Assembly (NCBI GenBank): GCA_015179125.1
Contig: WHVA01000325.1
Location: 1-64,000, forward strand
Origin: Gautieria morchelliformis
Taxonomy: Eukaryota > Basidiomycota > Agaricomycetes > Gomphales > Gomphaceae
DNA: 64,000 nucleotides
Reading direction: 5' to 3'
Positions 1 to 64,000 of this stretch are shown here, one piece after another. Within the stretch, counting starts at the first letter, position 1; every line of letters begins with the position of its first letter. The position numbers and the translations under genes are program-made. The notes below the pieces were generated by a model that was given only the letters and a program-made list of their open reading frames with translations, ran no database searches and was not told the DNA's origin.

Positions 1-239
1 CCTTGTCCAAGTGATCTCTCAAGTCTCCATCCTCAGGCACCTCATACTGCGAAGCTGTCTCTGTAGGTTGGTGAGGACCATCTTGGGCTTTTTGGTCATC
101 TCATTGACCAATGCATCCAGACTTCTTTTGCTGTATGCTTCTTCTGTAGCATCAGAGCTAGTGACTCTGACACTGAGACGATTATTTGGGTTTTTGCCTG
201 TCCTTCTCTGGCAAGATACTTCTCCAGCTTCTCCTCAGC
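1..239 (-). mobile_element. Ty1/copia Gag fragment (older, minus-strand copy)
   Basis: Read on the minus strand, this is the Gag region of the same copia family as the intact element at 1990-7132; its complement matches that element around 2590-2830 with scattered substitutions. It is one half of a copy split by the Ty3 element at 240. The other half resumes at 10104, after a duplicated TCAGC. The rest of its pol lies left of the window. It is a dead fragment that gives the age order: this copia copy was here first. Confidence 0.92.
235..239. repeat. Target-site duplication TCAGC (left copy)
   Basis: TCAGC directly precedes the 5' LTR at 240 and is repeated directly after the 3' LTR at 10104-10108. 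Removing the Ty3 element and one copy restores the continuous copia Gag reading on the minus strand. Confidence 0.93.
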
Positions 240-453
240 TGTAAATAACCCGTGTATCTACATGTACATTAGTTATTACATAATCCCAGTGGGCCCCTTA
301 GGGACCCACTGTATAGTTTAGGCGTGGGAACCGGCTAGCGGTCCCCATCGCATCTTACTCTTACCTGTCACTACGTAGCATTCAGAATACCACTCATTGG
401 TCAAGTTCTGCAGTGCCCTTGTGATACAAGGTCCTAAGATCGACATCTTTACA
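240..453 (+). repeat. 5' LTR of the Ty3-type element (214 bp)
   Basis: TG...CA ended, with inverted TGTAAA/TTTACA termini. It differs from the 3' LTR at 9891-10103 by one extra G in a run and a few substitutions, which indicates a fairly recent insertion. Confidence 0.93.
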
Positions 454-551
454 CCTTTTTGAACTATCCTGCGGTTGATCGCCACGCGACCAACCGATTG
501 TGGATTCGAAGCAATCTTGAAAAAGATCGCTGCATCGACGACTAAACATCG

Positions 552-1834
552 TTGAGACCTCCAGTAGACCCTCTACTGTCGGCTGCGAGCATGATGATTC
601 CACGCAGTCGAAGACGGACACGAGCGACGAGCTCGAGATCCACACCCCAGGCGCAGCCCAGTGACACAACAGCTGACGCTATCCTGGACCAAGGGACCAG
701 GACGATAGAAGACGGAGAGATCGTAGATCTCACCGCCCTCGTCCCCTCAGTAGGGAACGAGGAAAACCCCGACCACGTCTCGTCGAGCGTGGCCGAAGAA
801 GAGACAACGCCGAGCGACGAGCCAGCACCGCCCCCCACCTCCCTCTGCCCGAGGACAAAGGAAAGGGCAGAGAAGTCTCGCCGTCGTCAGACGGTAGAGC
901 AACAACGTCAAGACGGGCACAAAGCCACGACTCAAACCGACGCTCTCGAAGTAGAGCGACGACAATCGTCCCTGAAGGAGGACGACGGCAAGAGAGACGA
1001 GCCCCAGACAATAGTCAGGACTCGGAATACTCAAGCTCTAGTCGCAAGAGCTCGAGGGCTCACGCCATCGACCACAAGACGGCAGAGGCCCTGAACAAAC
1101 AGGTGCAGGCTGCGCTGCACCGAAGCACGCTGACGTGCCACGAGCACGATCAGCTGGCATTGCAGCTCGACAACGCCACCGCCGCCCTAATGGAAATCGG
1201 CAAGGAACTCCACCAGGCGGAGGAGATCAGGCTGCAAGATGCAGCCACGCTGGAGGACGTCCAGAAAGCACTCCGCCCACGTGGGGAACGCGACGCAACT
1301 CGTCCGAGCTCGCGACAGTCTGCAGCTAACAAACACAGTCGCGATGCGTGCCGAAATGAGCGAGACAAGCAGCGAATGCCGCCACCAGCCGTCCCGGTCG
1401 AACAGGACGTAAGGTTCGGGAACGAACCTCAGGAGCAACCGGCTGCCCCAACAGACAGCCGTAAAACGATCCAACAGATCGTTAGGGATCAGGTCGCCTC
1501 AGAGCCTGACTCTGAAATGACGACCAAGAGCTTAGAGCTTGAAGTCGCACACTGGCAGCGTAAGGAAGCCGCAGCCGCGCGCCGCCACACACGGGCACTC
1601 GAGCTACTAGCCAAGAACGCTGAAGAGACGGTGGCCCACAGCCACACCGCTCAGCTGCCCGACGAGCAGCTCACACAAGCTGTACAGGACGCACGGCAAG
1701 CGCGCGCTGCCTACAACAGCAGGCTACGGATCCGCAACGCGGGACTGACCGGGGACACCAGGCACAAAACGCCCCCGGAACCGAGAGCACAAAATGCTCC
1801 CGAACCCGAGCCCGGGGCCCGTCAGGGCATATAA
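552..1834 (+). pseudogene. Gag-like region of the Ty3-type element, two frames
   Basis: Two open stretches in different frames (552-1094 and 1103-1834) follow the 5' LTR. The first is Ser/Thr/Arg-rich and acidic, with no recognisable domain. The second is rich in Glu, Gln, Ala and Arg and looks like a coiled coil (about residues 10-60 and 140-200 of that stretch). No zinc knuckle is seen. Position and composition suit the N-terminal part of a Gag precursor; the family assignment is inference. The frame change near 1095 suggests a one-base indel. The reading stays partly open to the copia insertion at 1990 with a stop near 1893. Confidence 0.5.
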
Positions 1835-1976
1835 CAGCCTACCCCACGCGGCATCACAACCGCGCGAGCGATCCATGGCCCCAACGGAAGGCTAGGGAAT
1901 CCCTGACCAGGCCGACGTCGTACCAATGGAGCCGTACGACGGGATCACGCGGATGATCCGCGTGGCGTTGGCAGAC

Positions 1977-1987
1977 GCCGCGGACAC
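1977..1987. repeat. 11-bp flanking duplication at the copia insertion (left copy)
   Basis: GCCGCGGACAC lies two bases before the copia 5' LTR and is repeated at 7134-7144, one base after the 3' LTR. Read across the gap, it restores a continuous integrase reading of the host Ty3 element. Confidence 0.8.
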
Positions 1988-1989
1988 AG

Positions 1990-2371
1990 TGTTGGGTGCT
2001 TTTATGCTCCTGCACCAAAATCAAGCATAATATATTCGATTTGCTGTATGGTGTTTCAATCTCTTCTCACATTGTTCTTGTACCATGCACCCATTTCTCT
2101 GATTATTTTCGAAATTTTCCAGTCACTCCTTACCTCTCCATTTCATCTTGTTATTTCTATTTTCACAAGCGGCTGCACCCAGCGGAGTCTGAAATGACTT
2201 CGACGCGCGAGCTCTTGGGCGCTAAAGGGCCGGGTAGTAGTACATGCACAGTGAGACAGATTTCCCCCTCTCTCAGTGACAACTAAATTCACTGAGAGAG
2301 TGAATTAATTTCTAGTCTATTCTTTTGAGCAAGCAGTCCATACCTACTGCCTATAATTCCTGTCCTCTACA
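1990..2371 (+). repeat. copia 5' LTR (382 bp, shortened)
   Basis: Begins TGTTGGGTGC and ends CTCTACA. It is 116 bp shorter than the 3' LTR because the segment between two copies of a 27-bp direct repeat is missing. A hairpin with 12-bp arms (CTCTCTCAGTGA and its complement, 9-nt loop) sits at 2268-2300. Confidence 0.94.
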
Positions 2372-2385
2372 GGGTTATGGGCCCC
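2372..2385 (+). promoter_or_regulatory. Primer-binding site, half-tRNA-iMet type, containing the Gag ATG
   Basis: GGGTTATGGGCCCC follows the 5' LTR directly. It is complementary to the anticodon stem-loop of eukaryotic initiator tRNA-Met (GGGCCCAUAACCC), the primer arrangement known for Drosophila copia, where a cleaved half tRNA primes reverse transcription. The same site follows the LTR of the minus-strand copy at 10321-10330. The ATG inside it is the only upstream start for Gag. Confidence 0.8.
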
Positions 2386-5300
2386 GGAGACACTTCTGAG
2401 AAGCTATTGGGTGTTGAGAAGCTTGCTACTGATGGAAGTAATTGGCCATTGTGGCGAGCCACTCTCATCAGCTATTTTGAGTCCAAAAATCTACTCAAGC
2501 ATGTAGAAGGGAGAGTCACTCGACCTCCTGATCCTCCAGTTATGCCCCCAGGCCATATTCTTACAGAAGCTGAGGAAACTCAGATGGATAAGGCTGAGGA
2601 GAAGCTGGAGAGATACCTTGCTAGAGAAGGACAAGCCAAGACCCAAATCATCGTCTCAGTGTCAGAGTCATTAGCTCTGATGCTACAGAAGCAGAAGACA
2701 GCAAAAGAGACTTGGGATGCACTGGTCAATGAAATGACCAAAAAGCCCAAGATGGTCCTCACCAGCCTGCAGAGACAACTCCGCAGTATGAGATGTCCTG
2801 AGGATGGAGATTTGAGAGATCATTTGGACAAGGCCCAAGACCTATATGCTCGTCTTAATGAGATGGGAGCCAGAGTTTCCGAAGAAGAATTCATGGACAT
2901 TATCCTTGCGTCACTTCCACCATCCTATGAGGCAGTCATGAACGCCCTTACCACTTCGCTTGAAGAATGCGGGATGCCATTAGTCCCTGATAATATTATT
3001 AGGGTACTAAAGGCTCAGTATGACAGGAAGAAAACACTCCCGCAAGAAGAGCAGGTGTTTATTGGTTCATCTACTAAGAAGGACCAGAAGGGGCAGAAGG
3101 CGCATATATGCACCAACTGCAAAAAGCCTGGACATTCCATCGAAAATTGCTGGGCTAAAGGAGGTGGTAAAGAAGGTCAAGGACCACATCAGAAGAAAAA
3201 AGCCAAAGGCAAGAAGAAGAAGAAGGGTAAAGCAAAAGCGAATGTTGCCGAAGAAGAGTCCTCTTCTGAGGAAAGTGGTGATGGGCATCTTGCCTTCACC
3301 AATTTCGACGAGTGCTCGAATTTCAATCTGAGCACATCCTCAGGAGTTATAGTCATACTCGACACCGGAACGACATCGCATATGACTCCTCATAAAAATT
3401 TATTGAGGAACTACTGTCAATTCTCACAGCCGAGGACTATCCGAGCAGCCAACAAAGGCACCTTTGATGCCTTCGGTTCAGGACTGCTCGTATTATCCAA
3501 TAAGGTTGGAGATAAAACAGTAGAAGTCACTTTGCAAGATACATACTATGCACCAAAAATTGCTGCTACCCTCGTCTCGGTCGGTCGGTGCGATGATGCT
3601 GGCTACGACATTCGACTCGGTGGCCAGAAATGCACGATATCTAACGCTGTTGGAAAGGTATTGATGCAAGCACCGAAGGTCAATGGTTTATATCGACTAG
3701 ACCTCCAGTCACCAAGTGCTCAAGCCCATATGTGTTTGTCTGCCATGGAAATTCATCAAAAAATGGGGCACATCTCACAGAAGTCCCTACAACATCTATT
3801 AAATCATGGCATGATATTGGGCATTGAACTGAGCTCCACAGGCGATAGAATTGTCTGTGATGCGTGTATTCAGGCCAAGATTGCACGCAAACCTCTTCCT
3901 CGAGAACCCAGAGACCGAACATCAAAATTCGGTGACAGAATTTATTCTGATGTCTGGGGACCTGCAAGACACCTCACGATCGATAAAAAGTCATATTATG
4001 TCTCTTTTATCGATGACTACTCAAGAGAATCGGTGATCTATCTCATGGCGAACAAATCAGAAGCATTTTCAAAGTACAAGCTCTACGAGGCTTTAATGCT
4101 TCGACAGAGAAATGTGCACATCAAGGCACTTGTTTCTGATCGAGGGGGCGAGTATACGAGCTCTGAATTCGAACAGCATCTAGCCAAACAAGGCACGAAG
4201 CATCAGTTGATGGTACACGACACACCAGAGTCTAATGGTGTTGCCGAACGTCTGAACCGAACTCTCACTGAGAGAACTCGTGCCCTGCTGCTGGACTCAG
4301 GCCTTCCTAAGATATTATGGGGCTATGCAATACAGCATGCCAATTATCTTAGGAACAGGACGCATACAAGAGCTCTACCGGATAAAACTCCCTATGAGAT
4401 GATCCACCATGAGAAACCGAATCTCAAAGACATTCACGCGTGGGGAACTGAAGTCTATGTTAAGGTCACTCAGGGAGATAAATTGGAAGCTCGTGCCAAG
4501 AGAGCTCGGTGGATAGGAATTTCTGCGCAGAGCCATGGTCATTATATTTATTGGCCTGACTCGCACAAAGTTTCTGTCGAGCGGAATGTTGTGTTTGATT
4601 CAGAGATGAAGAAGGGAAAGGTCCCAATCATTTCTATTGAGGAATCCAAGCTACCTATGTCTAGAGAGGAGAAGAAGGCCATTCCGGCATCAGTGCCTGT
4701 TCCCGGTCGCTTAGTCAGTGAAGAGGCAAAGATCGAAGAAATTGATGAAAGTGCACCAGAGGAATATCTTGAAGAGCTGCAACCTATTCAGGGAGTTGAT
4801 GACAGACCTAGAGAAGCTGAACCGATAAGGAGAAGCGAAAGGATCCGTCAACAACAAGTGCAGCCGGCCCCATCAGGTCCCGTAACAAGGTCTCAGACTC
4901 AGAGACAAGCTGGCGCACATATGACTACGCTAGCTTACGAGGATGTTGAGGACCATAAAGAAGTTTTATTCGACCAAGAATTATCCTCCGAGATTGATGG
5001 CATCAGTAGCTATGAGTGTGCCATCAGTGCGTTTCCAACCGACGGTCAAAACAGTGACAAGGCGCCGGATTTGAGTCAAATTGAACCTAGCAATGCAGAC
5101 GAAGCTCTGAATAATCCTATGTGGAAGAAATCAATGGACAAAGAGTACGAGGCCCTAATCGACAAAGGAGTGTGGGAACGAGCTAAACCACCTCCTGGAG
5201 CCAATATTGTCGGTAATAAATGGGTCTTCCTTTGGAAGCATAATCCAGAAGGGAAACCAATAAAACCTAAATCGAGAATGGTCGCCCAAGGCTTCACACA

Positions 5301-6621
5301 GAAGTTTGGAGTCAACTATGATGAAACATATTCACCTGTTGCTCGGTTATCCTCCCTACGGATCATATGCGCCATTGCTGCTAGGAATGACTGGCCTATC
5401 CATCAAATGGACGTGGACTATGCATACCTCAATGCTACACTGCCTGAACCTATTTACATGAAGCAGCCGTATGGATATGAGTCCGGAGACAAAGACGAAG
5501 TGCTACTTTTGAAGAAAGCACTCTACGGCCTCAAACAATCTGGAAGGGAATGGTACAAACATCTAAGTGGTGAATTCCACAAATTAGGATTCACTACGTC
5601 AGCCACAGATGGGGCTGTATTTTATAGACGTGGCGGAAAGGGGCATGTGATCATTGCAACAGCTGTGGATGATCTCACCATCACAGCTGAGAATCAGTCA
5701 GTCCTGGACGAAGTCAAACGAGATCTTGCTCAGGTCTTCAGTATGAAAGATCTAGGCGAGATTCATTGGCTATTGAATCTTAAAATCGAAAGAGACTGGC
5801 AGAAGAAAACCATTGCAATTTCACAACCTGCATACATCGAGAAGATCATCAAGAAATTCAATCTCGAAGATGCAAAGACTTATGCTACGCCCCTTGATCC
5901 AGCCGTTAAATTATCTAAAGACCAATGTCCTTCTACAGAGAGAGGCAAGAAAGCCATGTCGAAGTTTCCATACAGGCAAGCCATAGGATCACTGATGTGG
6001 GCAGCTGTAGCCACTCGACCTGACATTGCATTTGCGGTGTCATTGCTCTCGCAATTCCTCGAAAATCCAGGTGGCACACATTGGAATGCAGTCAAACGTG
6101 TCTTCAAATGTTTGAAAGGCACGAAGCATTACAAGCTCACACTTGGAAGAAATCAAGACGGCTTGATGGGGTATTCAGATGCGGATTGGGGTTCACAGAG
6201 CCATAGGCGTTCGTATTCGGCATACTTATTTCAGATTGATGGAGGCACTGTTTCATGGAGTTGCCAGAAACAGTCGATAGTAGCCCTCTCATCAACTGAA
6301 GCCGAATTCGTCGCCCTGACCCATGCGGGCAAAGAGGCTCTCTGGATGCGCCATTTTATTTCTGAAATATTCCAACCACTGAACAGACCCATCCAAGTTT
6401 ATTCAGACAATCAATCAGCCATTGCCATCACGTATGGCACTCAACAACGCACGAGAACCAAACATTTCGACATCAGATTATGTTTCCTTCGAGATATAAT
6501 CAAAAATCAACAAGCCAAGCTCGTTTATTTGCCAACCGAACAAATGTTGGCAGATATTCTCACTAAAGGACTTCCTAGTCCTAGAGTGAAGATCCTCAAC
6601 GAGCAAATCGGAATATATTAA
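2377..6621 (+). CDS. copia Gag-Pol polyprotein, 1414 aa
   Basis: This polyprotein packages and copies the element RNA and integrates the cDNA. The domains in order are: Gag of the copia type (about residues 1-235, with SNWPLWRATLISYF near the N-terminus), a CCHC knuckle (CTNCKKPGHSIENC, about 245-258) and a Lys-rich linker. Next come an aspartic protease (LDTGTTSHM, about 328), the GAG-pre-integrase segment and the integrase core (YSDVWGP and IDDYSRES, about 525-545). The reverse transcriptase follows (KSRMVAQGF, MDVDYAYLN, and VDD in ATAVDDLTI), then RNase H (YSDADWG, STEAEF). There is no internal stop. The start was chosen because no other ATG precedes the conserved Gag block; it lies inside the primer-binding site. 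Function is certain by family; activity is inferred from intactness. Confidence 0.97.
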   Translation: MGPGDTSEKLLGVEKLATDGSNWPLWRATLISYFESKNLLKHVEGRVTRPPDPPVMPPGHILTEAEETQMDKAEEKLERYLAREGQAKTQIIVSVSESLALMLQKQKTAKETWDALVNEMTKKPKMVLTSLQRQLRSMRCPEDGDLRDHLDKAQDLYARLNEMGARVSEEEFMDIILASLPPSYEAVMNALTTSLEECGMPLVPDNIIRVLKAQYDRKKTLPQEEQVFIGSSTKKDQKGQKAHICTNCKKPGHSIENCWAKGGGKEGQGPHQKKKAKGKKKKKGKAKANVAEEESSSEESGDGHLAFTNFDECSNFNLSTSSGVIVILDTGTTSHMTPHKNLLRNYCQFSQPRTIRAANKGTFDAFGSGLLVLSNKVGDKTVEVTLQDTYYAPKIAATLVSVGRCDDAGYDIRLGGQKCTISNAVGKVLMQAPKVNGLYRLDLQSPSAQAHMCLSAMEIHQKMGHISQKSLQHLLNHGMILGIELSSTGDRIVCDACIQAKIARKPLPREPRDRTSKFGDRIYSDVWGPARHLTIDKKSYYVSFIDDYSRESVIYLMANKSEAFSKYKLYEALMLRQRNVHIKALVSDRGGEYTSSEFEQHLAKQGTKHQLMVHDTPESNGVAERLNRTLTERTRALLLDSGLPKILWGYAIQHANYLRNRTHTRALPDKTPYEMIHHEKPNLKDIHAWGTEVYVKVTQGDKLEARAKRARWIGISAQSHGHYIYWPDSHKVSVERNVVFDSEMKKGKVPIISIEESKLPMSREEKKAIPASVPVPGRLVSEEAKIEEIDESAPEEYLEELQPIQGVDDRPREAEPIRRSERIRQQQVQPAPSGPVTRSQTQRQAGAHMTTLAYEDVEDHKEVLFDQELSSEIDGISSYECAISAFPTDGQNSDKAPDLSQIEPSNADEALNNPMWKKSMDKEYEALIDKGVWERAKPPPGANIVGNKWVFLWKHNPEGKPIKPKSRMVAQGFTQKFGVNYDETYSPVARLSSLRIICAIAARNDWPIHQMDVDYAYLNATLPEPIYMKQPYGYESGDKDEVLLLKKALYGLKQSGREWYKHLSGEFHKLGFTTSATDGAVFYRRGGKGHVIIATAVDDLTITAENQSVLDEVKRDLAQVFSMKDLGEIHWLLNLKIERDWQKKTIAISQPAYIEKIIKKFNLEDAKTYATPLDPAVKLSKDQCPSTERGKKAMSKFPYRQAIGSLMWAAVATRPDIAFAVSLLSQFLENPGGTHWNAVKRVFKCLKGTKHYKLTLGRNQDGLMGYSDADWGSQSHRRSYSAYLFQIDGGTVSWSCQKQSIVALSSTEAEFVALTHAGKEALWMRHFISEIFQPLNRPIQVYSDNQSAIAITYGTQQRTRTKHFDIRLCFLRDIIKNQQAKLVYLPTEQMLADILTKGLPSPRVKILNEQIGIY

Positions 6622-6634
6622 GCTTGAGGGGGCG
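6622..6634 (+). other. copia polypurine tract
   Basis: GCTTGAGGGGGCG lies between the Gag-Pol stop codon and the 3' LTR, the place and composition of the plus-strand primer of copia elements. Confidence 0.8.
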
Positions 6635-7132
6635 TGTTGGGTGCATTTATGCTCCTGCACCAAAATCAAGCATAATATATTCGATTTGCTGTATGGTGTT
6701 TCAATCTCTTCTCACATTGTTCTTGTACCATGCACCCATTTCTCTGATTATTTTCGAAATTTTCCAGTCACTCCTTACCTCTCCATTTCATCTTGTTATT
6801 TCTATTTTCACAAGCGGCTGCACCCAGCGGAGTCTGAAATGACTTCGACGCGCGAGCTCTTGGGCGCTAAAGGGCCGGGTAGTAGTACATGCACAGTGAG
6901 ACAGATTTCCCCCTCTCTCAGTGACAACTAAATTCACTGAGAGAGGCAAGTAAATTAGTCTAGTGTTCTTTCGATTTATTGACCTAGAAATCCTCTGTAG
7001 TGAATTAATTTCTAGGTAGTGTATAATATACTTACAGTGACAACTAAATTCACTGAGAGAGTGAATTAATTTCTAGTCTATTCTTTTGAGCAAGCAGTCC
7101 ATACCTACTGCCTATAATTCCTGTCCTCTACA
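6635..7132 (+). repeat. copia 3' LTR (498 bp)
   Basis: Begins TGTTGGGTGC and ends CTCTACA. It has two copies of the 27-bp repeat CAGTGACAACTAAATTCACT... (near 6912 and 7034), where the 5' LTR has one. Outside that, one substitution near the left end (A here, T in the 5' LTR) was noticed. Confidence 0.95.
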
Positions 7133-7133
7133 A

Positions 7134-7144
7134 GCCGCGGACAC
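7134..7144. repeat. 11-bp flanking duplication at the copia insertion (right copy)
   Basis: Second copy of GCCGCGGACAC (see 1977-1987), after a single extra A that follows the LTR. Confidence 0.8.
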
Positions 7145-7741
7145 CCCGTTCAAGGGGGTGGCCCGGTTCGCACATCAGGCAAAATGGAACCTGATGGCGG
7201 CACACGATGCAATCATAGAGCATCGAGTGATGCAAACGTTTCACGCAAATAAGAAACGTATGGCGAGCGACAGGTACGCGGCCGACGACCGCGTCTACCT
7301 TTCGACACAAAACCTAACTCTCCCGAAAGGAAGAGCCAGAAAACTAGTCTCGCGGTACATCGGACCGTACCGCGTCGTCGAGGCTCACAACGACGCCTCA
7401 AAGGTGACCCTTGATCTTCCCGACGAACTGAAAAGCCGTCGCATTTCACCGGTCTTCCATTCCAGCCTCGTACGGCGATACGAGGCTAACAACGACGAAT
7501 TGTTCCCTCGTCGTGAGGCCAAGTCATTTTATGACTTCGGAGCAAATGACGACGAGGAGTGGCTCGTCGACAAGATTATCGCACATCGATGGATAAACTC
7601 GACGGACCTGGAATTCCAGGTCCGTTGGACCTAGGCGACGTGACATGGGAACCTATGTCGTCCTGCAAGGACCTTGAAGCCCTGGATAGCTACCTAGAGC
7701 TTCGGGGGGTGGGCAAGCCACGCGACCTCCCCAGACGCCGC
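7134..7741 (+). pseudogene. Integrase C-terminus plus chromodomain of the Ty3-type element (frameshifted)
   Basis: From the copia insertion to 7634 the reading encodes the end of a Ty3 integrase: a helical stretch with NLMAAHDAIIEHRV, then KLVSRYIGPYRV and ISPVFHSSLVR, the SH3-like GPY/F module. A chromodomain then starts (EEWLVDKIIAHRW... VRW). The frame breaks near 7630 and the chromodomain continues in the next frame (GDVTWEP ... LEALDSYLEL) to the stop at 7741. The chromodomain marks a chromovirus, a group that targets chromatin by binding modified histone tails. The coding region before it (protease to integrase core) is absent. Confidence 0.85.
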
Positions 7742-7887
7742 TAGACGCGTCCGTCACGTGCAGGCCATGTGACGCGCCTGCCACGGCGCGGTTAAATTTT
7801 CACCTCAGATCTTTCCGAGGGCGCATCGCTTCTTGGAAGCAACCACCACCATCATCTACCCACGAAGATGATGCCCCTAAAGATGGG

Positions 7888-9576
7888 ATGGACGTTGACC
7901 CGTCAACGTCCACAACGCGAACAACGGCCCCGAGACAAGGGGCCGCAGACATTCTCCATGCTCTGATAGACCAGGAGCACTGGACGATCGTGGGATGGGA
8001 GGACGCCCTCGCCATCGTCCACCCGGACGATTGCGCAACATGCGTGGACTACGCCGTGCACCTTAGAGCCGCGACCGGCACCCGCAAGGTCAAGTTGCGG
8101 GATGAAGACATCGGCGACGCCGTCGATGCAGCTTGGGGATGGCTCCCAAGGGCATCACGCGTGACGCGCGAGAAGAGCCCCTCCGGGACGTCCACAACCT
8201 CAAGAAAGAGGTCAAGGAGCTAGAACGCGCGGTCGAGGACCGCGACGACGCGCTCGTAACCGAGCGCGCCAGGATCAAGGAACTGGAGCAGCAGCTGAGT
8301 GCAGCCCAGCTCCAGGTTACCCTGGCCCACGTTGCCTCAAAAAGGCCGCGACATGACCCGGCCACAGACCCAGTGGCCGGGCCATCTTCACCTCGCGCGA
8401 CGGCGCCATTGCCGGCACACGCAACATCGGGGCTCGCATCCCGATTGTCGGCGCGACTCCGACCACGACAACAACGGAAGGGCAGAGCGCACCTTCCGAC
8501 TCTGCGTACGGCGTCCCAGATGGATGGGAGTCAGACTCGTCCGTCTGGAAGACGTACGACCCCGAACGGGCACAGCGGCTGGCAGAGCAGCCAAAGAAAA
8601 AGCACAAGAAAAAGCGCGGCTCCCTCCACACCATCAATGGGCTAGCCATTGCGAAGGAAAGCGCAATCAGCGCTTACCTAGCGGCGTCATCGTCGCACAC
8701 CATCAACGACCCCGCCCTTCAGCGGCGGGTAGCACAGGTCGAGGCCCAGTACATCGGGCCTGGCGTGGCCCTACATCCGCCGGCGGGGACAGTTGAGTCG
8801 GTTCATCCTCCATACCCGGGGGAGGGAAGGCTCATCCCACTCGGAGACCCACCGATCTCCGAGACGGGCCTCCTACCACGACCGGTAGGAAAGGCCCAAC
8901 AATGTCATACCCAATGGTACAACGTCTGCCCGCTCAACGAACCACGCTTCGTCGAACTCATAGCGCGGGCAAAAGAAACGCCGCAGATCGCGCGTATGCG
9001 CGAGATGATCGGCGTGTTCAAACGCATCGAGCGCGAACAACGCGCTCGCAATCCCAAAAGGGATTGTCTCGTGATAGCGGGTGGTACCCGCACGACATCG
9101 CGGCCATTCTAAAGGGTTGGATACACAACCCTGAAGGAATCCCCTCCGCCACCCGTGACAACGCGGATGGCACCTTCAACCTAGACGACATGGACGTCTG
9201 GATGTGGTTGAAGGCCCTTGCACCCCGGGTCAAAGGGGTCGCATCACCGCTCAGGGCGAGGCTACTCGACCTCTTTGGCTCGACGGACCAATGGTCAAGC
9301 CTCGTCGACGCCAGGGAAGTGCTGACGCCTCAGAGCACCACCCTGCGGCTCTCAATCACGGGCCCATTCCCTGTGGAGGGCCGGGCCGGCCCCGACATCC
9401 CACTCGCGGAGATCGCGAGATGGTTGGCCCGCTACGCGGGAGTCACGAGCGAGCGAGCGGCGCGCATTGAACATTACGTTCAGCACAGCATCACCGGCGC
9501 AGCATTCAGCGCCGCTGCCCGTGAGGGCCAACAAAAGGTCATCGAGACCAGCCACGTGAGGGCCACAGTGCCGTGA
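7888..9576 (+). pseudogene. Extra ORF downstream of pol in the Ty3-type element (several frames)
   Basis: Between the chromodomain and the 3' LTR, protein-like readings continue through several frames: 7888-8223 (DPSTS..., then HWTIVGWEDALAIVHPDDC), a coiled-coil-like stretch in 8133-8370 (KKEVKELERAVEDRDD), 8765-9112 (ARMREMIGVFKRIEREQ) and 8902-9576 (GTFNLDDMDVWMWLKALAP). They look like one protein broken by frameshifts. Some agaricomycete Ty3 elements carry such an additional ORF; I do not know its function. It resembles neither env nor a known enzyme. Confidence 0.5.
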
Positions 9577-9877
9577 CCCCTCACTCATGCTCAGCTCGAC
9601 CAAGAGCTGGCGCGCTTCCGGCCCCCTCCTCAAACGGAGGACCCGGCTGTTGAGGCCATGCTCCGAGATGACGCGGGCCCCAGCGCCCAAGCGGAGACCG
9701 CCGCTAATGGTGAGGCCGACCAGCCTCACCCGATCGCCACCGATGACACGGAGGTGCCCCGGAGGAGTCATGTGCTCCTCCGGCCCCGTATGACGACGTC
9801 GTCGTCGTATCGGCCACTCTAGAGGACTCCCTCATGGACAACCTCTATGAGTAGGCGTTAACCCCTATAGTTGTCTA

Positions 9878-9890
9878 TAGAGGGGGAGGG
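9878..9890 (+). other. Polypurine tract of the Ty3-type element
   Basis: TAGAGGGGGAGGG lies directly before the 3' LTR, the expected plus-strand primer. Confidence 0.8.
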
Positions 9891-10103
9891 TGTAAATAAC
9901 CCGTGTATCTACATGTACATTAGTTATTACATAATCCCAGTGGGCCCCTTAGGACCCACTGTATAGTTTAGGCGTGGGAACCGGCTAGCGGTCCCCATCA
10001 CATCTTACTCTTACCTGTCACTACGTAGCATTCAGAATACCACTCATTGGTCAAGTTCTGCAGTGCCCTTGTGATACAAGGTCCTAAGATCGACATCTTT
10101 ACA
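9891..10103 (+). repeat. 3' LTR of the Ty3-type element (213 bp)
   Basis: TGTAAATAAC...ATCTTTACA, nearly identical to 240-453. It is followed at 10104 by TCAGC, the target duplication. Confidence 0.93.
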
Positions 10104-10330
10104 TCAGCCTTCTCTATCTGAGTTTCCTCAGCTTCTGTAAGAATATGGCCTGGGGGAATGACTGGAGGATCAGGAGGTCGAATGGCCCTCCCTTCTATAT
10201 GCCTGAGTAGATTTTTGGACTCAAAATAACTTGTGAGAGTAGCTCGCCACAGAGGCCAATTACTTCCATCTGTTGCAAGCTTCTCCACACCCAAAAGCTT
10301 CTACGAAGTGTCTGCGGGGCCCATAACCCT
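10104..10330 (-). pseudogene. 5' end of Gag in the minus-strand copia copy, with early stop
   Basis: The minus-strand reading from the ATG in the primer-binding site (10321-10330 region) matches the N-terminus of the intact copia Gag (LATDGSNWPLWRATL). Codon 8, GAG in the intact copy, is TAG here (10301-10303). The reading is cut at 10104 by the Ty3 insertion and resumes at 239. This copy is therefore doubly inactivated. Confidence 0.9.
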
Positions 10331-10818
10331 TGTTAGCAACTCGGGGTTATGGCAGGGAAGGTTCGGTAGAGTTCTTAGAAAGCTAGAATCAAATTCACTC
10401 TCTCAGTGAATTTATTGTCACTGTTATATTAATACAATACCTAGAATCAAATTCACTACATGATTTTCAGTCAACATGCTATGAAAATACAAAGAATACT
10501 ACTCGCCTCTCTCAGTGAATTTATTGTCACTGAGAGAGGAGTACTATCCTGTCTCAGAAGGCATATACGTGCACCCGGCCCTTTAGCGCTCAAGAGCTCG
10601 CGCGTCGAAGTCATTTCAAACTCCGCTGGGTGCAGCCGCTTGTGAAAATAGAGATAACAAAATGAAATGGAGAGGTAGGGAGTGATTGGAAAATTTCGAA
10701 AATAATCAGAGAAGTGAATGCATGGTACAAGAACAATGTGAGAAGAGATTGAAACACCACACAATAAATCGAATATATTATGCTTGATTTTGGTGCAGGA
10801 GCATAAATGCACCCAACA
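10331..10818 (-). repeat. 5' LTR of the minus-strand copia copy (488 bp)
   Basis: TGTTAGCAAC at 10331 to ACCCAACA at 10818 is the reverse complement of the copia LTR, with clear divergence from the plus copy (for example a different R/U5 end) and the same CTCTCTCAGTGA hairpin family. The matching distal end and target duplication lie outside the window. Confidence 0.9.
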
Positions 10819-11009
10819 CCTTCTACATCAGCTATCTAATGCCTTGCCACCCAGGTGGGCAAAAATGCAACAGAGCTCACTTCAGCTTGACACAGACACT
10901 CTGCTACACAAACATCAACTCCAGCTTAATAAAGCCTCACTGCAGGAATCTTACAATTTGGTCTGGTATTCTCAAGTATGTTAGCCTATTCCTTTCATTT
11001 TAATATTAA

Positions 11010-12774
11010 TTGACCAGCCCACAGGCTGGTGTTGTGCCTTTGATCATAACTATACAACTAACAACACCATACATGTCCTTAGAGGCTGTAAATATGGCTA
11101 CATTCAATCTAATGGAAGCCCTTGGGCTCACCCCCGCCTCACTTTGCCATGCATATCAACGAGGGGAGTGGCGTGTGCATCAAATGGATACACATTGGAA
11201 GGTACAGCCAAGCCAGCAGTTACTTTACCATGCATTTGATACCACTCTGGCTTCATGTCTTGGGCTGCACAAAGAGATCGCTCTGCAAGCCCAAGCAACT
11301 TCTTCATAGGCTCCCAAACGCAAGGGGGAGCCAGTAGTGTCACCTCCAAAAAAAGCGAAGGCAGCATGCACCATTGAAATATCTGATGATGATGATGATG
11401 ATGACAATGACTTGCCCAGTGCCAGATCACTTTGACGACTGCTTCATCCTGCAGGAAAACCTCCCTCTGTCCTGATTATTCTTCCACGATGATGGTCGCA
11501 CCTGCCACTAAATCCCAGATTACTGTACCAATACCAGCTCATCTATCAACATTAGGTCCTCGACAATGGCCAACCGACTTTGATTTCATTGATGTAGTGA
11601 AAGGCTTGGAGAAATACAACAGGAGATTGAAAGAGGGTTATACTCAGCAGAAGGCTTTTCAGGACATGTTTGGTATACCATATGTATGGCAGACATTAAG
11701 CGACAAATGCCAACTTCTCAAGGGAGTACGGACTGACAATGAGCTGCTCTACGACACATTCTATGCAATGGGACATGTCAATGAGGCACGCTGGCCCTTT
11801 TTTGAGAGCAAGCCAGAGGGAAAGATAGTTCGTGGAAGCAAGCGTCTTGAATTGCTGGCCACAAGGGCCATGCCAGATTGTGAATCAGAAGAGGGTCATT
11901 CGGATCAGGCATACAATAAGTCACCAATGGCCAAGGTGGATACTACAAGTAAGGCTGCAGTTAAATTTCAAAGATTGGGACTCATACATTTGCAGATATA
12001 TGCCCTAAATGCCAACCCTTCTTCCCTGAAATGCTCACCCTGGCTTGATAAATTTATTAAGCTGTACATTTGGTACAGGTATGGTTATGCACCTGACCGT
12101 CTTCATGTTCAAGAGCATGGCGAGCTCCTCTGGGCAATTCATGACATGGAAGCAGACCACTACACTCAGAGGGGATCCGAATTAAACTGGCTGACCAAGT
12201 TGGATAAGCAGTGGATGGGAGTGGCCATAATCAAGCTGAAACTGCACTGTGAGACACTGATAGCAGGTGCCCCAATCACCAATCAGTTCATTGAGGTCAA
12301 GGATATGATCGAGTCTGGCCATGAGGACATTGCTGCCAGCATGCCACCATAAGTGTTTATGCTCGCGAGTACAGATGGCTTAGGAGTGCCAGCTAGTGAG
12401 TCCTTGATTCTTATATCCAAGGGTTTGATTGATCATTGGCTGTTCTCTAGTTTTGGAGAACAAGGTTCCATTTTATTTTACAGACATTGCAAACACTCTT
12501 CCCCATCGACACTGTATTCCCCGATACCATTAAGTGTCTCACAACTGCACTTATCATGGAGCTTGAAGGTTGTTGACCCATCAATGCCATGAAGTCGTAT
12601 CATGTCAGCTGCAATTGGGGTGGTGCATTTCTTCCACTCACAACTGGAACACGAGGTGAGAGTGTGGATGTGGAATATCAAAATATGCAAGAGCAGGAAC
12701 AAATGGCAGCTGCTGTCACTGGACATGATAAGGCAAAGCTGTCATGCCTGGTGAGGTGTCCAAATCCCCTTTAG
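11010..12774 (+). pseudogene. Decayed gene of an unrecognised family
   Basis: Not recognised. Coding-like pieces follow one another on the plus strand: 11010-11309 (EALGLTPASLCHAYQRGEW), a Lys-rich segment with an acidic run of seven Asp ending at 11434, and the longest ORF 11432-12352 (306 aa). That ORF contains WPTDFDFIDVVKGLEKYN and AFQDMFGIPYVWQTL, a layout I associate with repetitive agaricomycete proteins of unknown role. Short stretches near 12487-12573 and 12589-12774 could be later exons. A poly-GAT tract encodes the acidic run. No domain of known function is visible. It could be a degenerated gene with introns or a captured transposon gene. It is convergent with the cysteine-cluster pseudogene at 13318. 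Confidence 0.35.
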
Positions 12775-13317
12775 TGCACGTGAAGGAGGAAACCGAAGAC
12801 ATTGTAGTGACTGCAGACTACTCAGTATATCATCTGATGGCAATAAGCTCATCACACTCAACAATTCAGATGATGACTGAGTACATAGGAAGATTGACAT
12901 CACGGTTTATTGTTTGCGCTAATGTCCCATTTATTCTATTCACAGAGGACTATATATATGCTATTCCATCATGGCCGGCTACTGTAAACCTGCATTCCCA
13001 TCCTATTCTGTATCATTGCTCCATCTTCTGTTGCTTTCCCATCACATATATCGCTGCTTTTTCCGACCCACTGTGACTCATTATTGCATGCACTGCCGTC
13101 CATTGCACATATCATCCCCATGCATGCTCATTTGCAAGTCAATGCATATCCTTTTTCCATCATGTCCTGAGTGGTGTATTCAATACACTTGTGTTCCCAT
13201 TGCTGCTGCCTAAATATATCTTGTAGGCATTTTGATTTTGAGTGAGATCACACAACCTTGGGTAATTGAACTGGTCTATATTGTCCTATTTTGATCATAG
13301 AATACATGAGAATCATA
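12775..13317. other. No gene recognised
   Basis: AT-rich sequence with short T/C-rich runs and only short ORFs without coding character. I see no RNA gene or repeat boundary here. Confidence 0.5.
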
Positions 13318-13421
13318 TCAGGGATTGGTTACTGTGGAAACATTGTCAGGGTGATCGGGATGAAGGACTTTGTGTCTAGGGATGTTATAAGGGGCAGATT
13401 TTTGTTTCTGGAGTTCACTGA

Positions 13422-13426
13422 CCATT
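13422..13426. repeat. Target-site duplication CCATT (left copy)
   Basis: CCATT at 13422-13426 is repeated at 22503-22507, directly outside the solo LTR. Joining the flanks through one copy continues the minus-strand cysteine-cluster reading. Confidence 0.9.
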
Positions 13427-13821
13427 TGTTATGACCATGCATTTTCGACTTCCGACACTCAGTTCCGCTCACATTCCGACCCTCCGATAATTCCGACATT
13501 TCACCCCTTGTTATATCCATTGTTCTTTCGACTCTATTACTCGGACCCACCGGACTCGCCTCACAGCACAGCAAGACCATATGTCTGGCCCCTTTGGAGT
13601 CTCGTTGTTTCTTTATATCAGATATACTTTCTGACCCCTTGTTCTTTTGCCATTGTTCTACCCTACCCTGTACCCCCTTGTAGTCCCCTTGTGTCCAATT
13701 AGTTGTTTACCCCGTATGTCTATCTGACTTCCACTCCATCTGGAATTTTCTTAGTACTACCCCATTACATGTTGTCTCTGTATAAAAGCCCCTCATGTAT
13801 GCTCATTATTCTGCAATCAGA

Positions 13822-13826
13822 TAATC
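13822..13826. repeat. Target-site duplication TAATC (left copy)
   Basis: TAATC at 13822-13826 is repeated at 22241-22245 and flanks the 383-bp TG...CA unit. The uninterrupted family-A LTR has a single copy in ATAATCACCTT. Confidence 0.88.
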
Positions 13827-13926
13827 TGTCAGGGGACACCCTGTTTTCCAGTTCCAACACCACACCAAGTTCCGACTCCATTTCCAACTCCACTTTCAGA
13901 AATTATTCTGCTTCTGGGAGAACTTC

Positions 13927-13931
13927 CACCA
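13927..13931. repeat. Target-site duplication CACCA (left copy)
   Basis: CACCA at 13927-13931 is repeated at 21958-21962, immediately outside the LTRs of the full family-A element. Confidence 0.93.
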
Positions 13932-14623
13932 TGTTACGTATCGAGATTTCCACTAAGTCGGAACTGGAAAGGACAGCGGCTTCAACTTATAGGTTGCGCC
14001 CCCAATGAACTATCGTCCTAGGTATTTCGGAAATGAGCCGGAAGTCGGAAAGTACTGGACCAGAGGTTTGGTCGGAACTTGAGTCGGAACTGAGGCGGAA
14101 GGCGGAAGACGGAAGGCTGAGAGAGAGACTGAGATCTTGCTAGACTCGCTGTGCTAAGAACAGGAGATGGAGCGAAGGAAATCAAGTATCGAAGGTGATT
14201 ATCTGATTGCAGAATAACAGACATACATGAGGGGGTTTTATACAAAGCGCAGAGCAACAAGTAATGGTGTTGTACTAAGCAAATTCCGGAGGAAGCGGAA
14301 GTCGAGTACAATGTGTGGGAACTAACTAATTGGGAACAATGGGACCACAAGGGGGGTTCAGGGTAAGGTAGAACAATGGCAAAGAACAAGGGGTCGGGAA
14401 AACATATCTGACAACGAACTACAAGGGTGACCGGATAGATGGTTTTGATGGATGGCGAGGTGGGTCCGGTGGGTCCGAGTAATAGAGTCGAAAGAACAAG
14501 GGAAATGTACAAGGGGCGGAATGTCGGAAATGTCGGAGGGGCGGAACGTGTGGCGGAACTATTGGAGAGGCGGAATGTATGGCGGAACTGAGGGTCGGAA
14601 GTCGGAAATGAACGGTCGTAACA
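13932..14623 (-). repeat. 3' LTR of family-A element (692 bp)
   Basis: On the plus strand it reads TGTTACGTATCGAG...GGTCGTAACA. By hand count it contains 18 copies of CGGAA on the plus strand and one on the other. It would also have to drive, outward-in, the antisense gene that starts at 14746. Confidence 0.95.
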
Positions 14624-14637
14624 GTATCTCCCTTCTA
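14624..14637 (-). other. Polypurine tract of family-A element
   Basis: The minus strand reads TAGAAGGGAGATAC directly before the 3' LTR, the position of the plus-strand DNA primer. Confidence 0.65.
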
Positions 14638-14745
14638 AGGTCGAGCCCCGCGAGACCACAGGTCGGAATCACGTGACCTGTGAACAAACGCGTCGGAGTT
14701 TGAAATATAGGCTGAAGGACAAACGCGTCTTCTCTCCATTCCATC

Positions 14746-15973
14746 ATGAGTGCCCCAGTAGATTTCTCTAAGATGTCCAGCGCGGAGATGAAACAGCACT
14801 TCGCTGATATGCTCGCGCAAAAGGAAATGGCCGAGAAACGCGAGGCTGAGGAAGCTGCGCGGAAAGAGAAAGAACGTCGGGAGAAGGAGCGGAAGGAGCA
14901 GGAGAGGAAAGAGCGCGAACGCCGCGAGGAGGAGGAGCGCGTCCGTGAAGAGAAACGGAAACGGAACGCGGCACGGAAGGCTGCTGCGGACAAGGCCGCT
15001 GCAGAGAAAGCGGCTGCGGAGAAAGCGGAAAGGGATCAGGTGAGTCGGAAATGTCCGGCGGAAATGTTCTTGAAGTTAACCAGAGTTCTTCCAGGATCAT
15101 GTTCAGGACGAGTCAGAGTCAGACTCGGAAGGTTCGGCGGAAAGTACACCGACTCCGGAAGGAAAAGGGAAGCAAAAGGAGATTGCGACCCCGGTGAACC
15201 TTGTGGCGGAACGGAAAAGTCGAGCGGACGCATTCCAGAAGGCTCGAAAGGAGAAGTTGAGTCGGATGTTGGAACTCCGTGAACTGGGGCCGGAAAATCC
15301 CGCGACTAAGAAGCGGAAAACTCGGGACGGCGATGAGGAGAAGGCCCCATGTGACCCATGCGAGTCTAAGGGGGTGGATTGCACGTGGTCGAGCAAACCA
15401 CGGGAAACGTCGTGCGACCAGTGCCGTGACCGGAAAAGGCGCTGCGTCGTGGACGGGTGCGCTTCGAGGCTGGAGCGAAAGAAACAGAAGGTTGAGGAGT
15501 CAAATCCGAAGGCGGAACCGGGACCGAGCGGAGGGAGGGCCGAGGAATCATTTCCGGTGACCGGAAAGTCGGCACAGGCGGTGTTGAATCGGTTCACCAT
15601 GGCTTCTCCGCTCCTCGACATTGCTGGGTCGCTGAGGGCCATGCGGAAACAGCAGCGTGAAATCCGGGACATCATGATCGAGATGGCCGAGGTTCAGCAG
15701 CATCAGGTTCTGTCGATTCAGAACCAGATGACTGTCATGTCTACCGTCCTGCAGCAGTTGACGCGGGAAATGCGGTGGCGGAACGATCTGGTCCGGGACC
15801 GAATGGATGCGCGGCTTCGGGAGCAGGGAATTGGGGCGGAAGCTGGTCCGAGCGGTGGGGCGGAAACAAGGGAAAGGGTGGAAACGGAGTTGGTGAGTGT
15901 CGAGGTAGGAGAGGCGGAAAAAGAGCCGGAAGCGGAAGAAGAGGTCGAGGCGGAGACAATGGGGGAGGAGTAG
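14746..15973 (+). CDS. Antisense Zn(II)2Cys6 zinc-cluster protein carried by the chromovirus, 390 aa, one intron
   Basis: Exons are 14746-15039 and 15095-15973; the 55-bp intron (GTGAGT...TTCCAG) keeps the frame and the total is 391 codons. The first about 100 residues are a highly charged Glu/Lys/Arg helix, followed by Ala/Lys repeats. Residues 184-215 hold six cysteines, CDPC ... C194 ... C205DQC208 ... C215, spaced C-x2-C-x6-C-x10-C-x2-C-x6-C. This is the classic fungal zinc-cluster spacing, with basic residues in the second half (CRDRKRRC). A Gln/Met-rich helical segment (about 265-320) may dimerise, and the C-terminus is acidic. Such proteins bind CGG triplets in the nucleus. The gene lies tail-to-tail with pol inside a retroelement, 122 bp from the LTR. 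Role inferred: self-regulation or host gene capture. Confidence 0.8.
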
Positions 15974-16103
15974 GGTGTCGAAGTGACTTGTAATATTTTT
16001 CTTGAAGTGTCGGAAATTAGCGTAACGGAAATTGAATCGGATTTTAATAATGACTTGAGAACTGTAAGAAAGCAATGGGTGTCGGAAATGAGGTCGGAAT
16101 TGA

Positions 16104-19100
16104 CTAGGGCGCGGAAATGGGGCCAGGCTTGTCATGATATGACTTGTGAAAGTCAGAGACGAGGTCAGAGGCGTGGTCAAGTTCCGTGGCGGAAATCCAC
16201 GAAGTCTCTTCGTCAGTGTTTTCATAGCCTGCCCACTTGACTAGGTACTGGAGTTGGCAGCGGTATCTTCTGTCGAGCTTGGAGTTGAGAATTTCCGAAA
16301 TCTCATATTCCGGTTCTCCGTCGATGACGACTGGCGGAGGCGGAGGTTGTTCTCGATTCGGAATTGTATTCGGAACTGCTGGCTCAAGCATAGAGACGTG
16401 GAATACCGGATGTACTGCGCGCATATTGTCAGGAAGTCTGAGGGTGAAAGAACGACTGCCGGCCTTAGCGATGATCTCGTAAGGACCGAGGTATTTCTCA
16501 GAGAGTTTCTTCGAGGGGCGAGTGGTGCGGAAGTTTTCCGCTTTGACAAAGGCTTTGTCGCCTATCTCGAATGCCGGTTGCGGAAGGCGTTTCCGATCGG
16601 CGGAAGTTTGGTATCTCTTCTGGGCAGCGGTAATGTTCTCTCGGAGGTGCTGGTGAAGGTCGTCAAGTTCCACAACGAAATCTCGGGCTCTTGCAGAGGC
16701 GAGGTCGCGTTCGGGGTGGATGGCGAGATTCGGGTGGTAGCCCTTGTTGGCATAAAAGGGTGAAATTCCGGTGGTAGCGGAAGGCGCGTTGTTGTAGGCA
16801 AATTCCGCGAGCGGAAGAAGGTCGGACCAATTGCTATGTTGGTAGTTGCAATAGACGCGGAGATACTGCTCAAGGGTCTGATTAGTACGTTCCGTTTGTC
16901 CGTCTCCTTCGGGATGATAACCGGAAGTGAAGTGGAGCTTCATGTCGAGAGCCTTTCCGAGGGTGCGGAAAAAGGATGACACGAATTCGGATCCACGGTC
17001 GGAAGTGACATGGGAAGGGATTCCGTGCTTGGAAAAGACGTGGAGCACAAAGAGCTGTGCGAGCTGGGCGGAAGTTATGGTGTCGTAGGTCGGAATAAAG
17101 ATGGACTGCTTTGTGAGGCGGTCAACGATCACTAGAATGGTATCATAGCCGGATGACTTAGGAAGTTTCTCAATGAAATCCATGGATATCGAATTCCACG
17201 GTTGTTCCGGGATCGGAAGTTGCTTCAGGAGGCCGTAGGGTTTGTGACGTTGAGGCTTGGCTCGCATACAGGTGGTGCATGACTTGCAGTAGTCTTGGAC
17301 CATCGTGCGGAGGAGAGGCCAAGTATAGGTGCGTCGGATTATGTCGAGGGTCTTGTTCTGGCCTTGGTGTCCTGAGAGCGGATGATCGTGGCTTTGCTGG
17401 AGCACGCGAAGTCGTAGATCGTTGGTGTCCGGAACGTAAATCCGGGACTTGTACCGGAGAAATCCGTCGGAATCGAGGGACCATCCAGGACTGGTGGGGT
17501 CATCGAGGTGGGCTGCGGAGGTGGGGTCGGAACGGAGTGCGGAACGGATGTCGGAATGGAGAGACTCGGTGTCCATAATAATTGAGGCGCGGAGTAGTGG
17601 AAACTGCAATGCTGTGGCACGCAGGGACGATGCCAGTTGCTCAGTGGAGAATACTGGGCGGAAATTGTGCGGATTAACGCTGGCATAGTCGCTACTTCCC
17701 TCTTTTGGGTAGACGTCCCAACGTCTAGTGAGCGCGTCGGGTTTTGCTCCGAGCTTTCCGGGGCGGAAACGGATCACCATGTTGAACTGTGAGAGGTATT
17801 CAGACCAGCGGACTTGACGGCGAGTCAAAATCTTAGTGGTTGCAAAATACTCAAGGTTCTTATGATCCGTTACAACGTCGATGGATAAGTTGGACCTTCG
17901 AGGTAGTGTCTCCAATTTTGAAAGGCTTCGAAAATCGCAAGTAGTTCCTTATCGTGGACGTCGTAGTTGAGTTCCGGGGCGGAAAAGGTGCGGGAATGAA
18001 AGGCGATCGGATGAATTTCTCCGTCGTCGGGTGAAATGATGGAAAGAATGGCGGCTAGCGCGTAGTCAGAAGCGTCGGTTTCGAGTACAAGTTGGGCATC
18101 AGGAATCCAGAAACCGAGTATGGGAGCCGTGGTGAAGGCCGATTTGAGAGCTTCAAATGCGGAACGGCATTCCGGTGTGAAATTCCATGGGGCACCCTTC
18201 CTGGTGAGACGCGTGAGCGGAACAGTAATGTCGGAAAAATTATAAATGAAACGCCGGTAAAATTGGCGAAGCCAAGGAAAGACTGCACATCCTTAACACG
18301 TCGGGGTTCCGGCCATTCTTGAATTGCCTTGACCTTGTCCTCTGCCATGGTAAGACCTGTTGGAGAGAGGATGTAGCCGAGGTATTCGACCGTGTCGCGA
18401 TGCCATTCGCATTTCTCTGCTTTTGCGTAGAGATGGTGTTTGCGTAGGCGGCGGAGTACTTCGCGGACATGTTCCCGATGTTTTTCCGGTGTGTCGGAAT
18501 AGATGAGGATGTCGTCAATGTAGACTAGAACGCATACGTCGAGGAGGTCGGAAAATACGTCGTTCATGAATCGCTGAAAAGCGGCGGGAGCATTGGTTAG
18601 ACCAAAAGGCATGACAGTCCACTCAAAAGCACCGTAGCGGGTGCGGAAGGTGGTTTTCCACTCGTCACCTTCCCGGATGCGGACAAGGTGATAAGCGTGC
18701 CGGAGGTCAATTTTGGTGTAGATCTTCGCCCTGCGGGGGTGTCGAGTAAGTCGGAAATGCGCGGAAGCGGATATTTGTCCTTTTTAGTGAGGGCATTGAG
18801 TCCGCGGAAATCGACGCAGAGGCGGAGAGATCCATCCTTCTTCTTGACGAAGAGGACCGGAGCGCCGTGCGGAGACAGCGAAGGGCGGATAAAGCCCATG
18901 TTGAGATGTTCATCGACGAACTCTCGGAGAGTTAGGAGTTCACTTTGCGAAAGAGAGTAGATCGGTCCAAGGGGCGGAGATGCTCCTTCTTCCAAATCTA
19001 TCTTCAAGTCGTAAGGTCGATGTTCAGCAGGTTTGTCGGCTTTGGCCTTATTGAACACGTCCGGGAAGTCACGATATTCTTCCGGAACTGAGCTCATGTC

Positions 19101-19804
19101 GACCGGAGCGGAAGTCGAGGCGGAACGAGCCTTGACTGAAGCCGAATCGGAGAGGTGAAGCTGGAAAACGGTCGTATCATCTTGCCGTTGCAATACGCGG
19201 AAAGCGGTGGCGGAAACGAGCGCAATTCGAGGGGCTTCGAGGGGCGGAGGTGCTAAAGCGGGACCGGAGTGCGGAACTGAATCCACGAGCGGAGTTGCAG
19301 AAGAGGCCTGAGCCATCTTTGCAGAAGACGTCGGAATAGATGGAAGTTGATCCGGGGTACGGAACTGTATTTGACCCAATGCCCAGTTAATCGACGGATT
19401 ATATCGGGTGAGCCAATTGTGTCCTAGTACAACGGAACAGCTAGCATCTAGCGGAGTAACGTAAAACGTAACTTCATGGTTGTCCCCAGTAGCGAAACGG
19501 ATAGACAGATCCACAACTTGGGAAATTCCCGTGTTGGAAGACCCGTCGAAAAGGCGGAGCGGAATAGTCGGAATGTTGCGGGTCGGAAGTTTATGTTTCA
19601 AAACAAAGTCGGAATCGAGGAAACAATGAGTCGAACCGGAGTCGACCAATGCTGTAAACGGGGGTGCGGAAATGGTGTCGGAAGTGAGCGGAACAGAGAG
19701 AGAGTCGGAGGACGAAAGAGCGGATGCGTTGAGTTTAACCTCGTTTGTCGCACGAATGGGGTCAACACAGCCCTCAGCTCGTGCGGAGGCCGGAGGACTG
19801 CTGA
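16104..19804 (-). CDS. Pol polyprotein of family-A chromovirus (frame broken three times)
   Basis: In element sense: aspartic protease ([13 protein letters not shown], near 19650), reverse transcriptase ([20 protein letters not shown]; catalytic YIDDIL near 18510), RNase H ([23 protein letters not shown]), integrase with a zinc-binding HHCC start (HPLSGHQGQ... CTTCMRAK) and DDE core ([29 protein letters not shown]), the GPYEI module, and a C-terminal chromodomain ([11 protein letters not shown] ... [17 protein letters not shown]). It copies and inserts the element. Frame changes near 18735 (after DTPAG), 18260 (ANF|YRRF) and 17880 each fit loss of one base, one of them in a T run. Elsewhere the frame is intact to the stop at 16104. 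The 5' boundary is set at the gag stop; the exact processing start is unknown. Confidence 0.92.
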
Positions 19805-21231
19805 CTATTTTTTTGAATCCGCAGCGGGAACCGCTTCGGATTTCTCTTCCGTCTTTGCTGCGCGGCCTTTGGCCTTAGCAGCGGAGGCGGAAGCGCGAGT
19901 GCAGTCGCGAGCGACGTGACCTCCTTTGCCGCAGAAGAGGCAAAGGTTGTTGTCCATGCGACGCTGGCGTTCTACAGGGGTTAGTTTTCCGTCTTTCCCA
20001 AGTTTGTCGGAAAGATCCGGGGTACTCTTCCGGGCGTTGGTGTTAGAACCAGAGGCCTGGTTGTTCCGAGGGGTGTTGTTGTTGTTCCGGTTGCCGGAGT
20101 TGGATCCGGAACTGTTGTTGTTGTTGTTTCCGGAGTTGGTGTTTCCGGAATTGGTCTTCTTCTTGTCTTTATCAGACTTCTTGTCGGAAGACTTGTCGTT
20201 CTTGCTCTGGGCGGAAGTTTCACGAGCAATCTCGGAGTGTCTTTCCCAGTAGCGCGAATCGATGGATTGGGCGAGGTTGCGGAGGTCGGTAAGGGTGGCG
20301 GGTTTTCCGACGCGGGCAATTTCATCCTTGATGCGGGATGGCAAGCCCATGTAAAACTGGCGTCGGAGTGCGGCTTCTCCCCATTGGACTCGAGGAGCGA
20401 GCTGCTGAAACGTGACGATATATTTAGCTATCTTATGAGTGTCTTTCATGCGAAGCTTATCGAGTTCGTTTTCCGCATCGGCTTCCATATCAAATGGTCC
20501 GAAGTTGCTGCGGAGTTCGGAAATGAAATTGGGGTAATCGTCGGCCCAGTCGACGAGAGCGAACGGATCCATGAGGGCGGGTTCGAAATAGTCGAGCGCC
20601 GTGCCTCGGAGATAGGAAAGGGCATAATTGACCTTTCGTTCGTCGTCGGGAAAGGCGTCGGGACGATCACGGAAATTGAGTTGAAGCTGAACCAGAAATG
20701 GCTGGAGCTTCTTGGGGTCGGAACCGTCGAACTGATCTGGTTCGCGGACCTTTGTCTTGGGGCGTGGTGGTGCTTGGGCCGGGCGCTGGAGTTGTCCGGC
20801 TAGCATGGCGATGGCTTGTGCAAGATCCGGAACTGGCGCGGGCGGAACTGGGTTGGCGGGAATCTGAGGTGGAATTGGAGGTGGAGGACCGCCGGGAGGA
20901 CCGCCTGGGGGACCGCCGGGTGGGCCGCCATGAGGGCCGCCTGGAGGTGGTCCTGGTGGAGGTGGTGTGGTGGAGCTGGGCGTCGGAATGACGCTGCTGT
21001 TTGTTCGCCGCTGCTACTCGTCGAATTCCCGTCGTAGTCGGGATTGTCGTCGGGATTAGCGTCGGGAACTTCTTCGAAACGTTGCGGAAAAGCATCGGAA
21101 AGCTCATCGTCGGCACGAGAGCTGTTGGAGGGTTCCGCGTGCCTTGGTGCTGCGGATCTAAGATTGCCAAAATAAGAGAGAGCTTCGACAGCTCCTGCTC
21201 GAGCTGAAGTAGCTGTGGTACGAGGAGGCAT
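19805..21231 (-). CDS. Gag of family-A chromovirus
   Basis: The main reading 20985-19805 has a Pro/Gly-rich lead, then the capsid-like retrotransposon Gag domain ([39 protein letters not shown]). It continues with a Ser/Asn/Lys-rich linker and one CCHC zinc knuckle ([14 protein letters not shown]) near the C-terminus. The most likely start is the ATG at 21231 ([13 protein letters not shown]), 33 bp inside the 5' LTR, but that reading and the main one are in different frames with the change near 20990. That is either a one-base error or mutation, or an unrecognised small intron. The pol frame differs from gag, as usual in Ty3 elements. Forms the virus-like particle and binds RNA. Confidence 0.88.
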
Positions 21232-21251
21232 AGTGATAGTTATCGGGTGGG

Positions 21252-21262
21252 AATCAGATAAT
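21252..21262 (-). promoter_or_regulatory. Self-priming primer-binding site of family-A element
   Basis: Two bases inside the 5' LTR, the element strand reads ATTATCTGATT. It is the exact complement of AATCAGATAAT at 21541-21531, the predicted first bases of the element RNA. No tRNA 3'-end complement (TGG...) is present. This is the Tf1/sushi self-priming layout. Confidence 0.75.
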
Positions 21263-21530
21263 ACTGTTACGTATCGAGATTTCCACTAAGTCGGAACTGG
21301 AAAGGACAGCGGCTTCAACTTATAGGTTGCGCCCCCAATGAACTATCGTCCTAGGTATTTCGGAAATGAGCCGGAAGTCGGAAAGTACTGGACCAGAGGT
21401 TTGGTCGGAACTTGAGTCGGAACTGAGGCGGAAGGCGGAAGACGGAAGGCTGAGAGAGAGACTGAGATCTTGCTAGACTCGCTGTGCTAAGAACAGGAGA
21501 TGGAGCGAAGGAAATCAAGTATCGAAGGTG

Positions 21531-21541
21531 ATTATCTGATT
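21531..21541 (-). promoter_or_regulatory. Predicted transcription start and self-primer (start of R)
   Basis: AATCAGATAAT on the element strand lies about 35 nt after the TATA box and is complementary over 11 nt to the site at 21252-21262. The position is inferred; no transcript data. Confidence 0.6.
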
Positions 21542-21568
21542 GCAGAATAACAGACATACATGAGGGGG

Positions 21569-21576
21569 TTTTTATA
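21569..21576 (-). promoter_or_regulatory. TATA box of the family-A LTR promoter
   Basis: TATAAAAA on the element strand, about 35 nt before the predicted RNA start. The same core is conserved in the old solo LTR near 13783. Confidence 0.65.
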
Positions 21577-24060
21577 CAAAGCGCAGAGCAACAAGTAATG
21601 GTGTTGTACTAAGCAAATTCCGGAGGAAGCGGAAGTCGAGTACAATGTGTGGGAACTAACTAATTGGGAACAATGGGACCACAAGGGGGGTTCAGGGTAA
21701 GGTAGAACAATGGCAAAGAACAAGGGGTCGGGAAAACATATCTGACAACGAACTACAAGGGTGACCGGATAGATGGTTTTGATGGATGGCGAGGTGGGTC
21801 CGGTGGGTCCGAGTAATAGAGTCGAAAGAACAAGGGAAATGTACAAGGGGCGGAATGTCGGAAATGTCGGAGGGGCGGAACGTGTGGCGGAACTATTGGA
21901 GAGGCGGAATGTATGGCGGAACTGAGGGTCGGAAGTCGGAAATGAACGGTCGTAACACACCAGTTCTGTTCACTTGCCAATTCCACTCCACTTTCCGACT
22001 TCCGCTCTTGGAACAGTGTCGGAAGTCAGGCGGCTCACATAGTATGTGGCATCAAGGGTCGATCAAGGGTCAGGGAGGTCAGGGGGATGCAGGGTTGGTG
22101 GTGAGTGCTGAGTGTTGTCCCTGGCTGCGGAACATAGTATAATACAGGCTCGCTGACATTGGGGGTCCTTAGACCTTTCTCTTCGGATTTCCCCTTGTCA
22201 GTTGTGTGGTAGGGTGATCTCCACAACCAGTTCCCTTACATAATCACCTTTGATACTTGATTTCCTTTGCTCTATCTCCTGTTCTTAGCACAGCGAGTTT
22301 TGCAAGACCTCTGTCTCTCCGCCTTCCATCTTCCACCTTCCGACCCAACTTCAGACTTCAGTTCAGTTCGATACTTTCCAACTTCCAACTCGCAATCTGA
22401 AATACTTAGGACAATATTTTATCGGGGGCACAACATATAAGTTGAAGCCGTTGTCCTTTCTAGTTCTGACTTGTGGAAATCTCGAAATCTCGATACATAA
22501 CACCATTATAAGGTTGCACTGCCATATCATCTCGTCCAGGAAAAAAATTATACCTGTCCACCTGCATCTCTTGTACAATAGGCAGAAATCCACCCAACCA
22601 GGCATTAGTCTGTTCAGCTACAGACGAGTTGAAACACCACTGGCCTTCTGGTGTCCTAAGTTCAGGCCAAAGCATAGGGTTACAGTTGTGTGTGCACCAC
22701 ACATCTGTCTTCTTGTGTTTGCCTTCGTAATGGAAAACATCAACCGGTAGAGCACAGTTTTCAAAATATGTGTCATGTTCTGCAGCAAGCATTAATGAGA
22801 TTATACAGTTGGTGTCCATCCATAAAACTTCTGGGAGTGATTCCTTTGTAGGAAACAACCCACATCAGAACTCCTATCAATAACATTACTTAGGGAAGCA
22901 TGCTCACAATAAAATATACTCACCCTAATACTGTTTTCCCCCTCAGAACCATAGAAAGTCACCCTACCCAATATGACACCACATGACGCAACACATAATT
23001 CTTCATTATGCATGTGTTTGCGTCCAAACCGCGCCCTGACTTTGCGGTTTCCCATATCCAGCTTACTAGGGCACACCTCAGTTACATCCAGAGGTGGATT
23101 TGTTTCAAGCCCACCATCTGCACCTACAAGGATGTGTTCATCTTCCAAGTTCATGAACTCGCTTTCATTGAAGCTCTCCATTACACCATCTTCAAGCGGA
23201 ATTGTCATATCCTTTGCTAATCGGTCAGCTGAATTAGGAGGGATTGAAGCTGGGGGCTGGCTTGTTTTGTTATGTTCCAGGCGTTATTTCAGCTGGAACA
23301 TCGCCTTTGCCATATTTCTGTAATATTATTCACATGAACAGTGTTCTTTGTCATTACATGTCTTGAAATTGGGTGCATGCTTTTGAGTGCATGAAACAAC
23401 TGCACAATATTCTTGTTTGTAATCATGATGGGGACAGAACATTGCCTTGTTGTTGGCAAGTGGTATCCTGCAGTGCAGAGCACCAGCACAGCATGGATGA
23501 CCCAAAGGAACACCATCTGTAACCACAGAGCATATTTTTCCTGGAATATCATAATCTACTGCTGTTATGAAGAAGATAAAGGTAACTTATGCATTTCACC
23601 CCCTTCACCTGGAAATACATGTGTACAAACTTCACAGTTGTGATTCCACTCAGGCTTCCCTGGTCCCATCATACTCAGGTTTCATTTTTCTAAAGTGGGA
23701 CGTAGCCTATCCACCTGGGTCTTGGCCTCGTTTGGAATTTGCAAGAAGGTTCCGTGGCTTTCATAGTCAATGAGGAGTCCATGGATGAAAAATGCATCCC
23801 AAACAGCATCATTATACAGTGTAAGTTGGGGCTTCCAATCGAGAGTAAGGAGATACTTTATATAACTGGGGGCAAAAGACATATTATAAATTCTTGCACA
23901 ATTGGTCACAGAAGTCCTAAGGCACGTGAGATCGGTTATTGTTAGCTTAGGAATAAAGAAAATATTCTCACCAAGCACAATTCATCATGGTGGCAAATAT
24001 CTCACATACACTTGATTCCAGGAAGAAATGCTGGGAAGCCTGTATGAAGTCAGGTAAACC

Positions 24061-25090
24061 AGCATAGTATGTTCAGATACCGTTTCTGACTTGTTAGTAG
24101 TTGTAGTATCGGCTACCACATCCTGATCGTACATGTGGGAAGCCAAATAGTGTCTGCACTGTTAGAATAAATGGATAGCTATATCACACAGTATTATAAG
24201 GTCTATACAATCATCTAACTGAGCTAACATCTGGGAGAAGTAATCCATGCACCAGTAGCAGTGCCTGCCCTGGAAAGCAGGCACCTGCGCCCTGGTCAGA
24301 AGAAATATTGCTATGGGACTAATAGACCCATACAGGGACATCGGACACGATGGAGATTACAGTACACTGTCCTATCTATGGACGTACTGAATAGCTACCT
24401 CAGGAGAGAGGTACAGAGATGGCAAATGCCTTGCCAAGGCTGCTGTAGGCACACAGCACAGGACACACATGATTTCTTTTCTATTCTATTCCCCTGACCA
24501 GCTCCACTGATTACGAGCTGTATTACATGTTGAAAGGGGCTTTGTACATTGCTCCAAGGTCCCAGCTTAGATACTTGTCAGTAGGACAAGTATCCCCATC
24601 ATTGTTCCTGCTCCACAGCTGTATGCAGCTTGTGGAGCATTTCCACATTATCCTGACCCATTCTATCACTATCTTGAACACTGGTAGTCACTACTATTTT
24701 AGTATAAGTAGCTACCATAAATGTACAAACAAAACATCCAGAATATCATCCAGAAATACCCATGATTCACTGTTTCACCTCCTGAAGTAACTGTAGACTT
24801 GTTTGATAGCTACAGAGCTTATTTCTTGATAGATTTCTCTAATTCTTTGTTTAGAGTCTACTATAACTGGTTACACTATACTGTTCCAAAAGCGAAAGCT
24901 TCGGACACCTTGTTCCTCTGTTCTCACCTGTTTCTTCCTCGACTCGGTCACGTGACCTACATCAATCAGTGACGACTCGCTCCACAGAGCTTAGTCAGCT
25001 CGCGCATATACCCTGCAAAGGGGTGCACGAAGAGTCCCCACTCCCTGAGTCATCAAATATATTTGTTCTGATATATCTGATCTATTATTC
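24061..25090. other. No gene recognised; two short hairpins
   Basis: Only short ORFs without domain character. Perfect short inverted repeats occur near 24570-24598 (GATACTTGTC and its complement around AGTAG) and near 24610-24637 (CTCCACA...TGTGGAG). An E-box-like GTCACGTGAC is at 24947-24956. It may contain further decayed transposon DNA. Confidence 0.45.
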
Positions 25091-25741
25091 CTAAAACGCA
25101 CTGCATCCAAACTTACTTCGGCAGAGGAACAATGTATTATATATGGGCACCACACCAAATTCCTTTGTAATCATGGTGGCCGCGTAGGTAGTGGGCCTTG
25201 TGAGCTCCACCTCTTCAAATTCATCACTTTGATTCTTAGTACAGGAGGGTTGATGCAGGTACGGTGAGGGGATAGAATTCATGGAAGGCTGCATAGGATC
25301 AACACCGTAAGTTGATAATTGAGCGGTCAAAGATGGCTGAACTCTCAACAGAGTATGGTGGACCATGCCTTAGGAAAAGAGGCAGGAGGGCTGCGTTTCT
25401 CCTTTTTGAATGGTCATCATTGGGCTCACCCCATGCTATGAATCTTAAAGCTTCCCAAAGAACTTTGGCATCTTCATCTGTTACAGCAAGCACATACAAA
25501 CTGGTGAACGCTATGAGGCAGAGTAACATGCGGGTCGACGAGATGTGAGCTTCCATTCCACCAGACACGCTCCTTGAGGTGGCGAAGCAGGTCGAGGCAG
25601 GTGACGAGCGTGTCAATAGGCAACACAGCGAGTATTGGATATTGTGTGAGGACCAAGAGGGTGTTTGGTGGCGACATGAGGGGCAACTCGTCGAGTCGAC
25701 TGCGGGGCTAGTGAGGTCGTCGCCGGTGAGGACGCTGCGTG
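25091..25741 (-). pseudogene. Fragment of an unrecognised gene
   Basis: On the minus strand two overlapping frames give protein-like readings: 25686-25474 (TLLVLTQYPILAVLPIDTL, LLRHLKERVWWNG) passes into 25560-25299 (LYVLAVTDEDAKVLWEAL, RFIAWGEPND), and a weaker one lies at 25366-25091. The frame passes from one to the other without an obvious intron, as in a decayed gene. I do not recognise the family. The hydrophobic first part may be a membrane segment. Confidence 0.25.
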
Positions 25742-26385
25742 ATATATGACATCATATTATCTATGGCGCTAAGATAAGTACAGGAGGCGCTAGCGATAAG
25801 ATACAGTAAGTATTAGGTAACAAATTTTTAGGGTTAGTCCTCCATGGACCGCCCATGGACCAGGTCTATGGACGGAGTGTCAACGGCCGGGGTGCTCTCA
25901 CTCGTAAAGTTGAAAAGGGGTGTATGTATCCCCTACTCGGGGTATTCTAAAGTCGCAATAGACTGTCCATTGAGCGTTGCCTGAATAGGTGTGCCGCACA
26001 GGGACATTCGGCAACATTCCATTGTCAGATATTACCGCCCTAAACGCAGTGGTTCCTCGACAGTTGCCCTGGTCAAATCAATCTAACTCCGTTAGCTGAG
26101 GCATTCCCGGAACACCGGCGAGCACACAGCCCATACCGACGAGGGCGGGCTCAAAACGCACTTTGACCTTTTTCCTTAGAAAACGCGATCGAGAGGGCAT
26201 CACTAGCGACGAATACGGCGCTGGAACGGGGGGAGCGATGTCGCCAAAAATGATCTGATGGCACTTGTGCAGGACACGCTGGCACACGACGAATCACGGC
26301 GTGTCGCGGCGTGTGAGAGCGAGGTCGTTTACCGAGGCTTGCATGAACCAAAAAGTCTAAAACGAGCGGATCCATAAGAAGTACG
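25742..26385. other. No gene recognised
   Basis: Mixed-composition sequence with short ORFs on the minus strand (26078-26287, 26151-26375) that show no recognised motif. No RNA gene or clear repeat was seen. Confidence 0.4.
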
Positions 26386-26770
26386 TCAAATACCAGAGGA
26401 TACAGTGGGACGCACGAGCATGGCGATATATATGCGTTGATTGCTCAGCGCGCTCGACGACGAAGCATTCCAGCGCAACCGACTTGGATGGCCTGGTAAC
26501 AAGTAGATGGCTATGAATGCTTCAGTCCATAACTTCCAGTAGTAGAAGCAGGTAGTTGGGTACCAAATGAAACCCCAGACATCCCAAAGTTCTGGCGTTG
26601 GAAGTTCTCGTAGACGACTCGTCAAATAGTGCGTGATACCTAACGCACACCGCACTTAGCAGGTGAGGGCAATTTCACGACACCGTTTAGACTCACCGAT
26701 GTTGTCAGCGTAGAGCCGGAGGTACTGCAGCGCAGCATGGACGCTGAAGAACGAATTACTGAGAAAGAGT
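26386..26770 (-). pseudogene. Two-exon fragment of an unrecognised gene
   Basis: The minus strand reads NSFFSVHAALQYLRLYADN (26752-26696), then a typical small intron from GTGAGT (near 26698) to CTGCTAAG (26654). The next exon holds LTSRLRELPTPELWDVWGF and TTCFYYWKLWTEAFIAIYLL. The splice signals and aromatic, hydrophobic segments suggest remains of a real gene, possibly a membrane protein. I cannot name it, and no continuation is evident on either side. Confidence 0.3.
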
Positions 26771-27175
26771 CTTAATATCAGAGCATGCGAGTACATAATT
26801 TAGATGCTGGGGAGGAATGTCTTGCTAGGATACTAGAAAATGTCGGGTCGATCGTAGCCAAAGCACACACTGACAGTACGGTGAAGGGACGAGTACTAGC
26901 TGGTGCCTATCAGTCTTACGAAGAGTGAGAACCAAGAAAGACCCGATAAATTGTCGAGTCAGAAAGCGTGTTACAAAGCAAGCGAGCAACAGGACAACAG
27001 AGATCTAACCAACGAGATACAAAAATACGAAAAGGGCCGATGAAATGGGAGCGGGGATTCGAGAGATGCAGAGATGATATGAACATTGGAAAAAAGGGGG
27101 ATTTGGAGAACAGAGAAAGATGGCCGAGATACAATACAGGAAGCCATTAGTACCTGCAGGAACGCGAACTTAGCC
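26771..27175. other. No gene recognised
   Basis: Purine-rich on the plus strand from about 26980. No domain or RNA gene was seen. It borders the tandem array. Confidence 0.4.
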
Positions 27176-28470
27176 CTTGCACATACAAGAAGTAAGATGA
27201 TCGAACTCACGTTACACAGGGTTGATGAGCTCAATCCATCAACGACCGCGGTCTACGCGCTGGGGCGAGTCGTTCGTACTTGTCGGTCGACACTTAGCTC
27301 TTGCACATACAAGAAGTAGATTATTCAACTCACGTTATCCAGAAATGATGGGCTCAGTCCATCAGCGATCAACGACCGCGGTCTACGGCTGCGGCAAACT
27401 TGTCGTTTGACACTTAGCCCTTGCACATACAAGATAGATTATTCAACTCACGTTATCCAGAAATGATGGGCTCAGTCCATCAGCGACCAGCGACCGCGGT
27501 CTACGGCTGCGGCAAACTTGTCGTTTGACACTTAGCCCTTGCACATACAAGAAGTAGATTATTCAACTCACGTTATCCAGAAATGATGGGCTCAGTCCAT
27601 CAGCGACCAGCGACCGCGGTCTACGGCTGCGGCAAACTTGTCGTTTGACACTTAGCCCTTGCACATACAAGAAGTAGATTATTCAACTCACGTTATCCAG
27701 AAATGATGGGCTCAGTCCATCAGCGACCAGCGACCGCGGTCTACGGCTGCGGCAAACTTGTCGTTTGACACTTAGCCCTTGCACATACAAGAAGTAGATT
27801 ATTCAACTCACGTTATCCAGAAATGATGGGCTCAGTCCATCAGCGACCAGCGACCGCGGTCTACGGCTGCGGCAAACTTGTCGTTTGACACTTAGCCCTT
27901 GCACATACAAGAAGTAGATTATTCAACTCACGTTATCCAGAAATGATGGGCTCAGTCCATCAGCGACCAGCGACCGCGGTCTACGGCTGCGGCAAACTTG
28001 TCGTTTGACACTTAGCCCTTGCACATACAAGAAGTAGATTATTCAACTCACGTTATCCAGAAATGATGGGCTCAGTCCATCAGCGACCAGCGACCGCGGT
28101 CTACGGCTGCGGCAAACTTGTCGTTTGACACTTAGCCCTTGCACATACAAGAAGTAGATTATTCAACTCACGTTATCCAGAAATGATGGGCTCAGTCCAT
28201 CAGCGACCAGCGACCGCGGTCTACGGCTGCGGCAAACTTGTCGTTTGACACTTAGCCCTTGCACATACAAGAAGTAGATTATTCAACTCACGTTATCCAG
28301 AAATGATGGGCTCAGTCCATCAGCGACCAGCGACCGCGGTCTACGGCTGCGGCAAACTTGTCGTTTGACACTTAGCCCTTGCACATACAAGCAGTAGATT
28401 ATTCAACTCACGTTATCCAGAAATGATGGGCTCAATCCATCAGAGATCAGCGACCGCGTCCCTTTCGGCT
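27176..28470 (-). repeat. 120-bp tandem repeat array, about 11 units, each with splice-site-like signals
   Basis: Units start with CTTGCACATACAAG at 27176, 27300, 27420 and 27538, then every 120 bp to 28378. From 27538 to 28378 seven consecutive units are identical or nearly so; the outer ones (27176, 27300, 28378) diverge, as expected for homogenisation in the middle. On the minus strand each unit has GTGAGTTGAA..., a CTAAG and ...CGACAAG about 55 nt apart, like a small fungal intron, plus 65 nt of exon-like DNA. The exon-like part resembles the last codons of the zinc-finger gene at 28440-29774 (ACAACAAGTACGACGCA versus ACGACAAGTTTGCCGCA, both followed by GCGGTCGCTG). The array therefore seems to be an amplified copy of that gene's 3' end. 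Confidence 0.92.
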
Positions 28471-29774
28471 ACGAGTGCGTCGTACTTGTTGTTCGACGCC
28501 TCCTTAATCTTGTCCTTCCGCTGTTGCTTATCCAAGCGGTCCCAGCCCGGGTCGAGGAGGGGCCACTTGCAAGTGCCATTGTCCATGTGGCGCTTTAGAG
28601 CGTCGTATCTTGTGAAGGTCGTTGGACACTTCCCGTTGGGACAAATGTAACCACGCTCCTTTCCACCAAATACGTTGAAGTGCCAATCGGCCTCCTTCCG
28701 CGAAATCACGCCCTCCTCGAGCCATTGCCACTCCTGCCTGGCATGTGAGGCCTTGTGCCGTCCGAGATCCGATTCTCGACCGGACTGAAAGAGGCGCCTG
28801 CACTCTTCACCTTTACGGTCGCCGTACACAAAGGAGTACCAGCATGACCTCTGGCAATCGGGGCAGCCCTCGACACGACGAGCGTGTGGACATTTCGGGT
28901 AGTCTTTGCCACGGTTGCCTCTTCGGCTAGGTGATGGCTTGGGCGGTTTAGGACTCGCAGGGCGACGAGGCGCCTTAGGCGGATGGCGACTGGACGAGGA
29001 TGCGGGTGCGCGGCGCTTGGCGGCCGGGCGACGAGATGGTTGGAAATTTCCAGAATCGTCTTGGTCAGAGTCGGTGTCTGGGGATGTATGGTGACGTAGC
29101 ATCTGTCGCTTGACAGTGGGCTTGTCTTGATCCCAGTCATCGTCATCGCGCTTCGCCTTTTTACCGACGGAGCGAACACGCGCGGGGGGAGGGGTCGGGA
29201 CGTCTGGCGATGGAATCCGACGTACCATGTGTCGTTTGACCGCGGGCTTGTCGTCGTCGCAGTCGTCGTCGTCACGCTTGGCTTTTTTGCCGACGGAGCG
29301 CACAGGCGCGGGGGGAGGGGTCGGCGGCGCTTCGTCGGTTTCGGAGATGTAACATTCCGAAACGGGAGATGAGGCGCGCGCCTTTTTCTCGAGGTATCGG
29401 CATACCTCTGCATAGTCCGGGAAGACCTCCTGCGGAGATACGGTTGTATGCGGATACGGCGGGAGCGGGTCTGAGATGGCGGAAAGGGCGGCATCCAGGG
29501 CGGCCCGGTCTCGGGCTGAAGCCTTCGAGGGGAGGTGTAGCTGGAAAGGGAGTAAAGAGGCGTCGGTATGGAGGGCGGCGGACCGGGGAGAAGAACTGAC
29601 CGTGTGGGGATCTGCGGCAGGTTGGTCTGCCTTTGCATACACCAGTCGTTGAACCTCCTTCCATTCCGCGACGCTCGGGGTGGAGAGGAAGTCGTCCGGT
29701 GAAGACGAATACAGACGGTCAGTTCGGAGGGAGGGGGTGGAACACAGAGGAGAGACTGCGGGTCTGCTGTACAT
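28440..29774 (-). CDS. C2H2/C2HC zinc-finger-like nuclear protein, 444 aa
   Basis: Single-exon reading. The N-terminal 150 residues are Ser/Pro-rich with no domain. Residues about 155-245 contain two tandem copies of a 42-residue unit (RSVGKKAKRDDDD ... DKP.VKR.M.R ... SPD), each with a basic nuclear-localisation-like KKAKR. A Pro/Lys/Arg-rich stretch follows, then a Cys-rich region (CPHARRVEGCPDCQRSCWY ... C ... HKASH) and one zinc-finger-like motif (CPNGKCPTTFTRYDALKRH ... C), which suggests DNA binding. The last residues (NNKYDALVAERDAVADL) fall where the 120-bp array begins. No close family is recognised; the transcription-factor role is inferred. Confidence 0.65.
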   Translation of the reverse strand: MYSRPAVSPLCSTPSLRTDRLYSSSPDDFLSTPSVAEWKEVQRLVYAKADQPAADPHTVSSSPRSAALHTDASLLPFQLHLPSKASARDRAALDAALSAISDPLPPYPHTTVSPQEVFPDYAEVCRYLEKKARASSPVSECYISETDEAPPTPPPAPVRSVGKKAKRDDDDCDDDKPAVKRHMVRRIPSPDVPTPPPARVRSVGKKAKRDDDDWDQDKPTVKRQMLRHHTSPDTDSDQDDSGNFQPSRRPAAKRRAPASSSSRHPPKAPRRPASPKPPKPSPSRRGNRGKDYPKCPHARRVEGCPDCQRSCWYSFVYGDRKGEECRRLFQSGRESDLGRHKASHARQEWQWLEEGVISRKEADWHFNVFGGKERGYICPNGKCPTTFTRYDALKRHMDNGTCKWPLLDPGWDRLDKQQRKDKIKEASNNKYDALVAERDAVADL

Positions 29775-31261
29775 GGTGCCGAGAGAGAACTGGGGCAGGC
29801 GACTGTGTGGTCACGGCATTAGATATAGGGAACGACGGAGGAGACGAGTCATTGGCGGAGCCGAAATGGATGACTCACCCGGCACGCAGCATTTGTACCA
29901 TGCCGCTGGACGTGTGTGAATTTTGTTGCATCGAGCAGAGGATTCAGGAAAGTTGAAGAGTGGGGATGCGGTGAAGGGAGAGGTCGGTGAGACAACGAGG
30001 CGGACGGACGAGCTTTTATCGTGTAGAACCATAATACAATACTTCCTTTGTGCGGCGATCCAGCCGACCCTGCATACTATGTATGGCTAGCTGATATTTA
30101 TATTTTCAAGTCCGCCATTTTGGCACCGCACCAGACAATGAGCCTTCTGGGGCCACCACAGCGTCTGATCCACGAGGCTGGCCCGGGGTTGCGCCCGGAT
30201 TGCCGCGGCATTCTCACTGGACACCAGCTGAGGTTCTGGCGCGGTCGCAGACCGGCGAAATGGGCGCTGCCCTCATAAGGAGGGATTCACACGGCGCTAG
30301 GTGGGACTTTGCGGCCCAAATACTAAGCAGATGCTGGCAGGGAGGGCATGGTAGAGAGGACGCTCTGCGGTGTCTCGTCTGAGGGATTCACGCCGGACGG
30401 GGAGACAAAGGACGGAATGCGGCACAGGCTAGAATGCCGGGGTGGGAAAGAATCGAAAGAAGCCAGCAGATCAGCCTTCGGATCCCTGCGCCGCTAATTT
30501 GAATGAGCGCCGGTCTGGCAGACCATTGTTCTTAATTCATCTCGCATAGGAGTTGACAGCTTCCATGGCGCAGAAGGCACGGATGCCCCCGGCGCATCCA
30601 AACCCAGTCGTGAGACCTCTTTGTCATCCTGTGCCAGGCGCCGGTATGCAGTCGTATCTTTGCCGACTTATCGCTTGTTGAGAGCAACAACTCCCATTCA
30701 CGGACGCCTCTGACTCGCACCTCGAGGCACCCATGGAGCCCGAGTCACCATGCTTCTCCCGCTCATCATGCTTCTCCGCTTGCCCTGGAATGCTTCGCGT
30801 TTGGGCACCGCACGCCACGCCAATTCTGCTCGCAGCACACTGCACCGCCCACAGTGCTCATTAATCATTCCCCGTGGCCATCCCCTTGAACACCCGCGAG
30901 CGGGAACAAGTTGTCCACCTGCTCGTCGATTCCATCTTATCCGCTGTCCAGGCGTCAGGTGACTTGCCGGTGGCGTGGCCACACGTCATTTAAGCTTTTG
31001 CGTTCACTCCCTTTCACACCCATAACTCTCTCTCCGTGACCACATATTCCTTGACAGTTGCCCCTGCAAGTCAGATCAGCCCTGAGCCCATCCGGGGCGC
31101 TCCACTCCCCTGCTGAGAGATTCCGATCCCGCCCATGCCCAAGCAACGTTCACCACCCTAAGCATCGTGAAAACCTCATTCTGCCCGTTCATATAAAGTT
31201 CATATATAAGCTGTACACGCCACGAGGCGAGATATCCAGGGCCAGTTGCTTGCATCTAATG
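29775..31261. other. Intergenic, no gene recognised
   Basis: About 1.5 kb between the zinc-finger gene start and the 3' end of the next minus-strand gene. GC-rich blocks alternate with mixed sequence. Short ORFs lack splice-consistent continuation. No tRNA or repeat was seen. The first part (29775-30050) is presumably the zinc-finger promoter. Confidence 0.4.
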
Positions 31262-32424
31262 TCATGGCCGCAAATTAACCTCGGCAACGCCAAACACCAC
31301 ATCTGGTATATCCCCTTCGTCGCTCTCACCGTCGTCCCCCGGCCCCTTTCCTTTGCCTGAGTGATACATTAGAATGGAGACATGACGTAACAAGATATGC
31401 CCACCCTTGGCCCCTTCAGTTCCAATTTCCCCTTCATATCCTTTCCGTGCGTTGGGATTTGGCATGCTGATAAGCACCGACACCTGAACTTTCTCATCTT
31501 CTTTCGCTTGCTCCTTCGCCATACCCGTCTCTGAACTGAGCTCCATTGCCGATGTGTTCCGCTCCTCTGACACGCTTTGGGTAGACGCCGCCGACGCCCC
31601 ATTGAACGCTCGTCGTCCCAGCAGCCGAGAGATGAACGCCCGGTGTCCTCCTTCCGACGTGGGGAACGACGCTGTGCTTCCACCTCCGGCGTGCCCGCTC
31701 GTCTTGCCTGAGTTGGACACGATCGTCGCCGAGACCGGCTGCAACCGCAGGATTAGGTTCGACACTTTGCGTGTGCGTAGATTCCTACGGGTACCACAAC
31801 CAAACACGCACTTGGATTTCTTCCCATTTCCCTTCTCCCTTACCAAAATTATCTCCCTCCGATCCGCCCACATGCGAGTCCTTGTGTACCTGTCCATGTT
31901 CGTCCACCCACACCTCCCAGAGCTTAGGCTTTTCTCCAAAGTCGCGCCTTCTCCCCCGACCCATCCCCCCTGGCCCGTCCTCCAACCCTCCAGGAATAAT
32001 CACTCCTGCCGCAAGAGCTTCTTCTATACGCCGACGGAACCGACGACGAAGAATAAACGATCTAACCAAGTTCATCGTCCACCGTGCCCAGAGATTAGAC
32101 TAAGAAACGAACCTGATGACGATCGCACATGATACAGCTAATAAAAGCAGGAGTGTTGCGAGAAACCTAGAGCAACATCCACACATGGTTTGCAGTAGCT
32201 GCTCAACAACAAGCACTATCCGGCACGTCAGTGCAACCACTCACGTAAATAGATATAGAGAAGAAGACTGGGGGGCACTGGGCATTCAAAGTATGGAGCC
32301 AGGTTAGTTTGCATGACGATGACAAACAGGGGGTCGCGCACGCATTGTTATTCGAGGGCCCTTGGCTAGAAGTAGGCGTCTCCGTGGCGGGTTCAGTAGA
32401 CGTTAAAGAAGCAGAAGTCGACAT
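31262..32424 (-). CDS. Predicted single-pass membrane protein, 330 aa, four exons
   Basis: Exons on the minus strand are 32424-32245, 32198-32113, 32061-31812 and 31738-31262, with introns of 46, 51 and 73 bp (GTGAGT, GTTCGT, GTGCGT donors). They total 331 codons exactly. A Ser/Thr-rich N-terminus is followed by one hydrophobic helix (FLATLLLLLAVSCAIVI, about residues 72-88) and a strongly basic stretch (ILRRRFRRRIEEALAAG), so the C-terminus should be cytosolic by the positive-inside rule. A Gly/Arg-rich linker and a conserved-looking tail follow (VQVSVLISMPNP ... VVFGVAEV). Similar proteins of unknown function are common in agaricomycetes; no enzyme motif is seen. It is divergent from OST3 with 269 bp between starts. 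Confidence 0.68.
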
Positions 32425-32693
32425 CGTGCGATAAGTAGTAGAGTATGGTTCCCGTCAGGGTACGTGCAAGCAGGTCGTCACTACGACGTAATTTATCGTA
32501 GAAACGGAAATGGCAGTGGCTTCGTCGTCCAGGGAATTATCTCAGCTTAGCCGTGAGCTGTGTAGCCCTGCCCTGTGGAGGTTGCTGCTGAGCCTTGGTC
32601 GGTGTTGATCAGGACCTGATGACAAGTGCGCAGTTTCCTTCCGCGGCCCAACGGCTCACGGCTAAAATACTGCCACGTTTACTGTAGAGCTCG
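32425..32693. promoter_or_regulatory. Shared upstream region of the membrane-protein gene and OST3
   Basis: 269 bp between two divergent start codons; it must hold both promoters. No clear TATA box. A GC-rich inverted sequence (CTTAGCCGTGAGC... CGGCTCACGGCTAA) occurs near 32544 and 32650. Confidence 0.5.
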
Positions 32694-33913
32694 ATGTTGC
32701 TACTCCCTCTCCTTTCCTTGCTCTCTCTATCATGTCTCGCAGCCGCCAAGCAGTCACCACGAGAGCGATTCACCGCCCTTGCTGCTGCAAATGACGGTAT
32801 CGTCAAGCTTGACGACGAGCTCTACAACCTCCTCACCTCTCCCTCACGTGACTGGTCCGCCGCTATCCAACTCACCGCTCTCAAGTCGTTTAAATGTCCA
32901 CCGTGCAAGTAAGCGTTGGCTCGCTGTCCGCCTGGACAAACATCTGATTCCAGCCGCAGGGAGCTAGAGCCCGCCTTCAAGGCCCTCGGGAAGGCGTGGA
33001 GCCAAGTATCAGCGACTGACAGAGACGACCATTTCTTCGCGACTTTGGATTTTGAGGACGGCAAGGAAACGTTCAAGAAGGTGCGTCTGTGTGTCTGCGA
33101 CGCTGTGCATGCCGTCTCATAAATTCCCCTATCCAGCTCGGGCTTAGCTCTGCGCCTGTGCTGCGCGTTCACCCTCCTGCTCAGGGTCCTCGACAACCGC
33201 CAAGTGGCCGATCTGACCCACTCACTTATGACTTCGGTAACAGGTAAGAGTGTCTTGTAATGTCTACAGTCGAGGTCTCACTTGCCTTAAGCGGCTTCGA
33301 TCCCGCTCTGTTAGCTGAGCACTTGTCCCGCTACACTCCTGTGCCGATTCCCTACAAGGCACCGCCCAACTACGCCCTTATTGCCACGACTGCAACTTCT
33401 ATCCTTACGTTAGTCGTGGTCGCTCGCTTTATTTTGCCCATCTTAATGTCCCGCTGGACATGGGCGGTGTTCACAATCGGCATGTCGCTCACCATGGTGG
33501 GAGGGTTCATGTTTGTCCACATCAGGGGGATGCCATACATTGCCGGAGGTCAACATGGCGGTGTGGAATATATAGCACCCGGTTTCCAAACTCAATACGG
33601 AATTGAAGTGCAGATCATCGGCTTTCTTTGTGCGTCCTTGATCGCTCTCTCTGAAAATGCTGCTCCGGTCTCATTATCCAATAAGACGGTGTATTATCCC
33701 TTGGTTTCATCTCTATGACCATGATTATCCCTCGCCACACCTCCCCTGCACGTCAGCGATACGGCGTTTATGTCTGGACAGGCGTGTCTCTTACACTTTT
33801 CTCCGTCCTAGTCTCTATCTTCAAGATAAAAAATGGAGGTGCGTCGTGTTCCCCAATACTTGCCGCCTTTGCTAACTCCTTGTCTAGGATACCCTTTCAG
33901 ACTTTTCTTGTAG
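32694..33913 (+). CDS. OST3: Oligosaccharyltransferase subunit OST3/OST6, 321 aa, six exons
   Basis: Subunit of the ER oligosaccharyltransferase that N-glycosylates proteins; its lumenal thioredoxin-like domain holds substrate cysteines. Exons are 32694-32908, 32954-33080, 33137-33243, 33292-33629, 33686-33838 and 33888-33913 (322 codons). A signal peptide (LLLPLLSLLSLSCLAAA) is followed by the thioredoxin-like domain with a CPPC redox motif at residues 68-71, split from the following Asn by intron 1. Four membrane segments follow (NYALIATTATSILTLVVVA; WTWAVFTIGMSLTMVGGFMF; the segment across intron 4, IIGFLYGVLSLGFI; VWTGVSLTLFSVLVSIF), and RIRGMPY-type HIRGMPY lies between segments 2 and 3. 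All match the family layout and length. Confidence 0.96.
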
Positions 33914-36024
33914 AGAAGAGCAAAAAGCATTAGTTGCACGTAATTTTATATCAATGGCAGGCCGTGTGAAGTCTCTGAAGCCATTCGAAATCGGATGAAT
34001 ACTGCCGCATGCAAGATAATGTGTACTCACGCTAACTACGTCATGGCCGTCTGGTGTGTGGAGATCAGAGATGTTGCTAGCAAAAAATATAGCTCTTCAG
34101 GTTGCAGGTAGTATCAGCTCAGTACGTCCTGAGGACAAGAGTGGCAGTCTGACAAGTTCGGGGTACCTCGGTGCGAGGATTGAACTGTCCTTCATTCGAG
34201 CAAAACACATTGTCACTAGACAGTGCTACACCTAAAAGTCGAGGATAAAGCCTAGGCCAAGAAACTCATAGTTTATAGAAAGCATGAAGTCAAGTACTGG
34301 AAGATTTGAAGGGATACTTCGACTGTACAAGGCATGATATATCCTGGCCATTTCCTTCGAAAGGTGATCGTTCATCATCATCACGAAGCCGCAGTGCTTG
34401 TATACATAGCATCTCTGGGCTGACTTAGAAGGGCCAGTATCAATCCGTAGGCTAGAGAACCGCATCTATCGCCAGCATCGACCGAGCAACGTGATGAATA
34501 CATGGCCGATTCAAAATCATGCTGCATTGTATGCTAGATAATAGAAAGTTCTTAATAATTCGGTGACTGCAGCAACGATGCTCGTTGAACTGCAGCGGGT
34601 AGATCAGACACACCTTAATGAACCTCTAGTAATCCCGTAATCTTTCTCTTGGAATGATAGCATGGTTGAACAGCACGGCGGCTGCCTCGCTTGTCTGTAG
34701 GCGTTGAATTCAGACCAGATAACTGGACAGAGAAACGAGCGAGTCTGAGCTTGCCTGCTTCCTTGGCCTGCTCCTGTTTGTTCCTCTTTCGCATCTATCT
34801 TGAGATCTGGGATGGCAACAGTACGAGGCTGGAATACATGGCTACTACATTCGCGGACCGCAAAGCCGTTGGTTGACGCAGATCAGCACACGGACCATCT
34901 TCCGCGCGGCCGGCCAGCAGTTCAACAACTTCCTCCAGAGTGATATCCGCGGGCGAACCGACTCAAAATGGTCGAAAGTACGTTGACTGAGGGTGCGCAT
35001 GGAACGTAATGTTGTCTATATACTAGTATAGATATATAGACAGCTTTACGCTCCGTGTGCACACTCAGTCAACATACTATCATTCAATTCCTTATCCTCT
35101 GTTGAACATCGTCTGAACGTCACATGACGATCATGTGCTTTGGACGCATGAAGTGATAGGAGCCTCGTCCATAATAATGTCGCGCTCTTTGTGACTAGGT
35201 GCCATCAGGTGCCATTGAATGGCTAAGACCCCAATTAAGGTCTCGGAGCACCCATCTAGTAGTTCCGGCGTCAATTGGCGTCAAAAAGGGTATATGTGTT
35301 CTGGAAGCACCCAATTACAGCCATAAGGTCACCATCAGCTTCTCTGGAGGTGGAGGTGGTCTCCTTTGTTCTCGACGAACATCTTCACTGAATAGCCGTG
35401 CATTGCGAAGACAGTTGATTATGATGGATCGATGGGCGGTTTCTGGTCGAATATCTGATGTGGAAATACGCGTTCAATGGGATCTGATGTGCAGCGACGG
35501 GAGATCTCTTCAATAACCGTCAAGCTTGACACGTGCCGGCATTGGCAAGAAAGAGAAACGAAGATGCACTCGTAGAATAATTTTTGCTGCGCCAGCTTTT
35601 CAGGTCTCTCGGTAGCATGGCGCAATTAAGCAGTGCTGTGGACAACCCAGTTGTGCCGTGAAGCCACAAGAGCGAATTAGCCCTGCGTTTCCGTCCCTCT
35701 GCATTACTGAGACGTGCTGAGCTTCACATCTCCTAAACACGCAGCTTCGGAGCACTGACCAAGACCTGGCCGGGCATGTCGTCAGCTCATTACCAATAGT
35801 AACAACGATTACCTAGGTGCGAGCACTGTTGGTCAGCGGCTATATATAATCTCCATGTAATGGCAGTGAGTAGTAAATAGCCCACAGTTCTTCATCTTTT
35901 GGTCTCAGCTCTGGCACTCACGGCCTATTCGACTCTCCAACTATCGGCGTTGATCCTGCTCCTTGCGCTAATCTATCAAACGGGTCTCGTGCAGCATAGT
36001 ATTTCCCGAGCTACCACTGCCCGA
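33914..36024. other. Intergenic region, 2.1 kb, no gene recognised
   Basis: AT-richer than its neighbours. It contains the long hairpin at 34978-35079. A hydrophobic reading just before the dioxygenase start (35899-36024, no ATG in frame) is probably 5' UTR. No tRNA could be folded. Confidence 0.45.
34978..35079. repeat. 102-bp imperfect palindrome (hairpin)
   Basis: The left arm AGTACGTTGACTGAGGGTGC... and right arm ...CACTCAGTCAACATACT are complementary with few mismatches over about 30 nt. The centre TGTCTATATACTAGTATAGA... is itself nearly self-complementary. It could be a small foldback element or a regulatory cruciform. No target duplication was evident. Confidence 0.75.
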
Positions 36025-37317
36025 ATGACCACCGCCGTGCAGTCACCCCAAACTCCCGAGCAATGGCGTCAAGCCCTTGCTGCTCTTCCGTCTGTTCCCG
36101 CAGGAGGGAAAATCCCGGCCTTTTACTTTGGTCATGGCCGTGAGTTCCGACTCTTTGAAGACAGCGACAATTTCTTAGCACTCAATTGTATGCAGAGCCA
36201 ATGCTCATCTGGCCAGACAATATACAACCTTCGAACCGTGATCTCTTCTCATCCGCAGGGCCCAAAGGACCTTTAGGGAATTTCTTAAGAGATTTTGGAC
36301 CCGCTCTGCTTGACAAATATAAGCCAAAGGGTGTGGTTGTATTCAGTGCCCATTGGGAAACCAGTGGAGAGCGTCAAGGTCGGTATTTTATTGACGGTGT
36401 ATTCGGTTAACGACCTTGATGACTCTTCATATAGTTACCGACTATGGGGATAATAATCCTCTTTTGATGGATTACTTTGGGTTTCCTCCTGAGCTATACC
36501 AAGTGCAATTCGAGTCCCGCGGAGATGCAACGCTTTCACAGAAGATTGTAAACATGTTCAAGAAGGTAGATAACAGTCATGCCTCACGTCAATTGCATTT
36601 CTCAACGTTTCTGCAAGCACAATATGCTCGCTCGCACAGTGAAGCAGCACGAACCGCGTGGAAGTGACGGTCGAGGCTTTTCTGGACCTGGACTCGACCA
36701 CGGTAAGTTCAATTCATGGCGTCATCATCCAATCAAGCAAGCATACGAGCTTCTACGAAGGCGTCTTTGTCCCCTTCAAGCTGATGTTTGGGGATTCTTT
36801 CGACATACCCGTTGTTCAAGTCAGCATCGATGAAAGCATGAGTCCAGAGAAAAATTGGGAGGTCGGGAAGGCCCTCGACGAGCTCAGGTGCTAATATATT
36901 CTCTGACTTCTCGGAAGCGGTTATCGACGACTCTTTAGATCGGAAGGCATTCTCATACTTTCAGGTGGCCTCACCATTCACACATTTCGTGATTTCTCGG
37001 CATTCACCGAAAGTACTGCAAAGCCGATATACAAAGAATGGCATAAAGCTGTTGTCAACGCCGCCGGAACAGTCAACGTAAGTTATGCCGCACATTGGCC
37101 AGCTGTTATTGATTTAGATATTATACTCGACAATTGTTAGCCGGAAGCTCGCCGCAAGGCCATGATGGAGCTCGTGTCACATCCTGGATTCAGACCAGCG
37201 AATCCACGAGAGGAGCATTTTATTCCTATTTATGTTGCGGCAGGATGTGGCGAGGAAGGCGAAGCCAGGGTGGTCAGCGGGATACATGGGGCACCGACGA
37301 TAGCTTTTGGGTTGTAG
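36025..37317 (+). CDS. LigB-family extradiol ring-cleavage dioxygenase (DOPA-dioxygenase-like), 318 aa, seven exons
   Basis: Class III Fe(II) dioxygenase expected to open catechol rings; relatives cleave DOPA, but the substrate here is unknown. Exons are 36025-36139, 36196-36378, 36435-36565, 36618-36702, 36761-36887, 36939-37077 and 37141-37317 (319 codons). Metal and active-site motifs are visible: FYFGHGQPMLIWP with His37, VVFSAHWET with His91, the NPLLMDYFGFPPELY segment, LDHGVFVPFKLMFG, VQVSIDE, LSGGLTIHTFRDF, and the REEHFIPIYVAAGCG ... GAPTIAFG tail. These match the fungal family over its full length. The ATG at 36025 was taken because upstream in-frame sequence lacks an ATG. It lies next to a questin-oxidase-like gene on the same strand. 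Confidence 0.93.
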
Positions 37318-38268
37318 TTGTAGGACAATTCGGTGTGCGACACTAGGCATCGCAAACTCGCCGCTATTCTGGATGAGCTCAGGATGCCTGAATATGAAAG
37401 ACCTCGTCCATGACAATAACGGGGAGGTTCCACACTGGTATGTGAGTGACTGTTGCCTAATGCACGTCTGAGTATCACCAACCCGAACCGACGATAGCAT
37501 CCAAATAGAGAGAAGCGAACGGTCAGGGTGCCCCTTTGGTGTTGTGTTATTGAAGTCTGCAAGCACGACGCATGTGAAGATCGCGATCCTCGTACCGATG
37601 TCAGACGTCGATGAAGGTTCTAATAGTTGGTAAGGGTGCGGTGGAGCGACCATTTTAATTGCGTTCCTTCTCAAGATAATCAGACCATGAAGGCAGAAGA
37701 TCGAACTGCAAGCCAATCAATGAGAGGTGGCAAGGAAATGTTCAAAGAAATGGGAAGAATTCTGTGCATGTACGGTGTGTTGCCACAGACAACCTTCAGA
37801 ACATAAAAGTTCGGAACGCGCGACGATTCGAGTTATCGGGAATTTTGAACGTGGTTTGACCTGGTTCTACAGCGAGGATGTATTGTCCCAAATATTCAGC
37901 CTCGGTACCCAACGGATCTCGGGGCGGCTGACTCTTCCATCAGCCTAGAGGACTCGCGACACCATCTCAGGCAGCATCAAATGGCGCCGCACCGCCACTG
38001 CACTGTCTAGTTCCACGTGTCGCGTACGTGTCGTGTACGTGTTGACACCTTTTTCCCCGTAGTACGACTTCCAAGAGAAAATGCTAAGATGCCAATGACG
38101 TCAACGCTGACACATTTATGTAATAAGTATAGCACACAGCGACCGAAATCAGACACCGACGGTGAGTGAATCCCGAGTTCAGACAGCAGTCTATATCGAT
38201 ATAATCTTTCCTTCTGTCTGATAAATATTTCAATCAAGTGGCATCTCGTCGCTTCTTTCGCATCCGCC
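37318..38268. other. Intergenic, no gene recognised
   Basis: About 950 bp. The long minus-strand reading (37716-37177) overlaps the dioxygenase last exon and has no family character. The final 200 bp presumably hold the promoter of the next gene. Repeated CGTACGTGT motifs near 38022-38045. Confidence 0.4.
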
Positions 38269-39907
38269 ATGACATCCCCCACTCAAGACCTTGACGCTCT
38301 CTTCCCTCTTCCGTCTCCACCGCCTTCTGCGTTATCCCCGTCTCCCTTTCCTGGAAGCACCCACGAGTCGGCACAGACACTGGTGCGTTTGTTGAAGGAG
38401 AACCACGTAAAGTTCCATTGCTTTGTCAACGACCGGAGATTTCACAAGTGCGTCGTTCATCCTTGTCATACTTCTGTTGAGTAGAAGGGTGCTGTCAAGT
38501 CATCTGGCCCATCACCTCTTCGCGGCCTATCACATGGGAGCTTCCCCAAAGCTCTTGCAAGAAGCCTTCGATTTACAAGCTCAGTCCCAGCGACCCGCAA
38601 ATAAGTCTCCTTCCACTATTGACGGGTCTAACTGGAAGGAGCATCTCGGTGATGAAGAGTAGGTTTAGCCTGATTTACCCGCAGAATTTGTTAACAACTG
38701 CCCAGCTATTATGCCTCATATTTAGCCTTCTTTTCTGCGCAGTTGCTGGACGACGGCCTGGAACCTACCTTTGAAAAGTTTATCTTCGCCAATGATGTCA
38801 ACTGGGGAAACATGCCAGAAGACCCACACCCGGAGATGATGAGTAGGCTTTTGGCAGGCCTTTTACACCCTTTCATACAGCTCGGCCATGGTCTAGAGTT
38901 TGGACAACTTGGAATGGTAGCTGAAGGTTGGTCGTCCGCTGTTTCATGCCGACTTGAATGTTAAGCCCAGGAAATAGGCCTCGCGCAAGCTGCTGTGCAT
39001 ACTGTACCTACTTCTAACCTTATATCTCGGGAATTCCTCGCTACCACTGTTACCAGTTCCCCAACTGCTGCAACAACGTCAATCCCAGTTCATCCTTTCA
39101 ATATAATGGCGCGTATCTTGAAGGATCCCCGTCTAGGACCTGAGAAGCCGGGGCAAGATAATCAGCAGTGGTTCCCAGATGCGATGAAACATCGCGGCCC
39201 TATCGTCCGCGAGTACGCGGAGATGTGGGATGCCGACGCAAGCTCTCCCGGGGCAGTCAGTCGCCGAGTAGAAGAAATTGCTTTTGTCGTCACTGTTCTT
39301 TATGGTGTAGGCGGCTGGAGGGAAGACTGGGGTTTCACAGCGGACTTTTTCTTGTGAGCAGCGTATTACAGGCCCAGTGATGACATATTGAAAAGCAACC
39401 CAATGTAGCATGCATCTGGTCACGTCAAGTGTTTTCGTTCCGTCCTTACTTGCACACCTCTCTGCCGACTCCAAGAGGATGTTCCTTCGCTCGTATTTCG
39501 CCGTGATTCTAGGGTACTGGGTTTCAAACGGTCGTCCGAAGGTGGACATCCGTTCACTGTTCGGCGGCACCGTGTCACGTTTCACATCGCTATTCTTACG
39601 GCCAGAGCCAAACCCAGAGGTTTTGGACAAGGGCAATCCCACTCCGAACTCCTGGTTTCCATTGTTGCAATCTGCTCTCATGCATCCTAATGAACACCTG
39701 CTGAAGCTGGAGAGAACCTTGGCACATTATGCGGCTCTATACGGAAGGACACCGGCGGGTCGGTTCAAGGATACCGAGTTAGAAGGCAGTGAGAAACTGG
39801 ATGGAACGGTATTTTTGCGAGCGGCCTGGCTCAGTTTGAACAAGCATGGGTGGATGAGAGAAGGCTTCGATAGAGGTGACTGGAATTTCGAAGGATTTTT
39901 TGATTAG
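38269..39907 (+). CDS. Questin-oxidase-like protein (DUF4243 family), 477 aa, five exons
   Basis: Family members act as Baeyer-Villiger type oxidases in fungal polyketide pathways (for example on anthraquinones), but many members are uncharacterised. Exons are 38269-38447, 38500-38658, 38706-38926, 38978-39353 and 39409-39907 (478 codons). Family hallmarks are an N-terminal FHCFVND...FHNHLAHHLFAAYHMGASP, YYASYLAFFSAQLL, HPFIQLGHGLEFGQ, FFMHLVTSSVFVPSLLAHL, and HPNEHLLKLERTLAHYAALYG with the C-terminal HGWMREGFD. Several conserved His (HHLFAAYH, GHGLEF, HLVTS, HPNEH) could form the active site. No flavin or NADPH motif is visible, as expected for this family. No polyketide synthase is in the window, so the substrate is unknown. 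Confidence 0.93.
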
Positions 39908-40224
39908 CTTGGCACATGCATTGTATTTGATGGTATACACCGCGAGTACATGATGTAATTCTACGACTCGGAACGTTGACCACGTTTGAATTTTGGATGA
40001 CTTTTGGAAGACGCGGCAGCGGAGTACGAATGCAACCGTTTCTGTCACGGTGGACTGCTCGCGCTTGATACCTGTTACTGCTCTCCAACGCGGCTTTCGC
40101 GTGCCTGCCTGGCGCTTTACCGTTTTGTCCCTCGACCCACATAGACAGCATATACTCTTCGCATTAGACTTATATCTCTGGACCCCAATTCCCTAATTAG
40201 CGTACTGGACAAAGCGCAAAGAAC
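39908..40224. promoter_or_regulatory. Intergenic region and likely kinesin-1 promoter
   Basis: 317 bp between two genes on the plus strand. It holds the terminator of the upstream gene and the promoter of the kinesin gene. No distinct element was recognised. Confidence 0.45.
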
Positions 40225-43200
40225 ATGTCCACTTCAACTAACATCAAAGTCGTGTGTCGGTGAGTGTACAGATTGAGCATATACCACTGTAACACCAACA
40301 TTCTCCGAAATCTAGTTTTCGGCCTGTCAATGCCATCGAACAGCGTGAAGGTGGAGACATTGTTGTATCTTTCGATGACAACTTGCAGTCAGTGAAATTA
40401 CGGTCTGCACAACTGAGCCAGGGACCGGAGAAGGATGGCTTCACATATGATCGCGTTTTTCCCATGGGCACCAAACAGCATGAGGTATTTGATTATGGCA
40501 TAAAGGGGTAAGTGCTTTTGCCCGTTGCGTATTGTCTCTGCGTTAAATCCCAAGTCTAGCATCGTGAAAGGTAATTGACAGTCTTCCACATGGGTGTTTG
40601 GAATACTGGCGGACTCGAGCAAAGCTCATCTCGTCCAACAGATGTCATTGACGGGTATAATGGAACCGTATTTGCTTACGGGCAGACTGGATCCGGAAAA
40701 ACGTTCACAATGATGGTGCGAATGCTGTGGCATGCAAAATATTTTTTGAACTTGGTATACAGGGGGCAGACATTGACTCGGAAGACTTGAAAGGCATAAT
40801 ACCCCGCATAACAGAGCAGATATTCACTTCCATTGTCGAGTCCGAGATTCACCTTGAGTATGTGGTCAAGGTCTCATATATGGAGATCTACCTCGAGCGG
40901 ATACGGGATTTATTAGCTCGTACGTTCCGCCATAGTTTGAAGATGTGACATATGAACACTGCAATTTAGCCCAAAACGACAACCTACAGATCCACGAAGA
41001 GAAGTCTAAAGGAGTATATGTCAAGAATTTATCGGACTACTATGTCGGCAGTGCAAAGGAGGTTTATGAGATTATGCGGCAGGGTGGCCAGGCGCGGATG
41101 GTTACATCTACCAGTGTGTTATGTGCCTCGTTTACTCTGACCTGCGGTTGATATCCGCACAGATATGAATGCGGAGAGTTCTCGGTCACACTCTATCTTT
41201 CTGATCACAATCCAACAACGGAACACAGATACCGGGGCACAGAAGACTGGAAATTTGTACCTTGTCGACCTGGCAGGATCGGAAAAGGTTGGGAAGACGG
41301 GCGCATCGGGTCAGACGCTTGAGGAGGCTAAGAAAATCAACAAATCACTGTCTGCTCTTGGTATGGTCATCAACGCTCTCACGGATGGGAAGGTGAGGTA
41401 TACTTGAAGGTAGACACCAATCAACACTCACCACTCACCACTCCTCCCCTCCTCCCAGTCGACCCATATTCCTTACCGGGATTCTAAACTCACCCGTATA
41501 TTGCAAGAGTCCCTGGGTGGCAACTCGCGAACCACCCTGATAATCAACTGTTCTCCTTCCTCATACAATGAGGCTGAAACATTATCAACACTGCGGTTCG
41601 GTATGCGTGCTAAGTCGATCAAGAACACGGCTCGCGTCAATGCCGAGTTATCTCCCGCGGAACTCAAGGGCCTCCTCAAGAAAGCCCAAACTGCCAACGC
41701 TTCACACCAGGCATATATCGCTGCCTTGGAAGCCGAACTTTCCGTTTGGCGCTCTGGAGGGCACGTCGAGCCTGGGGAATATGCTGTCGCTGATAAACCA
41801 GGTGCGCCTTTGTCTGCCCCGAAGAAGACCCCAATTCCGTCGACACCATCAACCGCGAGAAGCCTCACCCCTTCTATACCTGCTGTCGAAAGCTTGCGAG
41901 GTGACCTTGACAGTCGGCCACAGACACCGACTGTGGTCGGCCTGGACAAAGATGAGAGAGATGACTTCTTGAAGAGAGAGAATGAATTAAGCGATCAACT
42001 GGCGGAGAAAGAGAGCGCGTTGGTGGCGCAACAGAAGTTGGTGCAGGAGATCAGAGAAGAGTTGACTTTCGTCAAGGACTCAGAAACCTCTCTATCCAAG
42101 GCAAGTTAGGGCGGTAGGCTGGAGATGATTACTCACTATGTCTGCACATTACAGGATAACAAAGCCATGTCGAGCCAGCTCAACGAACTCCGGCTCCAGC
42201 TAGAGCGTCTCGACTATGACAACAAAGAGGGCAGCATTACCGTCGATATCCTTAAGGAGCAGAATCAGGACTTGACCAACGAATTGGAGGAGCTGAAGAA
42301 GACTATCGAAGGACTCAAGTCAATGCAGAAGGACCTGTCAGCAGAGGATAAGGAGAAAAAGAAGGCGGAGAAGATGGCTATGATGATGGCCCAGTTTGAT
42401 ACCGTAAGTTTGCCAACTTCTGGTCTTTCTGGCTCATGAGCTAGGCATGTGCTCACTGCAGACCTACAGCAAGGAGCATTCTCCGAGAAAGAAGAATTGT
42501 TCCGCGCTACCTTGGCCAAGCTTGATACCATCGATTCAGACACTGCAGTGTCTTCGTTGACAGCGGAAGACATCACCGCGTTACGACGGCAGTTAACCGA
42601 AGGGCAGCAGCAAATTCGAGACCTCATGGACAAGTTGCTTGTCACGCAAGAGGCAAGTGAACAACATGAGCGACGGAAGGCTGAGCTGGAGAAGCGGTTT
42701 TCGGCGTTGGAGACCGAATACGAGGAGTTACTTGGTGCGCACTTCTTAAATTGGTTGCTTTGTAATCGCATTATCTCACCGTATATATTCCAGAGAAAAC
42801 CATACACGACGAAGAGGCCAGTAATGTTGATGTAGCCGAGTCTATGGCTGATTACAAGGTGCGAGGCGTGTTACAGGCAGTCACGTGTTTTGATAATCCC
42901 TTGGTCGATTTAGAGCAAGCTTGAGGCACAATTCGCTGCAAAGCGTGAGTCTCATGCTCACGAGGTCCAAGACCTTAAACAGCAGGTCGAGGTCAAGGTA
43001 AACGAAGTTCGCAGCTTGAACTTGAACATCAGCGAGCTCAAAAACCTCAACGAGGAACTCAAGGTTCGAAATGAACTGACGATGTTACGTGTTATCACGT
43101 TCTAAACCTTGCATGTCTAGCGCGCGTTTGCCGTCACATCAGCAGGGATCGAGGGGGGCAAGAATCTTGCCGAGAGTGCAAAAGACCTTGAGCGGACACG

Positions 43201-44214
43201 GAAGGCGATCACCGTGCAGCTTGCTGAATTTGATGGTGTCAAGAAGAACCTCATGCGAGACTTACAAAATCGTTGCGAGAAGGTAATGGTTTACGTCTGT
43301 CTGGCATCTATATTCTTACTGACGTATTCCGTCGATAGGTGGTGGAGCTTGAGATCCAGCTTGATGAAATCAAAGAACAATACAACAATGTGATACGCAA
43401 TAGCAACAGTAAAGCGCAACAGAAGAAGATGGCATTCTTGGAGCGCAACTTGGAGCAACTGACATTAGTGCAGAAGCAGGTGAGTTTATTGGTGCAGACG
43501 GAGCGCATGCCTTATCTTTGGAAACCAAAATGGGTGTTTATGATATATATGCAGCTGGTCGACCAAAATTCTTCTCTCAAAAAGGAGGCGGGTATTGCCG
43601 AGCGCAAGCTTCTTGCTCGAAATGAGCGCATCCAGAACCTAGAGGCTCTATTGCAGGATGCGGATCGACGCTTGGCCACGCAGAACCAGAAGTTCGAGGC
43701 ACAGCTGCAGGCCGTGCGGGAACGATTGGATCAGGCGAGAGGTCAGTCAATGTTCTATGAAAAGCGTTGCAGTTATCAGGATAATTCACACTGACACTTG
43801 CTTATAGCCGTGCAACCTATGGCCAGTGGTGGAATCACCTTTGGACGAATCGCAAAGCCACTGCGGGGTGGGGGGGGAACTGTGTCTGCAGGGACTCCAG
43901 CGAGCCCCGGTTTCGCGGGGTCCGCAGCTTCGCCATTGGGCCGAGTCCAGAGCGAAGAGGGCAGGTATGTGCTTTCGCGTAATCTCCTTTACATATAATA
44001 ATTGGCATATCAACGTGCGCCCATGTTTCCTTCAGTGCATCTGGTAAGCCTATCGTATCGTGAGATGGCACTTGTCCTAATGATTGTTGAAAACAGCCAA
44101 GCGTGCATCATGGTTCTTCTCGAACTCCCGGGGAGTTAGTCCGCGATTGTCTGCTTTTCTTTCGTATATTCTTGTATTTTCTTTTCGGCAACCAGCAATC
44201 GCCATCAGCGCTGA
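40225..44214 (+). CDS. Conventional kinesin (kinesin-1 heavy chain), about 970 aa, 19 exons
   Basis: Plus-end-directed microtubule motor for vesicles and organelles. The exons start at 40225, 40316, 40560, 40642, 40763, 40970, 41163, 41459, 42155, 42470, 42794, 42914, 43121, 43339, 43555, 43808, 44036 and 44097, plus a six-base last exon at 44209-44214. The motor domain has GQTGSGKT (93-100), [26 protein letters not shown] and the neck after S(I/K)KNTARVNAE. Coiled coils follow. The tail has the autoinhibitory IAK motif ([12 protein letters not shown]) and ends [11 protein letters not shown], as in fungal kinesin-1. Exons 3 and 17 are only 11 and 8 nt. Intron 8 (42101-42154) has a GC donor. 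If the last intron (44135-44208) is retained, the reading continues to 44344 (1038 aa); the shorter form fits the family better. Confidence 0.94.
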
Positions 44215-45097
44215 GAATTGCTTAGGACCGAGACAACCGGACCCAAAACTATTGCAGATCCGTAGTGGAGATTTTGCTGTGCACCTGCATCAACCCTGCA
44301 CGTTGAAGTTTGCCGTCAGTTTAAATGTCCTCGCGATAGCTTGAACGGTCCGCCCTGATCTTGACCCCCGTGTACCAATATTGAGGCACAAATTGCACTG
44401 CCCCGAACTGAGAGCGCAGTGCGCCGTCGGGCTGGAAGAGGCTGCAACCCGCACCAAACTTCTATTTCCATTTTTGCGCTGCTTCTTTGCTCGCGCCACA
44501 CCAAGCAAAAAAAAGTATAACAAAGTTGAAAGGCGTGAGCTGCTATGGTGAAATATGAAACGCGGTGAACCCATTTTAACAAGCGCCGGTTACGGGGGGT
44601 TACAAACTCTGAGTTCAAGGCCCGAGAGAAGTTGCAGCCCCGACAGTTGTCCCTCCTCATCCTCCCTCCATTCCTTCATACTCCAAAAAGTACTGTTAAC
44701 TTGCCTATTTCTTTGACCGGGCTAGTCCTCTGTAGGTATGCCTTTTTTCTTTTTTTATAATTCGCCCGGTGCCGGGAAGGCGCGATGCTTAGCCTATGTG
44801 GATCCGCTGACGCCGCATTATTGCCCTGCTCTCTCTCTTTAGATCCCGTGGGGCCATTTTTATACCAGTCTTGCTCTCGCCTGCCCTCTGACCATAATTG
44901 TTGTACCACTGGCTTGCATCTTTTCGCCCCCTTGGACTACACCCAGGCAGCTCAGCCCCAGGACACGTCGGCCACGCGCCCTTTGGTCATACTTTAATCC
45001 CAGGAAATTCTCCACGCGAGTATCTTGATTCTTCCCACTTCATGGCCGTATTGACGCGTCGACGCTCGACGCTCGGACAGATATTTTTTGACTCGCA
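44215..45097. other. Intergenic region upstream of the PUF gene
   Basis: About 880 bp. Pyrimidine-rich plus strand and T runs near 44745-44760, with no coding character. Likely holds the kinesin terminator and PUF promoter and leader. Confidence 0.45.
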
Positions 45098-48000
45098 ATG
45101 ACAACCAACCCCAATGGTAGCTCCCGTAAACCTTCGGGCTCATCGACGAACTCTGGGGCGCACTCGCCTTCTGGCTCCCCCAAAACGGTCTGTCTCTGGT
45201 CTTCCCTTTTACCATTGGCAGACCCTAATATCTTTAGGCTCACGGTCAGCGCAAGTTGACCCCAGCGTCGGCGAGTAACATGTTTGGTGTTGGGATGGCC
45301 GGAACAGGTCTGAAAAGTCTCAATAATGGTTGGCAAGTCAGTGTCTCTACTCACGCCTCACCGGCAACGCCACTTCCTGATTCCTTTGTGTTCCAGGTGT
45401 GGAGCAATGGCACAGGCTCTAAAAGGACTGGATCAACATCGTCCGTTACCAGTATGACTGATCCTCCTCCACCTCCTGACACTGGCTACCGCTCTCCCAT
45501 TGGTGACTCGACATGGAACACTTCCCGAGCGCCTGGTTCCTGGGATATCACTACCAGTCCAGGAAACACAGGTGAGGTTAGTGGAAGTCCACAGAAAAAG
45601 GAGCATAGTCAAATAGTGAGACTATTTATACTTTCTTTTCCTTCAGAGGAAGCGGGACATTACTAATCTGTATTAGGAGACCAATTCCCCCAATCACGGC
45701 TATACCTTGCAGCAGGCACGACAGAGACAGGCCACTGCAGCACAAGCAGCTGCGTTGTCAGCCCCTCGCATAGTGGGACTTGGTCACGAGGACGACAAGA
45801 GATTAGGGGAAGAGCCCGAGCGTTCGGGGAAGGGCTCGTCTTTCTCACCGCAGCGATTTGATAGCGGCGCAAAGTCTGCCTCGCCTACCAGATCTGGTGG
45901 TTTCTCGACGTCCTCACCATTTCCGGCCCAAGCGGCGACGCTCCCTTCCCATGGGGCCAATAACCAAGCGAACTTCGACGGTTCTCAAAATACTCCAAAC
46001 GTGGACGAGCTATCACTTGGATTGCGAGGGATGGCCGTCGAAGACGATTACGGAGCAGGTCAAACTGCCATGTCTTATCGTGCTCAGCAGCCCGCCCACA
46101 GTGTCCCCTCCGGGGCCCAAATCCCTCAGATCCGCCCGCCGCTGCCAATGCAGCCTCAGCCACCCCGACCCGGTTATGGAACCTATCCGCAGGCGGACTA
46201 TTCGGCTTACTACGCGGCAGGGGGACCAGGTCGCGAGCAGTTTACTGTTGAATACCCTTATGGGTACGACACGTACCGTAACACGTCTGATCCGTCCACC
46301 ATGTACGCATCCGCATCCGCACCCAATGCCACCACTTCGCCCGGGGGGCTGTATCCTCCTGTTTCTACCCAAGTGATGCACCCCCACACCCATCCCGACA
46401 TGCATAGAAGCCCGTCAGGTGTTTTTTACGAGTACAATAATGCCGCTCGCGCAACGGGGTCTCAATTTTTCTATCCCACCCATCAGGCTATGGTATACCC
46501 CCCTCCCCCAGCTCACTCGCCTATGCCGAACCCGCAGATCACCGCCGTCGCGGCTGCTTCTCTGAATGATAAGAAGAGGGAACTTCAGGCAAGTAGATAA
46601 GAATTGTAGAAGTTGGGTTTCATTGCTTACTGAGCATAGACGATGCAGTTTACCATCCAGCAGCAACACCAGCAGTTGTCTCATCAACAAAACCTGATTT
46701 TGGCGTCGATGCGCCATTCCACTCCTTCCCCTCATCCCCAAGCATACCCTGCCGGCGTCGAATATACCGGACAACTTCCAGTTATGTTGGGAGGTGGCGT
46801 TTTACCTCCAGGCACACCCGTATACCCCCATACTAATGCCAACGCACATACAATCCACCTGTACCAGCAGGGCATGCGCCCTGGTCGTCGGACAGATGCT
46901 AATGAATCTGGTACAACGTTACGAAGTGCCCTACTCGACGAATTTCGTGCCAATAAAACACGGAAGTGGGAACTCCGAGTAAATAAACACACATCTCTGC
47001 ACTACTATGATTTGACACGGCGCTTCTATGCTACAGGATATTTTTGGTTACGTGGTCGAGTTCAGTGGAGACCAACACGGATCAAGGTTTATCCAGCAAA
47101 AATTGGAGAGCGCGACCAGTGAAGAAAAGGAGATTGTGTTTGACGAGATTGTCCCCGATAATGCGTTACAGCTTATACAGGACGTCTTTGGTAATTATGT
47201 GAGTCAGACATGCAAGACACTGGAAGTTGGATTTACATTTTATACGATGCAGGTAATCCAGAAGCTGTTCGAACACGGAACTCAAGTACAAAAAACCGTT
47301 CTTGCGAATGCAATGGAAGGTCATATCTTAGCTCTCTCGCTGCAAATGTATGGATGCCGTGTGGTTCAAAAGGTGGCAATGATGTGCTTGACGCAATGGC
47401 ATTTGCTGATATATTGCTAGGCCATTGAGTATATCCTCCCGAACAACAGGGAGGGTTGGTTAAAGAGCTTGACGTTCATGTTCTCAAATGTGTCAAGGAT
47501 GCCAATGGGAACCATGTAAGCGCTACCATGCTCTCATTAAGATCATGCATCATCATTGTTTGCAGGTAATCCAAAAATTGATCGAACGAGTGTCTCCCGA
47601 TCGTCTCGGCTTCGTCAATTCATTTAGGGGAAGTGTGTATGAGCTGTCAACTCATCCATATGGTTGCCGCGTGTTGCAACGGTGCTTTGAGCATCTCAGT
47701 GATGATCAAAATCGACCGTTACTTGAGGAGCTTCACAAGTATACCATTAATCTTATGCAGGACCAATTTGGAGTGAGTCCAACTCTCCAAGCCCCAGACT
47801 CCTTGAGATAAACACTTCTTAATTTAGAATTACGTGGTTCAATTTGTTTTGGAGCATGGAAAGCCTGAAGATCGTGCCCTCATAATTTCCAAACTACGGG
47901 GCCAGATATTGCCTATGTCCAGACATAAGTTTGCTTCAAATGTCTGCGAAAAGGCCTTGGTTATGGCAGATATGGACACTCGCCGTACACTCATAACTGA

Positions 48001-48393
48001 GATCATGACGCCCAAGCCGGATGGCGTGAGCCCCATCGTCACCATGATGAAGGATCAGTTTGCTAGTTCGTTTCAAGAGAGTTTGTACTATGCTGGCATT
48101 GATTGGGTGCTTTACAGACTATGTCCTTCAACGGTCAATACTGGTTGTGGATCACAGTCAACGGGATGAGTATGCTGGCAGGATCCGTCCACACCTTGCC
48201 AGCATGCGTAGATATTCCAGCGCGTACAGCAAACACCTTGTTGCGAGTATGTGCTACTTATACCATGCGTGGTAATTATAACTGCTAAGGGTCGCCCATT
48301 TTCCCCCCTCTAGTCGAGAGACTCCTCGATAAAGTTGCTCCTCTCAAAACTGCCGAAGACACCACTATCGTGGTTGAGTCGGAACTGGTATAA
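45098..48393 (+). CDS. Pumilio/PUF-family RNA-binding protein, about 892 aa, 12 exons, with one frameshift
   Basis: Cytoplasmic repressor that binds mRNA 3' UTRs. Exons are 45098-45187, 45250-45336, 45397-45615, 45677-46588, 46640-46978, 47037-47198, 47253-47372, 47421-47515, 47566-47772, 47828-48065, 48118-48246 and 48314-48393. A low-complexity Gln/Pro/Ser N-terminus is followed by eight PUF repeats. Their base-reading triplets, in order, are SR..Q, NY..Q, CR..Q, NH..Q, CR..Q, NY..Q, SN..E and NY..Q, the same code as animal Pumilio, so a UGUANAUA site is predicted. The exon sum is one base short: near 47438-47440 the reading shifts between AIEYILP and [11 protein letters not shown], most simply by loss of one C in a C run. 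Intron 4 (46589-46639) has a GC donor. Confidence 0.92.
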
Positions 48394-48639
48394 ATTAGCG
48401 TTGAAGCCTTGATGATCCGAGTCCCCTGCCCTCTACACCTCACCCACCATACTATCATCATGCTCATTGATTGTTTGCGTTTTGTCATTGCAGTCGCCAG
48501 CATCCCATCTTTCTTACTTGCATCATTACCGTCTTGACTATAATCATCCGCTATCCTTTGGTCCTTGCTTAGTTCAATTTTAGTCACTTGTGTGGTTCAC
48601 AAAATAATAAAATGCTTGCCCTCATTGGTTCATCTCAGA
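48394..48639. promoter_or_regulatory. Region between the PUF gene and SEC16
   Basis: 246 bp with T- and C-rich runs. A short upstream ATG (48612) opens an out-of-frame reading of 14 codons that overlaps the SEC16 start, a possible translational brake. Confidence 0.4.
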
Positions 48640-51600
48640 ATGGACGCCGGAGCTAGCCAGCGACTTGGCGCCTACAACCACGGACGTGTCGACACTCTTG
48701 CTATGGCACACGAGGAGGCAGGCCATCCTGTAGAGACAGCAGCCTCGCTGTTCGATGCTGGAGATGAGTCGACTGTTGACTTTTTTGCGTCCAGCTTCAA
48801 CGAAGACAGTTCACAAGGACAATCCTCTTCACACGACTCAGACGTCGCATCGAATCTCTTCGAGGCTGGACCCGACGAGAGCACTGCTTCTTTCTACCAG
48901 AGTGTATCTCATGACCCCTTATTGTCCAATGGAAGTGGTGTATTGAACAGCGAGTCTCATCCAGAGGCACCACCTAGCCTTTCTGATCAGGGTCAAGGAT
49001 GGCAAGACGAACTTGGACAGTGGCATCTATATGATAATCAAAGCCAGTATACCTCAACGTATGATTATGCCTGTATGAGACTTCTTATTTCCTTCTGTTC
49101 GATCTCCATTTACTTTCCTTTAGCGACCAGCCAGTCGACTGACCTCTATGCACCTGGAACGGAATATCTTTCTCAAACACCTGTTCAGCCGTCCGAACAA
49201 CCCACAGCTTATGCCCCTCCGCAGCAAGGCGTTTATCATAGCCCCTACACACCCCAACAGACCTCTCACCAGTCCTACGCATCACATTCGTACGGTCACT
49301 CCCCGGCTGCTACACAGAATGGAACATATTCACAATATGCATACAACCCATACGTGCCTGGCATTCAAACACGAGCGAAGCCCTCATCGACAGCCTCTGA
49401 GGCACCCACACAGAGCCTGCAGAACCCGAAAGATGTCAAGGCTTACCGTCCGAGTACGTTGAACGCGTACGACCCTCCCATCCCTTCGAAGGTTCGTTCA
49501 AAGACACGTTCTGCTTTTCACGCGCCGCAGCCACCCCCAACTGTTCCCAATGATGCACATTATCAGTATGCCGGCACTTTTACGTCATTTTCTCCACCTC
49601 CACCTGCGGCCGGTCAAGGTGTGAGCCTTCCAAAACCCCCTATATCTTATCGTACAACAGCTGGCCAGTCGATAGGTACAAGCGAAATGCCTCATGGTTT
49701 GTTCTCTTTCATCCAGCGAGGTTTTTTCAATTGAATCTTACCTTTGGTAGATGCAAACTCTTCTGGATGGAATCAGGAAAACGATCGTAATCATAATGCA
49801 GGTTTGTCCTCGCATCACTCTGGACATGGCGAGACATCCCGTATAGTTTCCAATGACTCAGCTGGTCCACCCACCGAACTGACCACCACAGGAAGTGCCT
49901 CAGCTGATTACACAGAAAACTCAGCGTCTCTGCAGCCAGTTTCACAAGAGTCAAATGGCACATTGACGACTTCCGCAGATGAACGTAATTTTGGGGAGAA
50001 CTTCCCCATGTTGGCGGACGCTTCTGCAGCCCCTGCCACGTCGTTCCAAGCACCACCGTCGCAGAATAGTTTCGAACAGCCTCTACATGATGGTCAGCTG
50101 TCCCTCGCTTCTGCAAACATCGATGGACGCGGTTTCTCACCGCCCCCATTGACTGGTTCGCCTGTGGACTATTCTCACACGCCACAACCGACGACACATG
50201 CAGGTCCGTACAAGGCGTCTACGGATGATCGGCCTTCATATGATCCATATGCCCCGGTCGACCACTCTCGCCAAAGCTCCGATAAATCCTTCACAGGATC
50301 CACTTATTCAAATGCACGGAGTTCCTCGCCAAAGGCTTGGGATGCTTACGCCCCTCCCAAACCGACCGCTTTACCCCGGAAAAACTCTGCTGCCTCTTCA
50401 GTTCATAGCTCACATATTGGTGGTGTAACTGACGTGTCCCAAGATCCTTATGCGCCGATGGCGGGACTGCAGCGGGTTCAAAGCCGACAAAGCGAACGTT
50501 CATATGACAACGAGTATACTTCACGCTATAATTACACTCATGAGCTTGATACGGAGTCAGCGGAACCTCGAGCGAATTCAACTGCCGAACTTGATGTTCT
50601 GGACTCCTTAAATATTCTCACCCCCCCTACTTATGCACCGTATGCGCCGTCCCCTTCATTATTGGGTACAAATGATCCTTTGGGTCGAGCATCAGCTCGA
50701 GTTCCAGTGATCAGTTTTGGGTTCGGCGGCAAACTCGTTACATGCTTCCATTCTGCAGGAGAGACCGCTAGTGGCTTTGATGTCTCTTTGACGTCACGTC
50801 AGAGTACCTCGGTGCAACTCCGTACCTTGCATGAAGTGATTCCTGCTTCTGCCATGGACTCTTCTGCACCTTCCTACCCTGGCCCGTTGTTTTCCGATCC
50901 CGGAGCATCTTCAATGAGCCTCGCTCGCACTGTAGGCGTAGGCACTGCGAACAACGTCAAGACCAAGAAGACTCTTGTATTGAAATGGTTGGAGGAACGC
51001 TCTGAGGAACTTTCCAGCGGAATTGCTCACATTGCATCGGGTTCGCTAGAGAGATATAATGCCGAAGGTAAACTGGTCCTGATTCGCTTACTGAAGGCCA
51101 TGGTGGATAACGATGGGCAGCTCTCCGGAAGGTAATTGTTATTAGAATCTTTTCGTCATATACGTTATAACACCCCCTCGAAGTCCTTCGATAGAGTGGG
51201 CTGTGCGCTCGGCGCTCGTTCCTCGTTTAGAGTCACAAGGGTCGACGGCGTCGGCTGACGGATTATCAGCAACAGAACATACGTCCTCGTATGCACCTCC
51301 TAATGAGCAATCGCTTGCTGTGTACCATCTTCGGTCCTCCACCCTTGACCGAATCCAAGAATTTCTATTGCGAGGGGAGCGCCGTCAGGCATATCATTAT
51401 GCACTGGATGAAAAACTTTGGGCACACGCAATGTTAATTGCTAGTAGTGTTGACACGCAGGCTTGGAAGGAAGCGGTAAACGAATTCTTACGTTCGGAAT
51501 TAGCAGTCAACCTTCCAGGAAGGGCGATTACAGGTTCGAATTCAGAGGGTACCGTTATGCAGACAAATGGCCGCGAAAGTCTTCGTGTTGCATACAGTCT

Positions 51601-53884
51601 ATTTGCTGGCCAAGGCGCCGCTGCCGGTGAGTTGCTTGAAATCACTATGTTCATGGTCCGTAGTCTGAACGCTTGTCATAGTGCAGGAACTTATACCACC
51701 AAGAGCTACGCCTGCGGCCAAGGATTCTCTCCTTGCCGCACCTAGTGTATTGCACGCGACACCACTTTCGCCAAATTTCCCGCAGCCTGCACTAACTTCC
51801 AGCGTTCCCACAGAATCGCTCGCCAAATGGCAGGAAACAGCAGCTGTGATGGCATTCAGTCAAGCGGCTGGTGATTCAGCTGCACTGACTGCGCTAGGCG
51901 ATTATTTAGCAGCTAATCGATGGTTTGAAGCCGCCCATGCATGGTTTGTGTTGAGACCTTATCAGTAATCAGACATTAACTGTGCGCTACAGCTACTTAT
52001 TGTCCCCGCGCACCTCTTCTCTGGGAGGGGTTGGCATTCCGTCTGTTCGAATTGTTCTTGTAGGCTGTGAAAGTCCAAGCACCCTGCGCAATTTCAACAT
52101 AGACCTCGACGTGACGCTTCTCTCTGAGATCGTGGAATTTGCACTGTCATTGTCCCCGCCTAAAGGTCAAGATGCCTTTGGGGGTCTTCCTCACCTGCAA
52201 GCGTACAAACTCATAAGGGCATGTCACCTGGCTGAAATGGGACACGTGGAACTCGCGAACCGGTACGTCTCACGTTCTGATGTCTTTTTGTTGGCTGTTG
52301 TTCGACCTGAACGTGACAGCTACTGTGAAGCTATTGGCAGTACCATTCGGTCTTCTACCAGGGGGTCACAGTTTTACACGCCCACGTTCATCGGAGAGCT
52401 TAAGAATCTCTCTGATCGTTTGACAGCTGCTCCTCAGATGGATAAAGCTGCGTCATGGATCACCAGAAAGGTGGCAAAGCCCAGCTTAGACAGTATTGGT
52501 AGCTGGCTAGAAGGTCGGTTCTCCAAACTCATAGTAGGGGATGGGGAGGACGGTCCAGAACCTCCTGTAGTCGAACAAGCCCAGCCTTCTCAGTCAGAGT
52601 ATGGTGCATTCTCTCATTATAGTACTATTTCATCTGCGACTACATCTGCTAGTCCGTCACCAAGCCCAACCCCCTACGCGCGCCACTCAACGGCCACTGC
52701 CTCAGGCATGCCGTTTGGACACGCACCTATTCATATCGACCGCGCGTCTTCCGCAATGGACCATCTACGTCCTGAGGCACGGCGAGCATCACCCGTACCA
52801 CGGGTGGCGTCGGCGAGTGCGACGACAACCTCGTTCACTCAAGCATATAACCCCACCTCGCAGTATAGACCGACTCTTGGAGGTATGGGCGGTGTTTCGG
52901 AAAGTGAGGGGTCGAATGATACTGAGGGACAAGACGTAGCATGGTGGGGGTCTAGTTCTCAGGACCGAAGTGGACCTACGCCTACCGCTGCCACTTTCCA
53001 GAAGGTGGACGAGGCTGGAACCGGCGGCAACTTTGTGTCATTGATGGACGACTTTTCACCCAGTATTACACCAATGGCACCTGGCCACTCACAACTACAG
53101 TCTCAGAACGTTCATGAGGAGGAGGCGGATGAAGAAGACCTTGGCTTTGGAAATTCTTCAACTAAGAAACAGAAGGCCGATACTGGTGTGTCAGAGGAGG
53201 AGCCAAAAGAGCAGGCAAAGGAGGCGCCGAAGCCAGCTCCAAGCAAGCCAGGTATGGTAACCTTTTCACTTATCTCCGCGTTGATTCAGGCTCGATTATT
53301 CCATGACAGAATTGAAGCAGCAATCATCCTCATGGCTGGGACGATGGTGGACCCGAAACTCGGAGCCAGCACAATCAGGCCCGGTTAAAGCCAAGCTCGG
53401 AGAGGAAACGAGCTTCTACTACGACAAGGAGCTCAAACGTTGGGTGAACAAGAAGGTAAAGTGCTGTCATGCTGTTGTTGTATGGATTGCGATTGATGTG
53501 CTACGGTTGTGCTAGGCGGGTGCTACTGAGGCTGCCCCCACACCGCCACTGCCACCACCGTCACGGCCGAGAACTGCGTCTCCGGCCCCAGGAGGGCATC
53601 CTCCGCCTAAAACAGGTGATGTGGGAGCGCCACCGCATGCGCGACCTGCTTCGGCAGCGGACATGACGATGCCTCCCCGGAAACCACCGCGTGTGCGCTC
53701 GAATCTCGTTCCAGCCGGTGATCCCGTGGCTCCAGGATCAGCACCACCCTCTGCGACGAGTTTCGAAAACTCCAAGTCAGGACCTGCCCCTCCCCTTGGC
53801 GTTGGGATTGGCCGACCAAAGTCATCGGCAGCAAAGAGAAATGTTCGGAGTCGTTACGTGGACGTATTTCAGCAGCAATCATAG
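48640..53884 (+). CDS. SEC16: COPII coat assembly scaffold Sec16, 1602 aa, nine exons
   Basis: Large peripheral protein that organises ER exit sites and binds Sec13, Sec23 and Sec24. Exons are 48640-49072, 49124-49696, 49751-51131, 51184-51626, 51682-51943, 51993-52262, 52320-53251, 53310-53455 and 53516-53884 (1603 codons). An acidic, Gln/Ser/Pro/Tyr-rich N-terminal half (many SYxP-like repeats) leads to the central conserved domain. That starts DPLGRASARVPVISFGFGGK and runs through LKWLEERSEEL, LLKAMVDNDGQLSG, AVRSALVPRL, LLRGERRQAYHYALDEKLWAHAMLIAS and RWFEAAHACYLLS to LPHLQAYKLIRACHLAEMGH. The C-terminal region has the conserved LKQQSSSWLGRWW and SFYYDKELKRWVNKK, then a Pro-rich tail. Order and length match fungal Sec16. 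Intron 1 is 51 bp without stops. Confidence 0.96.
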
Positions 53885-54027
53885 ACTTGTAGCATTACTA
53901 CTTAACTTGAATAAGTATCTTGAATTCTAGACTCGTACAATGTTGTACGCGTCACATGACCGTGACACCCCTTACGTCAACCACCGCATTCTTGCCACTC
54001 GGTTGGACAAGGACTTGAACTTTCAAG

Positions 54028-54385
54028 ATGGGCAAGCGCAAGAAATCGAGTCGAAAGCCTGTGCAGACCCGCAAGCGAGATCCACTTGGTTCGTATCATG
54101 AGAGACGATGCATCTGTTTTCTCATGCAACATACAGAAACCACGTTCACCTGTCTGTATTGCCACCATGAAAAGGCAGTGAGCGTAAAGCTGGATAAAAA
54201 AGAAGGGGTGGCATATTTGAACTGCAAGGTCTGCTCGCAGGGGTACCAGAGCAAAGTCAATCGTGGGTGTCTGTGCTTTTATACTGCGCGCGCGCGACTG
54301 ACCTCCTGCAGACCTGACAGAACCCATTGACATTTACTCGGAATGGATTGATGCCGCCGATGATGCCGAGAAAACGCTGGGATGA
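54028..54385 (+). CDS. ELF1: Transcription elongation factor Elf1, 86 aa, three exons
   Basis: Small zinc-ribbon factor that travels with RNA polymerase II through nucleosomes. Exons are 54028-54088, 54137-54262 and 54312-54385 (87 codons). The N-terminus is basic ([11 protein letters not shown]), the zinc ribbon has CLYC and CKVC pairs about 20 residues apart, and the acidic C-terminus contains [19 protein letters not shown]. Length and motifs match the Elf1 family exactly. It starts 143 bp after SEC16, on the same strand. Confidence 0.96.
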
Positions 54386-54569
54386 TTGTTTGGTTAATCT
54401 GGTTGTACGTCGGAAAAAGGAGGCTGCAGTGGGATAGCGACAATTCAGTATAGCAATAGAACTGTATACCAACTTGGATACGCCGAGCGACGGGCGCTTA
54501 TTCCATTACATACAACCCGACGCCCATGGCGGCAGGACTTAAAAGTGCGTTGTGTTGGACACTTTCAGT

Positions 54570-55064
54570 ATGGCGGCTCATAATTTCGCAGCTGTGATCC
54601 TCTTGTCTTTCGTCCTCGCGGTGGGATTTCTCCTTATCATACTTTCATGCGCCTTGTGGGCAAATTGGTTACCACTCCTCGTTGGTCAGTCACAGCGTCT
54701 TGCACTTCGTTTTGATGCTCATGTGCCCCTCTAGCTTTGACATTCGTCCTTGCTCCCCTTCCAAACGTCCTATTTGCCCAATGTGGCGGCGCAGATGATT
54801 TCTCTAGTGATTCTGAGCACTCACCAGCCGTCGACCTCGGACGCTTTATTACGGCCATCACGGTCGTCACCGGTTTCGCTTTTCCTCTCGTCCTCGCTCA
54901 TGCGGAAGTTATTCGGACTGATGCCTGTGTCATGTCTATTGTAGGAGGCGGGTTGGTACGCCCAGATTTAGCTCATATTGCTCTCTGGAACACCAATCCT
55001 CACACAGGTCTATGGTACAATACTCTTGTACTCTGTTGCATTCAGAGAAGACGAGGAGTTCTAA
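54570..55064 (+). CDS. VPS55: Vacuolar protein sorting protein Vps55, 130 aa, three exons
   Basis: Endosomal membrane protein that acts with Vps68 in late-endosome-to-vacuole traffic; homologous to the animal LEPROT/OB-RGRP proteins. Exons are 54570-54684, 54735-54955 and 55008-55064 (131 codons). Four hydrophobic segments are present (AVILLSFVLAVGFLLIILSC; LPLLVALTFVLAPLPNVLF; ITAITVVTGFAFPLVLAHA; MSIVGGGLVYGTILLYSV). The family-typical GADDFSSDSE... loop lies before the third segment and the C-terminus is acidic (REDEEF). It is convergent with TRS120; 261 bp separate the stops. Confidence 0.96.
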
Positions 55065-55325
55065 GGATATAGTGTATCGTGGAGCCTGCTGTTGCATATC
55101 TATCTACTCAACATGGCAATGCGCCCAACTTGTTACCTCACACCAGTTATCCTTGTGGCATGTGTGGCCTGCTGCGCTTTTAGCAGTATATGTAGGCCGT
55201 GACTGGAGAGTGCCGCCAATGGCTCTAAAGAAACGAATGGCAATCAGCAGGGGAACAATGTCTCGCAACAGATCTTACCAGTCCAAGCGTGTATGGTCTA
55301 TGGAGCCCACGCAAGAAGCAGCGAA

Positions 55326-58300
55326 CTATTGGTCGTCCCGCACAAATACCCCCAGAGCCCCTTCTCCCGCCTTTGCATCGTCGTCCCCGTCACAACCAAC
55401 TAACCACGCCTCGACATGAAGATCAAACCGCCCTTCTGACACGAAGCAGAGACCCATTTCAACTTCTCGTTCTTCACCGCTTGTCAGCCTGCCCACTGGG
55501 ATATCTGATTGCACTCCTTGACACAGCACGTGCTCGCTTGGGCTCATCGTCACGTTCATCGTCAGAATTTGAGGATTCGCTAAATTTGAAGGTTAAATAA
55601 TGAAAATATTAGCAAGTACAACTCACGGCTTTGGTTGAGGATAGTCGTCCGCAAGTGTACAAATCGATTAGGTTGCGCAGTGGTCCTGCGTCCTCGAACA
55701 TCCGCATCTTGATCGTTGGCGTAGTCAACAAGCGCTAGTGTTAAACGCGTGCGTTCCGTTCTTAGCACATCCAACATCGGCGCAGTAAACCGCTGTTGAC
55801 GGAGCGATAGCAAGCCAAAGCGACTCCCCCCAGCCTGTTCCCAGACACCGTCATCGAAATGAACATACTGCGATGAAACACCGCACCTCTCGCCATCGAG
55901 CATTTATCCGATTGAAGAGCTCTTCCCGATACCAAAAGAGCTCCCGCTGATGCTTCTCTTCTCTCGATGTTAGCTTGGACTTGGATACGACGAATTGGCG
56001 ATCAGATAATGTTGGAATGGGAACAGACGTTTGCGTATCAGGCAGTAGAAATCGCTTGATGGGAAGGATAATGCTACAAAGAAGCGTGATTCAGCACCAC
56101 ATTACGCTGTAACTGCTATTTGATTACCGCGAAGTCGACCCTGGCGCTACCAGACGGGTTGTCGTACCTACTGGCATCCCTGAAAGGTTTGTCAGATTAG
56201 ACTAAATGGTCCTGTCAAGGAGGGCGTACATACCTTCCTGTTGCCGTTCAAAAGTCACCTCAAAGGGGATTCCATAGGTATTCCGGACATCCACCGTGAA
56301 GAGACACCACTCGCCATCCTCGTCACCGACGCCTTCCAGCGTCCGTTTCCACCCTTCACGCTCCGCCAACGCAGTACTACCCGTCTCGCTGGATGCCTGA
56401 GCGGAAACCACTGATGCGAAAGGCAAGATGTCCATGCCATGACATTCCAGCGTATTGTACACCGTGACGAGCACGGGGTACAAGACTTGCCGTGTGTAGA
56501 AGATGTCCAAAGAAGTTAGATCCTCCTGTCGGATATGCGAGTATGATATTTGAATCGTCCCGCTCGTGCTACAATTTATCCCCTAAGCAGCGCTCTGACC
56601 GCAGGAGACTGGTAACGCACCATCCTACTTTACCAGAACCGATGATAGTAAGCACGGCTTTCTCTCCGGGACCAACGGTTTTTGGCTCCACTTCTGGATC
56701 CCAGCGAAACACAGGGCGGCGTAGCAGCTCGTATTCGGTCTCGTACGTCTCGAACACAGGCATTTCGCCCTCCGCCAGTGCCTGCTGCGCTGGAGCCATG
56801 GTAGAGTCTACACATGTAACCTTTATGAATTCGATGGGGATCGTTGAAACGTTCTCGACTGTAAGCCGAATCGTTGACCTATAAACATAGTTCAGCATGT
56901 CCAAACCTATATATAAACCCTGTTGTGCGACTAACATTTCCCCGTCATACATCATAACAGCACCATGTGTCAGAGACGTTCTCCGAATTCTCATGAGAGG
57001 TTGTTGCGCTACAACATTGCACTTCAAAAAGGACAGCTCCGACGGCGTTTTCCTCGCCTTGGACGCTTTCCCTTTGGCAACAGACAAGCGCTTGTCACGA
57101 ATCCATGGCCGTGCATCCAATCCATTTTCCTTGATCCTGTGCACCTCGGCATTCCAAACACTCTTCCGCTTCTCTCGCGAACTATCCTCCTCTTCTGTGG
57201 CTAAGGGCAAGACGAACTCCCGTGGTGTCCCACCGTGAGCTTGGACAATGCATCCACGTACAACAAGTGTGCCAGGCTGGAGGGCATTGCCGACGATTCG
57301 CGTTACGTGAAAGGAGCCGGCTGGAATGGTCAAGACGAGCGGCTTTGATTGCAAAGTTACGCCAGATGTGCTGCCGGTTCAAGCTTTAATACCAGATGCA
57401 TCAGGCAACACATAAAACAAACCTTAAAGAGAGGCTCTGGAGTTCAAGATCAAACGCATACGGATTCTGCAGGGTGAGGATAAACTCAATGGGCTCATTC
57501 TGGACTACAATGGTCTGTTCAGAGCGAAAGTATGAGTTTAGCCTCATTCCAGGTCACACTAGAAAACAGACCTGTGCTTTCGATTTCGAAGACAGCAGGC
57601 GAGGGTTATAGATAAACGGGTCTTGCTTTCCTACGACAACGTTTATCTCCTCGCTTGCTGGTAGTAGATCTCGTGCGCGATGTTCGATAGGTAACCGAAC
57701 AAATGGTAAACTTCAAGATATGCCTATAATGAGCAAACTCTGAACAGCCAGTGAACATGCACGTACGGGCTAATCTCGACGCTGACTACCGGGTTTCCGG
57801 ACCAGTACTCCACGCGCCTATCGTCGCCTCTTCGTCGAGCCGTCACAAGAGCCTTTGCAGAGTTAGAGTATAAGTATGATTGATCCGAGGGGCCGATGAT
57901 GGTATGTAAGGCTCTTAGAGCTGAGAGGTCGAACTGAGCTACGGTGGTGTAGTCTGAAGAGGATCCCTTAGAAACCACGGACCGGCAAGCAGGAATGTGT
58001 TACCTGGAAGTGCCTCCACAATGGCCACTGCTTCTCGAACGATGCCTAACTGCAGCTCGTCCCAACCATACCGCAGCTTACGTCCCTCTACCTGTTCCTC
58101 GTCAATGCCTACTTCAACTTCACCTTGTGCATCTGGCCCGACGAGCTTGACTGACTCGAGATCAACACCATATACTTGGCATACATACTTAACCAGACGA
58201 ATGATGGTTTCGTTCCCCTCCGCTCTCTCATTTTCCCTGACAGCAACTCCTGGCTCTCCGATACCCAAACTTGTCGGTGAAAGCAAATTCCGCGCACTCT

Positions 58301-60069
58301 TGAGTGCTTCGTCCCTACTGCAAACAAGAAGGTCCATTACGGTACTTAATACCTCCCGCAGCACATAAACCTCTTTTCTGCGAAACCCGAGACATGAATA
58401 TGTTGTCGCCATGTGCTGTAGGAGACGAATGCGGTCGAGCGGCTCAAGGTGTAGCAGAAACGGCCCGTGGGCTTGTGCGAGGACACCGGCGACCTGGCTG
58501 CGTGAAATGCCAGTCACGGCACTCATACGGATGCGATGCGACTCATTAGGTGGAACGGGTGTAAATGTTGGTGGCAAGCCGGGTCGGATGAGAGTGGTGA
58601 ATGCGAGGGGTCCCCAACCTTTTGAGGCCCAAACGGAGAAAAGCAGTGCGGCGTGTCGGCAGACGCATGTTGTAAGAAGCAGAATGATAAGAGAAGAATC
58701 GACATCAGACGAAGGTGCGCCAGGAAGAGGTGTCGCTCGGGAGTACAAGGCAGTGGCCTGAGTGAGCTTTTCGGCCAAGTCCAGCCATGGCTCCCTGCCT
58801 TCGTTAGAAAAAGAGGTATGCTGTAGAATATTGAGCTGATGAAATTTCAATAACCAGGGATGTAGGGCCTTACGATTCCGTGTCCAGCGGTCCAGGCTTC
58901 CAGCAGTTGAACTGTACACTGTCCTTCAAGGGCCGCCGCATGCCAAATCATATCTTGAGATTTTGATAATAAAGATACTGATTCACCATACCTGTTCCTC
59001 CTAGTCAAAATATGGTCGTCGCGGCAAACTGTTTGCGGCTCACCAGACACCAGCATCGGCGCTTCTTCCGGCCAACAGATATAGATCGCCCAGAAACTTG
59101 AATAGTCTACCCGTGGGAGGAACAGTCAGGCCGCTCTGTCTGACAGACTTGGACGTCACAGTTGCCGCAAGTGAAACGTGGCGGGTGGGTACGATTGGAC
59201 GGGTGGGGTCGAAAGTCGACGAATGTCTAGCTGCGGGTGTAGAGGAACGATGATGGCCCAGCTCTGTGTGGTTTATGGGTGTTGGAGTGGGGGGCAATGA
59301 GTGGCTGGACGACGTTGGCGATTCATAAGATTTTCGTTGGTCTGAGAAGCTGGTGATGCTTGGGAAGAGGTTGGTATTGAGTGACTCCATGCCTATAGTA
59401 GATTCAAACGTTCGAGCCTGGAAAGGGATGAGGTAAAAGCAAGGACTCTCAAGGCGTACGTACAAGTTCTGAAAACTCTCCGAGGATGCTGGAGCACAAT
59501 TCGGCGATGAGAGTGCCAACGTAGAGTTCTTTGTTTCCCATAACTCCAGGAATAACAACCATACCTGAAAACGAATCGCCCAAGTTGGTTGTGCTGCTGT
59601 CCCCGTCCTCGAATACATAGCAATTCTGGGCAAGCGGGAAGAGCGAATTTGGTGGGAAAAGATTGGACACTGCTGCGTTGAACTGGGCAAGTATGGAAGA
59701 CAAGGAGGATGATACTGAACACTCTGCAATTCCTATGATACCAAGAGGAAAGTCCGAGGGCCTGAGAAGGGATAATGGGGTGTGCCAAGAGGGGGGAGGA
59801 TGTGAGAGGAAGCTGAGATGGAGGTGACCTGTGGAGAGGGGCGAAGGCATGAATCTAGCTGAGAATGGACTATCAGGGCCCAACCTGTCTGACCAATGAA
59901 ACTATATACCATGATCGTCGCGCCCGTCTGGAGGGATGTCGCCAAGTCTTATAGTCTCAAACGAGCGTATAAGATTTGTCCACCTGTCAAAGGCCTGTTT
60001 CTTGATAATGCCGACTGGAACTACGAGTATTCGTACATGGCCTAGAGACGCGAACGGCGGAAACTCCAT
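55326..60069 (-). CDS. TRS120: TRAPPII subunit Trs120, 1348 aa, 14 exons, with one in-frame TAG
   Basis: Specific subunit of the TRAPPII complex that activates Rab GTPases (Ypt31/32) at the late Golgi. Exons (upper to lower) are 60069-59464, 59417-59044, 58991-58874, 58820-58004, 57938-57767, 57710-57572, 57514-57423, 57370-56936, 56878-56621, 56568-56234, 56179-56128, 56073-55887, 55834-55627 and 55579-55326; they sum to 1349 codons in frame. Recognised segments are ILVVPVGIIKKQAFDRW, FMPSPLSTGHLHLSF and PSDFPLGIIGIAECS in the N-terminal part, WLDLAEKLTQATALY, INVVVGKQDPFIYNP and TYETEYELL in the middle, and WREAGGSRFGLLSLRQQR near the end. Codon 56 is TAG (59902-59904) within an otherwise continuous HGI.FHWSDRLGPDSPF. 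It is either a sequencing error or a true nonsense mutation; a downstream ATG exists about 20 codons later. Confidence 0.93.
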
Positions 60070-60144
60070 TACGACACGCGAGGAGCTCAGAACGCGCTTA
60101 TATTCGAGCGCCTATTGCTACGTTGTGGCGTACAACATTGACGA
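60070..60144. promoter_or_regulatory. 75-bp bidirectional promoter of TRS120 and DPM2
   Basis: Only 75 bp lie between the divergent start codons. This must contain both 5' leaders and part of both promoters, and there is no clear TATA box. Confidence 0.7.
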
Positions 60145-60520
60145 ATGGTGCGTAGTCGTCCAGTTGTTAGTCTTAGCTATCTCTGACAATGTGGGCGTAT
60201 AGGCCGTGAGCGACAAAGCCCTAGGAGGGCTGATGCTGGCAGTTGCTTCCATCGTATTTGTGTATTACACTGTCTGGGCGATGTTTCTCGTATGTGGTTT
60301 ACTTCACCACTCACCGCTTTAGTTCACGCTTGCTCGTCTCCAGCCTTTTTTCCCAACCTCCCATCCCATACACGAACTCTTCCCAGCTCGCGAATGGGCC
60401 GTACGGATACCAGCTTTCATCTTAGTCGTCGGACTCTCTGTTGTAGGCCTATTCATTGGCTCAGTTGTCATGAAGGAGAGAGCAAAGAAAAATGCAAAGC
60501 TAGCCGTCAAAACTGCTTAA
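60145..60520 (+). CDS. DPM2: Dolichol-phosphate mannosyltransferase regulatory subunit Dpm2, 88 aa, three exons
   Basis: Small ER membrane protein that stabilises the Dpm1 catalytic subunit, which makes the mannose donor for N-glycans, GPI anchors and O-mannosylation. Exon 1 is just the ATG (60145-60147). Exons 2 and 3 are 60203-60289 and 60344-60520, with introns of 55 and 54 bp (89 codons). After AVSDKALGG come two hydrophobic helices (LMLAVASIVFVYYTVWAMFL and AFILVVGLSVVGLFIGSVV). Between them is the family loop with PFFPTSHPIHELFPAREWAVRIP, and a Lys-rich ER-retention-like tail (KERAKKNAK) ends the protein. Length and motifs fit the family. Confidence 0.94.
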
Positions 60521-60785
60521 TATCCCTGTACACAATTGGGAAGACTACATCATGATCTATTCAATATTTATCATCAGTTGCAGACCACTCCTCGCCATCC
60601 AACTCCATTCAATTATTCAGGTATTCTACCAGGACTAAGATCCGACCAGCAAAGAAAGAAAATATTTCTTTATTTGGTTGTCAGAGGACGAAAGCGTCAC
60701 GCGTCCGGCGTTTCGTGTCGGACTGCGTAAGCGTGCAACAAGGACACGCTTGTTGTCACGTGACGACGCGTCCTTCCCCCGCGCC

Positions 60786-63700
60786 ATGTCCCTTCGTCGT
60801 CCTGCCACTGCTGCAGGCTCCCGCAAGCCTACCATGCTTCCCCCATCTGCAAGCTTTCGTCGCCCCAAATCAGCACTTGCGAAATCATTGGCCTCTTCTG
60901 CTGATGATCCCGTTCCACAAGAGGATGCACCACTTTCTGCTTCGCCTCGACAGCGCTACAAGAAACCCGCGCCAGTCCACGATGGCGAATCCAATATACA
61001 AGTTGTAGTACGATGCAGGCGTCGCTCAGACAGGGAAGTTCAGGATGGTTCACCAGTAATTGTCACGACCAATGGTCCACGCGGGGAGGATGTCACGATC
61101 GAAACTGCCTCTCCAAGCTCAGTCTTAGGTATTATCACACTCCCTCCGACGCGTACATATCCCTTCGATCGCGTCTTTGGACCAGAAGCGGACCAGGCCA
61201 TGGTGTATAACGATGTGGTTGCTCCCATTCTTGAGCAGGTCCTTTCAGGCTACAATTGCACCCTATTCGCATATGGTCAGACTGGTACCGGAAAGACGTG
61301 AGAAAACATAGATATTCAGTAATTTATTGTAGTGCTGATTCTACCTCAGTCACACTATGCAGGGCGACCTCACACCCTCTCACCTCGGCAACCCTTCAGC
61401 GGGTGCAGGCATGATACCACGCGTCCTCTTCAAGCTTTTCCAGCACCTTGAATCTCACGTAGCTGACTATAGTGTCAAGGTATCCTTTGTGGAGCTTTAT
61501 AACGAGGAACTTCGCGACCTACTTGCACCAGAGATGGCATCCCCCATTGGCAACACCCAGCCTATGGGTTTGGGCAGTGGGCAACAGGCTCAAACACAAG
61601 GAAGCACAGGCCTGAAAATCTTCGATGATTCTTCAAAGCGCGGTGTCTTCATACAAGGTCTTGAGGAAACATCGGTTAAAAACGCTGCAGATGCTATTGC
61701 GCTCCTGACGAAAGGCAGTCATAGACGCCAGATCGCTGCCACTAAATTCAACGATCACTCTAGGTATCCAGTCTTTCACTGCATATCTGTACATGCAAAC
61801 ATTGACAGCCGTATTCAGTCGCTCTCATTCCGTCTTTTCGATTACAGTGCATTTGAAAGAAACCTCTGCAATGGGAGATGACCTTCTCAAAGTTGGGAAG
61901 CTCCATCTGGTTGATCTTGCCGGTTCAGAGAACATTGGCAGATCGGGTGCCGAAAATAAGCGTGCCAGGGAGGCTGGTATGATCAACCAGAGTCTGCTCA
62001 CCCTCGGTCGTGTTATTAACGCCCTTGTCGAAAAGTCCTCCCATGTCCCTTACCGGTTTGTGCCTGCTTCTCGGTGTATACCATGACTCACGCCCTACAT
62101 TGCACCACAGCGAATCCAAGCTCACACGTCTACTCCAAGATTCACTCGGGGGTAGAACGAAAACGTGTATTATTGCAACCGTTTCCCCGGCACGATGTAA
62201 TTTGGAAGAAACGCTTTCAACGCTGGAATATGCTTTGCGCGCGAAGAGCATTCGTAACAAACCCGAGGTCAACCAGCGCCTCACCAAGAACGCGCTCATC
62301 AAGGAGTACGTTGTCGAGATCGAGCGCCTTAAAGCTGACCTCCTCGCTGCACGCGAGATGAACGGCATATACTTTTCACAAGACTCATGGGATCAGATCT
62401 CTTCAGAGAATGAGGCTCGGCAGGCCCAGTATGATGAGGCGAAACGTCAGGCTGCGATTGCGGAATCGCAATTGAACTCTGTTAAGGAAGAGTTTGAGCA
62501 GTGCATGACCTTGCTCACAAAACGCGAGGGGGAGCTCTCAGCTACTCAAGAGATGCTCCGGATTACCGCAGAACATCTTCATGCCAAGGAAGATGAACTT
62601 GAGACTGTCACAGAAGAATTGGAGGAAGAAGTCATCGTACGAGAGGCACATCAACAAACTGAGGCATCCTTGAACAGCATCGCTGAGGAACTCAAGACCG
62701 CATTAGAGCAGAACGTGCAAGATGTACATGGACTGTTTGACAAACTTGGTAATTACTACCTACGTCCTATCGTCTTGGACTGACCTATGGATCCGCCAGG
62801 CCGCAAGTCTGCTGTAGCAAGTGCCAATGCTCGGGTAGTATTGAATTCTGGCAAGGCGTTGGATGCAGGGGCGGCTTCCATGAGCACCCATCTCCAGGAA
62901 TTCATAAGCATGCACAACCAACTCAATGCCAAGCTGCGGGTCGGTGCCCAACAATACCAGGCAGCAGGAACTGAGGTAAGTTTATTATACTATCAGAGTT
63001 GCCAACTCCAACTTGTCCGTGTCAATTAGATCCTAGCGGCACAGTCGGATGTGATAGAAGGCCAGCTCCAGAAGCTAGCAGGATACTTACAAGTCATGCG
63101 ATCTGGGGAAGCTGCATCCAGCGACGCGATCGACGATGTACAGGCTGCAGTCAAGAATGCTGGTGAAGCCATGAAAGACAATTTCAACATATGGTCCGTC
63201 AACTTGAAGCAAATCTGCGAGTCCACGTGCAACGAAGTCCAGCTGTCGGGTCTCAGAAGTGCAGGCGCTGTCGAGAAGGCGTTCAAAGTGATGGCGGCGA
63301 TGTTAGATACTGTTATTCGTGAAGCTCGGGAATATGTCAGCCAGGAACGGGATGCTGCTGTCGAACTCGACATTTTAGCGAGAAACCATGCCAAAACAGA
63401 GGTGAGACTTCTCATGCCTTGCGTATCACAATCCCAATACTCCCAGCCTAGATCGACCATCTTCGTCAACAGAATGCACGACTGTCGCAGCTGCTACACG
63501 TTGAAAAGGTCAAGTCAGAGCGAGCGCGTGACGAGTTGATCCAACAAATCTCTGGTCTGCTAGGTGAATACACTGATGCACGAGACCAGAGCCTCCGTGA
63601 TAGCGTCTCAGACATACGTCAAAATATGTCGACGAGAGAAGTAATAGTCGGGGAGCTTCTTGGTGCACATACAGGCAAAGTTGAGGCTGGCGTGAAACGT

Positions 63701-64000
63701 AGAAGGGACTGGGATGAGTCGTTGGAGAAGCGCGGAGCTGATGGCAATGATGCTCGAGAAATAGGAATCAAGGTATTTTGCCTCGAAGTCACTATCACCT
63801 GGAATACTCATTATAATATAGACGATGAAGGGTGTTAGTGATGCGTGGACTGGCGGGGTAGCGACTGTGCAAGCCCGTGTTATAAGTTCCGTTACGCTGC
63901 AGATGACGGAGATGGACAAGCAGGCAGCAAGTATAACAGGTGCTTGCTCAGAAGGTGAGCGAAAGACTTCTACCAGGATGTCGCTCATCCCTCACAGCTT
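60786..64000 (+). CDS. Kinesin-5 (BimC/Cut7/Cin8-type) mitotic motor, 3' end beyond the window
   Basis: Plus-end-directed tetrameric motor that slides spindle microtubules apart. Exons: 60786-61297, 61350-61763, 61819-62055, 62111-62748, 62800-62975, 63030-63401, 63452-63772 and 63822 onward; all junctions keep the frame. A Pro/Ser/Arg-rich N-terminal extension precedes the motor domain: [22 protein letters not shown]-loop GQTGTGKT at the exon 1/2 junction, [54 protein letters not shown] (the kinesin-5 signature) and [18 protein letters not shown] stalk coiled coil follows. The start is the first ATG in frame after stops. The end is cut by the window edge, so the C-terminal BimC box cannot be checked. 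Confidence 0.95.

Follow-up and report, generated by a model that had tools for sequence, protein, structure and literature searches.

In plant LTR retrotransposons, the aORF-3R genes (Grande gene23 and those of RIRE2, Retand and PvRetro13) are conserved genes that lie antisense in the interval between pol and the 3′ LTR; according to excerpts of a review (PMC7264820), they are found in all or most copies, some of their proteins are nuclear, and the proteins have no clear similarity to known proteins. In fungi, Boty-like elements of Botrytis cinerea carry an antisense gene, brtn (Zhao et al. 2011, as cited in PMC7264820 and PMC8365987), and excerpts of those two articles mention neither a zinc cluster nor saturating motifs for it.

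A precedent of another kind is a protein that binds the DNA of its own element. VANDAL elements belong to the Mutator group of DNA transposons. Their VANC proteins, anti-silencing factors of Arabidopsis, are element-encoded, sequence-specific DNA-binding proteins whose motif is dense and in one orientation in the element itself, and VANC21 and VANC6 target different motifs (PMC5735166; PMC10398659, both in excerpt); these motifs are located mainly in non-coding tandem repeats (PMC5735166, in excerpt).

Here we describe a Ty3 chromovirus in 64,000 nucleotides of Gautieria morchelliformis DNA (contig WHVA01000325.1, assembly GCA_015179125.1, positions 1 to 64,000; hereafter the window). Like the aORF-3R elements, it has a conserved antisense frame between pol and the 3′ LTR (in 30 of 30 gene-bearing loci, with dN/dS below 0.25 against 16 divergent copies), and like Boty it is an LTR retrotransposon of a fungus that carries an extra gene in antisense. 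In contrast to the plant elements, it has a zinc-cluster motif in its antisense protein, a DNA word that saturates it, and a gene that is exchanged as a cassette. It shares with VANDAL elements a short motif that is dense and largely in one orientation, although binding by the fungal protein is a prediction, and its word also fills silent coding positions. Since it is an LTR retrotransposon it is not a member of the VANC group, but its protein would work like VANC. Our searches of the open-licence PMC literature listed no retrotransposon whose antisense gene encodes a zinc cluster; the main text of one survey of fungal LTR elements (PMC3248453) contains neither "zinc" nor "antisense," and excerpts of another (PMC10799480) mention no such gene.

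Results

A Ty3 chromovirus with a gene opposite gag-pol

The element has the features of a Ty3 chromovirus, that is, LTRs, gag, protease, reverse transcriptase (RT), RNase H, and integrase followed by a chromodomain, with gag-pol on the minus strand (Table 1). Profiles for gag, protease, integrase and the chromodomain scored above their cut-offs, while that for RNase H fell slightly below (24.5 vs 24.8 bits) in the split frame of this copy. The element is bounded by a 5-bp target-site duplication (CACCA). An earlier reading of this DNA, made from its letters and open frames (the sequence-only reading), had noted LTRs differing by one base, and indeed the sole difference is 1 nt of length in a T run. 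It had also called the element very young, with which the near-identical LTRs agree. However, gag-pol (16104-21231) is broken into several frames in this copy, and open frames of 1257 codons with RT are present at other places in this genome; thus, the LTRs are what supports that description.

Table 1. Positions in the window of the chromovirus, its antisense gene and the exchanged segment
Feature	Position	Strand	Remarks
Whole element	13932..21957		128 CGGAA and 30 TTCCG on + (15.9 and 3.7 per kb)
3′ LTR	13932..14623	-	LTR comparison; element orientation, as gag-pol is on minus
Exchanged cassette, window vs C242	14700..16105	+	mismatches rise at ~14700 and drop at ~16100
Antisense gene, exon 1	14746..15039	+	98 codons, highly charged
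Intron of antisense gene	15040..15094	+	55 nt, GTGAGT...CAG; predicted from sequence
Antisense gene, exon 2	15095..15973	+	292 codons + stop
Zinc-cluster motif	15350..15445	+	C-x2-C-x6-C-x10-C-x2-C-x6-C
pol: RNase H end, integrase, SH3, chromodomain	16104..17915	-	profiles
pol: protease + reverse transcriptase	18055..19649	-	two frames in this copy; profiles, RT via homology to copies found with RVT_1
gag with zinc knuckle	19805..21231	-	two frames in this copy; profiles
5′ LTR	21265..21957	-	LTR comparison

Two nucleotides past the 5′ LTR, the 11 nt ATTATCTGATT (minus strand, 21252-21262) are complementary to AATCAGATAAT in the LTR, which is ~35 nt downstream from a TATA-like box and near the expected transcript start. 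This pairing looks like the self-priming of Tf1, a Ty3 chromovirus with a self-primer. The element shares with such chromoviruses both the chromodomain-bearing gag-pol and the 11-nt LTR complementarity, but differs in its extra antisense gene and word saturation.

Inverted LTR-like sequence surrounds the element (13500-13931 and 21958-22500). The left flank contains CAGGGGACACC (at 13830), which is also found in an LTR of a second Ty3 family (family 2, locus L070), and thus the insertion seems to be nested in family 2. Elsewhere, the window holds a separate copia element (1989-6933; not enriched in CGGAA, with a 1430-codon gag-pol frame and with repeats at 1989 and 6634), a tandem array of a 120-bp unit with nearly identical inner copies (27197-28574), and pieces of a host gene matching Sec16 (Sec16 mid-region and TPR_Sec16; 49735-53385).

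The antisense gene is old and under purifying selection

On the plus strand, between the end of pol and the 3′ LTR, two exons separated by a short predicted intron form an open frame of 390 codons, confirming the intact two-exon frame opposite gag-pol that had been claimed for this copy. The gene shares no bases with gag-pol and is therefore conserved in its own right. A six-frame search of the same genome (122 Mb, 1113 contigs) yielded 123 matches at 106 or more places, which is a lower bound because 106 of 1058 candidates were scored. We examined 30 loci with flanks, one of which is the window, and found the order LTR, antisense gene, pol in all 30, although these loci were picked via the gene and the figure does not give the share of elements that lack it. 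Together with 20 divergent copies from the 76 other gene places, they make up a set of 50 loci.

The intron was detected by pattern in 46 of these 50 loci; in the other four the pattern matched elsewhere, and three of them align to the window intron while L001 does not. Its length is 51-57 nt, and it occupies the same place in other allele classes. In several divergent copies its length is a multiple of three and it is free of stops, so that a retained intron would also be readable in those copies.

We compared exon 2 by the NG86 method in a set of 25 sequences (four with internal stops, read as X), and found dN/dS of 0.12-0.23, at dS of 0.89-1.67, when the window was paired with each of 16 divergent copies; three closer pairs gave 0.34-0.44. 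Any constraint that CGGAA places on silent sites would only increase these ratios. Thus, the gene is old and under purifying selection. The sequence-only reading had asked whether frame, cysteines and intron are conserved among family copies with dN/dS below 1, and all were; where it would have been contradicted by copies lacking the gene or by neutral decay, we found instead the gene at no fewer than 106 places and selection to preserve it.

Protein searches found no homologue outside this genome, either at E ≤ 0.001 with residues 130-350 (998 candidates) or at 0.01 with a 12-row alignment as query (8000 candidates); both depended on shared 5-residue words, so absence from other fungi does not follow. 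One locus (L061, G000:C5) has an integrase 96% like that of the window and a gene match of only 60% over 125 residues, with no readable Cys6 motif, and represents another divergent or decayed allele.

A zinc-cluster-like motif with reversed halves

The protein was previously proposed to be of the Zn(II)2Cys6 type on the basis of six cysteines spaced 2-6-10-2-6. We found this spacing, plus a seventh cysteine, in the window, and all seven cysteines were kept in 49 of the 50 loci, all 49 with the 2-6-n-2-6 spacing of Zn(II)2Cys6 proteins; the remaining locus (L049) has a stop within the motif. However, the scores against Pfam Zn_clus (PF00172) were below the cut-off of 21 (about 14.5 bits for the whole protein, 19.9 for the best isolated piece). 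Searched alone, the first half (CDPCESKGVDC) matches Zn_clus positions 15-35 with 17.6 bits and the second half (CDQCRDRKRRC) matches positions 1-13 weakly (11.2 bits, E 0.43). The halves are therefore in reversed order relative to the Pfam family, and the basic, DNA-reading half does not come first. No PDB chain matched the domain in a sequence search.

All 49 motif-bearing loci have a lysine four residues past the second cysteine of the basic half (variants were read by eye), and the basic half-cluster is nearly constant among alleles. From the Gal4 alignment, we take this lysine to be at the position of Gal4 Lys18. In Gal4, Lys18 contacts the guanines of CGG (PMC5559640, in excerpt). The fungal protein thus resembles Zn(II)2Cys6 factors such as Gal4 and Pho7 (PMC5559640, in excerpt) in its six-cysteine spacing, basic half-cluster, Lys18-position lysine and CGG-containing putative target, but differs in its reversed halves, sub-cut-off Pfam score and retrotransposon origin. 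Because of the swapped halves and the score, we call it zinc-cluster-like and keep it out of PF00172. The sequence-only reading did not foresee the swapped order. With this qualification, the prediction of an element-borne zinc-cluster-like protein is well supported.

Evidence that the gene moves between backbones as a cassette

In the copy on C242, the LTR matches that of the window at 97.4% and the first part of pol matches at 97.6%, but the gene is only 74.5% identical; dS is 0.074 for integrase and 1.01 for the gene. Three more copies have similar profiles (LTR 92-93%, pol ~95%; dS 0.155-0.165 for integrase and 1.30-1.52 for the gene), the integrase comparison for C220 being limited to 17400 since pol beyond this point aligns poorly. 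L001, which belongs to the allele class of the window, has a backbone less like the window's than that of C242 (LTR 94.6%, pol 95.5%).

We counted site patterns in four quartets, grouping the window with its own class, with C242, or in the third way (a C489 copy, whose pol is partly inverted, was excluded). In the gene, sites grouped the window overwhelmingly with its own class (140:11:6, 134:13:7, 171:10:4 and 178:12:5), whereas the window grouped with C242 in the LTR (1:9:0, 2:11:1, 2:5:2 and 2:8:0) and in pol (3:12:2, 6:10:1, 4:5:0 and 4:14:3), weakly so in the third quartet. A gene that merely evolves fast does not account for these results: in these four copies, the ratio of gene to integrase dS is 8-14 while dN/dS is low, the site patterns conflict, and the adjacent sequence is little diverged, which excludes mere fast mutation. 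Thus, recombination swaps alleles of the antisense gene between similar backbones as a cassette, plausibly by template switching. The sequence-only reading had held that the arrangement can be inherited stably, and it did not foresee that the gene would move between backbones instead of staying tied to one.

CGGAA saturates the element

CGG is the usual target of zinc clusters. When one LTR is counted, the element has 110 CGGAA and 29 TTCCG on the plus strand, compared to 0.4-1.0 per kb per strand in the rest of the window (1-13000 and 23000-64000) and 0-6.4 per kb in the LTR-like flanks. Relative to expectation, CGGAA occurs at 4.9-fold in the element, 1.0-fold in 41 kb of the window and 0.4-fold in eight copia loci. 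The excess was found in every part of the element compared to 200 dinucleotide shuffles: 18 vs 1.8 in the LTR, 17 vs 3.1 in exon 2 and 62 vs 10.9 in gag-pol.

The LTR has 18 CGGAA on the plus strand and a single TTCCG. Most of those in the 3′ LTR fall into two clusters, 14028-14110 and 14517-14603, the second of which is ~140-230 bp upstream of the antisense ATG. The corresponding clusters in the 5′ LTR are 21361-21443 and 21851-21937, with a TATA-like box at 21570, so that the counterpart of 14517-14603 is upstream of the gag-pol TATA-like box.

Codon use or amino acid composition alone does not explain the word. Plus-strand CGGAA is evenly distributed modulo 3 across gag-pol (24/19/19) and unevenly in single frames (integrase 11/7/4, larger gag frame 8/0/1, antisense gene 12/10/1). 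We compared each frame with 2000 synonymous shuffles in which protein and codon usage were held fixed. The antisense gene has 23 sites where 10.5 are expected, integrase 22 against 6.3, protease-RT 17 against 6.9 and the larger gag frame 9 against 2.7, and none of the shuffles reached any of these numbers; the observed number was reached once for the RT piece and 37 times for the small gag frame. In the opposite orientation, integrase (12 sites, 2.6 expected; 0 of 2000 shuffles) and the larger gag frame (9 sites, 3.9 expected; 2 of 2000) are the only frames that are clearly enriched.

Individual sites are not fixed. In exon 2, 29 positions carry CGGAA across 25 sequences, with 4-19 used per sequence; the window has 17 and L032 has 16, of which nine are common to both, and L033 and L046 have fewer (4 and 6). 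Alleles thus differ in which positions carry the word, with its density mostly preserved. Triple CGGAA with short gaps occurs 10,940 times genome-wide, compared to 902 for a backward control pattern. One copy adjoining a family-1 gene place (G000:C2:271307-271551) carries many head-to-tail units of the 12-bp CGGAACGGAGTG, so that here the word is amplified in tandem, as VANC target motifs are reported to be.

We also measured the decay of CpG to TG or CA in 29 sibling copies of the window element's family (family 1), leaving out L007, which is the window itself. Decay was seen in 63 of 1996 comparisons for CpGs within CGGAA (3.2%), 122 of 2155 for those in other CGG/CCG (5.7%) and 178 of 2878 for the remaining CpGs (6.2%). 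The difference between CGGAA and the remaining CpGs was significant overall, in the LTR and in the gene; pol alone showed no significant difference (P = 0.22). These copies are non-independent. In family 2, CGG/CCG outside CGGAA decayed almost as slowly as CGGAA (18.4% vs 15.3%; 16 copies compared to L079, with one 67%-identity match and L076, a short pol match, excluded).

Other Ty3 families have CG-containing words

The word is dense in its own element and rare elsewhere, as VANC targets are, yet it is not unique to gene-bearing elements. Family 2 (19 loci, integrase identity 37-46%) also has CGGAA as its top word, at 5.5-fold over expectation and with a silent-site excess in all three pol stretches tested. 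A single-frame pattern search of the 19 loci, up to 1.26 kb 3′ of pol, and of one 5′ region gave no Cys6 match. The coding strand is the CGGAA-richer one in 19 of 19 family-2 loci, whereas in family 1 the coding strand is TTCCG-richer (62 vs 27).

Family 3 is closer to the window element (integrase 70% identical over a 183-residue piece; 150 places scored). CGGAA is not enriched in it (9 vs 10); the top word of a 3.3-kb sample is CGAGG (47 vs 12), with a modest silent-site excess (20 and 14 of 2000 shuffles reach the observed number). It has an antisense two-exon gene with the pattern CARC-x6-C-x16-CVWC-x6-C and a GTGAGT intron, and a 401-bp piece of this is identical in a second copy. The family-1 and family-3 proteins have no significant similarity: BLASTP gives an E value of 0.77 over the cysteines, and hhalign a probability of 2%.

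In family 4 (RT 58% identical), the top word is GCGAA (31 vs 8 in a 4.7-kb sample), with silent-site excess in the two orientations (1 and 4 of 2000 shuffles reach the observed number). A search for the Cys6 pattern in L094, in L095 and in a 1.2-kb stretch that takes in the end of pol and continues past it found none. In the family-4 locus L100 (G000:C69:255000-256199), which also lacks the Cys6 pattern, an antisense two-exon gene 3′ of pol with a GTGAGT donor may exist, as judged by eye. Finally, L097 (G000:C232) has a mixed backbone, with protease-RT 98.6% and integrase 54% like the window, and is CGGAA-rich. In all, each of the four Ty3 families sampled has a CG-containing top word, and copia loci have no excess of these words.

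Discussion

Of the roles proposed for the antisense protein, saturation of its own element with CGGAA favors self-targeting. We lean, with reservation, toward the reading that the spliced zinc-cluster-like protein recognizes CGGAA sites across its element and is likely to de-silence sibling copies in trans. The antisense transcript would start in or near the 3′ LTR, be spliced and be translated, and the protein would enter the nucleus, where its CGG-reading half-cluster, judging from its residues and the density of sites, would bind CGGAA arrays in the LTRs and the body of the element. By analogy with VANC, the bound protein would most likely keep the chromatin of the element open, as an activator or anti-silencing factor, and would act in trans on siblings. 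Family 2, which has the word and, in the regions covered, no such gene, would draw on this factor as well. Sites that merely attracted silencing should be lost; the build-up of CGGAA, which leaves the encoded proteins unharmed, instead argues that binding helps the element.

Two main rivals are left: a host factor that binds these sites, and repression for copy-number control. In the first, CGGAA serves a host factor used by Ty3 elements and the antisense protein does other work, such as nuclear import or nucleic-acid chaperoning. Saturation of family 2, for which our searches gave no such gene, fits this idea, as do CG-containing top words in all four Ty3 families together with the lack of excess in copia. 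However, the words differ (CGGAA, CGAGG, GCGAA), even between family 1 and the 70%-identical family 3 in the same host, and one common host factor does not predict family-specific words. We consider this alternative unlikely, although a serious competitor.

The second, which we rate as rather unlikely, is that the protein is a self-encoded repressor that binds the same CGGAA sites and silences gag-pol, whereby resident copies would hold back newcomers, with the swapped alleles acting as immunity types. Dense LTR sites on both sides of the TATA-like box and the exchange of regulator alleles as modules on common backbones are what such a system might look like. But in the set compared, LTRs match at 90-97% from one allele class to another and the basic half-cluster hardly varies, so the alleles do not resemble a series of distinct binding specificities; furthermore, the spread of sites into coding sequence is not expected of a repressor.

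A role of the word in RNA (packaging, splicing, export or dsRNA), with the gene secondary, has in its favor the strong strand asymmetry of family 1 (128 vs 30), but the asymmetry of family 2 relative to pol is opposite, which argues for a signal in double-stranded DNA rather than RNA and makes such a role very improbable. That the frame is a captured host gene or a chance frame, a passenger with no function for the element, is hardly credible despite the lack of relatives found outside this genome, and is largely contradicted by low dN/dS (0.12-0.23) over deep divergence, by the conserved intron and cysteines and by the presence of the gene in the 30 flanked loci, which were themselves picked via the gene.

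The self-targeting reading may extend to other Ty3 families of this fungus. We put forward, tentatively and with less confidence than for family 1, that fungal Ty3 elements evolved a VANC-like code of self-recognition independently; that each family has its own CG-containing five-letter word throughout its sequence, coding parts included; that in at least some of them an antisense zinc-cluster protein with swapped halves reads the word and relieves silencing in trans; that its alleles are template-switched between backbones; and that gene-less families exploit the words of others. A 2020 review lists functions for the antisense genes of LTR elements as yet to be found (PMC7264820, in excerpt), and if our reading is right this question becomes testable. 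The reversed halves are in themselves a natural experiment in zinc-cluster architecture. If the proposal is true, retrotransposons can carry their own sequence-specific regulator and use silent coding sites as binding platforms for it, one family may exploit the factor of another, and the element would be a fungal counterpart, with one gene, to the VANC anti-silencing of plants.
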